This document shows, piece after piece, positions 1 through 64,000 of a DNA stretch of 64,000 bases. Made by a program: the position numbers and the translations under genes. The notes beneath the pieces were generated by a model. The model did not search any database. It was not told the origin of the DNA and worked only from the letters and a program-made list of their open reading frames with translations. Positions within the stretch are counted from its first letter, which is position 1; the number at the start of each line of letters is the position of its first letter. The stretch covers positions 1 to 64,000 of the forward strand of contig DUCH01000382.1 in assembly GCA_012959865.1 (NCBI GenBank). Direction: 5' to 3'. The stretch is from Myxococcales bacterium (GTDB lineage Bacteria > Myxococcota_A > UBA9160 > UBA4427).

Positions 1-60
1 GCGAGGTTCTTCCATGCACGATGAACGCCCCGGGCGCCCGGATTCTCCGGAGAGCGGCCC

Positions 61-1280
61 GTGAATCCGTCGGCGGCGCATATCGTGGGGGTGGGCGAGT
101 CCGCGTACACCCGATGGGGAAAGATCGGGGATGTCACCGAGCACGCCTTGGCCTGCCAGGCGATTGCCCGGGCGGTGGACGACGCGGGACTCTCCATGGA
201 CGACGTCGATGGCTTGGCGTCTTTTGCCGAAGATCGCAACGAGGCGATTTTTCTGGCTGCGGAGCTGGGGTTGCCCGCGCTCCGTTTCGGCAACATGGTG
301 TGGATGCCGGGCGGCGGCGGTGGATGCGCTGCGGTCTCCAATGCCGCGATGGCGGTGGAGACGGGGCAGGCCGAAGTCGTGGTGGTTTACCGATCCCTTT
401 GTCAAGGGCAATTTTTTCGATTTGGCAGCGGGGGCGTCAGTGTCGATGCGCAGGCCGAACCTCCGGTGCCCAGTCTGCAACAAGCGAATTCGTTGCTGCT
501 GGCCTCCATGGGGTTTGCCATGCCGTATGGGTTGCTCATGGCAGCGGCCGCATACGCACTGCCCACGCGCCGGCACATGCACCTCTACGGAACGACGAGC
601 AGCTCGGTCTTTTGGCGGTGACCTTCCGTGAGCATGCGAGTCGGAACCCGCGCGCCGTGATGGGGGCGCGTCCGCTGACTCTCGAGGATCACCAGGCCTC
701 GCCCATGATCGCCGATCCCCATCGGCTCTTTGACTGCTGCCTCGAAAGCGATGGCGCCTGCGCGGTAGTGGTGACCACCCGAGAACGCGCGCGCGACCTC
801 GCCAAGCCGGCGGTGGAAATCCTGGCCAGCGAGCAGGGTACGCCCAAGGGCTATGGCTTCGGTCCGTTTACCAATGCGAATATCGCCGACGAACTCTACG
901 CCACGGGCGGCTGCGAAGAGATGGCGGGTCGGCTCTGGCGCAAGTCCGGGCTGGGGCCTTCCGACGTCGACGTGGCCCAACTCTATGATCACTTCACCGG
1001 TTGCGTACTCATGCAGATCGAGGACTACGGGTTCTGTGAGCGGGGGGAGGGCGGACCCTTTATCGAGAGTGGCGCTCTGGCCTGGCAGGGCGGGAGCCTA
1101 CCCACCAATACCCACGGCGGGAGCCTTTCTGAAGCCTATATCCACGGGCTCAATCACGTGGTGGAAGGGGTCCGATCCCTGCGAGGCGAATCCACCAGTC
1201 CCGTAGAGGGGGCAGAAGTTTGCCTGGTGACCAGCGCGGCCTGTGTTCCCTCGAGCGCGGTTTTGTTGGGGAAAGCATGA
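61..1280 (+). pseudogene. Thiolase-family / lipid-transfer protein, broken by a single-base frameshift
   Basis: This reads as a thiolase-like protein of the SCP-x/acetyl-CoA acetyltransferase group, found widely beside DUF35 proteins in lipid and sterol side-chain degradation. The frame from GTG 61 (preceded by GGAGAG) carries the N-terminal half (AHIVGVGESAYTRWG, then a Gly-rich WMPGGGGGCAA loop) but stops at 621. The homologous continuation (EQLGLLAVTFREHASRNP through SDVDVAQLYDHFTGC to THGGSLSEAYIHG) lies in the -1 frame and ends at 1280. The frames cross near 590-600, where HLYGT should run into EQLG, so one base appears to be missing. The usual thiolase nucleophilic Cys is replaced by the Gly-rich loop, as is common in this subfamily. 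The stop overlaps the DUF35 start (ATGA). It is either a genuine recent lesion or a sequencing error; I favour the error because both halves look otherwise intact. Confidence 0.85.
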
Positions 1281-1702
1281 GCGAGCGCTATTTCCCCGAC
1301 GGCATGCCTCCGCCCCTGGCGGACCCCACCACGCTGCCCTGGTGGGAAGCGGCCGCAGATCACCGCCTTGTGGTTCAGCGGTGCGCCGATTGCCAGGCCA
1401 CCCGGCTTCCGCCGGCACCCGTCTGCGCCGCGTGTCGATCGACCGAATTCGATTGGACGGAAGTGCCCGGTGCGGGGTCGGTCTATACCTTTACCATCGT
1501 GCATCGGCCCATCGCGGCGGATCAGCAGTTGCCCTTCGTCATTGCCGTGGTGGCTCTCGAGAATTCTGGAGGGTTGCGCATGATTTCGAATCTGGTCGAG
1601 GTGGATCCCGATGACGTCGAAATCGGAATGGCGCTCGAAGTCGTATGGGAAGACATGAGTGAAGACCTTGCGATTCCCCGCTTCCGACCACAGCGGGCGT
1701 GA
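1277..1702 (+). CDS. DUF35 / OB-fold zinc-ribbon protein, thiolase partner
   Basis: This small acyl-CoA-binding OB-fold protein (141 aa) with an N-terminal rubredoxin-like zinc ribbon normally forms a complex with the thiolase encoded next to it. Two CxxC pairs are visible at residues 36-39 (CADC) and 50-53 (CAAC), followed by the OB-fold stretch GSVYTFTIVHRP. The start at 1277 overlaps the thiolase stop by 4 bp, which is typical of translational coupling and of this gene pair. A longer frame opens at 1220, but the conserved part begins after SERYFPDG, so 1277 is preferred. The intact partner argues that the thiolase frameshift is recent or artefactual. Confidence 0.93.
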   Translation: MSERYFPDGMPPPLADPTTLPWWEAAADHRLVVQRCADCQATRLPPAPVCAACRSTEFDWTEVPGAGSVYTFTIVHRPIAADQQLPFVIAVVALENSGGLRMISNLVEVDPDDVEIGMALEVVWEDMSEDLAIPRFRPQRA

Positions 1703-1743
1703 ACACGGACTCTCGAGCCATCAACCAAGGGGACTAGGGATCA

Positions 1744-3753
1744 ATGAGCAGGCGATACGAGCATTGGATACTCATGGCACTTGTGGCGGGCCTCTTTGCC
1801 TGTGTACCCCCGGAATCAGCCGAAGACGATTCGCCACTGGGTTCATCGGCCCGCGGCAGCGTTCCTGAGCGCCTGCTCGAGGTCAACCCGGCGATCCTCG
1901 ACATGAGGCCCCCCGAGCCGAACCCCGAGCGCAACGCATATTTCGGCGACCTGCACGTACACACCACCTACTCCTTCGACGCATTCGTGTTCGGCACGAC
2001 GGTGGGGCCACGGGATGCCTACCGCTATGCGCTTGGCGAAACCATCGAGCACCCCGGCGGCTTCGACCTGACGCTTCGGGAACCGTTGGATTTCTATGCC
2101 GTCACCGACCATGCGCTCTTTCTCGGCGTTGCGCGCGAAGCCGCAGATACCCGGACGGAGATGTCGAAATTTCCTTTTTCCGAGCCCCTGCACGACATGA
2201 ATGCCGACGACAACAAGGGCTTTCTGAGCGTCGTTCCGCGGCTCCAATCCTTCGGCACATTCGTTCCCGCCCTCCTGGCGGGAATCATGGATGGCACAGT
2301 CGATCCGGAGCTCACCGCCGGCATTGCCCGCAGCACCTGGAGCGACATCATCGAGTCGGCCGAGCAATTCAACAGCCCGGGTCACTTCACGACCTTTGTT
2401 GCCTTCGAGTACACCTCGTCCACGGACGATCGGGGCAATCTTCACCGCAACGTGATTTTCCAGGGGGCGGATCGCTTGCCCGCGGAGCCCTTCTCACGCT
2501 TCCACTCGCAAAACCCTGAAGGGCTCTGGGACTGGATGGACGGGCTGCGCGCCCAGGGGATCGAGAGCCTCGCGATTCCCCACAACTCCAACGGCTCGAA
2601 CGGCCAGATGTTCAAGTTGGTGGATTGGGCGGGCAACCCCATGGACGACGCCTATGCGATGCGGCGAATGCGAAACGAACCCCTGGTGGAGATCACCCAG
2701 GTAAAGGGAACTTCGGAGACCCATCCCTCGCTTTCGGACAATGACGAGTGGGCCGAGTTCGAGATCATGCCCTACCGAGTCGGTGGCATGTTGCCCAGCA
2801 AGGTGGATGGAAGCTACGTGCGCCAGGCGCTCCGCCGGGGTCTGGCCTTCGAGGAGGCGGGGGCCGTGAGCCCTTACCGATTTGGCTTCGTGGGCGCGAG
2901 TGACACCCATACGGGCGCGATCTCCGACGATGAAGCGAATTTTTTCTCGAAGATCGGGGTTCTGGATGCCACCCCGGAGCTTCGCGGATCGGTTCCCCTG
3001 CCGGCCTGGCAGTCGATTCCGTTCGGCTTGGTCGCACCCGAGCAGGTGGAGGAGGTGGATGGCGAATCCTATACCCGAACCCCCGTTCTGACCTTTGGCG
3101 CCTCCGGGCTGGCGGCGGTCTGGGCCGAGGAGAATACCCGAGAGTCGATTTACGCAGCATTCCGCCGCAAGGAAACTTTCGCCACGTCGGGGCCACGAAT
3201 TCGGGTTCGCTTCTTTGCGGGCTACGGTTTCGAAGAAGGTCTCTTGGAGGCGCCCGATGCTGTTGCGCGGGGCTACGCGGGTGGCGTCAGTATGGGGAGC
3301 GACCTTGCGGCCCAGGGTGAGACCGCGCCTCGTTTCGCGGCCTGGGCCACCGGCGATTCACGCAGTGCCCCCCTCCAGCGCCTTCAGATCGTCAAGGGCT
3401 GGGCGAATGGAAACGAAACCTTCGAGCGCGTCTACGACGTGGCGTGCTCCGATGGCGAGGTGCCGGATGCATTGAGCCATCGCTGTCCGGACAATGGGGC
3501 TCGGGTTGACCTTTCGGATTGTTCCTATTCGAGCAACGTCGGCAGTGCGGAACTGAAAGCGCTCTGGCAGGACCCGGATTTCAACCCGGACCAAAGAGCT
3601 TTCTACTACGTTCGTATTCTCGAAAACCCGACCTGCCGTTGGTCGACATGGGATGCCCTGCGCACGGGGAACGTCCCCCGGCCGGATGTCGAAACGACGA
3701 TCCAGGAAAGGGCTTGGTCTTCGCCGATCTGGTTTTTGCCAACGGCAGGGTGA
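1744..3753 (+). CDS. DUF3604 family lipoprotein
   Basis: This 669-aa DUF3604 protein is a large predicted metal-dependent hydrolase-like family related to PHP phosphoesterases; its substrate is unknown. A lipoprotein signal with lipobox LFAC is followed by an acidic, Ser-rich linker. Metal-site-like motifs come in the expected order: GDLHVHTTYSFDAF (about residues 68-81), FYAVTDHALF, IPHNSNGSN and GASDTHTG. The C-terminus has the family's ERAWSSPIWF ending, which the second DUF3604 protein near 58.7-60.9 kb shares. It is probably anchored to the envelope facing the periplasm. It stands alone between the DUF35 gene and a 281-bp gap. Family assignment is firm; function is open. Confidence 0.93.
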   Translation: MSRRYEHWILMALVAGLFACVPPESAEDDSPLGSSARGSVPERLLEVNPAILDMRPPEPNPERNAYFGDLHVHTTYSFDAFVFGTTVGPRDAYRYALGETIEHPGGFDLTLREPLDFYAVTDHALFLGVAREAADTRTEMSKFPFSEPLHDMNADDNKGFLSVVPRLQSFGTFVPALLAGIMDGTVDPELTAGIARSTWSDIIESAEQFNSPGHFTTFVAFEYTSSTDDRGNLHRNVIFQGADRLPAEPFSRFHSQNPEGLWDWMDGLRAQGIESLAIPHNSNGSNGQMFKLVDWAGNPMDDAYAMRRMRNEPLVEITQVKGTSETHPSLSDNDEWAEFEIMPYRVGGMLPSKVDGSYVRQALRRGLAFEEAGAVSPYRFGFVGASDTHTGAISDDEANFFSKIGVLDATPELRGSVPLPAWQSIPFGLVAPEQVEEVDGESYTRTPVLTFGASGLAAVWAEENTRESIYAAFRRKETFATSGPRIRVRFFAGYGFEEGLLEAPDAVARGYAGGVSMGSDLAAQGETAPRFAAWATGDSRSAPLQRLQIVKGWANGNETFERVYDVACSDGEVPDALSHRCPDNGARVDLSDCSYSSNVGSAELKALWQDPDFNPDQRAFYYVRILENPTCRWSTWDALRTGNVPRPDVETTIQERAWSSPIWFLPTAG

Positions 3754-3935
3754 TCGCGCCAAGGGTTTGGCTGGCGCCTTTCCGTTTTTCGAAGGAGGGC
3801 GGATCGCTTGGCCCGGGGTTCTCTGCTACCGCCGGGGATGTTTTCGTTGTATCGTGAGTCCTCGATTTTCACGCATGACCCGGCGGAATGGAGCTTGTGC
3901 CACGCCACTGCTCGCCCATGCACTCGGGCCGGCAT

Positions 3936-3988
3936 GCCGTACTCACGAGCCGTACTCACGAGCCGCACTCATTGAGCCGCACTCATGA
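3936..3988. repeat. 13-bp tandem repeat, about four units
   Basis: Two exact copies of GCCGTACTCACGA (3936-3948, 3949-3961) are followed by the diverged GCCGCACTCATTGA (3962-3975, 14 bp) and GCCGCACTCATGA (3976-3988). The array lies in the 281-bp gap (3754-4034) upstream of the acyl-CoA dehydrogenase, about 45 bp before its start. The rest of that gap holds no gene that I can support. Confidence 0.85.
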
Positions 3989-4034
3989 ATAGACGGGGCC
4001 GGGTCAACCTCTCAGTCCCGAAGCGAGGTAAGAG

Positions 4035-5222
4035 ATGTCAAAAGCCGCCTTTCTGTGGGATGACCCCTTTCAGTTGCAGGCCCAGCTCACCGACGAGGAA
4101 CGCATGGTGGCGGAAACCGCGCGCAGCTTTGCCCGGGACCGTCTGCTCCCCAGGGTCGTGGAAGATTTTCGGGAGGAGAGCTTCGACCCCAACCTGATGC
4201 GCGAATTCGGAGAGGTGGGACTTCTCGGGGCTACGATTCCTGCGGAGTATGGCGGCGCCGGTGTATCTCATGTGGCGTATGGGCTGGCCGCACGGGAGAT
4301 CGAGAGCATCGATTCCGGCTATCGCTCGGCCATGAGCGTGCAGTCTTCCCTGGTCATGCATCCGATCCACGCCTACGGGACCGAGGAGCAACGCCAGAAA
4401 TTTTTGCCCCATCTGGCCACGGGCGAATCTGTCGGTTGCTTTGGATTGACGGAGTCGGAGCACGGATCGGATCCGGGTTCGATGACCACCCGGGCGACGC
4501 CTGTGGATGGGGGCTACCGCCTCACCGGTTCGAAGATGTGGATCACGAACTCGCCGATCGCGGATATCGCGGTGGTCTGGGCCAAACTCGACGGTGTAAT
4601 CCGCGGCTTCATCGTAGAGCGAAGCAACGCAGGGCCCGGCTTCTCCACCCCGAAAATCGAGGGGAAGCTCTCCTTGAGGGCCTCGATCACGGGCTCCATC
4701 ATGCTCGACAATGCCTTCGTACCCGAAGAGAACCTCTTCCCCGAGGTTTCCGGGCTGAAGGGTCCGTTTGGGTGTTTGAACAAGGCCCGTTACGGAATCT
4801 CATGGGGGGCGCTAGGCGCCGCCGAGTTCTGCTGGCAGGCAGCCCGGGAGTACACCCTCGCGCGCAAGCAATTCGGACGGCCGCTGGCGGCGAACCAGTT
4901 GATTCAACTGAAACTGGCCGATATCCAAACGGAGATCGCCATCGGCCTTCAGTCCTGCTTGCGGGTGGGGCGGATGCTCGATGAAGGAACGTGCGCACCG
5001 GAGAACATCTCCCTGGTCAAACGCAACTCGTGCGGCAAGGCCCTGGCCGTGGTGCGCCAGGCGCGGGATATGCACGGAGCCAACGGCATCAGCGAGGAAT
5101 ATCACGTGATGCGCCACCTGATGAACCTCGAAACGGTGAACACCTACGAGGGGACTCACGATGTCCACGCTCTGATCCTGGGCCGGGCTCAGACGGGAAT
5201 CCAGGCCTTCACGGGCGCCTGA
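4035..5222 (+). CDS. gcdH: Acyl-CoA dehydrogenase, glutaryl-CoA dehydrogenase type
   Basis: This FAD-dependent acyl-CoA dehydrogenase (395 aa, normal length) is closest to glutaryl-CoA dehydrogenases, which oxidise and decarboxylate glutaryl-CoA to crotonyl-CoA in lysine, tryptophan and benzoyl-CoA breakdown. Family features are [34 protein letters not shown], the FAD/substrate segment [28 protein letters not shown] and the C-terminal [16 protein letters not shown]. The Glu of the YEGTHD segment corresponds to the catalytic base. The start ATG 4035 follows GAGGTAAGAG. It is followed after 85 bp by the XdhC operon, an unrelated function. Substrate specificity is by motif resemblance only. Confidence 0.9.
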
Positions 5223-5307
5223 GCGGGATTCGAGGCCAAGCCCGGGGAGAGGGTCGCCTCGGTCGAGGCGATAAGAGGCCGGTCACGGAGACGGGGAAGA
5301 AGAAAGA

Positions 5308-5643
5308 GTGGACAAGGATCTGAGCCCAGGAGTGGATGACGTGCTGGAGCAGGCTGCGGCCTGGAATCGGGAAGGCCGGGGGGTGGCCATTGCCACGGTG
5401 ACCCGAACCTGGGGTTCTTCTCCTCGACCACCGGGAAGTCAACTCGTGGTGAACGCGACCGGCGAGTTCAGGGGGTCGGTGTCCGGCGGCTGCATCGAGG
5501 GCGCTGTGGTCGGTGAGGCGGCCGAGGTGATCCAGACGGGCGAGAGTCGGACCCTGCACTTCGGGGTGACGAACGAGATGGCCTGGGAAGTGGGTCTGGC
5601 CTGCGGCGGCGAGGTCGACATCTATCTGGAAAAGTTGTCTTGA
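5308..5643 (+). CDS. XdhC/CoxI family protein, N-terminal domain only
   Basis: The protein (111 aa) matches the N-terminal XdhC_CoxI domain: AIATVTRTWGSSPRPPGSQL, then GSVSGGCIEGAVV, ending GLACGGEVDIYLE. XdhC proteins bind molybdenum cofactor and mediate its sulfuration and insertion into xanthine dehydrogenase or CO dehydrogenase. The start is GTG 5308, preceded by a purine-rich GAAGAAGAAAGA. In the better-known XdhC proteins this domain and the Rossmann domain are one chain; here the second half is the next gene, overlapping by 4 bp (TTGA). The split ends neatly at a domain boundary, so I read it as two genes rather than a frameshift. Confidence 0.9.
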   Translation: MDKDLSPGVDDVLEQAAAWNREGRGVAIATVTRTWGSSPRPPGSQLVVNATGEFRGSVSGGCIEGAVVGEAAEVIQTGESRTLHFGVTNEMAWEVGLACGGEVDIYLEKLS

Positions 5644-6335
5644 AAGCCGAGATGTTGGATCGCCTGCTCGCGGATCGCCGCGCCAAGCGGTCCGTCGCCC
5701 TGGTGACCCGCCTGCACGATGGCTTCGCCGCGCTGCTCCGTCCGAGTGATCGCGAGGCGGCGAACCTGCCCAGAGAGGTGGTGGCCGAGGGGTTTCGCGC
5801 TTTGGCAAAGGATCTTTCGCTTCCCTTTGAACAGGACGGTGAGACCTATTTTATCCGGAGTTTTAATCCGAGTCCGCGCATGATCATTGTGGGCGCCGTG
5901 CACATCGCCCAGAGCCTGGCGGAGATGGCGCGGCTCGCTGGCTTTGAGGTGGTGGTGGTCGACCCGCGGCAGGGCTTCGCTCACCCCGATCGCTTCGTGG
6001 GAATCGAGATCTCCACCGACTGGCCCGCTCAGGCCCTGGAGCAACTCGACCTCGACGGGCGAACGGCGGTGGTGACGCTGACCCACGACCCGAAGTTGGA
6101 CGACCCGGCCCTTGACGCGGCCCTGGCTTCACCCGCGTTCTATATTGGTTCCCTGGGCTCGAAGAAGACCCACCGCGCCCGCTTGGAAAGATTGGCAAGT
6201 CGCGGCTTCGCCAAAGCCGATCGGGAGCGGGTTTGCGGACCGGTGGGGCTCGCCATCGGTTCCGTGACCCCGGCGGAGATCGCGGTCTCGATTCTCGCCG
6301 AGGTCATCCGGGCTCTTCGAAGTGACTCGTCGTGA
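5640..6335 (+). CDS. XdhC family protein, C-terminal Rossmann domain
   Basis: This 231-aa protein carries the XdhC C-terminal Rossmann-like domain. The nucleotide-binding-type segment MIIVGAVHIAQSLAEMA is followed by VVVVDPRQGFAH, then VVTLTHDPKLDDPAL, YIGSLGSKKTHRARLERL and the C-terminal CGPVGLAIGSVTPAEIAVSILAE, typical of XdhC. The start is probably TTG 5640, overlapping the stop of the N-domain gene, and its own stop overlaps the MocA-like start (GTGA). With its neighbours it should act in cytoplasmic molybdenum-cofactor sulfuration and insertion. No molybdoenzyme subunit is present in the window. Confidence 0.9.
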   Translation: MKAEMLDRLLADRRAKRSVALVTRLHDGFAALLRPSDREAANLPREVVAEGFRALAKDLSLPFEQDGETYFIRSFNPSPRMIIVGAVHIAQSLAEMARLAGFEVVVVDPRQGFAHPDRFVGIEISTDWPAQALEQLDLDGRTAVVTLTHDPKLDDPALDAALASPAFYIGSLGSKKTHRARLERLASRGFAKADRERVCGPVGLAIGSVTPAEIAVSILAEVIRALRSDSS

Positions 6336-6982
6336 CCCGTTCTGGGTCTCCCGCGGACGAATCGGGCCCGCTTCGAACGGACTCGCCGGGGCGCACGCTC
6401 TCGGAAGCCCCCCGCGTGGCGGCAGTGATTCTGGCAGCGGGGTGCTCGAGCCGGATGGGCGGGGCCAATAAGTTGCTGCTGCCCGTTGAGGGCAAGCCGA
6501 TGCTCATTCACGTCGTCGAGGCCGCGTTGGCATCGGGTTTGGCTGCGGTCCGGGTGGTGACCGGCCACGAAGCGGAAAGGGTCAACGACCTTCTCCGGGA
6601 CTATCCGCTGGAACTCGTCCATAACGCGAGCTTCGCCCAGGGAATGAGCAGTTCCTTGCGCTCTGGCCTCGAGTCTCTCGATCAAGACATCGATGCGGCT
6701 CTGGTGTGCTTGGGCGACATGCCCTGGGTGCGGGCGAGTCATCTGCGCGGCCTGGTGAACCGTTTCGCCGCGGAGCGGCCGGGCCCCATTTGTGTCCCGG
6801 TTTACAGCGACCGGCAGGGGAATCCCGTTCTCTGGCCCAGGCGTTTCTTCGATGCCATCTGCCGTTTGCGCGGGGATGTCGGGGCGCGCAGCCTGCTGGG
6901 CCGACACCGTGACGAAATTGCCCGGGTCGAAGTCGCCGACGACGGAGTGACGGTGGATATCGACGACATGGATGCATTATGA
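6332..6982 (+). CDS. MobA-like NTP transferase (MocA-type cofactor cytidylyltransferase)
   Basis: This 216-aa nucleotidyltransferase carries the MobA/MocA signature: VILAAGCSSRMGGANKLLLPVEGKPM (pyrophosphate-binding loop plus catalytic Lys) and the metal-binding CLGDMPWV segment, then GNPVLW and GDVGARSLL. MocA enzymes transfer CMP from CTP to molybdopterin to make the cytosine dinucleotide cofactor used by xanthine-dehydrogenase-family enzymes, which fits its place directly after the split XdhC. About 25 residues precede the conserved core from the GTG at 6332; an internal start is possible, but the 4-bp overlap with the upstream stop supports 6332. CTP versus GTP use cannot be read with certainty. 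Confidence 0.88.
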   Translation: MTRSGSPADESGPLRTDSPGRTLSEAPRVAAVILAAGCSSRMGGANKLLLPVEGKPMLIHVVEAALASGLAAVRVVTGHEAERVNDLLRDYPLELVHNASFAQGMSSSLRSGLESLDQDIDAALVCLGDMPWVRASHLRGLVNRFAAERPGPICVPVYSDRQGNPVLWPRRFFDAICRLRGDVGARSLLGRHRDEIARVEVADDGVTVDIDDMDAL

Positions 6983-7329
6983 AGGTGACTCGGATTTATA
7001 CGGGGGCAGACGATGAATCCCATTTCGAGGACATCGAGGTCGACTTGAGGGATCTCGGAATCATCGGTCGGATCTCGACTCTCGAGCCCGCGACGGGGAT
7101 CGTGTTCCGCGAGACCGAAGGCGATTACGATTTCGGATTTCACAACGCTCCGCGCAGGCAATACGTAATCAATCTCGATGCGGCCGTGGAATTGGAAACG
7201 GGCGACGGCACGAAACGCGTAGTGGGTCCGGGGGAGGTGCTGCTCGCGGAGGATACGACGGGCCGCGGTCACCGGAGCCGCGCGGTCGACGGTCGGCCTC
7301 GCCGATCGATCTTCGTCACCCTCGATTGA
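6979..7329 (+). CDS. Small cupin-like protein
   Basis: This 116-aa protein has a beta-rich pattern resembling a single cupin domain: a strand pair around RRQYVINLDAAVELETGDG, then VGPGEVLLAEDTTGRGH, which fits the second cupin motif (PGxxxxxxxxxGH). It overlaps the MocA-like stop by 4 bp (ATGA), so it is the last gene of the molybdenum-cofactor operon. The family is commonly annotated only as a cupin-domain protein; ligand and function are unknown. The 93-bp gap that follows contains no gene. Confidence 0.75.
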   Translation: MKVTRIYTGADDESHFEDIEVDLRDLGIIGRISTLEPATGIVFRETEGDYDFGFHNAPRRQYVINLDAAVELETGDGTKRVVGPGEVLLAEDTTGRGHRSRAVDGRPRRSIFVTLD

Positions 7330-7422
7330 CCCATTGATTTGCGGCACCGCTGCCTCCTCAGGGGACATCCTCGCCCCCAAGGTGTGCTTCAAAAAAGAAC
7401 CCGGGGATGCTAACATCGCCGA

Positions 7423-8910
7423 ATGCATGAAAATCAAGAAAATGATCTCGACGTCGTGATCGTGGGCGCCGGGCTTTCGGGCATCGGTGCCGCCGTTCAT
7501 TTACAGACCCATTGTCCAGGCAAGAGCTACGGGATATTGGAAACCCGCCCCGCAATCGGGGGAACATGGGATCTCTACCGCTACCCGGGCATCCGCTCGG
7601 ACAGCGATATGCACACCTTGGGTTATAATTTCAAACCGTGGCGCGCCGAGAATGCCATCGCGGACGGGCCCGCCATTCTCGAATACGTCAACGAGACCGC
7701 CGACGAGAACGATATTCGCCAGCATATTCGTTTTCAGCGCCGCCTCGAAGAGGCTTCCTGGTCCACGGCGGAGGGCAGATGGACCTTGAAACTCGCCTGC
7801 TGCGACGAGCCCGGAAGGGTGGAGTCCATCACGTGCAATCTGCTGCTGATGTGCGGCGGCTATTTCAACTACGAGAAGGCCTATCGCCCGGCTTTCGAGG
7901 GCGAAGAGGCTTTCGAAGGGCCCATGTTCCACCCGCAGTTCTGGCCGGAGGATCTCGACTACAAGGGGAAACGAGTGGTGGTGATCGGCAGCGGCGCGAC
8001 CGCGATGACCGTGGTTCCCGCCATGGCCGAGGATGCCGAGCACGTCACCATGCTGCAGCGCTCGCCTACCTATGTTGTCTCGCGGCCTGCGAAGGATGCT
8101 GTGGCGAATGGGCTGCGACGATTCCTCCCGGATAAGCTTGCCTACGCGATCACCCGGTTCAAGAACGTCCAGTTTCAGAGCTGGATGTACAAGAAAACCC
8201 GAACCAACCCTGAGAAGGTGAAAAAGGTCCTTTTGGAAGAGGTGCGTAAGCATCTCGGTCCCGACTACGATGTCGAGAAGCATTTTACGCCGAGTTACAA
8301 CCCCTGGGACCAGCGGCTCTGCCTGATTCCCGACGCGGACCTCTTCGAGTCCATCAATGCGGGTAAGACTTCCGTGGTCACGGACCGCATCGACTGCGTG
8401 ACCAAGAAGGGGATCCGCTTGCAATCCGGCGATCATCTCGACGCCGACATCATCATCGTGGCTACGGGACTCGAGATGAAGCTCCTGTCCGGCGTCGATT
8501 TCAGCGTGGACGGCGACGCGGTGGATTTCTCGGAGACCCTTGCCTACAAGGGCATGCTCTATTCCGACGTGCCCAACATGGTGCAGACCTTCGGCTACAT
8601 CAATGCATCCTGGACCCTCCGCGCGGATCTGACAGCGGAGTATTGCTGCCGCTTGATCAACCGGATGGACGAATTGGGAGTCCGGCAGTGCACGCCACGA
8701 TTGCGCGACACCGATGCGGGCATGACGAAGCGGCCCTGGATCACCGATTTTTCCTCGGGCTACATGGCGCGCACGATGCACCTCTTCCCCAAGCAGGGGG
8801 ACAAGGCGCCCTGGCTGAATACCCAGAACTACAAGGCAGACAAAAAGATGGTTCGTCACCAACCGCTCGAGGACGGGGTTTTGAAATTTAGCAATCCGCT
8901 CCCAGGGTGA
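7423..8910 (+). CDS. Flavin-containing monooxygenase, Baeyer-Villiger type
   Basis: This 495-aa FAD/NADPH monooxygenase has an N-terminal FAD Rossmann motif DVVIVGAGLSGIGAA and GGTWDLYRYPGIRSDSDMHT. The Baeyer-Villiger fingerprint FxGxxxHxxxWP is present at residues 164-175 (FEGPMFHPQFWP). The NADPH Rossmann motif VVVIGSGATAMT follows, then IIIVATGLEMKLL. Such enzymes insert oxygen next to a carbonyl in cyclic or long-chain ketones, steroids or terpenoids, using NADPH and O2 in the cytoplasm. Length is normal. It starts its own transcription unit after a 93-bp gap. The substrate cannot be read from sequence; the surrounding lipid-catabolic genes are consistent with a ketone or steroid. Confidence 0.93.
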   Translation: MHENQENDLDVVIVGAGLSGIGAAVHLQTHCPGKSYGILETRPAIGGTWDLYRYPGIRSDSDMHTLGYNFKPWRAENAIADGPAILEYVNETADENDIRQHIRFQRRLEEASWSTAEGRWTLKLACCDEPGRVESITCNLLLMCGGYFNYEKAYRPAFEGEEAFEGPMFHPQFWPEDLDYKGKRVVVIGSGATAMTVVPAMAEDAEHVTMLQRSPTYVVSRPAKDAVANGLRRFLPDKLAYAITRFKNVQFQSWMYKKTRTNPEKVKKVLLEEVRKHLGPDYDVEKHFTPSYNPWDQRLCLIPDADLFESINAGKTSVVTDRIDCVTKKGIRLQSGDHLDADIIIVATGLEMKLLSGVDFSVDGDAVDFSETLAYKGMLYSDVPNMVQTFGYINASWTLRADLTAEYCCRLINRMDELGVRQCTPRLRDTDAGMTKRPWITDFSSGYMARTMHLFPKQGDKAPWLNTQNYKADKKMVRHQPLEDGVLKFSNPLPG

Positions 8911-8966
8911 GCATCCTTTTGCCGGGTAGGCGGAGCCGATTTTCACGAGAAGGAAGAGGAGAAAAG

Positions 8967-9500
8967 ATGAAGAAGTGCATGATTCAAGCGAGTCGAGCAG
9001 GAGTCGCGTTTTTCTTGATCGCGGCACTAGCCCTAGTGAGTGCTCCAGCGATGAGTCAACAGACGCCGGGGGGCTCGATCAACGTCGAGTCCACCCTGGG
9101 TGTTTACGTCTACCCCAAAGCGAAGCAGGATGCGGCGACTCAGGCGAGCGATTCGCGGAGTTGTTACGACTCGGCGAAGGAGCGAACCGGGATTGATCCC
9201 ACGGCTCCCCCCCCGCCGGTCCAGCCGGTCGCGAAGCAGAGGGGCGGGGCAGTCAAGGGGGCTGCCGGCGGTGCGGCGCGGGGTGCGGCCATCGGCGCGA
9301 TCTTCGACGAGGCCGGTGACGGGGCCGCCGCCGGGGCCGTCGGTGGTGCCATGCGCGGACGGCGCGGGCAGAGGAAGGCCCATGCAGCGGCGGAAGAGCA
9401 GGCCGTCCAGCAGGCCAAGGCGGCGGGGGAAGAGCGCAAGGAGACATTCAACCGGGCTTTCAGTGCGTGCATGGACGCCCGGGACTACTCGGTTCAGTAG
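8967..9500 (+). CDS. Exported glycine-zipper protein
   Basis: This small exported protein (177 aa) has a Sec signal peptide (KKCMIQASRAGVAFFLIAALALVSAPAMS), a Pro-rich spacer and a glycine-zipper region (residues about 94-125; GGAVKGAAGGAARGAA, then AAAGAVGGAMRGRRGQ), followed by an Ala/Glu/Lys-rich helix and two C-terminal Cys-containing stretches. Glycine zippers of this kind insert in or span the outer membrane. Start 8967 is chosen because AGGAG stands 5 bases upstream and the signal peptide begins there; the frame is open further upstream to 8907, overlapping the monooxygenase. The stop codon lies inside a 14-bp tandem duplication. Confidence 0.85.
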   Translation: MKKCMIQASRAGVAFFLIAALALVSAPAMSQQTPGGSINVESTLGVYVYPKAKQDAATQASDSRSCYDSAKERTGIDPTAPPPPVQPVAKQRGGAVKGAAGGAARGAAIGAIFDEAGDGAAAGAVGGAMRGRRGQRKAHAAAEEQAVQQAKAAGEERKETFNRAFSACMDARDYSVQ

Positions 9501-9518
9501 CGTCGGTCCAGTAGCGCA
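9491..9518. repeat. 14-bp tandem duplication spanning a stop codon
   Basis: GGTTCAGTAGCGTC (9491-9504) is followed directly by GGTCCAGTAGCGCA (9505-9518), 12 of 14 bases identical. The first copy contains the last codons and TAG stop of the glycine-zipper gene, so the stop is duplicated. A further short repeat, GATTCCAA, occurs at 9533 and again about 15 bp later, next to the following gene's start. Confidence 0.7.
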
Positions 9519-9554
9519 AGTCAACTCCTGCCGATTCCAACCCGGAGGATTCCA

Positions 9555-9995
9555 ATGTATTCGCGGCTTTTCTTTGTCGCTGGCCTCGTGGTGATACTCG
9601 GGTGCGGAGGCCCGCTGGGCGTTCTGCCGGGGGGCAAGCTCTCGGGCGAGACCACGGCGCCGTCCGCCGAGTGGGACCCGGTCGGCCAATACGGCCAGAT
9701 GCAGCTGGAGACCCGGCCCGAGGATCCCTACTCGGTGAACATCAACTACACGCTGGTGGGCGGGCAGATGTACGCCAATGCGGGCGATACCGAAACCCAG
9801 TGGGTCAAGAACATCGCGGCGGACCCGCGAATTCGAATCCGTTTGGACGGCCGCATCTATCTCGCTTCGGCGGAGCGCGTCACCGATCCCGCAGAGATCG
9901 CGCGCTTCGGAAAGGTCTGGGCGAGCCAGGGTCGCCTCTACCGGGATCCCAGTGAACTGGATCCGGCGTTCGTCTTTCGCGTCTTGCCGCGCTGA
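9555..9995 (+). CDS. Small lipoprotein with a nitroreductase/PNPOx-like segment
   Basis: The 146-aa product has a lipoprotein signal (MYSRLFFVAGLVVILGC, lipobox ILGC). The mature part, GQMYANAGDTETQWVKNIAADPRIRIRLDGRIYLASAERV, resembles the split-barrel flavin-binding fold of F420- or FMN-dependent nitroreductase/pyridoxamine-oxidase-like proteins, where the segment 'W..N..ADPRVR' is common. The fold assignment is by resemblance only, and an envelope-anchored version without an obvious flavin site may be non-catalytic. It follows the glycine-zipper gene by 54 bp and ends 21 bp from a convergent gene. Confidence 0.75.
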   Translation: MYSRLFFVAGLVVILGCGGPLGVLPGGKLSGETTAPSAEWDPVGQYGQMQLETRPEDPYSVNINYTLVGGQMYANAGDTETQWVKNIAADPRIRIRLDGRIYLASAERVTDPAEIARFGKVWASQGRLYRDPSELDPAFVFRVLPR

Positions 9996-10016
9996 GCTCC
10001 GGGCCCGGGGGAGACC

Positions 10017-11036
10017 TCAAGGCCTCAGTTCGAGGGCGAGGTTGGTCATGGCGACGCCCCGCACGAAGGGCGATACGGTGTCGAGGTCGCCCAGCTGGAA
10101 GAACGCGAAGGAAATTCCCGTGGCGGGTTCGGCGAACCCGATCTGACCGCCTACCCCAGGCCAGCCGAACGCGGTGGGGGACGCGGCCCAGGTGGCGCCG
10201 AAGCCCGCACCGACCACAACACCGAGGGTGCGGTTGGCGGGTAGATTCATCAGGGGGTCGGGCAGTCGGCAGCGCACGTTTCCCGTTCCGTCGGCGAGGG
10301 TGGTGGGCTTCCAAAGCTTGCCCGGGTTGTGGAGCAGCGCCTGGTAGAAGAGCGCCAGGTCGGCGGCGGTCATCACCGCGCCGCCGCCGGGCTCTCCGAT
10401 CTCGATCTTGGTCGCGTAGTCGAAGAGTTCGTGGACCTCGTCGCCGGCTTCGGGCAAAAGTTGCGCGATCTGGCTCTGCTCCGCGCGAGGGATGCCGAGT
10501 ATTCGGGGCAGGCCCAGGGGACGCGTCACACGCGCCTCGACGAAATCGCAGAAGGGTTGGGCTGCGAGGCGTTCGATGAGTTCGGCCAGGACCCAGTGGG
10601 CCGACATCCCGTGGTAGACGTACCGGGTTCCGGGCGGGTACTCGAGGCGCCAATCGGCAAGTTGTTGGACACGCCTAGCGGGGTCGGCCCCGTCCGCGGC
10701 CGCCATGGGAGCATCGGGAAAGCCACAGGTCATGAGAAGGACCTGCTCCACCGTGACATCCTGCTTTCCGTGCGCGGCGAACTCGGGGATGTAGTGGGCG
10801 ACCGGGCGCGCGATGTCGAGCTTCGCCTCATCCATGAGTAGCCAGATCGCCGAGGCCACGATGGGCTTGGTCGCCGAAGCCACCCAAAATCGTGTGGTTT
10901 CGCTGGCCCTGCCGAAGGTTCGGGTCCACGCGATCTCGCCCGCCCTTGCCACGGCGACCTGGCACGCGAGAAGGCCATCAGCGATGGCGGCCTCGGCGGC
11001 TTCTTCCAAGGGGGCGATGTCGAGGGCCTGGGGCAC
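10017..11036 (-). CDS. Serine hydrolase, beta-lactamase class C/esterase family
   Basis: This protein (339 aa) belongs to the class C beta-lactamase/EstB superfamily of serine esterases and peptidases. The nucleophile motif SxxK is SATK in RFWVASATKPIVASAIWLL. The second motif position is RYVYHGMSAHWVLAELIERL, where Tyr aligns with YxN/YSN. The C-terminal strand motif is probably GWPGVGGQIGF. The start GTG 11036 is preceded by AGAGGAGGA at ideal spacing, so I place it there although the frame remains open to 11207, where it would overlap the divergent dioxygenase start. No signal peptide is visible from this start. Substrate unknown; antibiotic resistance is unlikely. Confidence 0.88.
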   Translation of the reverse strand: MPQALDIAPLEEAAEAAIADGLLACQVAVARAGEIAWTRTFGRASETTRFWVASATKPIVASAIWLLMDEAKLDIARPVAHYIPEFAAHGKQDVTVEQVLLMTCGFPDAPMAAADGADPARRVQQLADWRLEYPPGTRYVYHGMSAHWVLAELIERLAAQPFCDFVEARVTRPLGLPRILGIPRAEQSQIAQLLPEAGDEVHELFDYATKIEIGEPGGGAVMTAADLALFYQALLHNPGKLWKPTTLADGTGNVRCRLPDPLMNLPANRTLGVVVGAGFGATWAASPTAFGWPGVGGQIGFAEPATGISFAFFQLGDLDTVSPFVRGVAMTNLALELRP

Positions 11037-11205
11037 GCGGGGTCCTCCTCTGGGGCCGAGCCATGTTCCCCGAGACCGCGTTCCGCCGCCAGTTCCGCCG
11101 CGGATACTCGGATCGGGCCCGCGACCGGGCGAAAGGAGTTCGCGCAAGAATCCGCAGGGGCTACGATGGGGTGCCGCGACGCTCGGAGGCCAGTGCGGAG
11201 GAAGC

Positions 11206-12099
11206 ATGTCGGGAACCAGGGGTTTGGAGGTCGAGACGCTCGACGCGACGTTCGGGGCGGTGGTGCGCGGTCTGGCCCTGGCAGAGCTCGACGACGAGAC
11301 CTTTCGAGAGATCTACGGGCTCTGGCTCGAGCACGCGCTGCTTATCTTTCCGGGTCAGCACTTGGATCATGCCGAGCAGGTGGCGTTTGCTCGCCGCTTC
11401 GGCGATCTGGAATTCGATCTGGCGCCGCTCAGCAACGTGCGCAGCGATGGCAGCCTGCGCCCGGAGAACGAGGATGACGGAGTGGTCTATATCCTCAAGG
11501 GCAATATGGGATGGCACGCCGACAGCACCTATATGCCGATCCAGGCCAAGGGCGCGGTCTTTACGGCGCACCGGGTTCCGTCTGCGGGCGGAGAAACAGG
11601 CTGGGCGGATATGCGCGCCGCTTATGATGCGCTGGATGATGGGTTGCGCGAAAGAATCAGCGGTCTCTCAGCCTTTCACTCGCTGGAGTACAGCCAGGCC
11701 AAGTTGGGCCATGTACCCGAAGCGTCCGCGAAATCGCGGGGCTCTGCCGCGCGCGATGACTACAGTGGATACGGGTTCGAAGGTCACGCTCCGCCGCTCA
11801 GGCCCCTGGTGAAGGTTCACCCGGAAACCGGAAGGCCCACGTTGGCCGTGGGCCGCCACGCGTACGGGATCCCCGGCCTCGATCCGGCCGAATCCGAGCG
11901 GCTCCTGGCGGATTTGGTGGTGGCTGCGTGCGAGCCGCCCCGCATCCACCACCACCGCTGGGCGCCCGGGGACGCGGTGGTCTGGGACAATCGCTGCCTG
12001 CTTCACCGGGCACGGCCCTGGGACATGAGCGAGCCGCGAGTGATGTATCACAGCCGCATCGCGGGCGAAGAGGCCAGCGAATTCGCGCCGCCGGGTTGA
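11206..12099 (+). CDS. TauD/TfdA family Fe(II)/2-oxoglutarate dioxygenase
   Basis: This 297-aa non-heme iron, 2-oxoglutarate-dependent oxygenase has the facial triad: HxD in MGWHADSTYMP and the distal His in CLLHRARPW, with the 2OG-binding Arg near EPRVMYHSRIAG. The conserved segments HALLIFPGQ and GRHAYGIPGL also match the family. Members hydroxylate taurine, alkylsulfates, aryloxyacetates or related acids. The start ATG 11206 follows GGAGGAA; the 169-bp space to the divergent serine hydrolase should hold both promoters. Given sulfotransferases just downstream, a sulfate- or sulfonate-ester substrate is possible, but this is inference. Confidence 0.92.
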   Translation: MSGTRGLEVETLDATFGAVVRGLALAELDDETFREIYGLWLEHALLIFPGQHLDHAEQVAFARRFGDLEFDLAPLSNVRSDGSLRPENEDDGVVYILKGNMGWHADSTYMPIQAKGAVFTAHRVPSAGGETGWADMRAAYDALDDGLRERISGLSAFHSLEYSQAKLGHVPEASAKSRGSAARDDYSGYGFEGHAPPLRPLVKVHPETGRPTLAVGRHAYGIPGLDPAESERLLADLVVAACEPPRIHHHRWAPGDAVVWDNRCLLHRARPWDMSEPRVMYHSRIAGEEASEFAPPG

Positions 12100-12156
12100 G
12101 GCGGGCGAAGTGTCCGGGAGAAGCGCGAAACTTCGCGGCGCGACCCCGACCGACGC

Positions 12157-12978
12157 CTAGCCGGGCAAGGAGCGCGGCGAGGCCAGGCGAGCATGAATCC
12201 CGCCGTCGGCCACCAGGGCGGCGCCGTTGATAAAGCTCGCCCGGTCCGAGAGCAGGAAAACGGCGGATTGGGCGATTTCCTCGGGTCTGCCCAGGCGGCC
12301 CTGGGGAATCTGGGCCTCGAATGCGGAACGCCCGCCCGGAAATGCCTCGAGCCAGGAGCCCAGGGCCGGAGTGTCGATGGGTCCTGGGGAAATCGCATTG
12401 ACCCGGATGCCTTGCCCCGCGTATTCCACCGCGGCGTTGCGGGTCAGGGAGAAGACGCCGGCCTTCGCGGCGCCGTATGCGGCAAGCCCGGGCTCCGCCG
12501 CCAGGCCGGCACTGGAAGCGATGTTGACGATGGCGCCGGCGCCGCTTTCGATCATTCGCGTGATCGCACTTCGGCAGCCCTGAAAAACGCCGCCGAGGGT
12601 GACCGCTTGGATTCTTTGCCAGTCTTCGTCCGTGGTCTCCCCCAGGAGTGCGCCGCCGGAGAATGCCGCGTTGTTGATCCAGCCGCTGATCTTGCCGAAG
12701 TCGCGGGAGCAGATCTCGGCGAGGGCTTCGTGGGTTGCCGATTCGGCTACATCGCCCCGGTGGTGCCGCGCTTGCCCGCCCCTTCGCGCGATCGACTCCG
12801 CGGTCGCGAGGGCCAGCGCGTCGTCGATGTCGCCCACCACCACCGACGCGCCTTCCGCGGCGCAGGCCAGGGCGCAGGCACGGCCGATCCCCGATCCGGC
12901 CCCGGTCACCACCACGGCCCCGCCTTTCAAAAGATCGCCGGCCGGAGGGTCGCCTATTCGGTCACGTGCTGGGCTCAC
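12157..12978 (-). CDS. Short-chain dehydrogenase/reductase
   Basis: This classical SDR (273 aa) has the coenzyme loop VVVTGAGSGIGRACA, an NNA motif (WINNAAFSGG), a Ser-Tyr-Lys active site (IASSAGLAAEPGLAAYGAAKAG) and the C-terminal IRVNAISPGPIDTPAL. NAD(P)-dependent oxidation or reduction of an alcohol/ketone pair is expected; the Asp in VVVGDIDD after the second strand favours NAD(H). It is the last gene of a three-gene minus-strand operon; its GTG start overlaps the sulfotransferase stop by 4 bp. Confidence 0.92.
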   Translation of the reverse strand: MSPARDRIGDPPAGDLLKGGAVVVTGAGSGIGRACALACAAEGASVVVGDIDDALALATAESIARRGGQARHHRGDVAESATHEALAEICSRDFGKISGWINNAAFSGGALLGETTDEDWQRIQAVTLGGVFQGCRSAITRMIESGAGAIVNIASSAGLAAEPGLAAYGAAKAGVFSLTRNAAVEYAGQGIRVNAISPGPIDTPALGSWLEAFPGGRSAFEAQIPQGRLGRPEEIAQSAVFLLSDRASFINGAALVADGGIHARLASPRSLPG

Positions 12979-14246
12979 TCGATCTCCGAGACCACGCCGA
13001 AGCGTGCCTGGTAGTCGCTGAAGCGTCCGCGCTCTTCGCCTAGGTTAAGCCCCAGGTCCTGGAAGCGGTAGTCATGCTTTCCGAACTTGTGTTGTGGCTT
13101 GGCGGCCAGGTAATCGCCCATGTCGGCTTCCACTTCCCGGGTGAGCGGCAAATCGAGATCCGAGTAGATTCGCGCCACCGTGGAGAGGGGGTCCTTCATG
13201 AGATCAGAAAAGAGAACATCACTGAAGGCATGGACGGGTGCGCCGGGACTGTCGCGGTAGTCCAGGGCGGCAAAGAGCCGCGCCGCGAGACCTTCCCCGG
13301 CGAAGCTCGCCTTGATGAGTTCGGGGTCGACGCTTTCCGAGCGCATCCAGCACAGCGCGCGCAGCAGGTTCACGCTGGAGCCCATGATCTGCACCGGGTC
13401 GCGATGGGTCTGAATGATGCGTGCATCGGGGTAACGCGCGAAGAGGGCGGGAAGCGCCATCATGTGGGACGGGGCCTTGAGGAGCCAGCGGCCGGTGGGT
13501 TTGCGCTGCTGGAGCAACTGCAGAATTTCGTGGTGGATCGTGTAGGCGGGCGTGAGATCGGCCGCCGCCAGCCAGGCGCCGTAGCGCGGCACCCGGTTCC
13601 GGCCCAGGAATTCCTCGCTGCGAAACGAGTGGGCGGTGAGCCAGATGCATTCGCAGGGGATGCGCGCTCCCATTTCGTGCATGGTCGCGTAAGCGGGCAC
13701 GAGCCGATTCCAGAAAGTAAAAACGTTTTCGGCTCGCTCGATGCAGGCGGCCTCGGCTTCGCCGCCGGCAGGCGGACACGGACTATGGGCCTCCCAGCTG
13801 AGCGGAGCGCGGAGCCGGGGGTCCCGGGCCAGGAGTTCATGGAGAATGGAGGTGCCCGAGCGGGGCAGGCCGACGATGAAGATCGGCGCCTCGATGGTCT
13901 CGCCGGCGATCGCCGGGTTCTCTTTTCGCTGGGCCACGATGCGAAGGCGGTTTTCCAGCAGGTTCGAGAGATCCGCCCGGGCGAGGAGATCGCCCATCAG
14001 GCTGGCGTCGGCATCGTGGATGAGGGAGTCCACGAGGATCTCGAGGGGTTCGCGGAAATCCGCCGCTCCAAAATCGTCCAGGCCAGTGGCCTGGCTGGCC
14101 GAGTCGAGCAGGGAGTCGACATCGAGAGGGACGAGTCGGCCCCCGGGCGGCGCGAGGTCCCGGCCGACGCCGTTGAGGCGAAGCAACCAGTCGGGTCGCT
14201 CGAAGGGCGCGGCGAGATCTGTCCTCGGGGGCGGGGTGGGCGTCAT
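12975..14246 (-). CDS. Sulfotransferase family protein
   Basis: This 423-aa protein belongs to the PAPS-dependent sulfotransferase-like family (PF13469 type). The 5'-phosphosulfate loop is IFIVGLPRSGTSILHELLARDP and the 3'-phosphate-binding segment is ARIIQTHRDPVQIMGS; RWLLKAPSHMMALPAL follows the usual KAP pattern. The N-terminal about 110 residues are extra and resemble those of the second sulfotransferase near 34.6-35.8 kb. It probably sulfates a hydroxylated small molecule or lipid, though some members act on acyl or glycan acceptors. It overlaps both neighbouring SDR genes by 4 bp, implying a joint pathway with alcohol dehydrogenases. Confidence 0.9.
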   Translation of the reverse strand: MTPTPPPRTDLAAPFERPDWLLRLNGVGRDLAPPGGRLVPLDVDSLLDSASQATGLDDFGAADFREPLEILVDSLIHDADASLMGDLLARADLSNLLENRLRIVAQRKENPAIAGETIEAPIFIVGLPRSGTSILHELLARDPRLRAPLSWEAHSPCPPAGGEAEAACIERAENVFTFWNRLVPAYATMHEMGARIPCECIWLTAHSFRSEEFLGRNRVPRYGAWLAAADLTPAYTIHHEILQLLQQRKPTGRWLLKAPSHMMALPALFARYPDARIIQTHRDPVQIMGSSVNLLRALCWMRSESVDPELIKASFAGEGLAARLFAALDYRDSPGAPVHAFSDVLFSDLMKDPLSTVARIYSDLDLPLTREVEADMGDYLAAKPQHKFGKHDYRFQDLGLNLGEERGRFSDYQARFGVVSEIE

Positions 14247-15070
14247 GGCATGTAGGCTCCCCCGCCCACGCTAATGGTCTGCCCGGTGATGTAACTCGAC
14301 AGGTCCGATGCCAGGAAGCAGGCCAGATGGCCGATGTCCTCGGGGCGGCCGATGCGACGGATTCGCTGGCTCTCCACGTTGAAAAGGCGCCCGGTCTTTG
14401 CAGCGGCCTCCATCTCGTCTGGGCTACCAAAGAGTTCGTAGCCGTATCGATTCCAGAAGCTGCCCTCGCCGGTATGCGATGGATCCCAGGGGACGATCCA
14501 GCCGGGGGCGATGCAATTGATGCGAACCCCCGCTGGCCCGTACTCGAATGCCAGGGCACGGGATAGCGCGGTCACATAGCCCTTCGCGCCGCCATAGGTG
14601 GCCACCCTATTCGCGGCTTCGGCCTGGAGTCCAGAATTCGAGGTGATCTGGATGATGGAGCCGCCGCCGCGCTCCACCATGCCCGGCAGAACCGCCCGGG
14701 TACAGTGAATCACTCCCCAGACGTTCAGGTCGATCTCGGCCTGGATCGCATCGAGTTCCGCTTCGTGGAAGGCCGAGGGCCCGGGCGTACCCCCTGCGTT
14801 GTTCACCAGAATGTCCACCCCGCCAAGCCGGGCGGTGGTCTCCTCCACGAGGGAATTCACCGCGTCGCGGTTGGTGACATCGGTCACCTGGAGCGTGGCT
14901 TCGCCGGCGCCCTCGCTGGCCTCTTCGGCTACTGCAGCCCCCACCGAGGCGTCTCGGGTGGCGATGACGACCCGGCAGCCCTCCTGGGCAAGACAGCCCA
15001 CCAGACCGCGTCCAATGCCCCCGCTTCCGCCGGTGACGATGGCGACTTTCCCTTCGAGTGACAGGTTCAT
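14243..15070 (-). CDS. Short-chain dehydrogenase/reductase
   Basis: This is a classical SDR (275 aa): VAIVTGGSGGIGRGLVG loop, NNAGG motif (ILVNNAGGTPGP), Ser in ITSNSGLQAEA, YxxxK in YGGAKGYV, and a C-terminal YITGQTISVGGG typical of FabG-like enzymes. An insertion after GWIVPWDP (about 35 residues, GEGSFWNRYGYELFGS) enlarges the substrate-binding region. It is the first gene of the SDR-sulfotransferase-SDR operon. I use ATG 15070, where MNLSLEGKVAIVTG begins; the frame is open to 15136. Confidence 0.9.
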   Translation of the reverse strand: MNLSLEGKVAIVTGGSGGIGRGLVGCLAQEGCRVVIATRDASVGAAVAEEASEGAGEATLQVTDVTNRDAVNSLVEETTARLGGVDILVNNAGGTPGPSAFHEAELDAIQAEIDLNVWGVIHCTRAVLPGMVERGGGSIIQITSNSGLQAEAANRVATYGGAKGYVTALSRALAFEYGPAGVRINCIAPGWIVPWDPSHTGEGSFWNRYGYELFGSPDEMEAAAKTGRLFNVESQRIRRIGRPEDIGHLACFLASDLSSYITGQTISVGGGAYMP

Positions 15071-15171
15071 GCAAGGGCCCCGGATTCTGCCCTGCAGGTG
15101 TGCAGGGGCTCGGCTGGAGTGTCCGCAAAGCCGCACACGATTGCCATGAGCCGCGGCTTCCTGGATTCGGC

Positions 15172-15203
15172 TTAATCCCTTAGCCCCTTAGCCCCTTAGC
15201 CCC
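15172..15203. repeat. 8-bp tandem repeat TTAGCCCC
   Basis: Three exact copies of TTAGCCCC run 15180-15203, preceded by one diverged copy TTAATCCC (15172-15179). They lie in the 177-bp divergent space between the SDR operon and the DUF1214 gene, 44 bp before the latter's start, where they could sit among promoter elements. No other feature is evident in the gap. Confidence 0.8.
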
Positions 15204-15247
15204 GCTGGCTGGGTCCGGTCGCATTCGCGATCCTTTCTCTCTGGACC

Positions 15248-16456
15248 ATGAAGAGGGAGATCGGGTTGGGAAGCTATCACGAACGGGATCAGAGGCTGAC
15301 TGAGATCTGGCATTCATTCTGTCAGGAACTCCAGGACGCGGGCGACCTGGTCCTGCGTGAAACCACCCCGGACAGCGAAGTCACCCGGGTGGCGGGTCTG
15401 CGCCTGCTGGCGCGCAATGTCTCCCTCGCGCTCCAATTCGAGTTGGAGAACAAGGATCCTCTTCATCCCGAATTGCTCCATTACTTTGACCCGCTCCGCA
15501 AGCAGGGGGGCGACAACACCGATGCGCTCTACGTCGGGGCACCCATCAACGGGCGGGAGACTTATCGCATTCAGGGGTACCGGGGCAGCGCGGCGTATTT
15601 CGCGGTCACCGTGCTCGAGACGGGCGAAACGCCCTGGGGAGGGGGCGTCGTCGGAACGCTCTTCGGCTCGGAACTCGAGGTCGATGCCGAAGGAAATTTC
15701 GAGTTGTGGCTGGGGCCCGACGAGCGGCCCGGAAATTGGATCCGCACTACGCCCGCGACCTATCGAGTGACTTTTCGACAATTCTTTGCCGACTGGCAAA
15801 GCGAGAGCCCGATGGAGGCCGCCATCGAGTGCCTGACCGGCGACGGCAATCCGCCTCCGCCGCTCTCCCTGGATGCCCTCGATGAAGGCCTGATGAGTGC
15901 CGCACGCTGGTTGCAGGTTTCGACCCGCTATTGGGCGGACAAACTCGATGCCTGGCAGGCGCGTCCCAACGAGTTCATCGCTTTCGCTGATATGGAGTCG
16001 GCGAAAATTGACGCCACCCCCGGCGGCACGCCCCTGATCAGCTATTGGAAGGTTTCGCAGGGTGAGGCCCTGGTGATTCGGGTCCGGCCTCCGGACTGCG
16101 ATTATTGGAATTGCGAGTTTGGGAGTTATTGGTGGGAAACCATGGATTACCGTTGGCGGCTATCCAGCACCAACATCCACCAGGCCGCTCTCGAACCCGA
16201 CGGCATGCTCACCGTGGTGATCAGCCACGATGATCCGGGTGTGGCCAATTGGCTCGATCCGAGCGGCCACGAAGAGGGCTATATCACCTTTCGCTGGATG
16301 GGCGCCGCGGAAAATCCGCGACCCGAGTGCAGCCAGATGAGCGGAGGTGAACTCGAAGGTTTTCTTCCGCCGGATACCCCTCGGATTGACGTGAAGGGGC
16401 GGAGAGAGCAGGTTGCAGGGCGCCGTGCCGGGGTCCGCAGGCGCTTCAAGTACTGA
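15248..16456 (+). CDS. DUF1214-like protein (copy 1, no signal peptide)
   Basis: This is a 402-aa protein of the DUF1214-like family (all-beta, unknown biochemistry). Landmarks shared with the two copies near 31-34.6 kb are a GDNTDALYVGAPINGRETYRIQG core, the FELWLGPDERPGNWI strand, NCEFGSYWWETMDYR, DPGVANWLDPSGHEEGYITFRW and an Arg/Lys-rich tail. There is no signal peptide, unlike copy 2. It is transcribed away from the SDR/sulfotransferase operon. Function is unknown; repeated association with SDR and sulfotransferase genes suggests action on the same metabolite class. The last three codons and the stop form the first unit of a 13-bp tandem array. Confidence 0.85.
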   Translation: MKREIGLGSYHERDQRLTEIWHSFCQELQDAGDLVLRETTPDSEVTRVAGLRLLARNVSLALQFELENKDPLHPELLHYFDPLRKQGGDNTDALYVGAPINGRETYRIQGYRGSAAYFAVTVLETGETPWGGGVVGTLFGSELEVDAEGNFELWLGPDERPGNWIRTTPATYRVTFRQFFADWQSESPMEAAIECLTGDGNPPPPLSLDALDEGLMSAARWLQVSTRYWADKLDAWQARPNEFIAFADMESAKIDATPGGTPLISYWKVSQGEALVIRVRPPDCDYWNCEFGSYWWETMDYRWRLSSTNIHQAALEPDGMLTVVISHDDPGVANWLDPSGHEEGYITFRWMGAAENPRPECSQMSGGELEGFLPPDTPRIDVKGRREQVAGRRAGVRRRFKY

Positions 16457-16509
16457 CTTCAAGCACTGGCTTCAACTACTGGCTTCAAGCACTGGCTTCG
16501 AGTGCTGAG
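16445..16509. repeat. Five-unit 13-bp tandem repeat across a stop codon
   Basis: Five 13-bp units occur in register: TTCAAGTACTGAC (16445), TTCAAGCACTGGC (16458), TTCAACTACTGGC (16471), TTCAAGCACTGGC (16484) and TTCGAGTGCTGAG (16497). Units 2 and 4 are identical. Unit 1 encodes Phe-Lys-Tyr-stop of the DUF1214 protein, so the array looks seeded from the gene's 3' end and expanded outward. Confidence 0.9.
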
Positions 16510-16700
16510 AAGAGGGTGTGTGGCCTGCAAGCACAAGACGCGGGCGGAAGCCGGTTGATGATTGGCCGCGTGGGTCCCTGTCGACGGGCTAGCCGAAAGC
16601 CGAGCGAACTCCGGGGGCGCGGTCAAACCGGCTTCAGCGCTCGGCGTCCGGCCCCGCACCGAGGGGCCCGATCAAGGCGGTCCGAGCCGGCAGGGCCCCT
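16510..16700. other. Convergent intergenic spacer with a distant inverted repeat
   Basis: No gene is supportable here between the DUF1214 stop and the convergent luciferase-like gene. A perfect 10-bp inverted repeat is present: GAAGCCGGTT (16547-16556) and AACCGGCTTC (16626-16635), separated by 69 bp. There is no T-run after it, so it does not look like a simple intrinsic terminator. Confidence 0.5.
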
Positions 16701-17672
16701 TCAGGCCAACGCTTCACAGAAGCGCTCGAGGATCTCCCAACCGCGATCAATGGGGATCCCCCCCGCCAGCGGGTGTACCACGGCGCTCCCCGCTTCAGGG
16801 CCCTGGAAGCGCAAGCGAAAATCGGCGGCATTGAGAATCGTGAAGCGCCCCTGTTCCCTCAGGTCCTCGACGCTGTGCACCTCGTCTTCGCCCGGGCGTG
16901 GGACGCCCTCCTGCTTCCAACTGCTGTACTCCTGCAGCTCCCGAAGGAAGTAGGGGGCGAGTTCGGGCCAGGCGGCATGGGGATCCTCGTCAACAATCAG
17001 CATGGTATTGCCCTTGCCCGGGCTGACGTAGAGGCCCTGCTTGCCTTGGCGGGCGAGTTCGTCGCGATAGATCTCTTCCAGGTCCGGGCGCTCGGTCGGG
17101 GGGTGGAAGGGGAGGCCGAAGCGCGCCGCTCGGCGGGCGGCCACCGGGCTCATGCCGCCGACCATGAAGAAGGGATGCGGCCGGGAGACAGGAGACGGCG
17201 TCACACGGAGGGTCTTGCCGCGGTACTCGAAAGGCTTCCCCGACCAGGCTTGCAAGAGCGTCTCGAGGCATTCGTCCATCAGCTGACCGCGATCGGCCCA
17301 CGATCGGCCGGTGGCGTGGTATTCCAGGGGTCGGTAGCCCAGGCCCGCGACGAAGCTGAAGCGACCCCCACCGACGAGGTCGAGAATGGCGATGTCCTCG
17401 GCCAGGCGAATGGGATCGTAGAGCGTGACGAGGAGGGCGCCGACGTTGACGCGCACGCGCTTCGTACGGGCGATGATCATCGCCGCCAGGGTTAGGGGGG
17501 CCGGCAGCCAGCCGTTATCCGCGCAGTGGTGCTCTTCGAGGTTGACGGTCTGAACCCCATGCGCCTCGGCGTAGACCGCCATCTCGATGGCCGCACGGTA
17601 GCGATCGGCTTCCACCGCCGGATCCTCGGAAAGACCCGTCATGTTCAGTCGCAACGTGGCCTGGGGGAGCAA
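16701..17672 (-). CDS. Luciferase-like (LLM-class) flavin-dependent oxidoreductase
   Basis: This bacterial-luciferase-fold oxidoreductase (323 aa) uses FMNH2 or F420. Landmarks are NLEEHHCADNGWLPAPLTLAAMI, VGALLVTLYDPIRLAEDIAILDLVGGGRFSFVAGLGYRPLEY and PFFMVGGMSPVAARRAARFG. It probably acts as a monooxygenase or hydride-transfer enzyme in the cytoplasm. I choose TTG 17672 because GGAAGGA stands just before it and homology begins there; the open frame runs on to 18080 inside the upstream gene but lacks family similarity. It follows the FMN glutamate-synthase-family gene by 23 bp on the same strand, so the two are likely co-transcribed. Confidence 0.9.
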   Translation of the reverse strand: MLPQATLRLNMTGLSEDPAVEADRYRAAIEMAVYAEAHGVQTVNLEEHHCADNGWLPAPLTLAAMIIARTKRVRVNVGALLVTLYDPIRLAEDIAILDLVGGGRFSFVAGLGYRPLEYHATGRSWADRGQLMDECLETLLQAWSGKPFEYRGKTLRVTPSPVSRPHPFFMVGGMSPVAARRAARFGLPFHPPTERPDLEEIYRDELARQGKQGLYVSPGKGNTMLIVDEDPHAAWPELAPYFLRELQEYSSWKQEGVPRPGEDEVHSVEDLREQGRFTILNAADFRLRFQGPEAGSAVVHPLAGGIPIDRGWEILERFCEALA

Positions 17673-17695
17673 AATTTTCCTTCCGGCCCCGGGCT

Positions 17696-19303
17696 TCAGC
17701 GATCGAAGCTGTCCGCCCGGGCATTTTGCCAGAAGGGGCTGACCGACTCGGGGATATCGCTGCCCAGAAGCTCGCCGGGTTCGAGGAAATCGTAGAGTTG
17801 ATCGAAGCGCCGAATCTGGTGGGGCGTGGTGCGCTCGTAGAGATGGATGGGCTCGAATTGATCCGGGTGTTCGAGGCCGCAAGCGGCGGTGGTTTCGGCC
17901 AGGCCTTCGAGGGTTCCCTTGTGGAAGAGATAGGCGCGCTCGGCCTTGTCCTCGGGCACGAGGGCTCTTTGCAGGCGCTTGTTCTGGGTAGCGACGCCCA
18001 CCGGGCAGAGATTGGTCCCGCAGAGTTGAGATTGGATGCAGCCGAGGGAGAACATGAAGCCCCGGGCCACGTTGCACCAATCGGCTCCGAGCGCGAGCGC
18101 CGAGGCCATCTCGTAGCTCGCAAAGCGCTTGCCGCTGGCGGCGATCTTGATGCGATCGCGAAGGTGGGTTCCCACCAGTGCATTGTGGACCAGGAGCAGG
18201 CCCTCCCGGAGCGGGTAGCCCAGGTGGTCGGAGAACTCGGGCGGCGCGGCCCCGGTGCCGCCTTCACCGCCATCGACGGTGATGAAATCCGGGGTGATCC
18301 CCGTGTCGAGCATGGCCTTGCAAATCGCGTAGAACTCCCGGGGGTCGCCCACGCAGAGCTTGAATCCTACCGGCTTGCCCCCGGAGAGATCCCGCAATTG
18401 CTGGATGAAATCGAGTAGGCCCGTGGGCGTCGAGAAGGCGCTGTGGCCGGGCGGTGAAAAGCAGTCTTCTCCCATTGGCACCTTGCGCGCGGCGGCGATC
18501 TCGGCGGAGACCTTGGCGCCGGGCAGGATGCCCCCGTGGCCCGGCTTCGCGCCTTGGGAGAGCTTCAACTCGATCATCTTGACCTGGGGCAGGGACGACT
18601 CGTGTTGGAAGAGGTCGGGTGAAAAACCACCTTGATCGGTTCGGCACCCGAAATAGCCCGTTCCCACCTGCCAGATCAGGTCGCCCCCGGGTTCGCGATG
18701 GTGAACGCTCAATCCCCCCTCGCCCGTATTGTGGGCAAACCCACCTCTGAGAGCGCCCATGTTCAGGGCGCGCACGGCGTTCGCGCTGAGGGCGCCGAAG
18801 CTCATGGCCGAGATGTTCAGCAGGGAGGCGGAGTAGGGCTGTGCGCACTCCGGCCCCCCCACCTCCACCCGGAGGTTTCTCCCCGGATCCTCCACTGCGC
18901 TGCTTGGGCGTGCGGAATGGCTCATGAAGCCGTACCCATAGCCATACACATCGAGTTCGGTGCCGAAGGGCTTCACGGCTTCGATGCCCTTCGAGCGCCG
19001 ATAGATCAGATCCCGGGCATCGCGATCGAAGGGGCGACCGCTGGTGTTGCTCTCCACGAAGTATTGGTGGATTTCGGGCCCAGCGCTCTCGAGCAGGAAG
19101 CGCAGATGCCCGAGGATCGGATAGTTGCGCAGGATACTGTGCTTTCGCTGCATCAGGTCGTAGGCCCCGACCGCGAGCAGTCCGCCCGTGGCAGCGACCG
19201 CGAAGTAGAAGATCGGCCAACGGAGCCCCAGCAGGCCGAATGTCGGCAGGAGCAGAAATAAGCCGGGCATCACCCCTCCCCGGATGCGGTTCAGAAAATC
19301 CAT
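17696..19303 (-). CDS. FMN-binding glutamate synthase family protein
   Basis: This 535-aa protein matches the stand-alone FMN/iron-sulfur glutamate-synthase-like domain (GltB central region) with two N-terminal membrane helices (MPGLFLLLPTFGLLGL and YFAVAATGGLLAVGAY). Landmarks are NISAMSFGALSANAVRALN, NTGEGGLSVHH, MIELKLSQGAKPGHGGILPGAKV and FITVDGGEGGTGAAP, with the Cys cluster near CIQSQLCGTNLCPVGVATQ. Classical glutamate synthase needs a glutaminase domain and NADPH subunit, absent here; these membrane-anchored single-domain relatives have no settled reaction. It is divergent from the ThDP enzyme gene and probably in an operon with the luciferase-like gene. Confidence 0.9.
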   Translation of the reverse strand: MDFLNRIRGGVMPGLFLLLPTFGLLGLRWPIFYFAVAATGGLLAVGAYDLMQRKHSILRNYPILGHLRFLLESAGPEIHQYFVESNTSGRPFDRDARDLIYRRSKGIEAVKPFGTELDVYGYGYGFMSHSARPSSAVEDPGRNLRVEVGGPECAQPYSASLLNISAMSFGALSANAVRALNMGALRGGFAHNTGEGGLSVHHREPGGDLIWQVGTGYFGCRTDQGGFSPDLFQHESSLPQVKMIELKLSQGAKPGHGGILPGAKVSAEIAAARKVPMGEDCFSPPGHSAFSTPTGLLDFIQQLRDLSGGKPVGFKLCVGDPREFYAICKAMLDTGITPDFITVDGGEGGTGAAPPEFSDHLGYPLREGLLLVHNALVGTHLRDRIKIAASGKRFASYEMASALALGADWCNVARGFMFSLGCIQSQLCGTNLCPVGVATQNKRLQRALVPEDKAERAYLFHKGTLEGLAETTAACGLEHPDQFEPIHLYERTTPHQIRRFDQLYDFLEPGELLGSDIPESVSPFWQNARADSFDR

Positions 19304-19393
19304 TGGTCGACCTTTCCATGGAAGGTTTGCGAATCGTCGGGGGATGTTACCCTAAACGTTGCGACACATGAACGATGGGAGGAACTCTCCAAG

Positions 19394-21139
19394 ATGGCGG
19401 ACAATGTTTCGAAGAGCCTGCTCGATGTTTTGGCTTCGGCGGGTGCCCGAGATATTTTTGGCGTCACCGGGGACGCGCTGAATCCGCTCCTTGAGTGCAT
19501 TCGCACCGACGACCGCTTTCGCTGGATCGGCGTTCGCCACGAGGAACACGCGGGCTACGCGGCCTACGCCCAGTCCGAACTCAGCGGAGGCATCGGGGTG
19601 TGTGCGGGAACCACGGGGCCGGGGGCGCTCCATCTCATCAATGGTCTCTACAACGCCAAGAAGGAAGGGGGCGCAGTTGTTGCCATAACGGGCCAGGTGC
19701 CGCGGGCCCAGCGGGGGAGTGATTTTCACAAGGAAATCGATCTCGCCAAGATGTTCGACGACATCTGCGGCTACCAGGCCATCATCGACTCCCCGGCCCA
19801 GATGCCGCGCATGGCCGAGATCGCGGTACAGAAGGCGCTGACCGAGCGCATGGTCGTGCGCATCGAAATTCCCTCGGACGTGATCGGCGCCCCGGTTCCG
19901 AGTCAACATTTCAAACGGCCGCTGGTCCGCTTCAAGTCCGACCTGATCCCCGAGCGGAGCGCCATCGAGCGGGCAAGTCAACTCATCGCTCAAGGAAAAC
20001 GGGTGACGCTTTTCTGCGGCATCGGCTGCCGGGATTGCAAGGACGACGTGGTGGCTCTGGCGACCCGGATCGGCGCGCCCATCGCCCATACGCTTCGGGC
20101 CAAGGATATCTTCGACTACGACGACTCCGGCGTCGTGGGAATGACGGGGCTTCTGGGGAACCCCGGCGGCTACCATGCCGTGCGGGATTGCGACGTGCTC
20201 GTGATGCTGGGGACGGATTTCCCCTACGACGAGTTCCTCCCGGACGGCATCGAAATCATCCAGGTGGACCACCGAGCGGATCGCATCGGACTGCGGGCCC
20301 CGGTGACTCTCGGATTGGTGGGGGGCGTGCGTGAAACCCTCGCTGAACTCACGCCCCTTGTCGACGAGAAGCCGCCGTCGCGTTTTCGTGAGCACCTGCT
20401 GAAGATGACGCAGAAATGGCTGGCCCGGATGGACAAGCAGTCCTCCCTGGATCGCACCGACGAGCCGCTGCATCCCCAACTCTTCGCTCGGGCCATCAGC
20501 GATCGCGCCCACGCCGATGCCCTGTTCGCGCTGGATGTCGGCGAGTGCACGATCTGGCTGGCCCGGCAGATGCGGATGCGCGGCGGCCGCCGAATGCTCG
20601 GATCCTTCAACCACGGCTCCCTGGGCGCGGGGCTCCCCGTAGCGCTGGGGGCTGCCGCCCTGGACCCGTCTCGGCAGGTCTGGACCCTGGCGGGCGATGG
20701 CGGATTCGCCATGTCGATGAACGATTTCGTGACGGCGGTGCGTTTCAATTGGCCCATCAAAGTGATCGTCTTCAACAACAGTGAGTTCGGCTTCGTGAAG
20801 ATGGAAATGGAAGTTGCAGGTCTGCCCACGTTCCCCGCCGCGACCAGCCTGGTGAACCCGGATTTTACCGCGTTTGCCAAGGCTTGCGGCGGCGACGGTG
20901 TGCGGGTCGAGCATGCCGATGAGATTCTTCCTGCCATCGACCAGGCGCTGGCCTCGGAGAAGCCGTTTATCATCGATGCCATCGTGAGCGCCGGTGAGCT
21001 GAGCATGCCCCCGCATATATCGCCGCAGGAGGCCTATGGCTTCGGCATCTCCAAGGTCAAGGAGGCGCTGCTGGGGCTGAAGGGAGATCACGAGGTCTGG
21101 AAAGCTTGGCGCGACGAATTTCGGGCGAACGTTTTCTAG
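19394..21139 (+). CDS. ThDP-dependent enzyme, pyruvate oxidase (PoxB)-like
   Basis: This is a 581-aa thiamine-diphosphate enzyme of the acetolactate synthase / pyruvate oxidase group with all three domains. The N-terminal catalytic Glu lies in IGVRHEEHAGYAAYAQSEL and is followed by GVCAGTTGPGALHLINGLY. The C-terminal ThDP motif is GDGGFAMSMNDFVTAVRFNWPIKVIVFNN. DFHKEIDLAKMFDDIC and the domain order resemble quinone-reducing pyruvate oxidase PoxB, which yields acetate and CO2. Lying 28 bp upstream of coxB, it may feed electrons to the quinone pool used by the neighbouring chain; this is inference. Acetolactate synthase or another decarboxylase is the alternative. Confidence 0.88.
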   Translation: MADNVSKSLLDVLASAGARDIFGVTGDALNPLLECIRTDDRFRWIGVRHEEHAGYAAYAQSELSGGIGVCAGTTGPGALHLINGLYNAKKEGGAVVAITGQVPRAQRGSDFHKEIDLAKMFDDICGYQAIIDSPAQMPRMAEIAVQKALTERMVVRIEIPSDVIGAPVPSQHFKRPLVRFKSDLIPERSAIERASQLIAQGKRVTLFCGIGCRDCKDDVVALATRIGAPIAHTLRAKDIFDYDDSGVVGMTGLLGNPGGYHAVRDCDVLVMLGTDFPYDEFLPDGIEIIQVDHRADRIGLRAPVTLGLVGGVRETLAELTPLVDEKPPSRFREHLLKMTQKWLARMDKQSSLDRTDEPLHPQLFARAISDRAHADALFALDVGECTIWLARQMRMRGGRRMLGSFNHGSLGAGLPVALGAAALDPSRQVWTLAGDGGFAMSMNDFVTAVRFNWPIKVIVFNNSEFGFVKMEMEVAGLPTFPAATSLVNPDFTAFAKACGGDGVRVEHADEILPAIDQALASEKPFIIDAIVSAGELSMPPHISPQEAYGFGISKVKEALLGLKGDHEVWKAWRDEFRANVF

Positions 21140-21167
21140 TCATGGGTCGCTGAGGGCCTTTCGGACG

Positions 21168-22232
21168 ATGCAATGGGCGGAAACTATGGGCGGAGGGGTG
21201 AGTTCGCACCCTGGGAATGAGGGGCGTGGTCGGGGCCGGGCAGTCGTTGCCGTGCTGTTGGGAGGCTGGATCGGGTCGGGTCCGGTCTACGCCCAGGGGC
21301 CTGTGCCCTCGATACTTGAGCCCATCGCACAGCCCGCCCAGGCGGTGCTGGACTATGGGCTTGTCCTTGTCCTGGTCTGCGGCGTGATTTTTGTTCTCGT
21401 CATGGGCGCTCTCCTGGTCACCGTGATCCGCTTCCGCGTCCGGGCAGGAGACGACGACCACGAACCGGCTCAGGTCTACGGAAGCGACCAACTCGAAATC
21501 GCATGGACTGTTGCGCCTGTTCTGGTGGTGATCGTCCTCGGTCTCATCACAGCGGGGCGCATCGTCGCGCTTCAAAAGAACGAGGCCCCCGCTGGCAGCT
21601 TGGCGATTCGGGTCACGGGTCACCAGTGGTGGTGGGAACTCGAATATCCTGAATTCGGCTTCACCACCGCCAACGAATTGCACCTTCCGGTGGACCGAGT
21701 GGCCTTCCTGGAACTTCAATCCCAGGATGTGATCCACAGCTTCTGGCTTCCCCAACTCGCGGGGAAGACCGACTTGATTCCCAATCGCCGAAACACGATG
21801 TGGATCGAACCGCACCAGGTGGGAATGGTGGTGGGGCAGTGCGCGGAGTATTGCGGAACCCAGCACGCCAATATGCTGCTTCGGGTATTCATCCACGAAG
21901 AGGCGGAATTCGAGCGTTGGGCACGTGGTCAGCAGAAGGAAGCCCGGATGCTCCCCGGCACCGAGGCCGGGAGAGCGATCTTTGCCAATACGGCCTGCGT
22001 GAACTGTCACACGGTGCGCGGGGTTTCCGAAATCGGCCGATTCGGCCCGGATCTCACCCATTTGATGAGCCGAACCACACTGGCGGCGGGTGCGGCCAGA
22101 AACGATCGGGGGCAGCTCATCGATTGGATTACGAACCCCGACCATTTCAAACCCGGGGCCCGTATGCCGGCGATGAAACTCGACTCGGCCCAGGTGGCTC
22201 AGGTGGCCGATTACCTGTCGAGTCTCGAGTAG
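21168..22232 (+). CDS. coxB: Cytochrome c oxidase subunit II with fused cytochrome c domain
   Basis: This caa3-type subunit II (354 aa) has a signal/anchor segment, two transmembrane helices (VLDYGLVLVLVCGVIFVLVM and WTVAPVLVVIVLGLITAG), the aromatic TGHQWWWELEYPE segment and the complete CuA site CAEYCGTQHANM (Cys225, Cys229, His233, Met236). A C-terminal cytochrome c has its heme motif CVNCH at 277-281 and a likely Met ligand in ARMPAM. It accepts electrons in the periplasm and passes them to heme a in subunit I. It is the first gene of the respiratory cluster; coxA follows after 12 bp. Confidence 0.96.
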   Translation: MQWAETMGGGVSSHPGNEGRGRGRAVVAVLLGGWIGSGPVYAQGPVPSILEPIAQPAQAVLDYGLVLVLVCGVIFVLVMGALLVTVIRFRVRAGDDDHEPAQVYGSDQLEIAWTVAPVLVVIVLGLITAGRIVALQKNEAPAGSLAIRVTGHQWWWELEYPEFGFTTANELHLPVDRVAFLELQSQDVIHSFWLPQLAGKTDLIPNRRNTMWIEPHQVGMVVGQCAEYCGTQHANMLLRVFIHEEAEFERWARGQQKEARMLPGTEAGRAIFANTACVNCHTVRGVSEIGRFGPDLTHLMSRTTLAAGAARNDRGQLIDWITNPDHFKPGARMPAMKLDSAQVAQVADYLSSLE

Positions 22233-22244
22233 GGAGCAGGGGAG

Positions 22245-23921
22245 ATGTCAGCCAGCCTCGGAGCAGATGCAGCCCGCGGGACCTCGAGCGCGGAGGGCCC
22301 GGCTTCCGTTGTGCACGCCTGGGTGACCACGGTCGACCACAAGAGACTCGGCATTCTCTACATCGCGGCGGGCCTGCTCTTCTTTGTGGTGAGCGGCGTC
22401 GAGGCGATCATGATGCGGGCCCAGTTGGCCCAGGCCGCCAACGACCTGCTCGAGCCCCAGGAATTCAACCGGCTCTTCACGATGCACGGCACCACCATGG
22501 TCTTTCTGGTGGGGATGCCCATCGTGACGGGTTTTGGGAACTACTTGATCCCCCTGATGATTGGTGCCCGGGATATGGCCTTTCCCCGGCTCAATGCCTG
22601 GGGGTTCTGGATGTTCCTCTTTGGGGGCCTCGTGCTCTACATGAGCTATTTCGCCAGCATGGGGCTCTACGGCGCGGGCACCGCGCCCGATGTCGGATGG
22701 TTCGCCTACTCACCTCTTTCGGGCAAGGCATTTTCGCGCGGGAATGCCACCGACTACTGGATTCTCGGCATCCTGATCAGCGGCTTTGGCAGCGTGTCCG
22801 GGGCGATCAACATGCTCACCACTACGCTCACCATGCGCTGCCCGGGCATGACGATGAGCCGGCTCCCGCTTTTCGTTTGGATGATGTTGGTGGTTTCGTT
22901 TCTCATGCTCCTTGCCCTACCGGTTCTCACGGGTGCGCAGGTCATGCTGCTCTTTGATCGTTTCCTGGGCGCTCATTTCTTCGATACCCAGGCGGGCGGG
23001 GATGCGGTCCTCTGGCAACACTTCTTCTGGTTCTTTGGCCATCCCGAGGTCTATATCCTGATGATCCCCGGCTTCGCCTACGCGTCGGAGATCATCCCGG
23101 TCTTTTCTCGCAAAGTCATCTTTGGCTACTCCTTCATGGTGGCGGCGACCCTGGCCATCGGGCTGTTGGCGGTGGGTGTCTGGGCCCATCACATGTTCAC
23201 GGTGGGAATGGGGCGGGGCCTCAATATCTGGTTTGCGGTCATCACCATGCTGGTGGGGGTACCCACGGGCATCAAGCTCTTCAACTGGATCGCGACGATG
23301 TATGGCGGCCGAATTCAACTGCGCATGCCGATGGTTTTTTGTATTGCGTTCCTGGGTCAGTTCCTGATCGCCGGCCTTACGGGGATCCTGCTATCCGGGG
23401 CTCCGCTGAACTGGCAGCTCAGCGATTCGTATTTCGTAGTGGCCCACTTTCACTACGTTCTGATTGGGGGACTGGTCTTCACGATCTTTGCGGCCTGTTA
23501 TTACTGGTTTCCCAAGATGACGGGGCGCATGCTCAGCGAGAAGATCGGCCGTTGGCATTTCTGGCTCTTCTTCATCGGCTTTCACCTGACCTTCACCACC
23601 ATGCACGTGCAGGGCATTCTCGGGATGCCTCGACGGATCTATACCTATCCCGTTGAGCGGGGTTGGGAGATCTGGAATGCGATCTCTTCGGCCGGAGCCA
23701 TTCTCCAGGGGCTGGGTGTGGCCTGCTTCTTGATCGCGGTGATCGCGGCTTTCCGGCGTCCCGCCGATGCGGGCCCCGATCCGTGGAACGCCTGGACCCT
23801 CGAGTGGTCGACATCTTCACCGCCGCCGGCCTACAACTTTCTCACCCTGCCCGAGGTTCGAAGCCGTCGTCCGCTCTGGGATTTGAAGCATCCGGACGAC
23901 CCGGATTGGGAGCACGAATAG
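22245..23921 (+). CDS. coxA: Cytochrome c oxidase subunit I, A1-type
   Basis: This is the catalytic subunit (558 aa, 12 helices expected) holding heme a, heme a3 and CuB. The His-Tyr cross-link motif and D-channel Glu are in GHPEVY (His266, Glu268, Tyr270), placing it in the A1 family. The CuB histidines are in VWAHHMFTVGMG. PTGIKLFNW carries the K-channel Lys, and VVAHFHYVLIGG carries heme a and a3 ligands. The MIGARDMAFPRLNAWGFW D-channel entrance is intact, so it should reduce O2 and pump protons. RBS GGGGAG precedes ATG 22245. Confidence 0.97.
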   Translation: MSASLGADAARGTSSAEGPASVVHAWVTTVDHKRLGILYIAAGLLFFVVSGVEAIMMRAQLAQAANDLLEPQEFNRLFTMHGTTMVFLVGMPIVTGFGNYLIPLMIGARDMAFPRLNAWGFWMFLFGGLVLYMSYFASMGLYGAGTAPDVGWFAYSPLSGKAFSRGNATDYWILGILISGFGSVSGAINMLTTTLTMRCPGMTMSRLPLFVWMMLVVSFLMLLALPVLTGAQVMLLFDRFLGAHFFDTQAGGDAVLWQHFFWFFGHPEVYILMIPGFAYASEIIPVFSRKVIFGYSFMVAATLAIGLLAVGVWAHHMFTVGMGRGLNIWFAVITMLVGVPTGIKLFNWIATMYGGRIQLRMPMVFCIAFLGQFLIAGLTGILLSGAPLNWQLSDSYFVVAHFHYVLIGGLVFTIFAACYYWFPKMTGRMLSEKIGRWHFWLFFIGFHLTFTTMHVQGILGMPRRIYTYPVERGWEIWNAISSAGAILQGLGVACFLIAVIAAFRRPADAGPDPWNAWTLEWSTSSPPPAYNFLTLPEVRSRRPLWDLKHPDDPDWEHE

Positions 23922-23924
23922 GAT

Positions 23925-24515
23925 GTGTCTGTGAGTCAGGCATCTGTGTTGGCGATGGATCGAGTCGCCTGGAGCCGGGGACGGGTGGGGATGGCCTGCC
24001 TCATCTTCGGCGAAAGTACGTTCTTCAGCGTTTTCGTGGTGGCCTATCTCTTTTACCTGGGGAAGAGCGCCACCGGCCCGCAGCCCGGCGACGTGCTGGA
24101 GTTCCCGTGGCTCGCCACGGTGTGCCTGTTGTCCAGCAGTGTCAGCGCGGGCCTGGCTGTGGCGGCCCTGGCTCGGGCGGAAACGCTTCGCGCGAGCGCT
24201 TACCTCGCGGTGACGGTGGGCCTGGGTTCGGCATTCATCGCGGCGACAGCTCAGGAGTGGTCCGGGCTCATCCATGGATATGGACTCACCATTGGAACGA
24301 ATCTATTTGGCACCACCTTCTATTCACTCGTGGGTTTTCACGCTGCCCACGTGATTCTCGGATTGCTCATGCTCTCGCTGGTCTTGGCTCTGACGCTCGG
24401 GGGCCGGGTGCGCGCCGAACACGCCGAGCGGGTGGAGATGGTGACCTGGTATTGGCATTTCGTGGACGCGGTCTGGATCGTGGTCCTCACGACCGTTTAC
24501 GTGGTGGGGGTCTAG
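23925..24515 (+). CDS. coxC: Cytochrome c oxidase subunit III
   Basis: This 196-aa, five-helix subunit III has GMACLIFGESTFFSVFVVAYLFY, EWSGLIHGYGLTIGTNLFGTTFYSLVGFHAAHVILGLLML and a C-terminal VTWYWHFVDAVWIVVLTTVYV, all standard family marks. It lacks the two N-terminal helices of long forms, as do many bacterial caa3 enzymes. The GTG start at 23925 is 3 bp after the coxA stop. It stabilises subunit I and its proton uptake. Confidence 0.95.
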   Translation: MSVSQASVLAMDRVAWSRGRVGMACLIFGESTFFSVFVVAYLFYLGKSATGPQPGDVLEFPWLATVCLLSSSVSAGLAVAALARAETLRASAYLAVTVGLGSAFIAATAQEWSGLIHGYGLTIGTNLFGTTFYSLVGFHAAHVILGLLMLSLVLALTLGGRVRAEHAERVEMVTWYWHFVDAVWIVVLTTVYVVGV

Positions 24516-24519
24516 CGGG

Positions 24520-25377
24520 ATGCGCACAGAGACAGGATCCCAGGAAGTGTCCCATGCCGGCGAGGGGGAGGGGCTTGAACTTCCTGCAAATACCACCGCT
24601 CCTTTGTACTTCGCCCTGGGTTTCGCGTTCCTTGGGGTCAGCTTGGTGACCAGCGTGCTCTTTGTTTTCGCCGGGGTGATGCTCGTGCTCTGGGGCGGCA
24701 TCCGATGGTGGGGCGAAGTTCTTCCGCGAGAAAATGAAACGTTCGTCCCTGCCCAGGCCGAGGCCGATCGTGCGCCCCCGGTGGTTCCCACGCCGGGTCG
24801 GGCGCCGGGCCCGGCGGGCGGAGCGGATCGCCATCGTGCACGATTGCCCCTGGAGTACCACCCCTACAGTGCCGGCCTGCGCGCGGGGATTGCGGGCGGG
24901 CTCGCCATGGTGGCGGTGGCCGGGGTTCACGGGCTGATCGTCCAGGGGAGCCTCTGGCATGCCTTCAATGGTTTCGCCGCGCTGGTCCTGCCGCTCTTCG
25001 GGGCCCAGCCGCCCAGCGATATGACGAGTTTTCATGGAGTCGTCGTGCTCGCTGCTGGCATCATTCACATTCTGCTTTCTCTGGGGATCGGGCTCGTCTA
25101 TGCAGCGGTTCTCCCCATGCTGCCCGGTCATCCCCGACTCTGGGGTGGGGTGGTCGCGCCCTTGGTCTGGACCGGTGCCGGCTTCGTCTGCGTCGAGTTG
25201 GTGGTGCCGGGTGCGGTCCAGTCGATCAACTGGCTCGTTTTCATTTTTCTCCAGATGGTGTTCGGCCTGACGGCGGGCGAAGTGATCTCCCGAAGCGAAC
25301 CCGTTCGGACTCTTCAGTCCTATCCACTCACGACACGGGCGGGTCTCGAAGTGGGCGATGAGGAGGAGAGCCCGTGA
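24520..25377 (+). CDS. Polytopic membrane protein of the oxidase cluster, unknown family
   Basis: The 285-aa product has a short hydrophilic start, one long hydrophobic hairpin (PLYFALGFAFLGVSLVTSVLFVFAGVMLVLWGG), a Pro/Ala/Arg-rich linker (about 85-110), and about five further helices. A His-containing segment SFHGVVVLAAGIIHILLSLGIG is notable. The N-terminal hairpin is reminiscent of oxidase subunit IV, but I do not recognise the whole protein. It begins 4 bp after coxC and overlaps the diheme cytochrome start by 4 bp, so it belongs to the respiratory operon, as an accessory subunit or assembly protein. Confidence 0.8.
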   Translation: MRTETGSQEVSHAGEGEGLELPANTTAPLYFALGFAFLGVSLVTSVLFVFAGVMLVLWGGIRWWGEVLPRENETFVPAQAEADRAPPVVPTPGRAPGPAGGADRHRARLPLEYHPYSAGLRAGIAGGLAMVAVAGVHGLIVQGSLWHAFNGFAALVLPLFGAQPPSDMTSFHGVVVLAAGIIHILLSLGIGLVYAAVLPMLPGHPRLWGGVVAPLVWTGAGFVCVELVVPGAVQSINWLVFIFLQMVFGLTAGEVISRSEPVRTLQSYPLTTRAGLEVGDEEESP

Positions 25378-26105
25378 AGCGAACGCCGCTTCTGCTCGCT
25401 TTCGCCCTCGCTGCCGTATTGGGGTGTGATTCCCTTCCGGGCCGCCCGGATCCCGCGGAGCGATATCAGCGGCCCTCGGAAGTCGAGGATTTCGATCGCC
25501 TCTATGCGGCCAATTGCTCGGGTTGCCACGGAGCCGAGGGCCGGAACGGTCCGGCCACGAATCTGGGCGACCCGCTCTTCGCTGCCCTGGCCGATCCCGC
25601 CGAAATTCGCCGGGTCATCGCGGGTGGGGTCACGGGAACCCCGATGCCGGTTTTCGCCCGTCGGCACGGGGGCACGCTCAGCGAAAAGCAGATCGATATT
25701 CTCGCCGCGGGATTGAAGGCGGGTCTGAATGGAGCGGAACCCGCCTCAAGGCTGGCTGGCGCGCCCCCGCTGGTTGCCGAACCCCCTTCGAGCGGCAGCC
25801 CGTCACCCGGCCAGGTCGCGCGCGGCGCGCGGGCCTACACGACTTTTTGCGCGCGCTGTCATGGGGTAGAGGGCGCAGGCGGCGCTTCGGGGGGTTCGCT
25901 CCTTGAGCCCGCGTACCTGGGCCTGGTGAGCGACCAGGGCCTGCGGACCACGGTCATCGTGGGGCGCGAGGACCTGGGCATGCCGGGATGGCAGAGCGCG
26001 GGGGAAAAACCCATGACCGCCGCGGAAGTCGCCGAAGTCGTCGCTTGGCTGGGGTCGCATCGGATTTCCCCCGTCGTCGTCGCACCCGGCTCGTCCATCC
26101 AGTGA
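25374..26105 (+). CDS. Diheme cytochrome c lipoprotein
   Basis: This 243-aa protein has a lipoprotein signal (lipobox VLGC) and two class-I cytochrome c domains. Heme motifs CSGCH (48-52) and CARCH (159-163) are visible, with Met-ligand candidates in GTPMPVF and DLGMPGW. Anchored on the outer face of the membrane, it is well placed to carry electrons between the Rieske/cytochrome b complex and the CuA subunit. GTG 25374 overlaps the preceding stop (GTGA); the Rieske gene follows after 25 bp. Confidence 0.93.
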   Translation: MKRTPLLLAFALAAVLGCDSLPGRPDPAERYQRPSEVEDFDRLYAANCSGCHGAEGRNGPATNLGDPLFAALADPAEIRRVIAGGVTGTPMPVFARRHGGTLSEKQIDILAAGLKAGLNGAEPASRLAGAPPLVAEPPSSGSPSPGQVARGARAYTTFCARCHGVEGAGGASGGSLLEPAYLGLVSDQGLRTTVIVGREDLGMPGWQSAGEKPMTAAEVAEVVAWLGSHRISPVVVAPGSSIQ

Positions 26106-26130
26106 ACTGAGAAGAGGCAGGAGAGAAAAC

Positions 26131-26664
26131 ATGGAGCCCCACGAACATCCTCCGCTCCCGCCGGCCGTGCCGCCGGTGACGCGCCGGGATTTTCTTTTCA
26201 AGCTCGGTCTGGGCTTGAACGCGATCGCCGCGGCTTTCGTGGGCATTCCCATCGTGGGCTATATCGCGTCGGCTCTCTTCAGGCCCAAGGCGCAGCAAGC
26301 CTGGATCGCCCTGGGCAAGATCGCTCAGTTTCCACCCGGGGAAACCCGCCTCGCATCCTACAGGAACCCCTTCACTACGCCCTGGGATGGAGCCACGGCG
26401 GACATCCCCTGTTGGGTCCGGCGCAAGCCCGATGGAGATTTCCAGGTCTTCGCCATCAATTGCGCCCACCTCGGCTGCCCGGTCCGCTGGTTTCCGCAAT
26501 CGGGTCTCTTCATGTGCCCGTGCCATGGCGGCGTTTACTACGAGGACGGGTCCCGGGCTTCGGGTCCGCCGCCCCGGGGCTTGTTCGAATATGCTTACCG
26601 CGTGCGTCGCAATCGTCTCGAGGTCAGGGGCGGCCAGACCCCGAATCTCTCGGAGCCCGTCTAG
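26131..26664 (+). CDS. qcrA: Rieske iron-sulfur protein of a bc-type complex
   Basis: This is a 177-aa ubiquinol/menaquinol:cytochrome c reductase Rieske protein. An N-terminal RRDFLFKLGLGLNAIAAAFVGIPIVGYI segment has a twin-arginine start and serves as a membrane anchor. The [2Fe-2S] ligands are in CAHLGCPV (Cys111, His113) and CPCHGG (Cys129, His132), with the disulfide pair Cys116/Cys131. The downstream Gly-rich segment, YYEDGSRASGPPPRGLFEY, forms the usual Pro loop. AGGAGAGAA precedes the ATG. It is translated with cytochrome b 12 bp later. Confidence 0.96.
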   Translation: MEPHEHPPLPPAVPPVTRRDFLFKLGLGLNAIAAAFVGIPIVGYIASALFRPKAQQAWIALGKIAQFPPGETRLASYRNPFTTPWDGATADIPCWVRRKPDGDFQVFAINCAHLGCPVRWFPQSGLFMCPCHGGVYYEDGSRASGPPPRGLFEYAYRVRRNRLEVRGGQTPNLSEPV

Positions 26665-26676
26665 GAAGATGACCCC

Positions 26677-28152
26677 ATGAATCGACTTCGGGCAATCGGA
26701 AAATGGTTCGATGATCGGCTGGCCTTGGGGCGTCTCTACGATGATACCCTCGGGCATCGCATTCCCTTTTCCTCTTCGAGTTGGTGGTACGTATTTGGCA
26801 GCGCGACGCTGCTCTGCTTGATTCTTCAATTGGTGACGGGGGTCTGCCTTGCCCTGGTCTACGTGCCGTCCCCCGACCAGGCCTATGCGAGCCTCGAGTA
26901 CCTGGACTACGAGCAACCCTTGGGCTGGTACCTGCGCGGGCTGCACTACTGGGGTTCGAATTTCATGGTGGCCCTGGTGACGATTCACCTGGTCCAGGTC
27001 TTCCTCTTCGGGGCCTACAAATATCCGCGCGAACTCACGTGGGTGGTGGGCAGCGCGCTCTTCCTGGCGACCATCGGGATGGCGTTCACGGGGCAGACCA
27101 TGCGCTTCGATCAAGATGCCTACTGGGGCGTGGAGATCATCGTTTCGATTCTCGGCCGACTCCCGCTCGTGGGGGAATACGCCACCCACCTGCTCCAGGG
27201 TGGCCCCATTGTGGGCGCCGAGACTCTGTCGCGTTTCTTCACCCTCCATGTCTTCGTGATCCCGGCCACGCTGATTGGCCTGCTGGTGATCCATATTCGA
27301 CTGGTGCTGGTCCTGGGCATCAGCGAGTACCCGCAGCCGGGGAAGTCGGTCGATCCCGAGACCTATGCCGAGGACTATGAGCAGGTGGTGGAGCACACCG
27401 GAATCCGCTTGATGCCCGAGGGCGGAGGCAAGGACCTGGTGTTCTCGGCCCTGGTACTGCTCGGCATCGTGCTCTGCGCCGCATTGATCGGCCCGAAGAT
27501 CCCCAACGGTCCCGCCGACCCCTCGCTGATTCACACCGTGCCGCGCCCGGATTTCTATTTCCTCTCGCTCTTTGCCGCCTTTGCCCTGATGCCGCCCTAT
27601 CTCGAGAGCTTTGTCATCGTCTACGTGATGCCCCTGGCGGTGGTGCTTCTTTTCGCGGTGCCCTTCATTTCCCGAGGCGGCGAGCGCCATCCCAGCCGCC
27701 GACCCGGAGCGGTCATCCTGGTGATCCTGGTGGTGACCGGGCTCTTCACCCTGGCCTGGGAGGGCGTTCTTTCTCCGTGGTCGCCCGAGATGGATGCATG
27801 GAGCGGGGTCCCGGTGCAGTCGCGCTACGTCGAGGGGCGCTCCCCCCTCGAGCATATGGGCGCAACGGTTCTACAAGCCAAGCAGTGCAGGAACTGCCAC
27901 GCCCTGGACGGGGCGGGGGGCAAAAGAGGGCCGGACCTCGCGGGCGTCGCGACTCGCCTCACCGAAGATCAGTTGATTCGCCAAGTGCTCCAGGGCGGAG
28001 GCAACATGCCCGCCTACGGGAACCAACTCTCCCCCCACGAGGTGACCGCGCTGGTGGCTTTCCTGACGACTCTTCATGACGAGGGCCTGGCCCCGGCCCG
28101 GGACTCGGCCTCCTGGGCTCGGACCTCCCGGGAGTCGCCGGCACCGCGATGA
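26677..28152 (+). CDS. qcrB: Cytochrome b (bc-type complex) with C-terminal cytochrome c
   Basis: This 491-aa fusion has a full-length cytochrome b with heme-ligand helices (HYWGSNFMVALVTIHLVQVF and LHVFVIPATLIGLLVIH) and a quinol-site motif PDFY at 291-294, where ubiquinol enzymes have PEWY. Several C-terminal helices follow. A cytochrome c domain carries CRNCH at 404-408 and GPDLAGVATRL. The b/c fusion is known from menaquinol:cytochrome c reductases and here replaces a separate cytochrome c1. PEWY variants have been linked to lower-potential quinones, so menaquinol use is suggested but not shown. It overlaps the next gene (ATGA). Confidence 0.95.
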   Translation: MNRLRAIGKWFDDRLALGRLYDDTLGHRIPFSSSSWWYVFGSATLLCLILQLVTGVCLALVYVPSPDQAYASLEYLDYEQPLGWYLRGLHYWGSNFMVALVTIHLVQVFLFGAYKYPRELTWVVGSALFLATIGMAFTGQTMRFDQDAYWGVEIIVSILGRLPLVGEYATHLLQGGPIVGAETLSRFFTLHVFVIPATLIGLLVIHIRLVLVLGISEYPQPGKSVDPETYAEDYEQVVEHTGIRLMPEGGGKDLVFSALVLLGIVLCAALIGPKIPNGPADPSLIHTVPRPDFYFLSLFAAFALMPPYLESFVIVYVMPLAVVLLFAVPFISRGGERHPSRRPGAVILVILVVTGLFTLAWEGVLSPWSPEMDAWSGVPVQSRYVEGRSPLEHMGATVLQAKQCRNCHALDGAGGKRGPDLAGVATRLTEDQLIRQVLQGGGNMPAYGNQLSPHEVTALVAFLTTLHDEGLAPARDSASWARTSRESPAPR

Positions 28153-30374
28153 ACGCATCGGCGCTATGGGCTACGAACTGGTCCCTGGGCCCTGGGATTT
28201 TATTCCCGCTGGCGATTTCGGCCTGGCTCTACCTGCGCGGCTTCGAGCGGGTACGCCGGCAAAGTCCTGGGCATTTTCCACCCTGGAGGCGGGTTGCCTT
28301 TCTTCTGGGTCTGGGTCTGCTTCTCGTTGCGCTGGCCTCTCCCCTGGACGCGGCGGCGGATCTGCTCCTGACGGCCCACATGGTGCAGCACTGGCTGCTC
28401 ATGATGGTGGTGCCTCCGCTGATCTGGGCGGGTGCACCCAACGTGCCCTTGCTGCGGGGCCTTCCGGGGGACTGGCTGTCGCGGGGCGCGGGGCCGCTGC
28501 TTTCATCCCCGACGCTCAAGCGCGGCGTGCGGATCTTCACCCATCCGGGCGTCGCCTTGGGACTCTGGATCCTCGCGACCCTCGGTTGGCATTGGCCCCC
28601 CGCCTACGAGTTTGCGCTCCAGTCCAGAGCCGCCCATGACATGGAACACCTGAGTTTTCTGGGCTCTTCCCTCCTGCTTTGGTTTTGCATCCTCCAGCCC
28701 TGGCCCGTCAGGGCGCCCACACCCTTTCCCATGCGTCTGCTCCTGGTGGTGGGGGCAGGGCTCTTCAACTCGCTCTTTTCCGCGGCGTTTGCTTTTTCCG
28801 CGGCGCCTTTCTATTCGCTCTATGCCTCGGTCCCGAGTCCCTGGTCGATCGACGTCCTGGAGGACCAGAACGTGGCGGGCGCGTTCATGTGGGTTGCGGG
28901 AAGCCTGAGCATGATTGCGGCTGCGGTGGGCCTGGCCCTCGCGGGTCTCGCCCCGCGCGAACTGGGTTCCCGGCGCGTGCCGCGACGCCAGCGGGCAGCG
29001 CCGCCCCGGGTCGGGTCCGGGCGAAGTTGGATCGTCTCACGGCGCTTGCGCCGTGGAGCACAGTGGGTCCTGGCCGCCATTGCGGCCGGGGTGATGCTCG
29101 ATGGCTTTCTGGGGTCCCAGATTCCGAGTAGCGAGAATCTTGCCGGCGTTCTTCCCTGGACGTATTGGCGCCCGCTCTCGCTGTTCGCGCTTCTGGCCCT
29201 GGGCAATCTGTTCTGCGGGATCTGTCCGCTGACCCTGTCGCGAAACCTCGCGGCGCGTCTTCTGGGTCGGCCCTTTCGCTGGCCCCAATGGCTCCAGAAC
29301 AAATGGCTACCCGGGGCGCTCTTCGTGTTCTACCTGTGGAGCTACGAAATGCTCGACCTATGGGACCGTCCCCGTGCGACGGCGGCCTGGATCGCCGGCT
29401 TCTTCGTGCTCTGTTTCCTGGTGGAGGGCCTCTTTCGGCGGGGGACGTTTTGTCGCTACGTATGCCCGGTCGGGCAGTTTCAATTCGTTCATGCGGCCCT
29501 GTCCCCCAACGAAGTGCGCCCGCTCTCGCCTTCGATCTGCTCGGATTGCACCACCCACGACTGCCTTCGAGGCGGCTCGGAAGGACCCGGGTGCCCAACG
29601 GAGCTCTATCTGCCCGCAAAAAAGGGCAATCTCGACTGCACCTTTTGCCTCGACTGTGTTCGCGCATGCCCTCACGACAATGCCGGGTGGGTGAGCGTGA
29701 CGCCCGGGCGCTCGCTGGGCCAGGGGCGCGCGGCGGCCCGGGTATACGGCCTTGACTTGGGTGTGCTGACCGTGCTTTTTGTCTGGGGCGCGTTCGTGAA
29801 CGCTATGGGGATGTCGCGCCCCTTCGTTCGGGCCCAGGCTGCGCTTGCCCACGAATTGGGGTTTTCCTCGGGCCTCGGCTTCGATTCGGCTGTGCTGCTG
29901 GGGGTGCTCTTGCTCGCGCCGGTCTTCTTTCTTTCGTTCTGTGCGGTGGCGGGGCGCTGGCTCGCACGCACTTCTCTTTCTATGGGCGAAATGGTGTCTC
30001 GCGTGGTTCCGGCGCTGGTGCCCCTTGGACTTGCCATGTGGGTCGCGCACTTCGGTTTCCACCTGGCGACGGGGTTCTTCAGTTTTATTCCCGCAAGCCG
30101 GCGCGCTCTGGGCTCACTCTCTGGGGAGTCGATGGTGTCGGTTACCCGAGCGCCCTTGAACCTGGCTTGGCTGACCGATGCCCAACTCCTCGTTCTTGGT
30201 CTCGGTCTCGTGATCAGTCTGGGGGTTCTCTGGCGAATTGGTCGAGAGATCCTGCCCGAACCCGGGCGCGCGCTGCGACTGATCCTTCCCTGGTCGCTCC
30301 TGGCGCTCGCGCTCTGGGGCCTGGGGCTGGTGACCTTTCTTGCTCCCATGCAGATGCGGGGGATGGGCGCTTGA
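28149..30374 (+). CDS. CtaG-like oxidase assembly domain fused to FixG/CcoG-like iron-sulfur membrane domain
   Basis: This is a 741-aa two-part membrane protein. Residues 1 to about 270 match the caa3_CtaG-type assembly factor: SPLDAAADLLLTAHMVQHWLLMMVVPPLIWAGAP, HDMEHLSFLG and several helices with His pairs; this family helps build the CuB centre. After a basic linker (about 275-305), residues about 310-741 resemble polyferredoxin membrane proteins of the FixG/CcoG/NapH/NosR kind. They include FCGICP (about 354), CRYVCPVGQ (about 435), CSDCTTHDC (about 463) and a 4Fe-4S motif CTFCLDCVRACP (about 496), then more helices. CcoG reduces Cu(II) during cbb3 maturation, so this fusion may join copper reduction to insertion. 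I do not recall the fusion as described. Confidence 0.88.
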   Translation: MNASALWATNWSLGPGILFPLAISAWLYLRGFERVRRQSPGHFPPWRRVAFLLGLGLLLVALASPLDAAADLLLTAHMVQHWLLMMVVPPLIWAGAPNVPLLRGLPGDWLSRGAGPLLSSPTLKRGVRIFTHPGVALGLWILATLGWHWPPAYEFALQSRAAHDMEHLSFLGSSLLLWFCILQPWPVRAPTPFPMRLLLVVGAGLFNSLFSAAFAFSAAPFYSLYASVPSPWSIDVLEDQNVAGAFMWVAGSLSMIAAAVGLALAGLAPRELGSRRVPRRQRAAPPRVGSGRSWIVSRRLRRGAQWVLAAIAAGVMLDGFLGSQIPSSENLAGVLPWTYWRPLSLFALLALGNLFCGICPLTLSRNLAARLLGRPFRWPQWLQNKWLPGALFVFYLWSYEMLDLWDRPRATAAWIAGFFVLCFLVEGLFRRGTFCRYVCPVGQFQFVHAALSPNEVRPLSPSICSDCTTHDCLRGGSEGPGCPTELYLPAKKGNLDCTFCLDCVRACPHDNAGWVSVTPGRSLGQGRAAARVYGLDLGVLTVLFVWGAFVNAMGMSRPFVRAQAALAHELGFSSGLGFDSAVLLGVLLLAPVFFLSFCAVAGRWLARTSLSMGEMVSRVVPALVPLGLAMWVAHFGFHLATGFFSFIPASRRALGSLSGESMVSVTRAPLNLAWLTDAQLLVLGLGLVISLGVLWRIGREILPEPGRALRLILPWSLLALALWGLGLVTFLAPMQMRGMGA

Positions 30375-31063
30375 TGCGGGGATGGGCGACGAGCGACGAC
30401 GCTTCCTCGGCGCAGCCCTGGGCTCTGCGAGGTTCGGAAGGGCGAGGGCGACCTTGGCGGCGGCGAGCGAATTTTCTTGCGCTTGTGTTTGCGCTTGTGT
30501 TTGTGCTTGTGTTTGTGCTCGCGCTTGTCGGGGTTCCCGGTGCCGCGGCGGATATGGGCCTTCCCCTGGGATCGGGGATGGCGGGGCCCTACCGGGTTGA
30601 CCTGGTCGCCTTTCCGGCCCCGCTCCGGGTGGGGGACGCCGTCTTCAGTGTTCTCATCCGTGAGCGCGAGAGCGGAGCGGTGCGCACCGATCTGGACGTG
30701 CGTGTCGAAGTGGGCGCAGAAGGTGACGCGCGTGTCGACATGGGCGTAGAAGGTGACGGAGGGATGCCGGAGACATCGGTCGGCCGCGCCGAAAAGGGAA
30801 GGCATCCCGGCTTTTATTCCATCCAGGTTCGATTGGCGCAGGCGGGTCGCGGGGGGGTCGCGATCGCGATCAAGCCCCAAGTCGGTGAGTCCAGCGCAGC
30901 GGAGGCGAGACTGAATTTTCTCTTCGACACGCTTCCTGCGCCCAAGCCATGGCGGCAACACGCGGGCGCGATCGCCTTTCCCTTCGGACTGATCGCTCTT
31001 TTCGTCTGGCACCAGAGGCGACGCGCGGCAGGACGCCCGGCGGGAAGGGCAAAGCGACATTGA
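30374..31063 (+). CDS. FixH/YtkA-like membrane-anchored protein
   Basis: This 229-aa protein starts at ATG 30374, sharing one base with the previous stop (TGATG). It has an Arg-rich cytoplasmic lead, a transmembrane helix built from an in-frame 12-bp repeat (residues 36-51), a periplasmic beta-sandwich (MGLPLGSGMAGPYRVDLVAFPAPLRVGDAVFSVLI) with a duplicated ten-residue segment (109-128), then a second C-terminal helix and a basic tail. The periplasmic part resembles FixH/YtkA-like domains, which accompany FixG/CcoG in cbb3 oxidase maturation. Following a CtaG-FixG-like fusion, it probably serves the same assembly job. Fold assignment is by pattern only. Confidence 0.78.
   Translation: MRGWATSDDASSAQPWALRGSEGRGRPWRRRANFLALVFALVFVLVFVLALVGVPGAAADMGLPLGSGMAGPYRVDLVAFPAPLRVGDAVFSVLIRERESGAVRTDLDVRVEVGAEGDARVDMGVEGDGGMPETSVGRAEKGRHPGFYSIQVRLAQAGRGGVAIAIKPQVGESSAAEARLNFLFDTLPAPKPWRQHAGAIAFPFGLIALFVWHQRRRAAGRPAGRAKRH
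30479..30526 (+). repeat. In-frame 12-bp tandem repeat coding a transmembrane helix
   Basis: Four units in register: GCGCTTGTGTTT (30479), GCGCTTGTGTTT (30491), GTGCTTGTGTTT (30503) and GTGCTCGCGCTT (30515). They encode ALVF-ALVF-VLVF-VLAL, i.e. the hydrophobic core of the FixH-like protein's membrane anchor. Copy number change would alter helix length by four residues without a frameshift. Confidence 0.9.
30698..30757 (+). repeat. In-frame 30-bp tandem duplication
   Basis: 30698-30727 and 30728-30757 are near-identical (26 of 30 bases) and encode VRVEVGAEGD then ARVDMGVEGD, two tandem copies of a ten-residue acidic strand-turn in the FixH-like protein. It is the second in-frame duplication in the same gene. 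Confidence 0.88.
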
Positions 31064-31173
31064 CTTCGTATCGGGCGCGAGCGCTCGCGACGACTTCGCA
31101 TCGATGGAGAGACCTACCGTCCCCTCCGTCGAGTCGTCCGCAGCCGATCGCGGAAGCGCAGCTCGAATTCGCC

Positions 31174-32400
31174 CTACGGGTCCGAGCCGGGCTCAGGCCC
31201 CCGGGCCAGCGCTGCGGCCCGCGCGACCGCCTCGGCCAGGGGAAGGCGCGTGACCTTGGGAAGCGGAGCCTCAGTGTCGCGCTCCCCGACCCAGCGAAAG
31301 GTCATGAAGCCGCGCTCGTGGCCCGCGGTTTCCAGGGAGTTCGCGTGGGCGGTGGGCTCCTGGGCGACCAGGAAGCGCACCATGCCGTCCGGGTCGGGTT
31401 GGACATTGTCGTGGGTCAGGGAAGTTCGTCTCTGGTTGTAGTCCACCGACTCGTGCCAGGGGTTCTCGATGGCGAAGTTCCAGAAACGCACGTCCAGGGG
31501 TTCGACTTCGACCAGCAATCCCTCGTCGGGTCCGATCGCGTAGGTACTGATGAGGTAGAGGTTGTCGGGGCTGCTGATATCCGCCCCAAAATCATCGCTG
31601 TTCCGTCGCAGGAATCGGTTGGGCGGGGAATCGATGGAAGGAGATACGTAGCGATGGAGCAGACCAATGCCTTGCACGGCGAAGCGGGTGCCGTGGATTG
31701 CCCGGGCGACCTCGGCGTCGGTGGAAGCCGGCAGAGGATCGAAGCGTTCACGGCCCACCACTTCCACCTGGAACTCAGCCGCTTTCTCCTCCTCCCGGTC
31801 GCCAAAGTATTGTCGAACGAGAACCGAGCCGAAGCCGGGGCGCGTCTGGATCCAGGCACCCGGGGCTTGGGGCTTCTCAGTACTGAGCCAGAGCGTGAAA
31901 TTTCCATCGGCATCCGCGCCGAGAGTGCGCTCGTTCGCGTAGCCCAGGGATTGGCTGCGGCCCGTGCGTTGCATGGCGAGGACGCTGAATGAAAGGTGAT
32001 CCACGGTTCCGATATTTCCGGTGATCTTGTAGTCCCGTTCTCCGTCCCAAGCGAGAGTGTGGTACTCGCCGTCGGGATTGTCTCCGCCTACTTTCCGCCT
32101 GCCCGTGTCCATGCGCGCGAAGTGGGGGGCAGGAGCGTAACCGTCGCCGGTGACATCCTGGCTCATGGCCAAGGTCCGTAGGATGAATCGCATTCCCTCG
32201 GCGGCTTCGCGTTCGCTCCGAGCGTCGGTGAGGATCGCTTTTCGCAGTTCCTGCAACTTTCCCATCAACTGGTCGAAAGCAATTACGCTCTGTAGCTCGG
32301 AGTAGGGAAGGGCGGCCGATTGCTCCTCATCAGCGACCGCTGTGGAAACCCAACTCGAGGACAGGGTCAGGACGATGAGGAAAGGTAGCAAGCGTAACAT
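31174..32400 (-). CDS. DUF1214-like protein (copy 2, exported)
   Basis: This 408-aa DUF1214-like protein has a clear Sec signal peptide (LLPFLIVLTLSSSWVSTAVA), so it should be periplasmic or secreted. It shares the family's core with the other two copies: GGDNPDGEYHTLAWDGERDYKITG, FTLWLSTEKPQAPGAWIQT, WNFAIENPWHESVDYNQRR and HERGFMTFRW. It lies 151 bp after the SDR gene on the same strand, the last member of a sulfotransferase / DUF1214 / SDR / DUF1214 run. Function is unknown. The 110-bp convergent gap to the FixH-like gene includes a 14-bp perfect palindrome at 31076-31089. Confidence 0.87.
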   Translation of the reverse strand: MLRLLPFLIVLTLSSSWVSTAVADEEQSAALPYSELQSVIAFDQLMGKLQELRKAILTDARSEREAAEGMRFILRTLAMSQDVTGDGYAPAPHFARMDTGRRKVGGDNPDGEYHTLAWDGERDYKITGNIGTVDHLSFSVLAMQRTGRSQSLGYANERTLGADADGNFTLWLSTEKPQAPGAWIQTRPGFGSVLVRQYFGDREEEKAAEFQVEVVGRERFDPLPASTDAEVARAIHGTRFAVQGIGLLHRYVSPSIDSPPNRFLRRNSDDFGADISSPDNLYLISTYAIGPDEGLLVEVEPLDVRFWNFAIENPWHESVDYNQRRTSLTHDNVQPDPDGMVRFLVAQEPTAHANSLETAGHERGFMTFRWVGERDTEAPLPKVTRLPLAEAVARAAALARGPEPGSDP

Positions 32401-32551
32401 GAAGGCTCCTTGGGTCAGTGGCGGACGCCTGCACGCCTCTGCGCGATGGCGACCTTGGTTTCAAATTCGACTCTCTCGCGGGGTGGTGAATGAATGTTTC
32501 AGCGAAATACGTTTATTGGAGGATGGCCAGGGCCACGGTCGTGGGCTCGTT

Positions 32552-33406
32552 TCAGTCCTTGGGAAACCCCACATCCTTGGTCACGGGCTCCCACTGATTA
32601 ATGGAAGACGTGAGATCTTCCAATTTTGCGCGGAATGCGCTGAGTACGTCCCGCCCGAGCAGCAGGTGCAGCGGCGGATCATCGAGTTCGCTGACCATGA
32701 CCACGGCGTCCGCCGCACGCCGAGGGTCTCCGGGGAGCACCTCGGCCGTGGCCTTGATGAGTTCCCGGCGAGCGCCCACGGTCTCATCGTAGGCGCTCAA
32801 GGGCGCAGACGTCTCACGCATGGACCGAGAGGCCCAATCCGTGCGAAAGGCGCCGGGCTCGATCGCCGTGACTCGGATGCCGAAGGGTTCGAGTTCCTTG
32901 CGAAGGCCCTCGGATAGGGCTTCCAACGCGTACTTGGTGCAGCTGTAGTAGACATTCGGCGGGTTCGTGACGAGCCCGGTCATCGAAGAGATATTGATGA
33001 TATGCCCCCGTCGTTGTTTTCGCATTCCGGGGAGCACCGCTTTGATGAGATCGACCGCGCCGAAGTAGTTGGTGTCAAAGAGGCGCCGGACTTCGTGATC
33101 CTCGCCTTCTTCAACGGCCGCCATATACCCGTAGCCGGCGTTGTTCACGAGTACGTCGGGTGGCCCCAGATGTTTCCGGGTCAGTTCCACAGCCGCAGTG
33201 ATCTGGGCGCGATCGGTGACGTCCAGGGGAAGAGCCAGGGCCCGTTCGGGAAAGCGCTCGACGATATCCTCGACGGCGGCGGGGTTGCGGGCGCTGACGG
33301 CGACCCGATAGCCCCGAGCCAGTGCGGCCAGGGCGATCTCCCGCCCGAAGCCCGTCGAGCAGCCCGTGACCAACCAGACCGACTTCTCTCTTGCCGGATT
33401 GTCCAA
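32552..33406 (-). CDS. Short-chain dehydrogenase/reductase
   Basis: This is a classical SDR (284 aa) of the 17-beta-hydroxysteroid-dehydrogenase-like / retinol-type branch. It has VWLVTGCSTGFGREIALAAL, LVNNAGYGYMAAVEE, INISSMTGLVTNPPNVYYSCTKYALEALSEGLRKEL and IRVTAIEPGAFRTDW. Ser-Tyr-Lys catalytic residues are intact. The start is TTG 33406 with GGAGG upstream inside the end of the preceding DUF1214 gene, one base past its stop, so translation is coupled. It probably acts on a hydroxy-lipid or steroid-like alcohol; the substrate is unproven. Confidence 0.92.
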   Translation of the reverse strand: MDNPAREKSVWLVTGCSTGFGREIALAALARGYRVAVSARNPAAVEDIVERFPERALALPLDVTDRAQITAAVELTRKHLGPPDVLVNNAGYGYMAAVEEGEDHEVRRLFDTNYFGAVDLIKAVLPGMRKQRRGHIINISSMTGLVTNPPNVYYSCTKYALEALSEGLRKELEPFGIRVTAIEPGAFRTDWASRSMRETSAPLSAYDETVGARRELIKATAEVLPGDPRRAADAVVMVSELDDPPLHLLLGRDVLSAFRAKLEDLTSSINQWEPVTKDVGFPKD

Positions 33407-33407
33407 G

Positions 33408-34649
33408 TCAAACCTCCGGCAAGCGGCGCTGGTAGCCCGCCGCGCGCTGGGCCCGTTGTTGGCTGCGCTCCGCCGGGCTCAAGAAGGTCGTGCCCTTGGG
33501 CAGAGAGGAGGGCAGGTCGGCGAGCTTGACGATCTCGCCTCGGGCGGCGAGATCCTCGCGCGGCCCGGCTTCGGGAAATTCGGCCATGCGCAGGGTGAGC
33601 ATCCCTTCGTTCATGTCGCAGGTGTCGAGCCAGTTATGCACGCCCGGATCGTTTCGCGAGAGGACGTAGGTGTAGGTCCCGTCCGGGTTGGCCACGGACT
33701 GCGCCTTGTTGAGGCTGCTGGTGCGGTGAACGATTTCCAGGGTCGTCCCCCAGATGTTCGCAATGGGGACGACGAAATAGGCTGCGCCGCCATCGCTCAC
33801 GTGGATGACGAAGCCCTCGTCCTCGTCCAGGCGAAAATGCCCGCCTACGTAGACTTGCTTGCGGAGGGCGCCGCCGGTATCGGCGGACCACCCGAGGCTG
33901 AACCGGTTGGCCTTGCCGTGGAGCGAGCCCTGGCTGAGCCGGTGTGTGAAGTCGGCGTAATGGGCCATGAATTGCGCGGTCAACTGGGCCTGCTCATCGG
34001 GCGTTTTGGGCGGCGTGGGGGGGGCGGCTCCCAGACGCTCGACGCTCAGTTCGTTGGGCTCGTCGCGTGACCAGTCCAGCATCACGTCTCGAATGTAGAA
34101 CTCGTGGGCCTCCGGGGCGGAGCGAACGTGGTTGGGGCGACCGTTCGCGGGTTCGGAGTCGACGCTGATGGTAAATGTCCGATCCTCGTTGACGACCAGG
34201 TCGTGACCCGAAAGGACATCGACCGTATTCATCTTCTCGTCCCAAAGCGTGAAGTAGTTCTCGGTCATCCGGTTCACGCCGACCCGGCCGTGGATGCGGT
34301 ACTCCTCGTCACCCGATATGGGAATGACCCGGTAGATCGAATCGGGGTTGTCTATGCCCCAACGCGAACCGGGGATGGCGACGTCGCCCACAGGGTGCGC
34401 GAGCCGGGTAATGGTGACGACCTTGGGCCGCAACGGATCCTGATTGGAGGACCAGACGGCAGCGGAGAACATCACCTCGTGAAAGGCCCCATCGAAGCAC
34501 TCCCGCATGGCGGGGCTCGGATCGGCTTTCTTCAACCAGTCCGCCTTCACGCGCGCGTAGGCCTCCTTGACGATGGGGTGCTCGATCAACTCGAGCGCCT
34601 CGAGTTCGTGTGCGTGCTGGTCCGGTGTGGCAATGGGGTGATGCTTCAT
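33408..34649 (-). CDS. DUF1214-like protein (copy 3, no signal peptide)
   Basis: This is a 413-aa family member without an export signal. It has WGIDNPDSIYRVIPISGDEEYRIHGRVG, FTLWDEKMNTVDVL, FTISVDSEPANGRPNHVR, RFSLGWSADTGGALRKQVYVGGHF and DPGVHNWLDTCDMNEGMLTLRM. The NPDSIYR and DPGVHNWLD motifs align with copies 1 and 2, and the WLD...G.(L/I)TFR ending is shared. ATG 34649 overlaps the sulfotransferase stop by 4 bp (ATGA), and the SDR begins one base after its own stop, so all three are tightly coupled. Confidence 0.9.
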   Translation of the reverse strand: MKHHPIATPDQHAHELEALELIEHPIVKEAYARVKADWLKKADPSPAMRECFDGAFHEVMFSAAVWSSNQDPLRPKVVTITRLAHPVGDVAIPGSRWGIDNPDSIYRVIPISGDEEYRIHGRVGVNRMTENYFTLWDEKMNTVDVLSGHDLVVNEDRTFTISVDSEPANGRPNHVRSAPEAHEFYIRDVMLDWSRDEPNELSVERLGAAPPTPPKTPDEQAQLTAQFMAHYADFTHRLSQGSLHGKANRFSLGWSADTGGALRKQVYVGGHFRLDEDEGFVIHVSDGGAAYFVVPIANIWGTTLEIVHRTSSLNKAQSVANPDGTYTYVLSRNDPGVHNWLDTCDMNEGMLTLRMAEFPEAGPREDLAARGEIVKLADLPSSLPKGTTFLSPAERSQQRAQRAAGYQRRLPEV

Positions 34650-35839
34650 CGATTGTCCTCGGTTTGATCCGCAAGGAAACGCGTCGTATAGGACGCAAAG
34701 GTTTCGCGGATCTCCTGCGATGTGAGGCCGAAGTCTTCCGGCTTGTACTCGTGGCGCGGTAATTTTTCTCGGGCATTGTCCCGTAGCCAGGCGCGCATGG
34801 CCTTGTCGGCTTCTGGGCTCGGGTCGATTCCGGCCCTTTCATAGATGTGCTGTACCTGGGCGACGGGCTCGGATACGGCGTCGCGAAACGATACATCGAT
34901 GAACGACCCTCGCCTCTCTTGGAGGCGGCTGCGTATGGCCATGGCCCGTTCGTTGGCCCAGGCCATGCGCTGGATCCATTGCCGCCCGACGCGACCGGGA
35001 TCCACGTCGTGGGCATGCATTCGCCATAGGGTGGTGTTGAGGCTCGCACCCGAAGGGATCGTGGCCTGGGGGTCCCGGTGCATGTGGATCACCACAGCAT
35101 CATCGAAGCGGGCGAAGAGGTCTTCCAGGTAGCCCAGATGAGCCGGAGTTTTCAGGATCCATCGGCCGCGGCGTTCTCCGCGCTGCTTCTTCTGCCACTG
35201 AAGGAGCTGGAGCATGCGGTAGAGGTAGTCGTAGGCGGGCCGAAAATCCTGGCCGTCGAGCCAGGATCGGTAATGGGGGAGGTCGCAGGAAGCCTCGGGA
35301 ACATGCGAGAGGAAGGCATCCGCGAGAAACACGATTTCCTCTTCGGCCTGGCGTGCGTAGGAGGGGTGGATGGCAAAGAGCTCCGGGGCATGGAGGCGCG
35401 TCTGCTCAGACTCCTTTTCGGCCAGCGCGATCCGGGGATCGGGCGAGGCCGGCCAGGCGCCTGGCTTGGGCGCCGGGGCGCGGACTTCCCAGCCGAGCGC
35501 CGCGTAGTGGCGCGAATCGCTGGCGAGGAGGCGTTGCATGAGGGTTGTGCCGGACCGCATCATCCCGACTACCACCAGCGGCGCTTCGATTCGCTCGTCT
35601 TCGATCTCGGGGTGTTTTTCGAACCAATATTGGGCCCTTAGTCGCGATATCAGGCTCCAGAGGGTCGATCGCCGCAGGAGCTGGGCGCCCAGGGGATGAA
35701 GCGGGCTCTGGCCCAGTGAAGCCAGAAGAACCCGCAAAGGTTCGCGAAACGCGTCGCTTCCGAACCGCGTGAGTCCTGCTCTCGCCTTGGCCTCGGCCAG
35801 GATCTCAGCTTCGTCGAATTGAGATGTTGAGGGGTTCAT
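34646..35839 (-). CDS. Sulfotransferase family protein (copy 2)
   Basis: This is a PF13469-type sulfotransferase-like protein (about 397 aa). The phosphosulfate loop is LVVVGMMRSGTTLMQRLLASD, RWILKAPAHLGY-like text appears as RWILKTPAHLGYLEDLF, and the 3'-phosphate segment is DAVVIHMHRDPQATIPS. The N-terminal about 80 residues (DAFREPLRVLLASLGQ) parallel those of copy 1 (ADFREPLEILVDSL), showing common ancestry. I choose ATG 35839 because AGAAGAG lies just upstream; ATG 35860 is an alternative. The first gene of the minus-strand run, it is divergent from the SnoaL-like gene with fewer than 50 bp between the starts. Confidence 0.9.
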   Translation of the reverse strand: MNPSTSQFDEAEILAEAKARAGLTRFGSDAFREPLRVLLASLGQSPLHPLGAQLLRRSTLWSLISRLRAQYWFEKHPEIEDERIEAPLVVVGMMRSGTTLMQRLLASDSRHYAALGWEVRAPAPKPGAWPASPDPRIALAEKESEQTRLHAPELFAIHPSYARQAEEEIVFLADAFLSHVPEASCDLPHYRSWLDGQDFRPAYDYLYRMLQLLQWQKKQRGERRGRWILKTPAHLGYLEDLFARFDDAVVIHMHRDPQATIPSGASLNTTLWRMHAHDVDPGRVGRQWIQRMAWANERAMAIRSRLQERRGSFIDVSFRDAVSEPVAQVQHIYERAGIDPSPEADKAMRAWLRDNAREKLPRHEYKPEDFGLTSQEIRETFASYTTRFLADQTEDNR

Positions 35840-35887
35840 GCGGGCTCTTCTGTTGCGCATTGAGCAAGTTGGCAGTATTTCTCATTC

Positions 35888-36340
35888 ATGAGCAGTAGTG
35901 ACCGCGCGATCGAGAACCTTCTCTACACGTATGCCGAGCGCATCGATTCGGGAGATCTTGAGGGTGTCGCGAGCCTGTTCGCCCACGGATGTATCAAACC
36001 AGGCCCCGACGCGGGGCCTGAAGCTGTGGCTCGGGGGAGAGATGCGGTTCTGAAGATGTATCAGGCCGCGACGCGTCTCTACCCGGACGGAACGCCGCGC
36101 ACGCGGCACCTCACGACGAACGCCATTGTCGAGGTGGATGAGGGTGCGGACCGCGCTTCGGCGCGGAGCTACTTCACCGTGGTCCAGCAGACCGAGGTTC
36201 TTCCGCTGCAGCCGATCATTTCGGGTCGCTATCACGATACGTTCCACCGCATCCAGGGGGTCTGGTGGTTCGATACGCGGATCATGCTCGTCGACCTGAT
36301 GGGCAATTTGAAGCAGCATCTGCTCTATGAGCTTTCCTGA
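35888..36340 (+). CDS. SnoaL-like (NTF2-fold) protein
   Basis: This single-domain NTF2-like protein (150 aa) begins AIENLLYTYAERIDSGDLEGVASLFAHG, the standard first helix pair of SnoaL-like proteins, followed by a cone-shaped beta sheet ending HDTFHRIQGVWWFDTRIMLVDLMGNL. Such proteins act as small-ligand isomerases, hydrolases, dehydratases or binding proteins. It is divergent from the sulfotransferase run. The stop lies in the first arm of a hairpin shared with the convergent kinase gene. Confidence 0.88.
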   Translation: MSSSDRAIENLLYTYAERIDSGDLEGVASLFAHGCIKPGPDAGPEAVARGRDAVLKMYQAATRLYPDGTPRTRHLTTNAIVEVDEGADRASARSYFTVVQQTEVLPLQPIISGRYHDTFHRIQGVWWFDTRIMLVDLMGNLKQHLLYELS

Positions 36341-36381
36341 AAGCTTTTAGGCTGCAAGGACCGTCCCGCAGGAAGCTTTCA
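36338..36381. terminator. Candidate bidirectional terminator hairpin
   Basis: Perfect 9-bp inverted repeat TGAAAGCTT (36338-36346) / AAGCTTTCA (36373-36381), with CTGC/GCAG able to extend pairing inside the loop; TTTT follows at 36387. It lies exactly between two convergent genes and includes the SnoaL-like stop codon. The loop is long, so intrinsic termination is plausible but not certain. Confidence 0.5.
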
Positions 36382-36388
36382 TCGGGTT

Positions 36389-37669
36389 TTAGCCGTTGGG
36401 GCCTCCGCCGCTCATGGCCTGGAGGATGTTGGCACGGCTTCCGAGGCTGTGTGCGATGCCCGAGAGAAGGGAAAAAACCCGGGCAACCAGCACGAAGTCG
36501 CTGGGGACCTCGGCCACCGGATCTTCGCGGATGGCTTCGAAGAGTTCGTCGGTCATGTCCTCGGTGAACTCGCCCTCGAAGGCGCCGGTATCGCTGCGCG
36601 CGACCATGCGCCGGGCAATGGCGACGAACGTGCTGGTGTCCCCGGTCTTGGATCGGAAGCCGAGTTCCGTGAAGGCGCGCACCATCGCCGACTCATTGAA
36701 GGTCATGAGGGAGAACATGAGTTCGAAGAGTCCGAGGCCGAATCCTTCGGGCAATTCCTTGGAAAGACCGAAGTCGAGGACGACGATTTCACCGCCTGGG
36801 GTGACGAAAAGATTCCCGGGGTGAGGGTCCGCGTGAAAGAAGCCCGCTGCCAGAATCATGCGGACATAGATGTACATCAGGTTCTGGAGCACTTCTCCGG
36901 GAACCAGTCCGGCCTCCTGCATGGTCGCCTTTTCGGTGATTTTGATACCTCCCACCAACTCCATGGTGAGAACCCGGCGTGTGCTCCACTCGCGGTAGAT
37001 CTCGGGAATTTTGACATGGGGATCGTCGGAAAAAAGCGCCCGCACCCGGTCCGCGCAGTCGGCCTCACGGACAAAATCGAGTTCCATGGCCAGGTGCCGG
37101 GTCAACTCCACGAGAAGGGGTTGCAGGGGGAGTGGCTGGGGGTCGAAGAACTCGTAGACTCGGCAGACCCGGCGCATATTCGCCAAATCCGTCCGAATGA
37201 TGCCTTCGATATCGGGGTACTGGACCTTGACCGCGACCTCACGGCCGTCGAGGAGTCGCGCACGGTGCACCTGGGCGAGGGACGCCGAAGCGAGGGGGGT
37301 CGGCTCGAAACTGGAGAACACCGCGTCAAGGGGCTTTCCGAACTCGGACTCCACGACACCGCGCACGATCTCGAAAGGCTTGGGGGGCACCGCATCGTGA
37401 CATTGTTTCAGTTGTTCGATGAACTCTTTTGGAAAGATGTCCGAACGCGTGGCCACCGCCTGACACAGCTTGATCATCACTCCGCGCAGATTCAAGGCCA
37501 GGCCCAGGATGCGACCGGCCGCGCGCTGATGCGTGGGCGAGAGTTCTTCATTCGTGATCTCGACGCCGCGAAGCCGTCGCCCCCAGCTGGGGATCTTGTA
37601 CATCCCCCAGACCCAGGAAGCGGTCCAGCCCACCTTCAGACTTCGGCTGATTCTCGTACCGAGTTCCAT
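36389..37669 (-). CDS. ABC1/UbiB (AarF) family atypical kinase
   Basis: This 426-aa protein of the UbiB/Coq8/ADCK family has ATPase-like function supporting quinone or other lipid metabolism. The KxGQ-type motif is altered to KLCQ (GVMIKLCQAVATRSD), with the rest of the family order intact: SASLAQVHRARL, VAVKVQYPD (Lys), the Glu-Asp of LAMELDFVREADC, HADPHPGNLFV (catalytic loop) and LDFGLSKEL. Such Gly-to-Cys change in KxGQ is unusual. There are no transmembrane helices at the C-terminus, unlike E. coli UbiB. It begins 3 bp after the ferritin-like gene stop, so the two form an operon. Confidence 0.92.
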   Translation of the reverse strand: MELGTRISRSLKVGWTASWVWGMYKIPSWGRRLRGVEITNEELSPTHQRAAGRILGLALNLRGVMIKLCQAVATRSDIFPKEFIEQLKQCHDAVPPKPFEIVRGVVESEFGKPLDAVFSSFEPTPLASASLAQVHRARLLDGREVAVKVQYPDIEGIIRTDLANMRRVCRVYEFFDPQPLPLQPLLVELTRHLAMELDFVREADCADRVRALFSDDPHVKIPEIYREWSTRRVLTMELVGGIKITEKATMQEAGLVPGEVLQNLMYIYVRMILAAGFFHADPHPGNLFVTPGGEIVVLDFGLSKELPEGFGLGLFELMFSLMTFNESAMVRAFTELGFRSKTGDTSTFVAIARRMVARSDTGAFEGEFTEDMTDELFEAIREDPVAEVPSDFVLVARVFSLLSGIAHSLGSRANILQAMSGGGPNG

Positions 37670-37672
37670 CCT

Positions 37673-38734
37673 TCAGCCTGCGGCGCCGGTGGGTTCGAAG
37701 CCGGTCTTCGCAGACGCTGTCCAGGGCGATTCCAAGGCATCGAATTCGCCTCGTAGAGCCATCGGGTTGGCGGCGGTCTGCATGGCATGGGTGAGACCCT
37801 CGTTCAGATCCTCTCGTTGATCGCTGGGCCGATTTTTCGTCATCTGTGAGAGAACGCGATGCAAGAGCCCGTCCACGACAACTTTCCCCGCGATTTTCTT
37901 ACCGTCCACCGTGTGGAGGGTTCGAGCGGAGACTTCGGAGAGCGCCGTGCGCAAGTAGTCGACATGGGGCTTCTCGTCCGCCTGGATATTGCGGACCATA
38001 TCGCCGGCCACCTCGGGCGCGGCCGAGACGTCGGGATCCGAAAGCACGTCGATGCCCCACTGGAAGGTCCCCTCGGCGAAGACTTCGACGACTAGGACAT
38101 TGGCCATGAATCCGAGCATCCGCTCGAGGTCTTCACCCATTTCCGGAAAAGCTGCCTTGGGGGGGCCACTTCGTCCGCGCCTTCCCATCAGGCGCATGAG
38201 CACGTCTCCGGGAATTTTGGGGTTCTCGAGCGCGGCGTCTCGAGCCGCCTCCCACATTTGCTTGTGGCCGCCCTCGTCCCGGTACCCCGATTCGTCCCGG
38301 GCATGGGCCTCGAAGAGTCCGCCGGAGAGATGGGCGAGCGCCGTTCCATCGATGGGCTCGACGAATAGACTCTGGAGATCCGGGACACGGACGTCCCGAA
38401 TCATGGCCCCAAAGCCCTCGACGATGGAAATGACTGTCAGGGCCCGAACCAAGGGTTCGCGGACGCCGTTTCGAAGCAGGAGTTTGGCCTGGGCGACGTT
38501 GGGGTATTGGGGGGGCATGAGGTCGCGAGGAATTTCGATGAGCGGCGCGCCGTCCCGGGCGAGCTGGGCCTGCCAGGCCGCGATCGCCGGAACCCGGGCG
38601 AGGGTGCGTGGCGAACTGTAGGCGCCGTCTTTGTCAAAGCCGCCGTGGCAGCGGACGCCGTTCGCGATGAGGGGTTCCGCGATCGGGTGGTTGGAAAGGA
38701 GTTCTTCGGCGGAATAGATCGGTTGGTTTTGCAT
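37673..38734 (-). CDS. Ferritin-like, probable diiron-carboxylate protein
   Basis: This 353-aa helical protein has two ExxH motifs, EGGH (154-157) and EKPH (254-257), plus single Glu candidates in LFEAHARDE and VLVVEVFAEG. This matches the four-helix diiron carboxylate pattern of ferritin-like oxygenases. I do not recognise the exact family. It is encoded 3 bp upstream of a UbiB-type kinase; in ubiquinone synthesis the kinase Coq8/UbiB works with the diiron hydroxylase Coq7, so a hydroxylase of a lipid or quinone substrate is an attractive inference. Confidence 0.8.
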   Translation of the reverse strand: MQNQPIYSAEELLSNHPIAEPLIANGVRCHGGFDKDGAYSSPRTLARVPAIAAWQAQLARDGAPLIEIPRDLMPPQYPNVAQAKLLLRNGVREPLVRALTVISIVEGFGAMIRDVRVPDLQSLFVEPIDGTALAHLSGGLFEAHARDESGYRDEGGHKQMWEAARDAALENPKIPGDVLMRLMGRRGRSGPPKAAFPEMGEDLERMLGFMANVLVVEVFAEGTFQWGIDVLSDPDVSAAPEVAGDMVRNIQADEKPHVDYLRTALSEVSARTLHTVDGKKIAGKVVVDGLLHRVLSQMTKNRPSDQREDLNEGLTHAMQTAANPMALRGEFDALESPWTASAKTGFEPTGAAG

Positions 38735-38985
38735 GCGTTTCCCTTGGTCTCGTCAGCGTGGGTGCTGACGAAGCGAGCAGAGTAGCAACGCGCCGAGGCC
38801 ATGTTGGGGTCCCCGCCGTTCCCAGGGGGATGTCTGCTCGCTGCCCACCATGGACCCCGGGCGCGTACTTGGATCGGATGGCGGTTCAGCACCCGGTGGG
38901 GAAACAATGCGGATTTTTGACTTTACATCGCACCGGCAATAGTGAGAGACTGAGGTCTGAAGTTCTCGGGAAGGGAGTCAAAGTC

Positions 38986-39843
38986 GTGGCTATGCGTTCG
39001 AAATTTGCTCTGCTGCGGGTGGGTCTCCTTGCTTGGGGGACGTTGCTTGCTGGGGGGGCAGCGGAAGCCGGCCCGATCAACCTCAATTTGGACTTCACGG
39101 ACGCGGATTACTTCTCTCCGTTGATCACCGGGGTGCACGGAGCCGGTGACCCGGGCACTTCCCCTTCTTGGGCCAACGATCCCGGTATCAACAACGATTA
39201 CGGGGGCCCCACGCGGCTCCGCTTGACGAGCAATGGCGGCGGACAACGAGGCAACGCTTGGTACAACGGGGCGACGGTTGAGGCCAATGCGGCTTGGAAC
39301 GCCGAGTTCGACTTCCAGATCACCTATGAAGGGGGAGGCGGGGCGGACGGTCTCGCGTTTCATCTCCAGGAAATCGGAACGACAGCCGACACGTTCATCC
39401 AGGGTCAGGGGCTCGGGGCCAACTTCCTGTCGGTGGTCATCGACACCTGGGATAACGGGGGCGAATGCGCCTTCGGACTTGATATCTACAACAACGGAGC
39501 CCAAGTGGGAAGTTGTTTCGACCTGTCGGGTATAGGTCCGGTGGCCAATAATATTTACACGGCAGTCATGACGTACGACGGACTCGGTGGTTTGGCGGTG
39601 AACGTCATCAACCAGGGGATTGTCCCTGGCGGTACTTCCGGTGAGACGGGTGTTCTCAACTACACGGTTGATCTCTCCGCGCTGAACACAGCCACTCTGG
39701 GATGGTCGGGTCAGACGGGGGGCGCAGCGGAAAACCATGACATCCTGGGCATGACGGGAACGTTTGTTCCCGAGCCCGGTACGGGGGTGTTGCTGGGGGC
39801 TGGCCTTGTTGGCCTGTCCTGGAGGCGCCGCCGGCGGGCTTGA
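38986..39843 (+). CDS. PEP-CTERM protein with L-type-lectin-like domain
   Basis: This secreted protein (about 285 aa) has a Sec signal (LLRVGLLAWGTLLAGGAAEA), a beta-rich domain resembling legume/L-type lectins (FDFQITYEGGGGADGLAFHLQE, FLSVVIDTWDNGG), and a textbook PEP-CTERM tail: VPEP at about 261, a short hydrophobic stretch, then RRRRRA. Exosortase should cut and transfer it to the cell surface or matrix. GTG 38986 has AGGGAG at good spacing; ATG 38992 is an alternative. No exosortase or other PEP-CTERM protein is in the window. The 250-bp upstream gap should carry its promoter. Confidence 0.92.
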   Translation: MAMRSKFALLRVGLLAWGTLLAGGAAEAGPINLNLDFTDADYFSPLITGVHGAGDPGTSPSWANDPGINNDYGGPTRLRLTSNGGGQRGNAWYNGATVEANAAWNAEFDFQITYEGGGGADGLAFHLQEIGTTADTFIQGQGLGANFLSVVIDTWDNGGECAFGLDIYNNGAQVGSCFDLSGIGPVANNIYTAVMTYDGLGGLAVNVINQGIVPGGTSGETGVLNYTVDLSALNTATLGWSGQTGGAAENHDILGMTGTFVPEPGTGVLLGAGLVGLSWRRRRRA

Positions 39844-39862
39844 AGCTGAAGCCGGGCGCGGA

Positions 39863-41842
39863 TCACTCGGCGATTCCGGATTGCAGGGCGACAAAACGCC
39901 TGTAACTCCCGTTCGGAACCGTGAGTAGCCGGGCGTGGCTGCCTTGCTCTTGGATTCGCCCGTCTTCGAGAAAGAAAATTTCGTCGGCGGAGCGGATAGT
40001 CGATAGCCGATGGGCAATGACCACCACGATGCGATCTCGGCGCAGCGCGTGCAGAGTTTCGACGAAGCGGGCTTCGGTCTCGGGATCCAGCGCCGAAGTC
40101 GGTTCGTCGAGAATCAGAATTCGTGCGTCGCGTACCAGCGCCCGGGCCAGGGAGACTCGCTGTCGCTGGCCGACGGACAATTTCCCTCCCGATCGGCCCA
40201 GCGGGGTGGCGTACCCCTGAGGAAGCCCCTCGATGAACTCGGCCGCTCCGGCGAGTCTCGCGGCTTCACGGACCGCCGCGTCGGTCGCATCGGCTCGGCC
40301 CATGCGAATATTTTCTTCCACGGTTCCGTCGAAGAGAACCGTTTCCTGAAACACAAAAGCGATCTGATCCCGGAGTGACCGGAGAGAGACTCCAGATATA
40401 TCGACTCCATCGACACGGACCTGTCCGCGCTTGGGCGACACGAAGCGCGGAAGCAGGTAAGCGAGGGTGGTTTTGCCGGCGCCTGCCGGCCCCACGAGAG
40501 CGATCATCTGCCCAATCTCGGCGCGCAGTTGCACTCCCGCGAGCACCGGGGCGCCATCCGGGTATCCGAAATCCACCCGATCGATCTCGATACTCTCGCG
40601 AATGGGCGCCAGAGCGGGCAGGTCCGGGTCGTCGGTCTCGCCCGGCATGTCCATGAGAAAAAATACGCGATGGAGCCCGGCGGCGGATGCCTGGACGCTG
40701 AACCAGAGCCCGCCCAACATTTGAGCCGACGCCACGATATGAAAGAAATACGTGATCAGAAGCCCGAAATCACCCCGGCTCAGTTGCCCGGCGATGACGC
40801 CATCGATGGCGACGAAATACGCGTACCCCCCCACCGCAAGGGCCGGGATTCCTCCAATGAGAACGGCGTAGATGCTCAAGCGAAAGACGTCGCGGTAGCG
40901 GCTGAACGAGTCCCAACTGTCGGCCTCGTAGCGCTCGCGTTGGCTGTCCTCGCCACCGAGGCTCTGCACCGCCAGAATATTGCTCATTCCCTCTTCGGCG
41001 GTCGAAGTCGCGGTTGCGCCGGCTTTTCGACTGCGTCCGCTCGTCCTCCGCACGGCCCCCGCCAAGGGAAGGGTGGCCACGAGGGCGATGGGAAGGAAAG
41101 CCAGGGCGGAGTAGACGAGGGCAGGGTGGTCTCCGTAGAGTGCCCCCAGAATGGTTACGGTCAGCAGGATATGGAGAGGTGCGGTGATGGGTGTGAGGAG
41201 AATTCGGTAGCAGGCGTTGGTGATGGCTGGGGTGTCGTACATGACGCGGAACACAGCATCGCCGATGCGCTCGTCATCGAAGGCCGTCATGGGAAGAGTC
41301 TGGACCCGCCTGAAGAGTTGAGTTCGGTAGTGGTGGTTGAGCGCTTGGGTGAGTCGCATGGTCCAGCGAAAATCGAAGAGTCCGAGCAGCCCCCCGGTCA
41401 AGCTGAAACCCGAATTGGCTTCGTTCTCGGTTCGGCTCGCGGTGTCGTAGCCGCTGGCCAAATACCCCTCGGCGGTCTCGCCTTCGCTTCCCGACGTCCC
41501 AAAGGCGCCGATGACAAGAAAAAGCGTGGTCTGAAAGGCGATCACAACCAACAGCAGTTCGGTGGGCGAGTAGATCGCCAAGGAGTCCATCAGGGGCGCG
41601 ACCATCGAGGGGTAGGGACGGAGCGGAGCGTCTATGGGGTGGCCCTCTACGACGTTGTCGATGATGATCTTCACGGGCCAGGGCAGCATGAGCATGGGGA
41701 GAAGGCTGATCAGCATCAGCCCTACCTTGACCGCGAACTGACGCTTAAAAGGGGCGATGAAACGAAGCGCACGGCCGATGACGCGGACGGTTTCCCAGTG
41801 GGTCAGATCTTCGCTTTCCTCCATCCGGCTTCGTCGACTCAT
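39863..41842 (-). CDS. ABC exporter, fused membrane and ATPase domains (partner 2)
   Basis: This 659-aa half-transporter has an N-terminal six-helix exporter domain (helices from FAVKVGLMLISLLPMLML onward) and a C-terminal ATPase: Walker A LVGPAGAGKTTLAYLL, Q-loop FVFQETVLFDG, signature LSVGQRQRVSLARAL, Walker B ILILDEPTSALD and H-loop IAHRLSTIRSADEI. An insertion between early helices (about 110-160, EGETAEGYLASGYDTASRTENE) is unusual. ATG 41842 overlaps the stop of the partner gene by 4 bp, so they are co-translated as a heterodimer. Lipid or drug export is likely; the substrate is unknown. It ends 19 bp from the convergent PEP-CTERM gene. Confidence 0.92.
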   Translation of the reverse strand: MSRRSRMEESEDLTHWETVRVIGRALRFIAPFKRQFAVKVGLMLISLLPMLMLPWPVKIIIDNVVEGHPIDAPLRPYPSMVAPLMDSLAIYSPTELLLVVIAFQTTLFLVIGAFGTSGSEGETAEGYLASGYDTASRTENEANSGFSLTGGLLGLFDFRWTMRLTQALNHHYRTQLFRRVQTLPMTAFDDERIGDAVFRVMYDTPAITNACYRILLTPITAPLHILLTVTILGALYGDHPALVYSALAFLPIALVATLPLAGAVRRTSGRSRKAGATATSTAEEGMSNILAVQSLGGEDSQRERYEADSWDSFSRYRDVFRLSIYAVLIGGIPALAVGGYAYFVAIDGVIAGQLSRGDFGLLITYFFHIVASAQMLGGLWFSVQASAAGLHRVFFLMDMPGETDDPDLPALAPIRESIEIDRVDFGYPDGAPVLAGVQLRAEIGQMIALVGPAGAGKTTLAYLLPRFVSPKRGQVRVDGVDISGVSLRSLRDQIAFVFQETVLFDGTVEENIRMGRADATDAAVREAARLAGAAEFIEGLPQGYATPLGRSGGKLSVGQRQRVSLARALVRDARILILDEPTSALDPETEARFVETLHALRRDRIVVVIAHRLSTIRSADEIFFLEDGRIQEQGSHARLLTVPNGSYRRFVALQSGIAE

Positions 41843-43788
41843 CGCGAGGCGGCCTCGGCGGCGAGGCGCTCGGTTTCGACAAGGGTTCGATATGCGCCAT
41901 CGGTAATCGCCATCAATTCGTCGTGGGTCCCGAGTTCGGCCAGGGTACCCCCTTGAAGAAAAGCGATTTGATCCGCCTGGCGAATTGTCGAGAGACGGTG
42001 GGTGATGAGAAACACCGCGCGGTTCTGCCCCCATTCGGCGAGGCTCTTGAGAACTTTCTGCTCGGTGGAGGCGTCCAGGGCCGCGGTGGGCTCGTCGAGC
42101 ACCAGAATCGGGGTGTCTTTGAGGACCGCACGGGCAATGGACAGCCGTTGTCGCTGCCCCGTGGAGAGTTTTGAACCCCGCTCGCCAAGCAATGTGTCGT
42201 AGCCTTCGGGCAGCGCCTCGATGAACTCGTTTGCTTGGGCAATGCGTGCCGCCTCACGGACCTGAGCGTCGCTGGCCCGAGGTTCGGCGAAACGGATGTT
42301 TTCGCCGATGGTGTTGCCGAAGAGCACGTTCTCCTGCAGGGCGATGGAAATATTCTCTCGTAGGCTTTGAGTTTGGAACTGCACAATCTCCGTCCCGTCG
42401 ATCTCGATCCTTCCGCTCGTGGGATCGAAGAGTCGGAGCAGAAGTGCCATCAAGGTGCTTTTCCCCGAGCCCGTGGGACCCACAATGGCCGTGATTGTGC
42501 CCACCTGGGCAGTCAGGCTGACTCCTTGGAGCACCGGGCGATCCGCCTGGTAGTGAAAGGAGACGTTCTCAAACCGAACTTCCTCGCGGACGCCCTCGAG
42601 GCGAATCGAGTCTGGGGCATCCTGGATTTCAGGTTCGTGATCGAGAACCTCGAATACCCGGTCGAGGCCTATGGCAATATCCTGGGCGCGTCCCCAGGTC
42701 CGAAAAATATCCTTGAGAGACTCGACAGAACCACCCAGTCGAGCCTTGAAGTAGTTGTAGAGGCCAAGATTCCAAATCGTAAAACCCATGGCCGTGGCTG
42801 CGAGTTCGGTTTTTTGCATGACTTCCACAGTGCCCAGGGCAGTGATGAAAAGCGCGAACGTGCCGAAGATCCAGAACATTCCCATTCCGTAGATGGCATA
42901 GAGGCTGCGAGCGCCGAAGGCCGCATCGAACGCCGCATGGCTCGCACCGCGAAAGGCTTCCTCTTCGGTTTGTTCGGCCCCGTAGGCCTTGATGACCTTG
43001 ATGCCCGCAAGGGTTTCCTGGATCCGTCCTGTCAGCGCCGCGTTGGTTTCCCGAGCTCGGCGGAACTGGAAGCGCATGCGTTGGGAAAACCATGCGCCGC
43101 CCACCAGGCTGGGAAGGAGGACGCCTAAAAGAATCAAGGCGAGTTGGGGTGCAAAGAGGCCGATCACGATGACGGAGTAGAAAAACTGGGGAATGGCGGT
43201 GAAAGGCGTCAAGACGAGAACTTGGATCAGCTGAGTCACCATTGCGCTGTCCTGGGTCAGGCGATAGACCGCGTCGCCGACGGTGTTGTCCGCATGAAAG
43301 CGCAGGGAAAGGCTCTGGAGGTGCGAGAGAAGGTCTACTCGAAGCTTTTGATTGACGCGTTGAAGGATCCAAACCTGGTAGTAGTAGAGGCCAATAAAGA
43401 GCGGAGCGATTGCCATTGAGAGCACGGCTGCCCAGACAACCAGTCGCTCGGCGACGAGCCTGCGGAGGTCCGGACCAAAGCCGTCGACGTGAGTGGCGGC
43501 GGCGACAGGAACCCGGAAGAACTGTGCCTCGATTTCCAACATCGGATTGCCCTGGAGGACCCGGGTCCACAGGGTGTCGATGAAGAGCAGACCCAGGGGA
43601 AGCAGGAGCAGGGAAAGCGTTCCGAAGCCCAGAAAGAGCAGGATCACGTGCTTTCGAACCGGGACCAGCAGGCTCAGACAGCGGATGAGAATGCGAAGGA
43701 TCAGGCGCATCCGCAGCCGATCGTTCTTGCTTCCGTCCCCTAGGCGACGGAGGCCCTGGAGATCGCTGTTCGGAGGAGCGCTGGCCAT
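41839..43788 (-). CDS. ABC exporter, fused membrane and ATPase domains (partner 1)
   Basis: This 649-aa exporter half has an unusual basic N-terminal lead (about 60 residues), helices around HVILLFLGFGTLSLLLLPLGLLF, then FHYQADRPVLQGVSL, Walker A IVGPTGSGKSTLMALLLRLF, LQENVLFGNTIGENIRF, signature LSTGQRQRLSIARAVL, Walker B ILVLDEPTAALD and THRLSTIRQAD. Both partners retain the catalytic Glu, so both ATP sites may be active, unlike many heterodimers with one degenerate site. Expression likely starts in the 256-bp gap upstream. Confidence 0.92.
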   Translation of the reverse strand: MASAPPNSDLQGLRRLGDGSKNDRLRMRLILRILIRCLSLLVPVRKHVILLFLGFGTLSLLLLPLGLLFIDTLWTRVLQGNPMLEIEAQFFRVPVAAATHVDGFGPDLRRLVAERLVVWAAVLSMAIAPLFIGLYYYQVWILQRVNQKLRVDLLSHLQSLSLRFHADNTVGDAVYRLTQDSAMVTQLIQVLVLTPFTAIPQFFYSVIVIGLFAPQLALILLGVLLPSLVGGAWFSQRMRFQFRRARETNAALTGRIQETLAGIKVIKAYGAEQTEEEAFRGASHAAFDAAFGARSLYAIYGMGMFWIFGTFALFITALGTVEVMQKTELAATAMGFTIWNLGLYNYFKARLGGSVESLKDIFRTWGRAQDIAIGLDRVFEVLDHEPEIQDAPDSIRLEGVREEVRFENVSFHYQADRPVLQGVSLTAQVGTITAIVGPTGSGKSTLMALLLRLFDPTSGRIEIDGTEIVQFQTQSLRENISIALQENVLFGNTIGENIRFAEPRASDAQVREAARIAQANEFIEALPEGYDTLLGERGSKLSTGQRQRLSIARAVLKDTPILVLDEPTAALDASTEQKVLKSLAEWGQNRAVFLITHRLSTIRQADQIAFLQGGTLAELGTHDELMAITDGAYRTLVETERLAAEAASR

Positions 43789-44044
43789 CAGTATCGGATT
43801 TGCTTTCTCGGTTCGGGCGAGCCCTAGGCCGGCATCCGGGAGTCAGGCCACGTGCCCGGGAATAATCGCCTACCGCTGCCCCAGAGTCGATAGGCACACT
43901 TCGGAGTGGCCCGGGAGAGGGGTGCCGGGTCGGTCTGGCGAAATAATCGGGCGGATTGCTCGAAAGGCTTCGGGAAGACCCAATTGGCGCTCGAGACGTC
44001 ATCCACGAGGAATTGGCTCTCAAACACCCATGCGGCAGCCGCGA
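43789..44044. other. Intergenic gap before the ABC exporter genes
   Basis: No convincing coding sequence or RNA gene is seen here. It separates the SnoaL-like gene of the catabolic operon from the exporter pair on the same strand and probably contains the exporter promoter. I could not pick out a clear -35/-10 pair. Confidence 0.4.
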
Positions 44045-44545
44045 TTACTCTTCCGCGGCGCGCCCGCGCGCGATCGCGATCTTCGGCACTTCCGGATTCC
44101 CGGAGCGCCAGGTGACATTGAGGGTGACTTCGGCGAGCTTCCAGCCGCCGGGCTGGCGAACCAGTTCATTGACGTAATAACCCCCGAGGGTCCAGCGTTC
44201 GTCCCCGTCGGCAAGGCCATCGCCTTCCTCGCGGTGGACAAAATGCTCCGCCTGCATATTTGAGACACACGTCGCTTCGTCTCCGCGGACGTCGTGAACA
44301 TGGTTGCTGCTCGTGTGCTGGGTAGCGGAGAAGCCCGCGAAGAGTCGTCTCGCGCTGCGAACCCAGGCGTCTGCTGAATACGTGCCCGATCGAATGCCCG
44401 CCGAATCAAATTTCATCTCGATGGAGTCGGTGAAGATCGAGCGGAAGAGGGTCCAGTCTCTTCGGTCAAGGCCGGTGGCGTATGCGTGAACGACATCGCT
44501 GATCGCCATGCGGTCGAGGAGGAGATCCAAGCCGGTTTCGCTCAT
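44045..44545 (-). CDS. SnoaL-like (NTF2-fold) protein
   Basis: This 166-aa NTF2-like protein begins LLDRMAISDVVHAYATGLDRRDWTLFRSIFTDSIEM, followed by TQHTSSNHVHDVRGDEATCVSNMQAEHFV and GGYYVNELVRQPGGWKLAEVTLNVTWRSGN, the typical order of the bile-acid-dehydratase-like SnoaL group, with an Asp and His pair in the pocket positions. Members dehydrate, isomerise or bind ring compounds. It directly abuts the EthD gene (stop then start with no gap), ending the luciferase-like / CaiB / SDR / EthD operon. Confidence 0.9.
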   Translation of the reverse strand: MSETGLDLLLDRMAISDVVHAYATGLDRRDWTLFRSIFTDSIEMKFDSAGIRSGTYSADAWVRSARRLFAGFSATQHTSSNHVHDVRGDEATCVSNMQAEHFVHREEGDGLADGDERWTLGGYYVNELVRQPGGWKLAEVTLNVTWRSGNPEVPKIAIARGRAAEE

Positions 44546-45214
44546 CTATTGCACCTCGATTTCGTGTGCTCGGGTGATCACGAAGGGCAATCGGCCAGAG
44601 ATCATAAAGTTTTTTTCATCGGCTCGTGTTTGGCTGTAGGCTGCACTCTCTCCTGAATCCCGGAGGCTCTGCATGTCTTCAAACCACGAAATCGGAATCC
44701 CGTCGAAGAGCGGACTTCTTCCGGCAGCGTAGATCCCTGGCCGAGCATGACATTGCACGTAGCGCAGAAGGCCCGGAATCTGCGCCGCCAGGGGTCCGTG
44801 ATTTTCACGCCAATGATGCTGAAAAAACTCTGCCGTGACGTCGGTCCGCTTGTTGAGGAAGGTGACCATCTTGATCTTGGATTCGGGGCCGTCAACGACT
44901 ACGACTTCATCCGTGATGAGAACTCCCATGCTGCCTGGGTCGATGAATCGGCTCTCGTCATCGCGAACGGCCTTGTACTCCGCAGATCCAGCCAGGGCGC
45001 GCATGCTCTCGGTATCGTCGAACCAGGCTTCGGCGACGCCGTCGTATACCGGCTCCCGACTTTGGTACGCCGATTCGAGGGTGTGGTTTTGGACATAGCG
45101 GCGGAGTCCGGCCTGACGAATCACAAGCTCTGCATGGTCTCCGCGCCAATGCTTCTGAAAGGCCTGTACGGAGAGGCCTGCCTTGCGCTTGAAGAAAGCG
45201 ATCAATTTCACCAT
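44546..45214 (-). CDS. Tandem EthD-domain protein
   Basis: The 222-aa protein contains two EthD-type ferredoxin-like (dimeric alpha-beta barrel) domains. Repeat 1 begins KLIAFFKRKAGLSVQAFQKHWRGDHAELV; repeat 2 begins KMVTFLNKRTDVTAEFFQHHWRENHGPLA. Each has the W..(D/N)H and LRRYVQ/LLRYVQ marks. EthD is an accessory protein of ethyl tert-butyl ether degradation, and the wider family is found with ring-modifying oxygenases. A built-in dimer would form within one chain. It is co-transcribed with an SDR 3 bp upstream and a SnoaL-like gene downstream. Confidence 0.92.
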   Translation of the reverse strand: MVKLIAFFKRKAGLSVQAFQKHWRGDHAELVIRQAGLRRYVQNHTLESAYQSREPVYDGVAEAWFDDTESMRALAGSAEYKAVRDDESRFIDPGSMGVLITDEVVVVDGPESKIKMVTFLNKRTDVTAEFFQHHWRENHGPLAAQIPGLLRYVQCHARPGIYAAGRSPLFDGIPISWFEDMQSLRDSGESAAYSQTRADEKNFMISGRLPFVITRAHEIEVQ

Positions 45215-45217
45215 GGA

Positions 45218-46051
45218 CTATCGGCCCTCCGGACGATAGAGCTTGAGGGGTCGATCGGCCGTGATCCAATCGGGTTGGCGGTGCCAGGGCCTCCCCGCGT
45301 AGGCGCCGCCATCGACCACTTGGGCGTGGCCCGTCACCCACTCGGCCTCGTCGCTGGCGAGCCAGAGCGCTGCCCGAGCGATGTCTTGGGGCTGTCCCAC
45401 CCGGCCCAGGGCCTGAGCCTTCTTTAGACCGTGGGCGAGTTTTTCCAGCGCTTCGGGGGTGACTTTGGGACTTCCTGCGGCCAGGGGGGTGGCCACGATT
45501 CCCGGGCAAATGCAATTTGCTCGAATCCCGTACTCGCCGAGTTCCAATGCCACCGACCGCGTGAGGTGAATGACAGCGGCCTTGGCGACGCTGTAGAGAT
45601 GGGGAGATTCCCCGGTCTTGAGGCCGGCAACCGAAGCGGTGCTGATGATCGAACCGCTTGCCTGGGGCCGCATCACCCGCATTGCGTGCTTGATCCCGAG
45701 AAATACACCCTTTAGAAGCACGTCAAAGGTGATATCGAATTCTTCGACGGTGGTGGTCTCGATGGACCCAAGTGCCCCTCCGAAGCCCGCGTTATTGAAC
45801 ATGCAGTCCAGGCGGCCCCACCGGCTCACACACTCGTCTACGGCGCGTCGCAGATCGTCTTCCCGGGTGACATCAACGCGGCAGAATAGGGCGGCCTCGC
45901 CGATCGTACTCGCGAGTTTCTCGCCGCGCTCGACTTGTGTGTCGGCGATCAGCACTCGGGCTCCCTCTTCCACGAAGAGTTGAACAGTGGCGGCACCAAT
46001 TCCGCTGGCACCTCCGGTGACGATGGCAGTTTTGCCTGCGAGTCGATCCAT
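45218..46051 (-). CDS. Short-chain dehydrogenase/reductase
   Basis: This is a classical SDR (277 aa): TAIVTGGASGIGAATVQLF, Asp in VLIADTQ (NAD preference), CMFNNAGFGGALG, STASVAGLKTGESPHLYSVAKAAVIHLTRSVALEL and ANCICPGIVATPLA, with the C-terminal WVTGHAQVVDGGAYAG. The Ser-Tyr-Lys active site is intact. The pattern LKTGESPHLYSVAKAA resembles hydroxysteroid and cyclic-alcohol dehydrogenases. It lies between the CaiB-type gene (94 bp upstream) and the EthD gene (3 bp downstream). Confidence 0.93.
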   Translation of the reverse strand: MDRLAGKTAIVTGGASGIGAATVQLFVEEGARVLIADTQVERGEKLASTIGEAALFCRVDVTREDDLRRAVDECVSRWGRLDCMFNNAGFGGALGSIETTTVEEFDITFDVLLKGVFLGIKHAMRVMRPQASGSIISTASVAGLKTGESPHLYSVAKAAVIHLTRSVALELGEYGIRANCICPGIVATPLAAGSPKVTPEALEKLAHGLKKAQALGRVGQPQDIARAALWLASDEAEWVTGHAQVVDGGAYAGRPWHRQPDWITADRPLKLYRPEGR

Positions 46052-46145
46052 GAATACTCTCCGGTTTGCGAGAAATTTCTTTGATTGGACGATCTTGGGT
46101 TGAACTCGGGAGCTTGTAGTCGCCGGCTCTTTCGAGCGAGGAATC

Positions 46146-47309
46146 TCAGGGCATCGGCTCGGCGCTCAGGATTCCGTCGCGCTCGAGTGCCTCGATTTCA
46201 TTGGGTGAGGCACCGAGCCAGTCCACAAGGACCTCACGATTGTGCTCGCCTCGATAAGCGGGGCCGCGGGCCACATGCGAGGGTGCATCGGAAAAGCGGT
46301 AAGGCGACTCCACCACAGGTCGCGTCCCGCCCGCACGATCGTCCACCTGGGCCACGGTTCGCCGGGCTTGAGCCGTGGGCGAGGCGAAGGCAGCCGAGTT
46401 CGATCGAATATCCCCCCACGCGAGATTCACGGCATCGAGGGCCGAAATCAGGCCGAGTCGGTCCGGGAACGAAAGGAAGAAATCGCCCACTGCTTTCCGT
46501 CGCAAACGAATTTTTTCTTCGAGCGGCGCGCCGGCCGGAGTGGGATCGACAACTCCATGATGCTTGGCGAGAAGTTTCCAAACGATGCGGAAATCACCGG
46601 TGATCATGATCGGCCCACCCGGCGCGTCCCATACCTGCCCACCGCCACGAGTGAGCGGAATCTCGTCCAGGGTGAAGTTCGCGTAGTCGTCGGTGAGGAG
46701 CATCGTATCGAGCATCGCGATGTCGATATGCTGGCCTCGTCCCCCGCGTTCGCGTAAATAGAGGGCTGAGAGAATTCCGACGAGGCCGTGCAGGCCGGCA
46801 TTCATGTCCGCGATGGAGAGCACAGGGTCGCTGGGGCTGCGTTGGTCTTCGCCCGCTTGCCGCGCGACGAGGCCGGATTCTGCGTGAAGCACCGCCGCGT
46901 AGGCCGCCCGGTGGGACTCAGGGCCTTGCTGGCCGAAGCCCGAGATCGAGAGCATGATCAGGCGAGGGTTGTCTGGGGAAAGGTCTTGCCATGACAGGCC
47001 ATGACGCGCCATCACCCCCGGCCGAAAATTCTCGATCAACACGTCGGCCTGGCCAGCGAGTCGACGTACAAGCGGCGTGGAGCCCGGGGATTCAAGATTT
47101 ACGCAGACGCTTCGCTTCCCTGCGTTCTGCTGGGTGTAGTAGCCCGACAGGCCCGCCCGCATCCGCCCCCAACCCCGGGTGACATCGCCTTCGGGCGGCT
47201 CGAGCTTGACCACCTCGGCTCCCATATCCGAAAGCATACGACCGGCGAAGGGGCCGGCGAGCACTCGTGAGAAGTCGAGGACACGAAGATTTTGCAGCGG
47301 GAATTCCAG
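46146..47309 (-). CDS. CaiB/BaiF family (class III) CoA-transferase
   Basis: This class III CoA-transferase (about 387 aa) moves CoA between carboxylic acids, activating acids for beta-oxidation-like breakdown or racemising acyl-CoAs. Marks are LRVLDFSRVLAGPFAGRMLSDMGAEVVKLEPPEGD, NAGKRSVCVNLES, the catalytic Asp in LSIADMNAGLHGLVGIL and RGQHIDIAMLDTMLL. The start is uncertain: similarity begins at about 47300, and I mark CTG 47309 behind a GGGGG stretch, 11 bp after the luciferase-like stop. An ATG at 47450 would give a long, basic, unrelated N-terminus overlapping that gene. Confidence 0.88.
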   Translation of the reverse strand: MEFPLQNLRVLDFSRVLAGPFAGRMLSDMGAEVVKLEPPEGDVTRGWGRMRAGLSGYYTQQNAGKRSVCVNLESPGSTPLVRRLAGQADVLIENFRPGVMARHGLSWQDLSPDNPRLIMLSISGFGQQGPESHRAAYAAVLHAESGLVARQAGEDQRSPSDPVLSIADMNAGLHGLVGILSALYLRERGGRGQHIDIAMLDTMLLTDDYANFTLDEIPLTRGGGQVWDAPGGPIMITGDFRIVWKLLAKHHGVVDPTPAGAPLEEKIRLRRKAVGDFFLSFPDRLGLISALDAVNLAWGDIRSNSAAFASPTAQARRTVAQVDDRAGGTRPVVESPYRFSDAPSHVARGPAYRGEHNREVLVDWLGASPNEIEALERDGILSAEPMP

Positions 47310-47320
47310 GCTACCCCCGT

Positions 47321-48523
47321 TCAGGAACTCGGATCCGATGCACGCGTACCATCGGGAGCCAGGGTCGGTCGCGAAGCGCCCCGGATCGTATGCGTTTCGG
47401 TGTCGACTTCTTCGAGTTCTATTTTTCCGGAAAGAACGTCGCGTTTCCACGCCTGGTGATCGGACTCACGCGCGTGAAATTCGGGCATAACCGTTTCCGC
47501 AAACAATTTCAGGCTCGCGATGATGTCCTCGTGTGTGTTGTTTCCTGCCTGATTGAGCAGAATAACCTGGTCGACATTGGAAGCTTCGAACTTTCGTAGT
47601 TTGCGCCGGAGGGTCTCCGGAGAACCAATCAATCCGGTTGTTCGTTGCTTCTTGCCTTTGGGTGTTTCACGCCACTTCAAATACTCCTCCCAGAGACTCA
47701 CCGAACCCGGCGCGATGGTCCCATGGGTGGCATAAAAGCGTAAAGCGAATTGGAAGAAGGTCCATCCGGAGGCTTTGCGGTAGGCCTCCTCGTCGGTCTC
47801 AGCGCACATGAAACCGCTGACGACTGCGATATTGGGGTTGCTCGCGTAGTCGGCGAGTTTTTCCTGACGTTTCACGAACGAATTGTAGTAGGCGTTTACC
47901 CAGGCGACCGCAGCATCGGAGGAAACGAATTGAAAGCCGAGCGCGCCCATTCCTCTGCGTCCCGCCATTTCGATGGTTTCGATCTGCGAACAAGCGACCC
48001 AGAGCGGGGGGTGAGGCTTCTGGTAGGGCTTGGGGAGAACATTTCGGAGAGGGAAATCGAAGTACTCGCCGTGGTACTCATGGGATTCCGAGGTGAACAT
48101 CGGCATCACGGCGCGTACGGCGTCCTCCCAGACCGCCCGCTTGTCGCGAAAACGACGATCAAACGGGTGCAACTCGGTAACCGAGGAGCCCTCGCCAATC
48201 CCGAACTCGACCCGGCCATGACTCAGGAGGTCAAGTGTCGAGACCCGCTCTGCCACCCGTGCAGGGTGATTGGTGGTCAGTTGGATGATTCCGTGAGCGA
48301 GGCGAATTTGCTTGGTCCTCTGGCTTGCCGCAGCCAGGAACACCTCGGGCGCAGAGGAGTGCGAGTATTCTTCCAGGAAATGGTGTTCTACCTCCCACGC
48401 GTAGTCGTATCCCAGGCGGTCCGCGAGTTCGACTTCGTCGAGGGAATTCTGCAGGAGTTCGTATTCTGCGCGCTCGGACCAGGGTCGGGGGAGCTGGTGC
48501 TCGTAGAAGATTCCGAATTTCAT
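47321..48523 (-). CDS. Luciferase-like (LLM-class) flavin-dependent monooxygenase
   Basis: This 400-aa luciferase-fold monooxygenase starts MKFGIFYEHQLPRPW at ATG 48523; the frame is open to 48667 but without similarity. Landmarks are WEVEHHFLEEYSHSSAPEVFLAAASQRT, IRLAHGIIQLTTNHPARVAERVSTLDLLSHGRVEFGIGEG, PPLWVACSQIETIEMAGRRGMGALGF and GLIGSPETLRRKLRKFE. The EHH and GEG positions are typical of FMNH2-dependent members. It opens the five-gene minus-strand operon and is divergent from the Tat-exported reductase (170 bp), where both promoters should be. Confidence 0.93.
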   Translation of the reverse strand: MKFGIFYEHQLPRPWSERAEYELLQNSLDEVELADRLGYDYAWEVEHHFLEEYSHSSAPEVFLAAASQRTKQIRLAHGIIQLTTNHPARVAERVSTLDLLSHGRVEFGIGEGSSVTELHPFDRRFRDKRAVWEDAVRAVMPMFTSESHEYHGEYFDFPLRNVLPKPYQKPHPPLWVACSQIETIEMAGRRGMGALGFQFVSSDAAVAWVNAYYNSFVKRQEKLADYASNPNIAVVSGFMCAETDEEAYRKASGWTFFQFALRFYATHGTIAPGSVSLWEEYLKWRETPKGKKQRTTGLIGSPETLRRKLRKFEASNVDQVILLNQAGNNTHEDIIASLKLFAETVMPEFHARESDHQAWKRDVLSGKIELEEVDTETHTIRGASRPTLAPDGTRASDPSS

Positions 48524-48693
48524 GCAATCGATAGTACAGCGGCGGACGCCCGAGTGGAAGCTTTTGTGTGCTTCTGGGAGCGTTCGGGCGTGTCTGGATG
48601 TGGGGTGAATAGGGGGTTGATGCCGCCTGAGGCGGCTACACTGGGTCGAAATTAGCGGAGATCCCATTCCGGCGGTCTCCGCAAGGAGAATGT

Positions 48694-49728
48694 ATGGCCC
48701 GCAACCTGCGTACCACCCGAAGAAAGTTCATTCATTCCATGGCTGGCCTGGCCATTGCGGGGCGCACGTTCTTGCGGTCGGGCGACGTACGCGCCGCGAT
48801 CGCCGAGACCCAGGAGGGAGAGGGGACGCCTCTGCCGAAAATGGCGTATCGGAGGTTGGGCAAGACCGGATTTTTGGGGAGTCGACTCATTTTTGGGTGT
48901 GGGGCTGCGCTCTCCCAGGAGCCCCGTGACGATCTTCTCAACCGCGCCTTCGATGCGGGGGTGAACGTGTTTGACGTGGGAACGCGGCGGTATTACAAGG
49001 ATGCCGAACAGAATCTCCGGGTCTTCCTCAAAAAACGCAGGGACGAGATCCTTCTGATATCGAAGGCGAGCGTTTATCTCGATATCGAGCCCGGAGCTCA
49101 AGTGACCTCCGCCCAGGCGAAGCAGGGTGCCAAGACATGGCTCGGACTCCTCGATCAGAGCCTTTCGGACTTGGGCGTCGAACGTGTGGACGCCTACTAC
49201 ATGATGGGTGCCAATAACCCATCGGTGGTTCGTAGTGATGAAATGTACGAGGCGTTCCTGAAGGCGAAGCAGGCCGGGAAGACATCGTATTGGGGACTGA
49301 GTACCCATGAAAACGCCCAAAACGTAGTACTGGCGGCTGCAGCGACCGAGCGCTTTTCTCTCGCCCAGATCGCGATCACCCCTGCAGGCTGGTACAGCTG
49401 GGCCGACCGCAATGTAGTCGCTGATTCACCCGATATGGTGGGTCTGGGACCAGTATTGGCCGAAGCGCGTGCCGCGAAGATCGGCCTGATCGGAATGAAG
49501 GCGGGGCGTTTTCTTGCGGGCAGAAAATGGCTGGGGTGGGGCAATCCGAAAGCATTCGATAGCCACTACGACGCCAAGCTGATGGCTGCGAATCTGAACG
49601 AATTCCAGAGGAGCTATGCCTTCGTGCTTGAGCATGGGCTGGATGCGGTGAACGCCGATATGCAGACCTTCGGCCACCTCGAGGAAAATTTCGTCGCGGC
49701 CGCGACTGCACAGGAATATTTTGCATGA
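48694..49728 (+). CDS. Tat-exported aldo/keto reductase-family protein
   Basis: The 344-aa protein starts with a twin-arginine signal (TTRRKFIHSMAGLAIAG), unusual for this normally cytoplasmic, NADPH-using family. The TIM-barrel marks follow: MAYRRLGKTGFLGSRLIFGCG, the Asp/Tyr pair in FDVGTRRYYKDAEQNL, Lys in LLISKAS, and YWGLSTHENAQNV. The catalytic His normally in the DLYxxH strand is missing (VDAYYMMGANNP). The C-terminal FGHLEENFVAAATAQEYF resembles a subgroup of Tat aldo/keto proteins. It may be a periplasmic oxidoreductase using a bound cofactor, or non-catalytic. Confidence 0.9.
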   Translation: MARNLRTTRRKFIHSMAGLAIAGRTFLRSGDVRAAIAETQEGEGTPLPKMAYRRLGKTGFLGSRLIFGCGAALSQEPRDDLLNRAFDAGVNVFDVGTRRYYKDAEQNLRVFLKKRRDEILLISKASVYLDIEPGAQVTSAQAKQGAKTWLGLLDQSLSDLGVERVDAYYMMGANNPSVVRSDEMYEAFLKAKQAGKTSYWGLSTHENAQNVVLAAAATERFSLAQIAITPAGWYSWADRNVVADSPDMVGLGPVLAEARAAKIGLIGMKAGRFLAGRKWLGWGNPKAFDSHYDAKLMAANLNEFQRSYAFVLEHGLDAVNADMQTFGHLEENFVAAATAQEYFA

Positions 49729-49914
49729 GACCCCGATGTGACTTTGGGGGCTGGCTTTCTCTGGCTCGCTGAGGAGTCGGTTCGGCATTCCTGGGGCAAG
49801 ACGCCCGGGCCAGAAAAAATCGACTCGTCCTTAGGGGTAGACTTTCGAGTTCAAGACAGCGGTGGACTTTTGAAAAGGAGGTGGGCTTTCAAAAAAGAGC
49901 GGGCTCTCGAGCGT

Positions 49915-52431
49915 TTACTGGCTCCGAACTTCGCGCCATCGAGCCTCGGGCAACGGCTTTTGCAGGCGAGGCTGCCGTTTCTGAAATTTCTGAATGCGAG
50001 ACTCGATGAGTTCAAGGGTGCGATCTCCGGGGTTCTTGACATAGGGCATCACCGAAACTCTCATATCCTCGTAGAAAGCCCCACGCACCGTGAGCCATCG
50101 GACAGAACCTCGCCAGGCCGGAGGCTTTTGGCCGTATACCTTAAGGCCGAACCCATACCCCGAGCCGGCGAATCGAGGAGCGGTAAAGTCGACCACCGTA
50201 CGATCCTCGGTGACGGGCGGGATGTCGCGGACGAATTCGCGGTAGGCCGGAGTGTCGAAGATGAAGAACGAGAGAAGATGTTCTGGCCCGTAGAGCGGGA
50301 TTCGCTTCAGGTCCCGCAGAACGTTGGGGCGTTTCATTCTTTCCAGCAACTTCGCGAAGTCGACCTCAAAGGGCTCCTTGTGCCCAATCAGGAGAATGGG
50401 TCCTCTCGAAAGTTGCTGCCAAGCCGTCACATAGGGGAATGCGTCGGAGAGAGCCCGAAAGAACATGGCCTCGTCCTCTACCGGTAGCTGCCCGACCATC
50501 AGCCATTGGATGAGGAGACCTCCTGGCGCGAGTCTCTTGGCGGCATCCTGATAAAATTCCTTCGTATAGATGTTCACGACGCCTGCGGTAAATATCTCGG
50601 GCGGTTCCAACAGGATCACATCGTATACTTGTTCGGTGCCGAGAACGAAAGTACGTCCATCCTCGACATGAGTGCGGACCTTGCTCTTGGCGAGCACATC
50701 GTCGTTTGTCCAGAAGTACGGCGCTGCGAGCATGGCGTTGGGCGAAAGCTCGACATTGTCCACGAGCGTCACCGATGGATAGGACGCCACTGCAGAAAGG
50801 CTGTTTCCGACTCCGAAGCAAATGTGGAGCACCCGGCTGGGCTCGCCGGGGTGGAGGAGCATGGGCAAGTGGGCAAAAAAGAAATTCCAGGGAACGGTGT
50901 TGGTGCCGGCGGTCCCACGTTGATCGTCATAGACGATTGTCCGCTGCTTATTCGGCCCGTATTCGATTACCCCGACTGTATCCGTAGCGCCCTCGTGGTA
51001 GAACACCAGATCCTGGTCCGGGGTGTTGAAGGTGCTGGTGAACAGGTCGTGGGGCACGAGGAAGATTGCGGCCGCGATGAATGCGACGGACAATCCGCCC
51101 AAGCCAACGCGGGCTTGCAACCCCTCCAGGCTTGTCACCGCGAGGGTTCCCGCAATCGCGAAGTTCAAAACCACCAGGAAAACGATGCTCTGCTGCATAC
51201 CCAAGAGGGGGATCAAGACGAATGACGCGCCCAGGGACCCCAGGATCGAGCCCGCGGTATTGACCGCGTAGACCCGCCCCAGGCCAAAGCCCAGCCGTTC
51301 GACGCCCCGGGTGCAGATATCGGTCGCGAGGGGAAGTGTTGCTCCGAGAAAGACCGTAGGTAGGAAGAGAATAAGCGCCGAGCGAAGGAACATCGTGCTG
51401 ATCGACTGCTGGAAACTGGTGACCTCTACACTTCCGATCAGGTCGGTGGAGATCTTGGACAGGTCCTGAAATAGAAAGCTCGAGAGAAGGAAACCGAGCC
51501 CGACGCAGAGTTGAAGCACGGCGAAGAGTCGGACAGGGCGCCGGAGTCGCGCGAGCCAAACGCTGTAGATCGCGCTTCCCAGGGCGATGCCGGTGAGGAA
51601 CGTGGCCAGCATGGTGGTGAAGGCATAGGTGGAGTTGTAGAGGAAGCGCGTAAGTGCACGGGTCCAAAGAACCTCGTAGGCGAGGGATGCGAATCCCGAG
51701 AGACCGATCGAGCCCAGTACGAGCCACATCACGAAGCTCGGAATTGATTCCTCCTGGGATTCGCTGTCGCCAGTGCTTTGGGCGCTGCTTTCCTTTGGGG
51801 CGATGTCCGCATTTCCGCCCGCCTGTCGCCAGGCGAGCAACCCGGCGATGGTCGCAACGAAAAAATTAATCCCCACTGCGAACAAGTTGGACCGCTCAAG
51901 GCCGAGATGCTCGATGAAATAGAAACCCGCGGCGAGAGTGCCGAAGGTCGCTCCGAGGGTGTTTAGGAAGTAGAGAAGACCGGCACTTCTTCCGACTTCC
52001 GCCCTGTGCCGAACGAAGAACCGCACGAGAATTGGAAACGTTCCGCCCATCAAGATGGTGGGGGGCAAGAGGAGAACCCCTGCCAGGAGGGCACGGGCCA
52101 GGGCAAATTGGGCCGGGGGGAGTTCGAGTTGATGCAACTCGACAAATATCGCTCGCATGGCGGTGAATAAGCTGGGGACGGCCAGGGCATAGAGTCCAAT
52201 GAGAAACTCGAGGACCGCATAGGCGCGCAGAGGGTTGCTCCGGTGATCGATCCAGCGGCCGAAGTAAAAGCTGCCCGCCGCGAGCCCCGCCATGAAGGTA
52301 GCCAGAACGGTGGATATCGCGTAGGTGGACACGCCGAACGTCAGGGCCAACCAGCGCATCCATACGACTTCATAAACCAGCGCGGCAACGCCTGAGATGA
52401 AAAAAATCGAAAGAATTATGGGCCGAATCAT
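49915..52431 (-). CDS. Membrane protein fused to spermidine-synthase-like domain
   Basis: The 838-aa protein has about 14 predicted helices, in two related halves: helix sets starting ILSIFFISGVAALVYEVVWMRWLALTFG and LGSIGLSGFASLAYEVLWTRALTRFLY share the A(L/S)(V/A)YEVxWxR pattern. A soluble domain (from about 510) resembling spermidine synthase follows (HEGATDTVGVIE, HICFGVGNSLSAVASYPSVTLVDNVELSPNAM, DVILLEPPE). The aminopropyl-transfer Asp (canonical DxxDP) reads EPPE, so true spermidine synthase activity is doubtful. Such fusions are widespread in environmental bacteria with unknown substrate. The 186-bp gap beyond its end holds no supportable gene. Confidence 0.9.
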   Translation of the reverse strand: MIRPIILSIFFISGVAALVYEVVWMRWLALTFGVSTYAISTVLATFMAGLAAGSFYFGRWIDHRSNPLRAYAVLEFLIGLYALAVPSLFTAMRAIFVELHQLELPPAQFALARALLAGVLLLPPTILMGGTFPILVRFFVRHRAEVGRSAGLLYFLNTLGATFGTLAAGFYFIEHLGLERSNLFAVGINFFVATIAGLLAWRQAGGNADIAPKESSAQSTGDSESQEESIPSFVMWLVLGSIGLSGFASLAYEVLWTRALTRFLYNSTYAFTTMLATFLTGIALGSAIYSVWLARLRRPVRLFAVLQLCVGLGFLLSSFLFQDLSKISTDLIGSVEVTSFQQSISTMFLRSALILFLPTVFLGATLPLATDICTRGVERLGFGLGRVYAVNTAGSILGSLGASFVLIPLLGMQQSIVFLVVLNFAIAGTLAVTSLEGLQARVGLGGLSVAFIAAAIFLVPHDLFTSTFNTPDQDLVFYHEGATDTVGVIEYGPNKQRTIVYDDQRGTAGTNTVPWNFFFAHLPMLLHPGEPSRVLHICFGVGNSLSAVASYPSVTLVDNVELSPNAMLAAPYFWTNDDVLAKSKVRTHVEDGRTFVLGTEQVYDVILLEPPEIFTAGVVNIYTKEFYQDAAKRLAPGGLLIQWLMVGQLPVEDEAMFFRALSDAFPYVTAWQQLSRGPILLIGHKEPFEVDFAKLLERMKRPNVLRDLKRIPLYGPEHLLSFFIFDTPAYREFVRDIPPVTEDRTVVDFTAPRFAGSGYGFGLKVYGQKPPAWRGSVRWLTVRGAFYEDMRVSVMPYVKNPGDRTLELIESRIQKFQKRQPRLQKPLPEARWREVRSQ

Positions 52432-52453
52432 CAGAGCGAGCCTATCACACAGG

Positions 52454-53140
52454 CTAGTCGGCTGGAATCCGACTCTCAGACGTTACGGATTCGCTGATCA
52501 CGCGAGAGTTCAGAACCAAGGGCAGGTAGAGGGTCATGTCCATTCGGGTTCTCGACGGCACCGACCGCCCATCGAGATCGTCAAAGAACAATTCCAACTC
52601 CATTTTTTTCATCGCCATTGGAAATGCCGCGATGGTGCCGTGGGAGGAATGAAGGCTGAGATCGCTGGCTGTGAACTCCAGCACACCCTCGAAGTGTCTT
52701 TCCGTTTTCTGTTTGGGGATGACTCTTAGGCGATAGAAGGGCGCGTCACCCCCGAGTTGTTGGGGTAAAAGTTCGAACCGATAGTGCTGATGGCCAGTGG
52801 GGCCGAAGATTCGGAGGGGGGGCTTGCGGTCGCGCTCCTTGGGCTCACACGCCTCGGGCTTGGCGCTCGCGCCGTTTACCGTGCAACTGAGAATCTTGAT
52901 TTGAGGACGCTCTCCGACGTGGGCTAAGACATCTTGCTCCGAAACCGAGGTTTTGCGGACTTTGCCACTGTCGGGATCAAGTTCACGAACGGTCATGGTT
53001 CGGCGAATACGGATATTTGGGTACTTCTCCTCCAACTGGGAGACATGCTGGTAGATTCGGTCGATGGTTTCGCCATCCGTGAGCCCAGCGGCCCCAGCGC
53101 TCCAGAACAGCAAGGGGAGAATGAGGAGCGTTTTCCGCAT
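52454..53140 (-). CDS. Exported protein of unknown function
   Basis: This 228-aa protein has a Sec signal (RKTLLILPLLFWSAGAAG) and a beta-rich mature part: a helix with DRIYQHVSQLEEKYPNIRIRRTMTVRELD, strands HQHYRFELLPQQLGGDAPFYRLRVIPKQKTERHFEGVLEFTASDL and an ending of alternating hydrophobic strands. The pattern recalls LolA/LolB-like outer-membrane carriers but I would not assign it. ATG 53140 is chosen from the signal peptide; the frame is open to 53263. It is 22 bp from the membrane spermidine-synthase-like gene, probably the same operon. Confidence 0.82.
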   Translation of the reverse strand: MRKTLLILPLLFWSAGAAGLTDGETIDRIYQHVSQLEEKYPNIRIRRTMTVRELDPDSGKVRKTSVSEQDVLAHVGERPQIKILSCTVNGASAKPEACEPKERDRKPPLRIFGPTGHQHYRFELLPQQLGGDAPFYRLRVIPKQKTERHFEGVLEFTASDLSLHSSHGTIAAFPMAMKKMELELFFDDLDGRSVPSRTRMDMTLYLPLVLNSRVISESVTSESRIPAD

Positions 53141-53342
53141 TGTTGACTGACTCCTTCCAACGGCAGTTTCGCTGTGAGAGACTAGCGGGTGCAACTGGGT
53201 TGGGGGAAGGCGGCGGCGTGGAACTCGCTCCGAAGCGTCGGCTCGTGTCGGGCCACGGGCCAATCGGGTCCTACTGGTGAAAATCGCTGAATGCGAGACA
53301 ATTCAGACGCCGAAACTTTCCGCAAGGCTTCAAGGAGAACTC

Positions 53343-54959
53343 ATGTTAGAGAGTACGATGCAGGACGCGCCCCTTTCGATTCGCTCGATCTTTGAATTTG
53401 GGCGGCGAGTGTATGCGGACAGCCAGGTGGTCACCTTTGAGGGTGAGAGCTGTCGTAGGGCGAGCTTCGCCGAGGTGGGCGCGCGGGCGGAAAAGCTGGC
53501 CGCCGCTCTGGAGCGTTTGGGCGTGCGGCCCGGCGATCGGGTGGGGACCTTCCAGTGGAATAATCAGGAACATCTCGAGGCATATTTCGCGGTGCCCTGC
53601 ATGGGGGCCGTGCTTCACACCCTCAATATTCGACTCTTTCCCGAGCAACTCAGTTATGTGATCAATCACGCGGAAGATGACGTGATCTTGGTGGATGCAT
53701 CCTTGGTGCCGCTCCTCGCAAAGGTGGTCGACGACTTGAAGAAGCGACCCACTTTCATCCTAGTCGGGGAGGGCGACGCTTCCGCGCTGGGCGAGGTGCT
53801 TCACTATGAGGATTTGCTCGCAGCGGAATCACTCGGCTACTCGTGGCCCGAGATCGAAGAACGGCAAGCGGCGGCCATGTGTTATACGAGCGGGACGACT
53901 GGCAATCCGAAAGGGGTAGTCTACAGCCATCGCTCGAGCGTGTTGCACTCGATGGCGGCGAACTCGGCGGCGACATTCGGACTCTCCCAGACCGATCGCG
54001 CGTTGATGATCGTTCCGATGTTCCACGCGAATGCTTGGGGTCTCCCCCACGCGACATGGCAGGCCGGGGCCGACATGATTCTCCCCGAGAAATTTTTGCA
54101 AGCCGAGCCGCTGTGTCGGCTGATCGCCGAGGAAAGGCCGACCTTCTCGGGCGCTGTCCCGACGGTTTGGAACGAAATTCTTCGCTATTCGGCGGGCAAT
54201 TCCGTCGACTTGTCGAGCCTGCGGATGGTGGTCTGTGGCGGCTCGGCGGTACCCCGAAGTCTGATGGAGGCATTGGAGGAAAAACATGGGGTGCGAATGA
54301 TCCAAGCGTGGGGAATGACCGAGACGAGTCCACTCGCGGCGATCGCCCACCCGCCCAGAGGGCACGACCCCGGGGAAGAGATGGATTGGCGGACACGAAC
54401 CGGTCGCATTTCAGCGGGGGTTGAATTGCGGATTGTCGATGACGAGGGCAAGGAATTGCCCTGGGATGGCGAGTCGGTGGGTGAGATTCAGGTGCGCGGT
54501 CCGTGGATCACGGGCTCCTACTACAAGGATCCGTCGGACGATAAGTTTCAGAATGGCTGGCTTCGAACGGGTGACGTCGCGCACGTGGATTCCCTCGGCT
54601 TTATTCAGATCACGGATCGCGCCAAAGACGTCATCAAATCCGGGGGGGAATGGATTTCCTCGGTCGAACTCGAAAACGAAATCATGGCGCATCCGGAAGT
54701 TGTGGAGGCAGCCGTGGTTGGGGTTCCCGACGAGCGATGGGACGAGCGCCCCATGGCGTGCGTGGTTCTCACGGACGGAGCCAAGGCGGGCGCCGCAGAG
54801 TTGACCGAATTTTTGGCGGCCCGGGTCGCGAAATGGTGGCTTCCCGAGCGTTGGACCTTTATCGATGAGGTACCGAAAACCAGTGTCGGAAAATTCGACA
54901 AGAAGGTGCTCCGGGCGCGGCACGAGAAGGGGGAACTTCGGGTCGAAGGTATTGAGTGA
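53343..54959 (+). CDS. Acyl-CoA ligase (AMP-forming, FadD-like)
   Basis: This is a 538-aa adenylate-forming CoA ligase. Its P-loop is CYTSGTTGNPKGVVYSHRS, A5 motif is GMTETSPL, hinge/A8 segment is GWLRTGDVAHVDSLGFIQITDRAKDVIKSGGEWIS, and the catalytic Lys is in TSVGKFDKK near the C-terminus. It activates a fatty or other carboxylic acid to the acyl-CoA using ATP and CoA. Start 53343 is preceded by AAGGAGAA; the frame is open to 53277. The EthD gene follows on the same strand after 57 bp. Chain-length preference cannot be read. Confidence 0.95.
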   Translation: MLESTMQDAPLSIRSIFEFGRRVYADSQVVTFEGESCRRASFAEVGARAEKLAAALERLGVRPGDRVGTFQWNNQEHLEAYFAVPCMGAVLHTLNIRLFPEQLSYVINHAEDDVILVDASLVPLLAKVVDDLKKRPTFILVGEGDASALGEVLHYEDLLAAESLGYSWPEIEERQAAAMCYTSGTTGNPKGVVYSHRSSVLHSMAANSAATFGLSQTDRALMIVPMFHANAWGLPHATWQAGADMILPEKFLQAEPLCRLIAEERPTFSGAVPTVWNEILRYSAGNSVDLSSLRMVVCGGSAVPRSLMEALEEKHGVRMIQAWGMTETSPLAAIAHPPRGHDPGEEMDWRTRTGRISAGVELRIVDDEGKELPWDGESVGEIQVRGPWITGSYYKDPSDDKFQNGWLRTGDVAHVDSLGFIQITDRAKDVIKSGGEWISSVELENEIMAHPEVVEAAVVGVPDERWDERPMACVVLTDGAKAGAAELTEFLAARVAKWWLPERWTFIDEVPKTSVGKFDKKVLRARHEKGELRVEGIE

Positions 54960-55016
54960 CCGCGGACAGCAAGCGGTGGTTTATTGGACAGTCGATTGGG
55001 CAGGAGGTGAAGTGAG

Positions 55017-55394
55017 ATGATCAAATTGGTCTACTGCGTTCGGCGAAAGGCCGAAATTACGGAGAGCGAGTTTTATCGTTACTGGCTCGAGGAGCACGGC
55101 CCGCTGGTCAAGAGCGTGGCCCATGTCCTGAGGGCTCGGCGCTATGTCCAGAGTCACTCGACGGCGGCTGGGGTCAACGCCAGTCTTTCCGAGGGGCGGG
55201 GATTGGGTGACCCTTTTGACGGCATCACCGAAGTCTGGTGGGAAAGCATCGACGAACTCGTTGCGGGTACGGCGTCGGCCGAGGGTCAAGAAGCGGCAAA
55301 GCGCCTGCAGATCGACGAGTCTCACTTCATCGACTTTGCGGATTCCCGACTATTTCTCACCGAAGAGCACGAGATCTTCGATATCCCAGGTTGA
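55017..55394 (+). CDS. EthD-domain protein
   Basis: This single EthD-type ferredoxin-like domain (125 aa) runs IKLVYCVRRKAEITESEFYRYWLEEHGPLVKSVAHVLRARRYVQSHS, with the W..EHG and RYVQ marks, then DGITEVWWESIDEL and a C-terminal DEHEIFD-type strand (EEHEIFD). A dimer of these would make one barrel, equivalent to the tandem EthD protein at 44.5-45.2 kb. It follows the acyl-CoA ligase and ends 27 bp from the convergent transporter gene. GGAGGTGAAGTGAG precedes its ATG. Confidence 0.92.
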   Translation: MIKLVYCVRRKAEITESEFYRYWLEEHGPLVKSVAHVLRARRYVQSHSTAAGVNASLSEGRGLGDPFDGITEVWWESIDELVAGTASAEGQEAAKRLQIDESHFIDFADSRLFLTEEHEIFDIPG

Positions 55395-55421
55395 ATCCGC
55401 CGGTTGTGTGTCGGGTGTTCG

Positions 55422-56741
55422 CTACAGGATTAGCGCGATCCCGAAGATGACCCCGCAAAAGCTCAGGGCGACGAACGTGTAGCCCATGATTTCTCGAGCA
55501 CCGATTTTGGCGATGGCGAGCACGGGGACCAAAACCAGGGGCTGGATCAAGTTGGTCCATTGATCCCCCATGGCGACAGCCATGGCGACCCGCGGCAGAT
55601 CCGCCCCCACCTGCTGAGCGGCGGCCATCATGAGGGGGCCCTGGACCGCCCATTGGCCACCTCCCGATGGGATAAAAATATTCAGAACCCCTCCCGAGAT
55701 GAAAGCCCATAGCGGGAGGGTGGTGGCACTGGAAAACGACACAAAGAAGTCGATGATCATCGCGACCAGTCCGGAATCGAGCATGATGGCGGCAATGCCC
55801 GCGTAAAAGGGATATTGCAGGAGGAAAGGGACGGCGACCCGGCCACCCTCCACGAGAATTTCGACATAGCGCACGGCCGATCCTGCCAGGGCGAGCCCGG
55901 CGAAGAGAAAACCGAAGTTGAGGATATTGAGTTCAAGGCCCATCTCGCGCAGGAAGAAGTGGTCGAACATATAGACTCCGGCCATGACGACGATGACTCC
56001 GATCAGCCATGGGGAGCTGTCCATGCGCTCGGCTGGGCTCTTGGATCCACTCGCGCCCTCTCGTTGTGGAGTGGTGTCGACGAATCCCGGGCCTTCCATT
56101 TCCTGGATTGCCTCGGGGTCTCGGGGGCGCAGCCACGCCATCAGGACCGGAAGGGTGACGAGAATCGTCATCGCGACGGTGATATTCCACGCTGTAAAGA
56201 GCGTGAGGCTCGTGGGGATCAACCCGATTTGGGACTCGAGAAAATGGCCAGGCGTGGCGACGGCGAGGCCCACCGAACTCGTGAGGCCCTGATGCCAGAT
56301 GACGAATCCGGAGAACGAGGAGGCCACGAGCAGCGGGTAATGAACCCGAATTCCGCCGTCTCGACAGCGCTCGCCGAGGGTTCGCGCCATGATGCCGGCG
56401 GTGACGAGGCTGAGACCCCAGGAAAGCAGCGCGGCGATTCCGGTGATCGCACACGCGGTCATATAGGCCCCTCGCGCCGAGTGGACCCCCTGGGCGATTC
56501 GCCGGAGCCCGCGCTTGACTGGAGGGGTGTTGGCCAACCCGAATCCGAGCAAAAGGGTCAGGGTGATCTGGTTGGTAAAGAGAAGCAGGTTCCAGAATCC
56601 GTTGCCCCAGGACTGGATGGCCGAATTCAGGGGATACCGGGTGATCCCCACGGCGCATAGAAACGTCAGGAGGGTGAGGCCCAGCGCGACCGCGAAGGCA
56701 TCGGGGATCCAGCGGATGAAGAGGGACACGAGTCGGTTCAT
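55422..56741 (-). CDS. Short-chain fatty acid transporter, AtoE family
   Basis: This 439-aa integral membrane protein matches the AtoE short-chain fatty-acid transporter family: RWIPDAFAVALGLTLLTFLCAVG, GFWNLLLFTNQITLTLLLGFGLA, ITGIAALLSWGLSLVTAGI, HYPLLVASSFSGFVIWHQGLTSS, and the family-wide FIPSGGGQWAVQGPLMMAAAQ and MAMGDQWTNLIQPLVLVPVL. About 10-12 helices. It probably imports butyrate-like or other short acids for CoA activation. It lies at the end of the minus-strand run from the metallo-beta-lactamase gene, 30 bp after the nucleoside hydrolase. Confidence 0.93.
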   Translation of the reverse strand: MNRLVSLFIRWIPDAFAVALGLTLLTFLCAVGITRYPLNSAIQSWGNGFWNLLLFTNQITLTLLLGFGLANTPPVKRGLRRIAQGVHSARGAYMTACAITGIAALLSWGLSLVTAGIMARTLGERCRDGGIRVHYPLLVASSFSGFVIWHQGLTSSVGLAVATPGHFLESQIGLIPTSLTLFTAWNITVAMTILVTLPVLMAWLRPRDPEAIQEMEGPGFVDTTPQREGASGSKSPAERMDSSPWLIGVIVVMAGVYMFDHFFLREMGLELNILNFGFLFAGLALAGSAVRYVEILVEGGRVAVPFLLQYPFYAGIAAIMLDSGLVAMIIDFFVSFSSATTLPLWAFISGGVLNIFIPSGGGQWAVQGPLMMAAAQQVGADLPRVAMAVAMGDQWTNLIQPLVLVPVLAIAKIGAREIMGYTFVALSFCGVIFGIALIL

Positions 56742-56771
56742 GGATGCCTTCTTAGGGAATCAGTCGGGGTG

Positions 56772-57671
56772 CTAGAGCCAAGTATTCATCAGATGATCGC
56801 GGAGAGCTTTTGCATCGACGTCCGTGGCCGCTCGCACATTAGCGGCTCCCGACTCGCTCTCGGTCACGGCGCGGTCATCGATTCGGATCCGCCGCTCGGA
56901 AAATGAGCAGAGAGTCTCTTCGACCAGCACGGCAGCGGTGAGGGGATCGTGGAGTGCAACTCGGGGCGTCGGATGGCCGGAATGCCCACGAAGAAATTCG
57001 AGCCAACGCCGACACAGAACCGCGAGTTGCTTGGCCAGTGCATCCCCGCCCGCCAGGCGTTCGACGTCGCCTTCCTCCAGCGCCGTCCGGAAGGTGACTT
57101 CGGCGGGGATTACCCGGGGCAGAACCCCATGCGCCGCGCCGATGACGTGTTGTACGGCGAGAGGGTCACAGAACCAATTCCATTCGGAGATTCCCTCGAT
57201 CATGCCCGGCAACACGATATCGGTGAGTTTTCCGCCCATGATGGCCAGGGGGGGCAAGGAGTGACCGCTGTCCACTAGGGCCCCGAGATTGGAGAGCGGG
57301 CCGATCGCGAGCACGACCTCGGGTCGGGCCGCGGCGAGAGCATCGGCGAGGGTCGCCACTCGCGCCTCGCGGTCGTCCTCGGGATCGGTTCGAAGTCGGG
57401 GCGCCGGGGCCTCGATGATGCCCTGGCCCTCGTGGCCGAACATCAGGCCCTGGCGGCCTGGGGCGAGAGGGGCGCCCAAACCGCTGATGACGGGCACATC
57501 GGGGGCCCCCGCGACTTGCAACAGCGCGCGGGCGATCTCGCTCCGAAGTGTGACATCGCCGAAGACCGTCGAGACCCCGACCAACTCAAAGTCGGGGTGC
57601 CGGAGCACATAGGCCAATGCGAGCGCGTCGTCGACATCGCTGCCGATGTCGGTATCGATCCAGATCCGCAT
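56772..57671 (-). CDS. Inosine-uridine-preferring nucleoside hydrolase family protein
   Basis: This is a 299-aa nucleoside hydrolase: the calcium-binding cluster DTDIGSDVDDALALAYVL at the very N-terminus, VGVSTVFGDVTLRS, VLAIGPLSNLGAL, EWNWFCDPLAVQHVI and the C-terminal ALHDPLTAAVLV with catalytic His. It hydrolyses the N-glycosidic bond of nucleosides to free base plus ribose. The gene follows PhyH by 112 bp on the same strand. Base preference is not readable. Confidence 0.94.
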   Translation of the reverse strand: MRIWIDTDIGSDVDDALALAYVLRHPDFELVGVSTVFGDVTLRSEIARALLQVAGAPDVPVISGLGAPLAPGRQGLMFGHEGQGIIEAPAPRLRTDPEDDREARVATLADALAAARPEVVLAIGPLSNLGALVDSGHSLPPLAIMGGKLTDIVLPGMIEGISEWNWFCDPLAVQHVIGAAHGVLPRVIPAEVTFRTALEEGDVERLAGGDALAKQLAVLCRRWLEFLRGHSGHPTPRVALHDPLTAAVLVEETLCSFSERRIRIDDRAVTESESGAANVRAATDVDAKALRDHLMNTWL

Positions 57672-57783
57672 GGTGGGAGTCTATCCATGCAAGCGAATGA
57701 ATCCAAGCGTTGAGAATCCGTCGAGGGGGGAGCACGCAGCGGATCTCGATGGGGGTCCAGGCCGGTTCCACCGGCTGCGTCCC

Positions 57784-58629
57784 TCAGGCGAAGCCGAGGT
57801 TGGGTGGACGATCGCTCGGCGCCGGCGGAAGATCGTTTTCCTCTCGAGGCCACACGATGGGGGAAACTTTGCCGCGAATGGGCGCATCCACCGCGATTCC
57901 CTGCCGGTCGGGCACGATGTGGGGAATCCCAGCGCGCCGGACGCATCCATCGGCGAAGTAGATGATGCAGTAGACCCGGCGTGTTTTCTGAGTCGAATTG
58001 GCATCCGCCTGATGGACCGTGAGTGAATGGTGGAAAACGACAGAACCCGGTTCGGCTTCAACCCAGATAGGTTGAAGATCGGCAACGGCAGGATCATGGA
58101 CGATATCGTAGGGCTCTCGAAAAAAGTGCGAGATATCGACAAAGCGTTCCAAACCCACCCGATGCGAGCCGGGCAAGTAGGCCATTGCACCTGCGCCTCG
58201 TTGCGAGCCGTCGAATGGAATCCATGCCGTCACTTGGTCGGCCGGTTTTATCGGCCAGAAGGGCCGGTCCTGATGAGCATCGGTTTCACGGCCCCCGGCT
58301 TCCTTGTAGAGGGCCTGATCGTGCCAGATGCGCACCGCATCGGCGCCGAGAAGATCTGCGGCCATCTTTCCGAGATCCGGGTTGAACGTGAAGGCGCGAA
58401 TTTCCGGATCGTCTTCCCAGAGATTGATGCACTGGATGAAACTCTGCTCGTACAGGCTCTTTTCCGCCATGGGACGAGTGTCCGAAGATGTCCGGCCGGC
58501 GACTCCGGTGTCCACGGCGGCGCCGAAGGCCTGCCTTTCATCGTCGCGAAAGAAATTTTCAACGACGAGAAAGCCATCGCGACGGAAGTCTTCAATCTGT
58601 TCTGGAGTCAGGCTGCGTTGGGGGCTCAT
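57784..58629 (-). CDS. Phytanoyl-CoA dioxygenase (PhyH) family protein
   Basis: This is a 281-aa Fe(II)/2-oxoglutarate dioxygenase of the PhyH family. The N-terminus LTPEQIEDFRRDGFLVVENFF is characteristic; iron ligands are HxD in ETDAHQDRPFWPIKP and the distal His in VVFHHSLTVHQADAN, with GAMAYLPGSHRVGL between. The 2OG-binding Arg is likely in RRVYCIIYFADG. Substrates in the family include phytanoyl-CoA, halogenated or hydroxylated natural products. It starts 36 bp after the DUF3604 stop, in the same operon. Confidence 0.93.
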   Translation of the reverse strand: MSPQRSLTPEQIEDFRRDGFLVVENFFRDDERQAFGAAVDTGVAGRTSSDTRPMAEKSLYEQSFIQCINLWEDDPEIRAFTFNPDLGKMAADLLGADAVRIWHDQALYKEAGGRETDAHQDRPFWPIKPADQVTAWIPFDGSQRGAGAMAYLPGSHRVGLERFVDISHFFREPYDIVHDPAVADLQPIWVEAEPGSVVFHHSLTVHQADANSTQKTRRVYCIIYFADGCVRRAGIPHIVPDRQGIAVDAPIRGKVSPIVWPREENDLPPAPSDRPPNLGFA

Positions 58630-58665
58630 TGCGATCCTTTCGGTACTGGAATTCTATCCCGTGTT

Positions 58666-60939
58666 CTATCCGCGTGGCGAGGGGGGGGGGCGGTCGATCC
58701 AGATCGGAGACGACCAAGCGCGCTCTTCGATCGTCTCGAGACAGTCGTCTTGATATGGCGTCAAAGCTTCGCCGCCATGGCAAGGGTTTAGCGCGATGCA
58801 GTTTCCGTTTTCATCTCGGCTGCAGCGAAGGTTCCCGCCATTGATGGCCGGTGTCGGCTCCTGAATCGCTCGGACGTAGTAGACCGTATCCCGCCCCGCT
58901 GCTCTATAGTCCGGGTCGCTGAATTCCACGACGCAGCCCGCCGGGTCGGGCGGGCAGGGCAGGGAGCGCCAGGGATCGTCGATGAGTGTGCTCAGGTCTT
59001 CCCCGTCGCGGACCTGTGGACGGATCCGGACGACCTCAATGCGCGCAATCCGCCTGCGTTCGTCACCCGGCGAGTAGCACTCATTCCGGCAGAGCGCGTG
59101 GAGGCGCTCTACCCCGAGGGCTTCCCGGGCAAATTCCGGGCAGCCGGGCTTTTGCTCCCGCGCCCCAACCGCGCGCACACTAAATTCCGGTGCTTGTTTG
59201 AGCACGACCTCCGAGCCCATGGGGAGCGGGGCCTCGGATCCATCCGGCGGATTCAGCAGGTTGAACCAGAGCAGGATTCGTTCACCGCTCGTGCCGTAGA
59301 CCTCTCGCTTTTGGAGTGCGGTCCAGATGGCCTCACGCCCTCTGCCCCGGGCGTGGACGGCCACCAGTCCTCCGGTGGTCAAAAACGAAGACATTCGTTC
59401 GACGTCCCGGGTTGCGAAGGAGTGGGCGGGTTGTAGGTCCAGGGGGACCGAGTGGGCCGAGGGCGTCTTCGCCTTGCCCAAAAAATCTGGGGCATCAGCC
59501 CGGGGACCCTGGCTCTCGGTCATTTCGCTCCGATTCAGTTCCTTGTAGCCGGTTCCCGGACGGGCGGTGTGGTTATCGCTCGATGCGATGAACCCCATGC
59601 GGGTCGATGCCGGTGGTGAGACATTGAAAACCTTGCGTGCCAGCATGTACTGGGCCGACATGCCGGGTCGATAGTCGAAGGCGGGAAGGAAACAGTCCCG
59701 ACACTGTCCCGAGTCGAGCCAATCCTCCACCGATGCCCCGAGCACTGTGCGAAATCCGGTCTTGCCCGCCGCGGAATGATTGCGTCGGGCCAGAGCGGCG
59801 CGACGGTCGCACTCGGCCAAAGGGCTTCCCTCGCCAAGACAGCGCTCGCGAATGATTTCTCCGGCCCGCCAGCAATTGGGTAGGAAGCCCGAGGGCCCGG
59901 GTTGGGGTTCGGGACAGTAGGATTCGCCGTTCGAACCGAACTTGACTGCAGAGAAAGCGCGGTATTCCTCGGAATTCCCGTGGCCCGAATAGACCTCCAA
60001 GAGAATCTGCCGCTGGGGGTCGTCGTCGGGCCCGCCAATCTGGCCATCCCATGTGGCGCCGGGCGGCGCGGTGTTCCCCCAAGCCGTGCCATGGGGGATC
60101 ACCAGTGCCTCGACCCCCCACTCGTCGAGTTTGTCAAAGAGTTCGCCGGGTGTCCGGGTGGATTCCTTGCAGCCAACGGGGAGGTCTCGCACCCCAATCC
60201 CGCTTGGGCAGGGCGGCACCGACGCGGTTTCTTCGAGGAAGCGGGTGAAATCCAGGGTTCGCCGGTCGCGCATGAGGAGAGCGAGGCCCGCTCGGGCCAG
60301 GGGGGGAAGCGTGACGATATCGCCGTCGGGATGCAGGGCCGCGATGGGGCGCGCGGGGATACTCGCGTCGTCCAGTCCCTTGAGGAGGACGTTCTTGTGT
60401 CCCCAATGGTTGGCAGGGCTCGATCCATCTTGGGTCCACTCCCATCCAAGAAATGCGGTGGTGTCGGGTTCACGCGCCGGGTCGACAGCGTTGCATTGCC
60501 GAATGCTGTCGATGGTTTCCCGCCAGTGCTCTGGGGTCAGGGACTCGGCGTGATCGTTGATCGACCAGAAGTCCAGGGCAGCACAATGCCGGGCAAAATC
60601 GCAGGCATCCGCCGGAGGGTGGGCCCCTTCGCCGGAAACCAGGGGAAGGCTGATGACGAAGGCGTCCGACGAAAACGTAGTGTGTACATGCAGGTCGCCG
60701 AAGAGGATCTCGGTTTCGGCCGCCCCCACCGCGGCGGCGGCCCGGCGTGTGGCGCTGGCCCGTTCGGCGACCACCGCAGCGGGTCGGGCGATGGCGCTGA
60801 CCGTTCCCGGACCCTCGTGCGCGCCAAAGACGCCCCGGCCCAGGAGAACCAATCCTCCTGCCGCCACAAGAGCCAGGGAAACCGTGCCTGCGACGAAGTA
60901 GAGAACGCGACGGAGCAAAAAAGACCTCTTCGGCTTCAC
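58666..60939 (-). CDS. DUF3604 family membrane-anchored protein
   Basis: This is the second DUF3604 protein in the window (about 757 aa), with an N-terminal transmembrane anchor (LLRRVLYFVAGTVSLALVAAGGLVLL) in place of the lipobox of the first. Metal-site motifs appear in order: GDLHVHTTFSSDAFV, DFWSINDHAESL, IPHGTAWG and IASSDNHTARPG. A Cys-rich insertion (CPEPQPGPSGFLPNCW and further pairs) suggests disulfides in an extracytoplasmic domain. GTG 60939 gives a 4-bp overlap (GTGA) with the metallo-beta-lactamase gene; GTG 60945 is an alternative. The end of the gene contains a C10 homopolymer on its sense strand. Confidence 0.9.
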   Translation of the reverse strand: MKPKRSFLLRRVLYFVAGTVSLALVAAGGLVLLGRGVFGAHEGPGTVSAIARPAAVVAERASATRRAAAAVGAAETEILFGDLHVHTTFSSDAFVISLPLVSGEGAHPPADACDFARHCAALDFWSINDHAESLTPEHWRETIDSIRQCNAVDPAREPDTTAFLGWEWTQDGSSPANHWGHKNVLLKGLDDASIPARPIAALHPDGDIVTLPPLARAGLALLMRDRRTLDFTRFLEETASVPPCPSGIGVRDLPVGCKESTRTPGELFDKLDEWGVEALVIPHGTAWGNTAPPGATWDGQIGGPDDDPQRQILLEVYSGHGNSEEYRAFSAVKFGSNGESYCPEPQPGPSGFLPNCWRAGEIIRERCLGEGSPLAECDRRAALARRNHSAAGKTGFRTVLGASVEDWLDSGQCRDCFLPAFDYRPGMSAQYMLARKVFNVSPPASTRMGFIASSDNHTARPGTGYKELNRSEMTESQGPRADAPDFLGKAKTPSAHSVPLDLQPAHSFATRDVERMSSFLTTGGLVAVHARGRGREAIWTALQKREVYGTSGERILLWFNLLNPPDGSEAPLPMGSEVVLKQAPEFSVRAVGAREQKPGCPEFAREALGVERLHALCRNECYSPGDERRRIARIEVVRIRPQVRDGEDLSTLIDDPWRSLPCPPDPAGCVVEFSDPDYRAAGRDTVYYVRAIQEPTPAINGGNLRCSRDENGNCIALNPCHGGEALTPYQDDCLETIEERAWSSPIWIDRPPPSPRG
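58681..58690. repeat. Ten-base G homopolymer near a gene end
   Basis: G10 on the plus strand, C10 in the sense of the DUF3604 gene, in the last codons (Pro-Pro-Pro-Ser-Pro-Arg-Gly). Slippage would only alter the last few residues and the stop position. It is also a likely place for sequencing error. Confidence 0.85.
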
Positions 60940-61862
60940 CGCCACCCAGGGATGGCGGGATCTTCGCCCTGGAGATTCAAGGCTTCTAGATCGTGGGAGA
61001 CGACGACAGTTGCATCCGGAGCCCGGTCCAATTCGCGAAGCCAGGCCCGGAGAATTTTCAGCCGCTCGGGATCCTCGGGAACGATGAGCAGGCTATAGAA
61101 AAAGCTCTTTGCTCGGTCCAACTCCAGTTCGGATCGGCTGTTCGTGATATCTCCCGAAAAGATCCAGAGTCGGTCGCCCACTTGAGCGACAAACACGGTA
61201 CTCCCTGGCGTGTGCCCGCCGGCCGCCACGGCGACCAGGCCCGGAAACCCGGGGATCGGATAAATGGGCCCGCCGGCCAGGCGTTCGAAGCGAACGCAGT
61301 CCGCGTCGAGGAGGAGGGTAAGACCGGGATCGGTGGTGTGATTTTGTTCGTCGGCTTGGAGGGGGACCTGGAAAATCGCGAGTTGCCCGTCCCGAAGAGG
61401 ACAAAGCGAGCGAAGCCCTCCGGTGTGGTCCGAGTGTAGATGCGTGAATCCGGCGCCGGCGACGGTCTGGCTTTCCGCTCCCATCTGCTCCCCCACCGAA
61501 CCGTGGGGCCGAACCGGATCGGCACCGGTCAACCATTCGATGGGTTTGCCGAACTCCACAGCGGCCTCGGGTTCCATGCCCGCGTCGATGATGAAACGCC
61601 GGCCTCCCGGCCACTCGAGAACGAAGGCGGGAAAGGTCATCGACTGCGAGGGGGTGACCGCCTGGGATGCGGTATTGATCGAATAGAGGTGTCGGGGCCC
61701 TTCGCCCGAGGCAACCGCCGTGCGGAGGGCCGCCTCGCTGGGAAGCGCCGGCGAAATCCCCCGAATTTGGAGATGGCCCTCTGTGAGGATTATTCCGAGC
61801 ACGAGGACACCCAGGCAAAACAACGCCAGGGCACTCAGGAGGAGTCTTCGCATCGGGCGCAT
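60936..61862 (-). CDS. Metallo-beta-lactamase-fold hydrolase, exported or membrane-anchored
   Basis: The 308-aa protein has an N-terminal helix (RRLLLSALALFCLGVLVLGIIL) and the MBL metal motif HLHSDH (HxHxDH) in AGFTHLHSDHTGG at about 138-146, with further ligands in AGGHTPGST and WIFSGDITN and a C-terminal VVSHDLEAL. Quorum-quenching lactonases and other small-ester hydrolases share this layout. An active, periplasmic hydrolase is likely; the substrate is unknown. It overlaps the DUF3604 start by 4 bp and is the first gene of the minus-strand run. I choose ATG 61862; ATG 61853 is also possible. Confidence 0.88.
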   Translation of the reverse strand: MRPMRRLLLSALALFCLGVLVLGIILTEGHLQIRGISPALPSEAALRTAVASGEGPRHLYSINTASQAVTPSQSMTFPAFVLEWPGGRRFIIDAGMEPEAAVEFGKPIEWLTGADPVRPHGSVGEQMGAESQTVAGAGFTHLHSDHTGGLRSLCPLRDGQLAIFQVPLQADEQNHTTDPGLTLLLDADCVRFERLAGGPIYPIPGFPGLVAVAAGGHTPGSTVFVAQVGDRLWIFSGDITNSRSELELDRAKSFFYSLLIVPEDPERLKILRAWLRELDRAPDATVVVSHDLEALNLQGEDPAIPGWR

Positions 61863-62076
61863 TGAGAAAATATAGCGACCCGTACTCGTCTTGGAATGTG
61901 GGTCGGGTAGAGCGCAGGTCCGCTGGCCGGTGGCGGCTTGTGGGTGGCGGCGCAACAACGACAAGTATCTGGCGCCGGGGTATCGTGGCCGGCAGGCGGT
62001 TGGCCGCCGTGAGGATCGGGAGACTCTCGCCGCGCGTTGGACGCGGGCTTCCCAATATCGGAGATGGAGATCCCGA

Positions 62077-63123
62077 ATGAAAACAGGAATACGTGTAGGT
62101 GGGCCGGCTTCGGGCGGGCGGGACGAGTTCAAAGCGATGCTGGTGTTTGCCCAGGAGGCGGAAAAGCTTGGCGTGGACCAGGCCTGGAGCGCCGAAGCAT
62201 GGGGAATGGACGCCATCGCACCCCTGGCTTTTCTGGCGGCGCGCACCGAACGAATGGAACTGGGAACCGGCATCATGCAGGTCTGCGCGCGCACCGCGGC
62301 GAGTACCGCCATGACGGCCCTCAGCATGCAAACGGTAACGGGTGGCCGGTTCATCTTGGGTCTGGGCAATTCCGGGCCTCAGGTGGTGGAAGGACTGCAC
62401 GGGGAATCCTTCCACCGTCCGTTAACGCGAATGCGCGAGACCATCGAAGTGATCCGCATGGCGAGTCGCGGGGAAAAACTCTCCCTTGCGGGAGAGCGCG
62501 TTGTCTTGCCGCGCCCGGGTGGCGAGGGCAAGGCCCTGCGGCTGGCCCACGAACCCACTCCGGTGCCCATTTATCTAGCGACCCTGGCGCCCCGGGCCCT
62601 GGAAATGACGGGCGAACTGGCGGACGGCTGGCTGGGAACTTCCTTTACCCCGGACGCCCCCGAGGCGCATCTCGCTCATATTCGAAAGGGGGCTGCGCGC
62701 GCAGGGCGAACTCTGGACGACCTGCGTCTATCCGTCGATGTCATGGTGGGCATCGGGGACGATCCGGCTCCCCTGATCGAAAAACAGAAACCCATGTTGG
62801 CCTTTCAGCTCTCTGCCATGGGGTCGCCCACCGTAAATTTTTACAACGATGCGTATTCGCGCTCGGGTTTTTCCGAGACCTGCGAAGAAGTTAGAAACCT
62901 GTGGCTGGCGGGCGACCGCGCCGCCGCGATCCGCGCAGTGCCCGATGAGATGGTGCGAGCCACTACCCTGATCGGCGATGAAGCCTACCTGCGCGAACGG
63001 ATCGCGCTCTATCGCGATTGCGGGATCAACGACTTGACCCTGCATCCAATGGGAAGTGGACCCCGCGAGCGTCTGGATACCCTGGGCACGGCGGTCGAAC
63101 TGATTCATCAAGTCTGCCGATGA
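62077..63123 (+). CDS. LLM-class F420-dependent oxidoreductase
   Basis: This 348-aa luciferase-fold protein resembles F420-dependent N5,N10-methylene-H4MPT-reductase-like enzymes: KTGIRVGGPASGGRDEFKAMLVFAQEAEKLGVDQAWSAEAWGMDAIAPLAFLAART, ELGTGIMQVCARTAASTAMTALSMQTVTGGRFILGLGNSGPQVVEGLHG, PIYLATLAPRALEMTGELADGWLG. Start ATG 62077 has GGAGA upstream; the frame is open to 61891 without similarity. It is divergent from the metallo-beta-lactamase gene; the 214-bp gap holds both promoters. F420 use is inferred from family resemblance. Confidence 0.93.
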   Translation: MKTGIRVGGPASGGRDEFKAMLVFAQEAEKLGVDQAWSAEAWGMDAIAPLAFLAARTERMELGTGIMQVCARTAASTAMTALSMQTVTGGRFILGLGNSGPQVVEGLHGESFHRPLTRMRETIEVIRMASRGEKLSLAGERVVLPRPGGEGKALRLAHEPTPVPIYLATLAPRALEMTGELADGWLGTSFTPDAPEAHLAHIRKGAARAGRTLDDLRLSVDVMVGIGDDPAPLIEKQKPMLAFQLSAMGSPTVNFYNDAYSRSGFSETCEEVRNLWLAGDRAAAIRAVPDEMVRATTLIGDEAYLRERIALYRDCGINDLTLHPMGSGPRERLDTLGTAVELIHQVCR

Positions 63124-63287
63124 ACCCGGAGCCGGGGATCGCCAACGGTTTTCCCCCGGTCCCCTCTCCCCCCCTCCCCCGAGAGAACGCCATCCCCTCA
63201 GCGTCGGTGGTCAAGGGTCTGCTGAGCACCTCGCGTTGCAGCCGCCCAAGGGCAGAGCGGACCCGATACGGGGTTGTTAGAGTTCCT

Positions 63288-63326
63288 AGCTCGGTGGTAT
63301 AGCTCGGTCGTATCGTTCGGTCGGCG
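63288..63326. repeat. 13-bp degenerate tandem repeat, three units
   Basis: AGCTCGGTGGTAT (63288), AGCTCGGTCGTAT (63301) and CGTTCGGTCGGCG (63314): units 1 and 2 differ at one position, unit 3 is more diverged. It lies in the 264-bp gap (63124-63387) before the amidase, about 60 bp upstream of its start. The rest of that gap holds C-rich sequence but no supportable gene. Confidence 0.75.
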
Positions 63327-63387
63327 GCGCGTCGTGTGGTTTCTCCGTTTCAGCGCGAGACCGCGAAATATAGATGGGAGAACTTTT

Positions 63388-64000
63388 ATGGGTGAATGGG
63401 CCCTCAAGTCGGCGGTGGAATTGGCCGCGATGATCCAGGCAAAAGAGGTCGGATGCCTCGAACTCTTGGATTACTTTCTGGAGCGAGTCGAACGTCTGAA
63501 TCCGGGGCTGAATGCGATCGTCGTCTTGGACGCGGAGCGGGCCAGGGTCCGGGCTCGGGAGGCCGACGAAGCGCTCGCCCGGGGCGAGACGTGGGGTCCA
63601 CTTCACGGTGTGCCCATGACGATCAAAGAGTCTTACAACGTGGCGGGGACGCCAACCACTTATGGGCAACCCGAGATGCGCAAGAACATTGCGCCGGTGG
63701 ATGCGCTCTCGGTGGAGCGCTTGAAGGGCGCGGGCGTGGTCCTCTTCGGGAAGACCAATGTTCCGCTCAACCTGGCGGACTTTCAGAGCTACAACGAAGT
63801 GTACGGCCGAACGGGAAATCCCTGGAATCTGGATCGAATTCCCGGCGGCTCTTCCGGGGGATCGGCGGCCGCTCTGGCGGCGGGCCTGACGGGCTTTGAT
63901 GCGGGTTCGGATATCGGTGGCTCGATCCGAAATCCCGCGCACTATTGCGGGGTCTACGGCCACAAGCCCACATGGGGTTTGCTTCCGCCGTTGGGGCATT
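63388..64000 (+). CDS. Amidase signature family protein, 3' end beyond the window
   Basis: The coding sequence is cut by the window end after 204 codons of an expected 450-500. It matches the amidase signature family: GPLHGVPMTIKESYNVAGTPTTYG with catalytic Lys80, GGSSGGSAAALAAG with cis-Ser155, and GSDIGGSIRNPAHYCGVYGHKPT with nucleophile Ser179. These enzymes hydrolyse amides by a Ser-cisSer-Lys triad; relatives include GatA, but no gatB/C context is visible. GGGAG precedes the ATG at good spacing. Confidence 0.93.
   Translation, partial: MGEWALKSAVELAAMIQAKEVGCLELLDYFLERVERLNPGLNAIVVLDAERARVRAREADEALARGETWGPLHGVPMTIKESYNVAGTPTTYGQPEMRKNIAPVDALSVERLKGAGVVLFGKTNVPLNLADFQSYNEVYGRTGNPWNLDRIPGGSSGGSAAALAAGLTGFDAGSDIGGSIRNPAHYCGVYGHKPTWGLLPPLGH

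Follow-up and report, generated by a model that had tools for sequence, protein, structure and literature searches.

An iron-sulfur membrane unit of the NapH/CcoG superfamily fused to caa3_CtaG in bc-caa3 oxidase operons

We found that a gene of the window, by which we mean the whole 64,000-nucleotide stretch of Myxococcales DNA analyzed here, encodes a single chain in which a caa3_CtaG domain is joined to an iron-sulfur (Fe-S) membrane unit of the NapH/CcoG type, and that this fusion, as judged from sequence, is real, old, and widespread, occurring in at least four phyla. The locus reads as an A-type CtaG/YtkA-like assembly set to which a redox half of the NapH/CcoG superfamily has been added. 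We lean slightly toward a role for the fusion as an electron-fed factor in which reduction of Cu(II) to Cu(I) is coupled to copper insertion at CuB. The preliminary description of this DNA had pictured a hybrid copper machine: joint copper reduction and insertion is still the idea that fits best, while the notion of a cbb3/aa3 hybrid built with FixG and FixH falls, because the C-terminal half (C-half) is not CcoG/FixG and the gene that follows is nearer to YtkA/CtaK than to FixH.

The fusion gene (28149..30374, + strand) is a single open frame of 741 aa running from an ATG start to a TGA stop, and its translation contains no internal stop. Its start shares 4 nt (ATGA, 28149-28152) with the end of the upstream cytochrome b gene, and its stop shares one base with the start of the next gene (TGATG at 30374); given these overlaps, the genes of the operon appear translationally coupled. 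The three cysteine motifs that had been quoted for the C-half are all present, namely FCGICP (C356, C359), CRYVCPVGQ (C435, C439), and CTFCLDCVRACP (C497, C500, C503, C507). The source is a fragmented MAG (88% complete, 7.5% contamination), a circumstance that would favor reading the fusion as an artefact of gene calling or assembly, or as a decayed gene. We give that reading next to no credence, since the same two-domain frame is found in the close relatives of the window and, among the best 80 of 292 relatives from named genomes, all 80 independent loci carry one open frame that covers both halves with no stop or frameshift between them, isolates such as Lacipirellula limnantheis I41 and Acidobacteriaceae KBS 96 included, which rules out a frameshift; the whole chain also yields one confident structure model. 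In one genome (G010), an apparent split of the fusion falls at two contig ends and provides no evidence for separate genes.

The N-terminal half contains a caa3_CtaG domain with 7 transmembrane (TM) helices (28224..28937, + strand; aa 26-263), which scores 195.7 bits against Pfam Caa3_CtaG (PF09678; cut-off 27.7) and, together with the single frame, bears out the earlier view of one 741-residue chain joining a CtaG domain to an Fe-S membrane domain. Against the NCBIfam equivalog for the Bacillus-type caa3_CtaG (TIGR02737), the score is 49.1 bits for a cut-off of 279.35; by these scores the half belongs to the same superfamily and lies outside the Bacillus equivalog. Candidate ligands on the periplasmic side are H77, M78, H81, H148, H163, H167, and D239, which are kept in 77-78 of 78 aligned fusions, and loop charges place them at the outer side in an N-out topology. 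In agreement with this, the caa3_CtaG family is known for conserved outer-side His residues and an invariant Asp, D249 in B. subtilis (PMC8239418), to which D239 was equated by motif rather than by alignment to the B. subtilis protein. The two proteins thus share a 7-TM domain, outer-side His residues, the invariant Asp, and a gene that ends a caa3 operon, but CtaG of B. subtilis consists of one domain, whereas the window protein adds a 9-TM Fe-S half after it. Between the halves lies an Arg-rich linker placed in the cytoplasm (28950..29039, + strand; aa 268-297), with a mean of 8.2 Lys plus Arg per sequence and a pLDDT below 50 at residues 271-289. The AlphaFold2 model of the chain, built from 78 sequences (pLDDT 88.8, pTM 0.68), contains 7 + 9 long helices, is less certain in the cluster loop, and supersedes an earlier model from 13 sequences that was poor in the Fe-S half. 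No solved structural relative was found by sequence, and the best match by fold (E 0.23) is meaningless.

The Fe-S core that follows (29040..29708, + strand; aa 298-520) contains 12 cysteines, arranged as C356xxC359P, C435xxxC439P, CxxCx4Cx9C (464, 467, 472, 482), and CxxCxxCxxxC (497, 500, 503, 507), all of them invariant in 78/78 aligned fusions and all placed at the inner, cytoplasmic side by loop charges. On this pattern, the core has the cysteines for two predicted [4Fe-4S] clusters and for two membrane CxxCP/CxxxCP pairs. With hhalign, it aligns to a NapH-like profile over 172 columns (E 1.3e-8) and to a CcoG profile over 70 columns confined to the Cys core (E 5.6e-10), each comparison profile being small, with 3 sequences; E. 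coli YccM, described as a homologue of CcoG that lacks the Ig domain (PMC7558416), is 29% identical to the C-half (E 9e-9). These matches sustain the broader assignment to a NapH/CcoG-type Fe-S membrane unit. The narrower FixG/CcoG identity that had been given does not hold: the C-half scores 18.8 bits against TIGR02745 (CcoG/FixG; cut-off 316.7), no better than the 19.5-21.3 bits against TIGR02163 (NapH; cut-off 213.05), and its first membrane Cys motif is CxxCP, compared with two CxxxCP in CcoG. In Pfam, the C-half reaches 19.4 bits with Fer4_5, below threshold. In place of the C-terminal periplasmic Ig-like domain of CcoG, which was not found, the model shows five helices (29751..30371, + strand; aa 535-741) bearing M555, H634xxxH638, and M734xM736RG. 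By loop charges, M555, H634, H638, M734, and M736 lie at the outer, periplasmic side; M555, W631, H634, and H638 are kept in 78/78 fusions and M734/M736 in 75-76/78, and a periplasmic loop, NLAGVLPW, is near-invariant among them. Score, motif spacing, and C-terminal region thus exclude a true CcoG/FixG, and the score lies under the NapH family cut-off as well. The C-half is best placed, on these profiles, as a member of the NapH/CcoG/YccM superfamily that is distantly related to CcoG, with NapH about equally close.

CcoG, which contains two [4Fe-4S] clusters, has been measured to reduce Cu(II) and is needed for the CuB-containing CcoN (PMC7558416). With CcoG/FixG/RdxA and YccM, the fusion shares two membrane Cys pairs and the Cys residues for two [4Fe-4S] clusters, and with CcoG an oxidase-assembly setting; it differs from CcoG, for which Cu(II) reductase activity has been shown, by its 5-TM His/Met tail and by its A-type rather than cbb3 oxidase, in addition to the score, spacing, and C-terminal region given above. 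With NapH/MauN, it shares the core fold and the 12-Cys pattern, but those proteins have neither a CtaG partner nor a 5-TM tail.

Relatives of the C-half without CtaG were analyzed in 237 genomes of the phylum, where fusions score 560-644 bits and other full-length relatives 171-220 bits. These relatives retain the tail motifs HxxxH and MxMR. Some carry an N-terminal HMBD heavy-metal-binding domain, which exceeds the cut-off in L157 (37.2 bits) and L160 (35.7 bits) and stays under it in L156 (18.8 bits); others lie in NapA/NapG-like operons and contain what we read as a FixH-like stretch. The redox half therefore has a history both with heavy metal and with electron transfer fed by quinol, and these relatives point toward metal and quinol-fed electron transfer for the fusion as well. 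Such a background would also suit a NapH-like quinol dehydrogenase that delivers electrons to a non-copper target while the oxidase matures (subunit II at its CuA cysteines, the heme a3/CuB site for its first reduction, or the YtkA-like protein, for example), leaving the CtaG half alone to insert copper. That the NapH-like alignment spans the whole 172-column core, that C-half relatives occur in NapA/NapG-like operons, and that the NLAGVLPW loop and the His/Met tail could form a quinol or partner site all speak for such a protein, which we consider possible but less likely than not, given that the nearest non-fusion relatives include HMBD fusions and that CtaG is the copper factor of caa3, copper being common to both.

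Within family f18 of the phylum (L156:6717-8657, L157:6274-8082, L160:7352-9250), the Fe-S/His-Met unit is combined with a secreted heavy-metal-binding domain, possibly forming a stand-alone metal reductase. In a second group of these relatives, proteins of 1100 aa (L036:11948-15253, L037:2-3199) and 850 aa (L161:6093-8642) combine a FixH-like stretch with a relative of the fusion C-half; the L036 and L037 proteins carry a NapH-like half too, and those of L036 and L161 adjoin NapA/NapG-like genes, a composition that may represent an unusual nitrate-reductase-like electron module.

Upstream of the fusion, all on the + strand, lie oxidase subunit II of the caa3 type (coxB, 21168..22232; TIGR02866, 181.4 bits, over the cut-off), with the CuA motif CAEYCGTQH, read from the translation, and a C-terminal cytochrome c (CVNCH at aa 277); subunit I (ctaD, 22245..23921; TIGR02891, 705 bits, cut-off 670.75), with the A1-type motif GHPEVY at aa 265; subunit III (ctaE, 23925..24515; PF00510, 70 bits); a 285-aa membrane protein conserved in the operon, with no Pfam or NCBIfam match (24520..25377); a di-heme c-type cytochrome (25374..26105; PF13442, two stretches); a Rieske Fe-S protein (26131..26664; PF00355, 31.7 bits); and a cytochrome b with a C-terminal cytochrome c (26677..28152; PF00033, 147 bits; PF13442, 51.7 bits). 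By the motifs of subunits I and II and the cytochrome c of the latter, the adjoining oxidase is of the A1-type caa3 class, as had been noted. We found no Rfam RNA in 19000-32500. The 285-aa protein, a candidate subunit or assembly factor, appears as two separate matches in some Planctomycetes (L075, L093, L109, L115). Directly upstream of coxB (19394-21139), a pyruvate oxidase/PoxB-like thiamine enzyme is encoded, which is kept beside the operon across the family (L022-L032), at times inverted or downstream, hinting at a link from pyruvate to the respiratory chain.

The gene downstream of the fusion (30374..31063, + strand) encodes a protein with a signal peptide, a small beta domain, and a C-terminal TM anchor, a layout read from the alignment. 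It scores 15.3 bits against YtkA (PF13115; cut-off 25.9) and does not match FixH (PF05751); within its family, 20/30 members match YtkA (best E 2.1e-5) and 8/30 match FixH, mostly weakly. The follower thus looks more like YtkA/CtaK than like FixH, by resemblance and not by membership, so that the earlier report of a FixH-like gene sharing a base with the fusion keeps its shared base and loses its label. In B. subtilis, YtkA (CtaK) acts as an oxidase factor (PMC13344008), a role that also appears in a title cited in PMC9145763, and CtaG is likewise a known caa3-assembly factor there (PMC13344008, PMC9145763); nothing specific to cbb3 therefore need be invoked. The likeness of the follower to B. 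subtilis YtkA/CtaK consists of a sub-threshold similarity and of the oxidase-assembly context, and leaves the C-terminal anchor out of the comparison.

Searching the species-genome collection with an alignment of the family returned 292 relatives, and the locus counts given here come from the best 80 of these. Their record titles name Myxococcota, Planctomycetota, Verrucomicrobiota, and Acidobacteriota, with a few other groups (e.g., Spirochaeta; labels taken as given), so that the two-domain architecture recurs in at least four phyla; isolates among them include Planctomycetes bacterium TBK1r besides the two named above. Closer to the window, 18/61 genomes matched, and 11 besides its own contain a full-length or nearly full-length fusion at 44-77% identity. 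No record of the plasmid collection covers 80% of the query, the matches listed there spanning one half only. Among the best 80 of 292, the loci with more than 7.5 kb upstream are preceded, in same-strand order of transcription, by coxB, ctaD, ctaE, and the gene for the 285-aa protein in 46/50 cases, and by the di-heme, Rieske, and cytochrome b genes in 45/50; a YtkA-like homologue lies within 1.5 kb downstream in 66/74. The CtaG and Fe-S halves have co-diverged, their distances being correlated (Mantel r 0.83, 0/999 permutations). Small trees set the fused CtaG domains apart from the others by a branch with SH-aLRT 91, and the fused Fe-S cores by one with SH-aLRT 85, which allows a single origin of the fusion and does not prove it.

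This near-fixed position in the oxidase operon, with its overlapping starts, also bears on a role in copper transport or detoxification, in which the Fe-S half and CtaG would reduce Cu(II) for import or export and help the oxidase only indirectly. CcoG affects copper tolerance too (PMC7558416), and CtiP of C. glutamicum, which joins CopD to CtaG, was proposed to be a copper importer (PMC9145763). CtiP resembles the fusion in pairing CtaG with another membrane domain, to which copper handling is attributed, and is needed for bc1-aa3; its CopD partner, however, is N-terminal and has no Fe-S clusters, whereas that of the fusion is C-terminal and redox-active by motif. Given the operon position, and with no recognized copper-efflux gene among the operon genes in Pfam or NCBIfam, a transport role seems clearly improbable.

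We further compared 40 genomes, 36 of them with the fusion. Cox11 was found in none of the 40 (0/36 with the fusion), and Sco in all 40. SCO1/SenC matches number 11 in the genome of the window (G000) and 9 apiece in two sister genomes, which exceeds the count in most others searched; several of these may be other thioredoxin-fold proteins. The window contains no cbb3 subunits, as the preliminary description had stated, the fusion gene adjoins no cbb3 genes (ccoGHIS), and the source genome (88% complete) gave no match for ccoN, CcoG, or Cox11. CcoG exceeds its cut-off in 4/40 genomes, all of which have ccoN, above the cut-off in three and as a contig-edge fragment in the fourth. The fusion is present in two of them (G008 and G083), together with canonical ccoN and CcoG, which rules out a restriction of the fusion to genomes lacking cbb3; the suggested link with absence of ccoNOP survives as a tendency, with these 2/36 fusion genomes as exceptions. 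The fusion is the sole caa3_CtaG in 31/36 fusion genomes, while one has two fusions and four add an unfused CtaG. In three Acidobacteriota (G068, G069, G071), the unfused CtaG adjoins a second, plain caa3 operon with no bc genes detected; the fused form thus accompanies the bc-caa3 operon. An order-level relative (G049, L035) has a bc-caa3 operon with an unfused CtaG, no Fe-S half, and no detected YtkA-like gene, so that the Fe-S half is not indispensable.

Based on these observations, the coupled model that we lean toward would work as follows. The fusion would be dedicated to assembling the A1-type caa3 oxidase of its own operon. Electrons would enter from the quinol pool or from a donor in the cytoplasm, travel through the Fe-S clusters, and convert Cu(II) to Cu(I). 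With the periplasmic YtkA-like protein assisting, this Cu(I) would pass to the CtaG half for insertion at CuB of subunit I, and possibly at CuA as well; coupling the two steps would guard Cu(I) from reoxidation or leakage. Both the reduction of Cu(II) and the transfer of Cu(I) to CuB are inferred steps, and the role of caa3_CtaG at CuB rather than CuA is itself putative. Active caa3 in B. subtilis requires CtaG, whose target, CuA or CuB, is unsettled (PMC9145763, PMC13344008), and loss of CtaG leaves an inactive, heme-containing caa3 that copper does not rescue (PMC9145763). The model is favored by the oxidase operon upstream (46/50) and the YtkA-like gene downstream (66/74), by the invariant cysteines and CtaG ligands, by the distribution of Cox11 (0/40) and Sco (40/40), by the correlation between the halves (r 0.83), and by the fused CtaG being the only one in 31/36 genomes. 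Against it, the clusters are cytoplasmic and the CtaG site periplasmic, with the path of electrons and copper across the membrane unexplained; one bc-caa3 operon (G049/L035) manages without the Fe-S half; and that half is only distantly related to CcoG, with NapH about equally close. NapH moves electrons and has, to our knowledge, no role with copper. A wider generalization, on which we would put even weight for and against, is that the fusions form a new class of assembly factor, found in at least four phyla, whose Fe-S reductase, fed by quinol or from the cytoplasm and covalently joined to a CuB insertase, would couple Cu(II) reduction to Cu(I) insertion into A-type oxidases, replacing Cox11.

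Archaeoglobus CopZ offers a parallel, as a copper-delivery protein joined to an Fe-S domain that reduces Cu(II) (PMC7558416), although it is cytosolic and not a membrane protein of the family of the fusion. Full-text searches of open-licence papers gave no description of a CtaG Fe-S fusion; a description elsewhere is possible. How copper reaches CuB without Cox11, whether CuB is truly the target of caa3_CtaG, and whether oxidase assembly calls for a Cu(II) reductase of its own are open questions in the field (PMC9145763, PMC13344008), and a 2026 study of B. subtilis considered that a local cupric reductase is possibly needed and noted that Firmicutes have no CcoG homologue (PMC13344008). A conserved fusion of CtaG with a putative reductase is "Rosetta stone" evidence tying reduction to insertion for A-type oxidases, suggesting that copper is reduced where it is loaded into the oxygen-consuming enzyme, and the isolate genomes that carry the operon make the coupled model testable.

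One of these isolates, Acidobacteriaceae KBS 96, contains a second CtaG frame of 531 aa (L167, about 5909-6673, - strand) that ends in a cytochrome c-like stretch (CPTCH) and may be another CtaG fusion.
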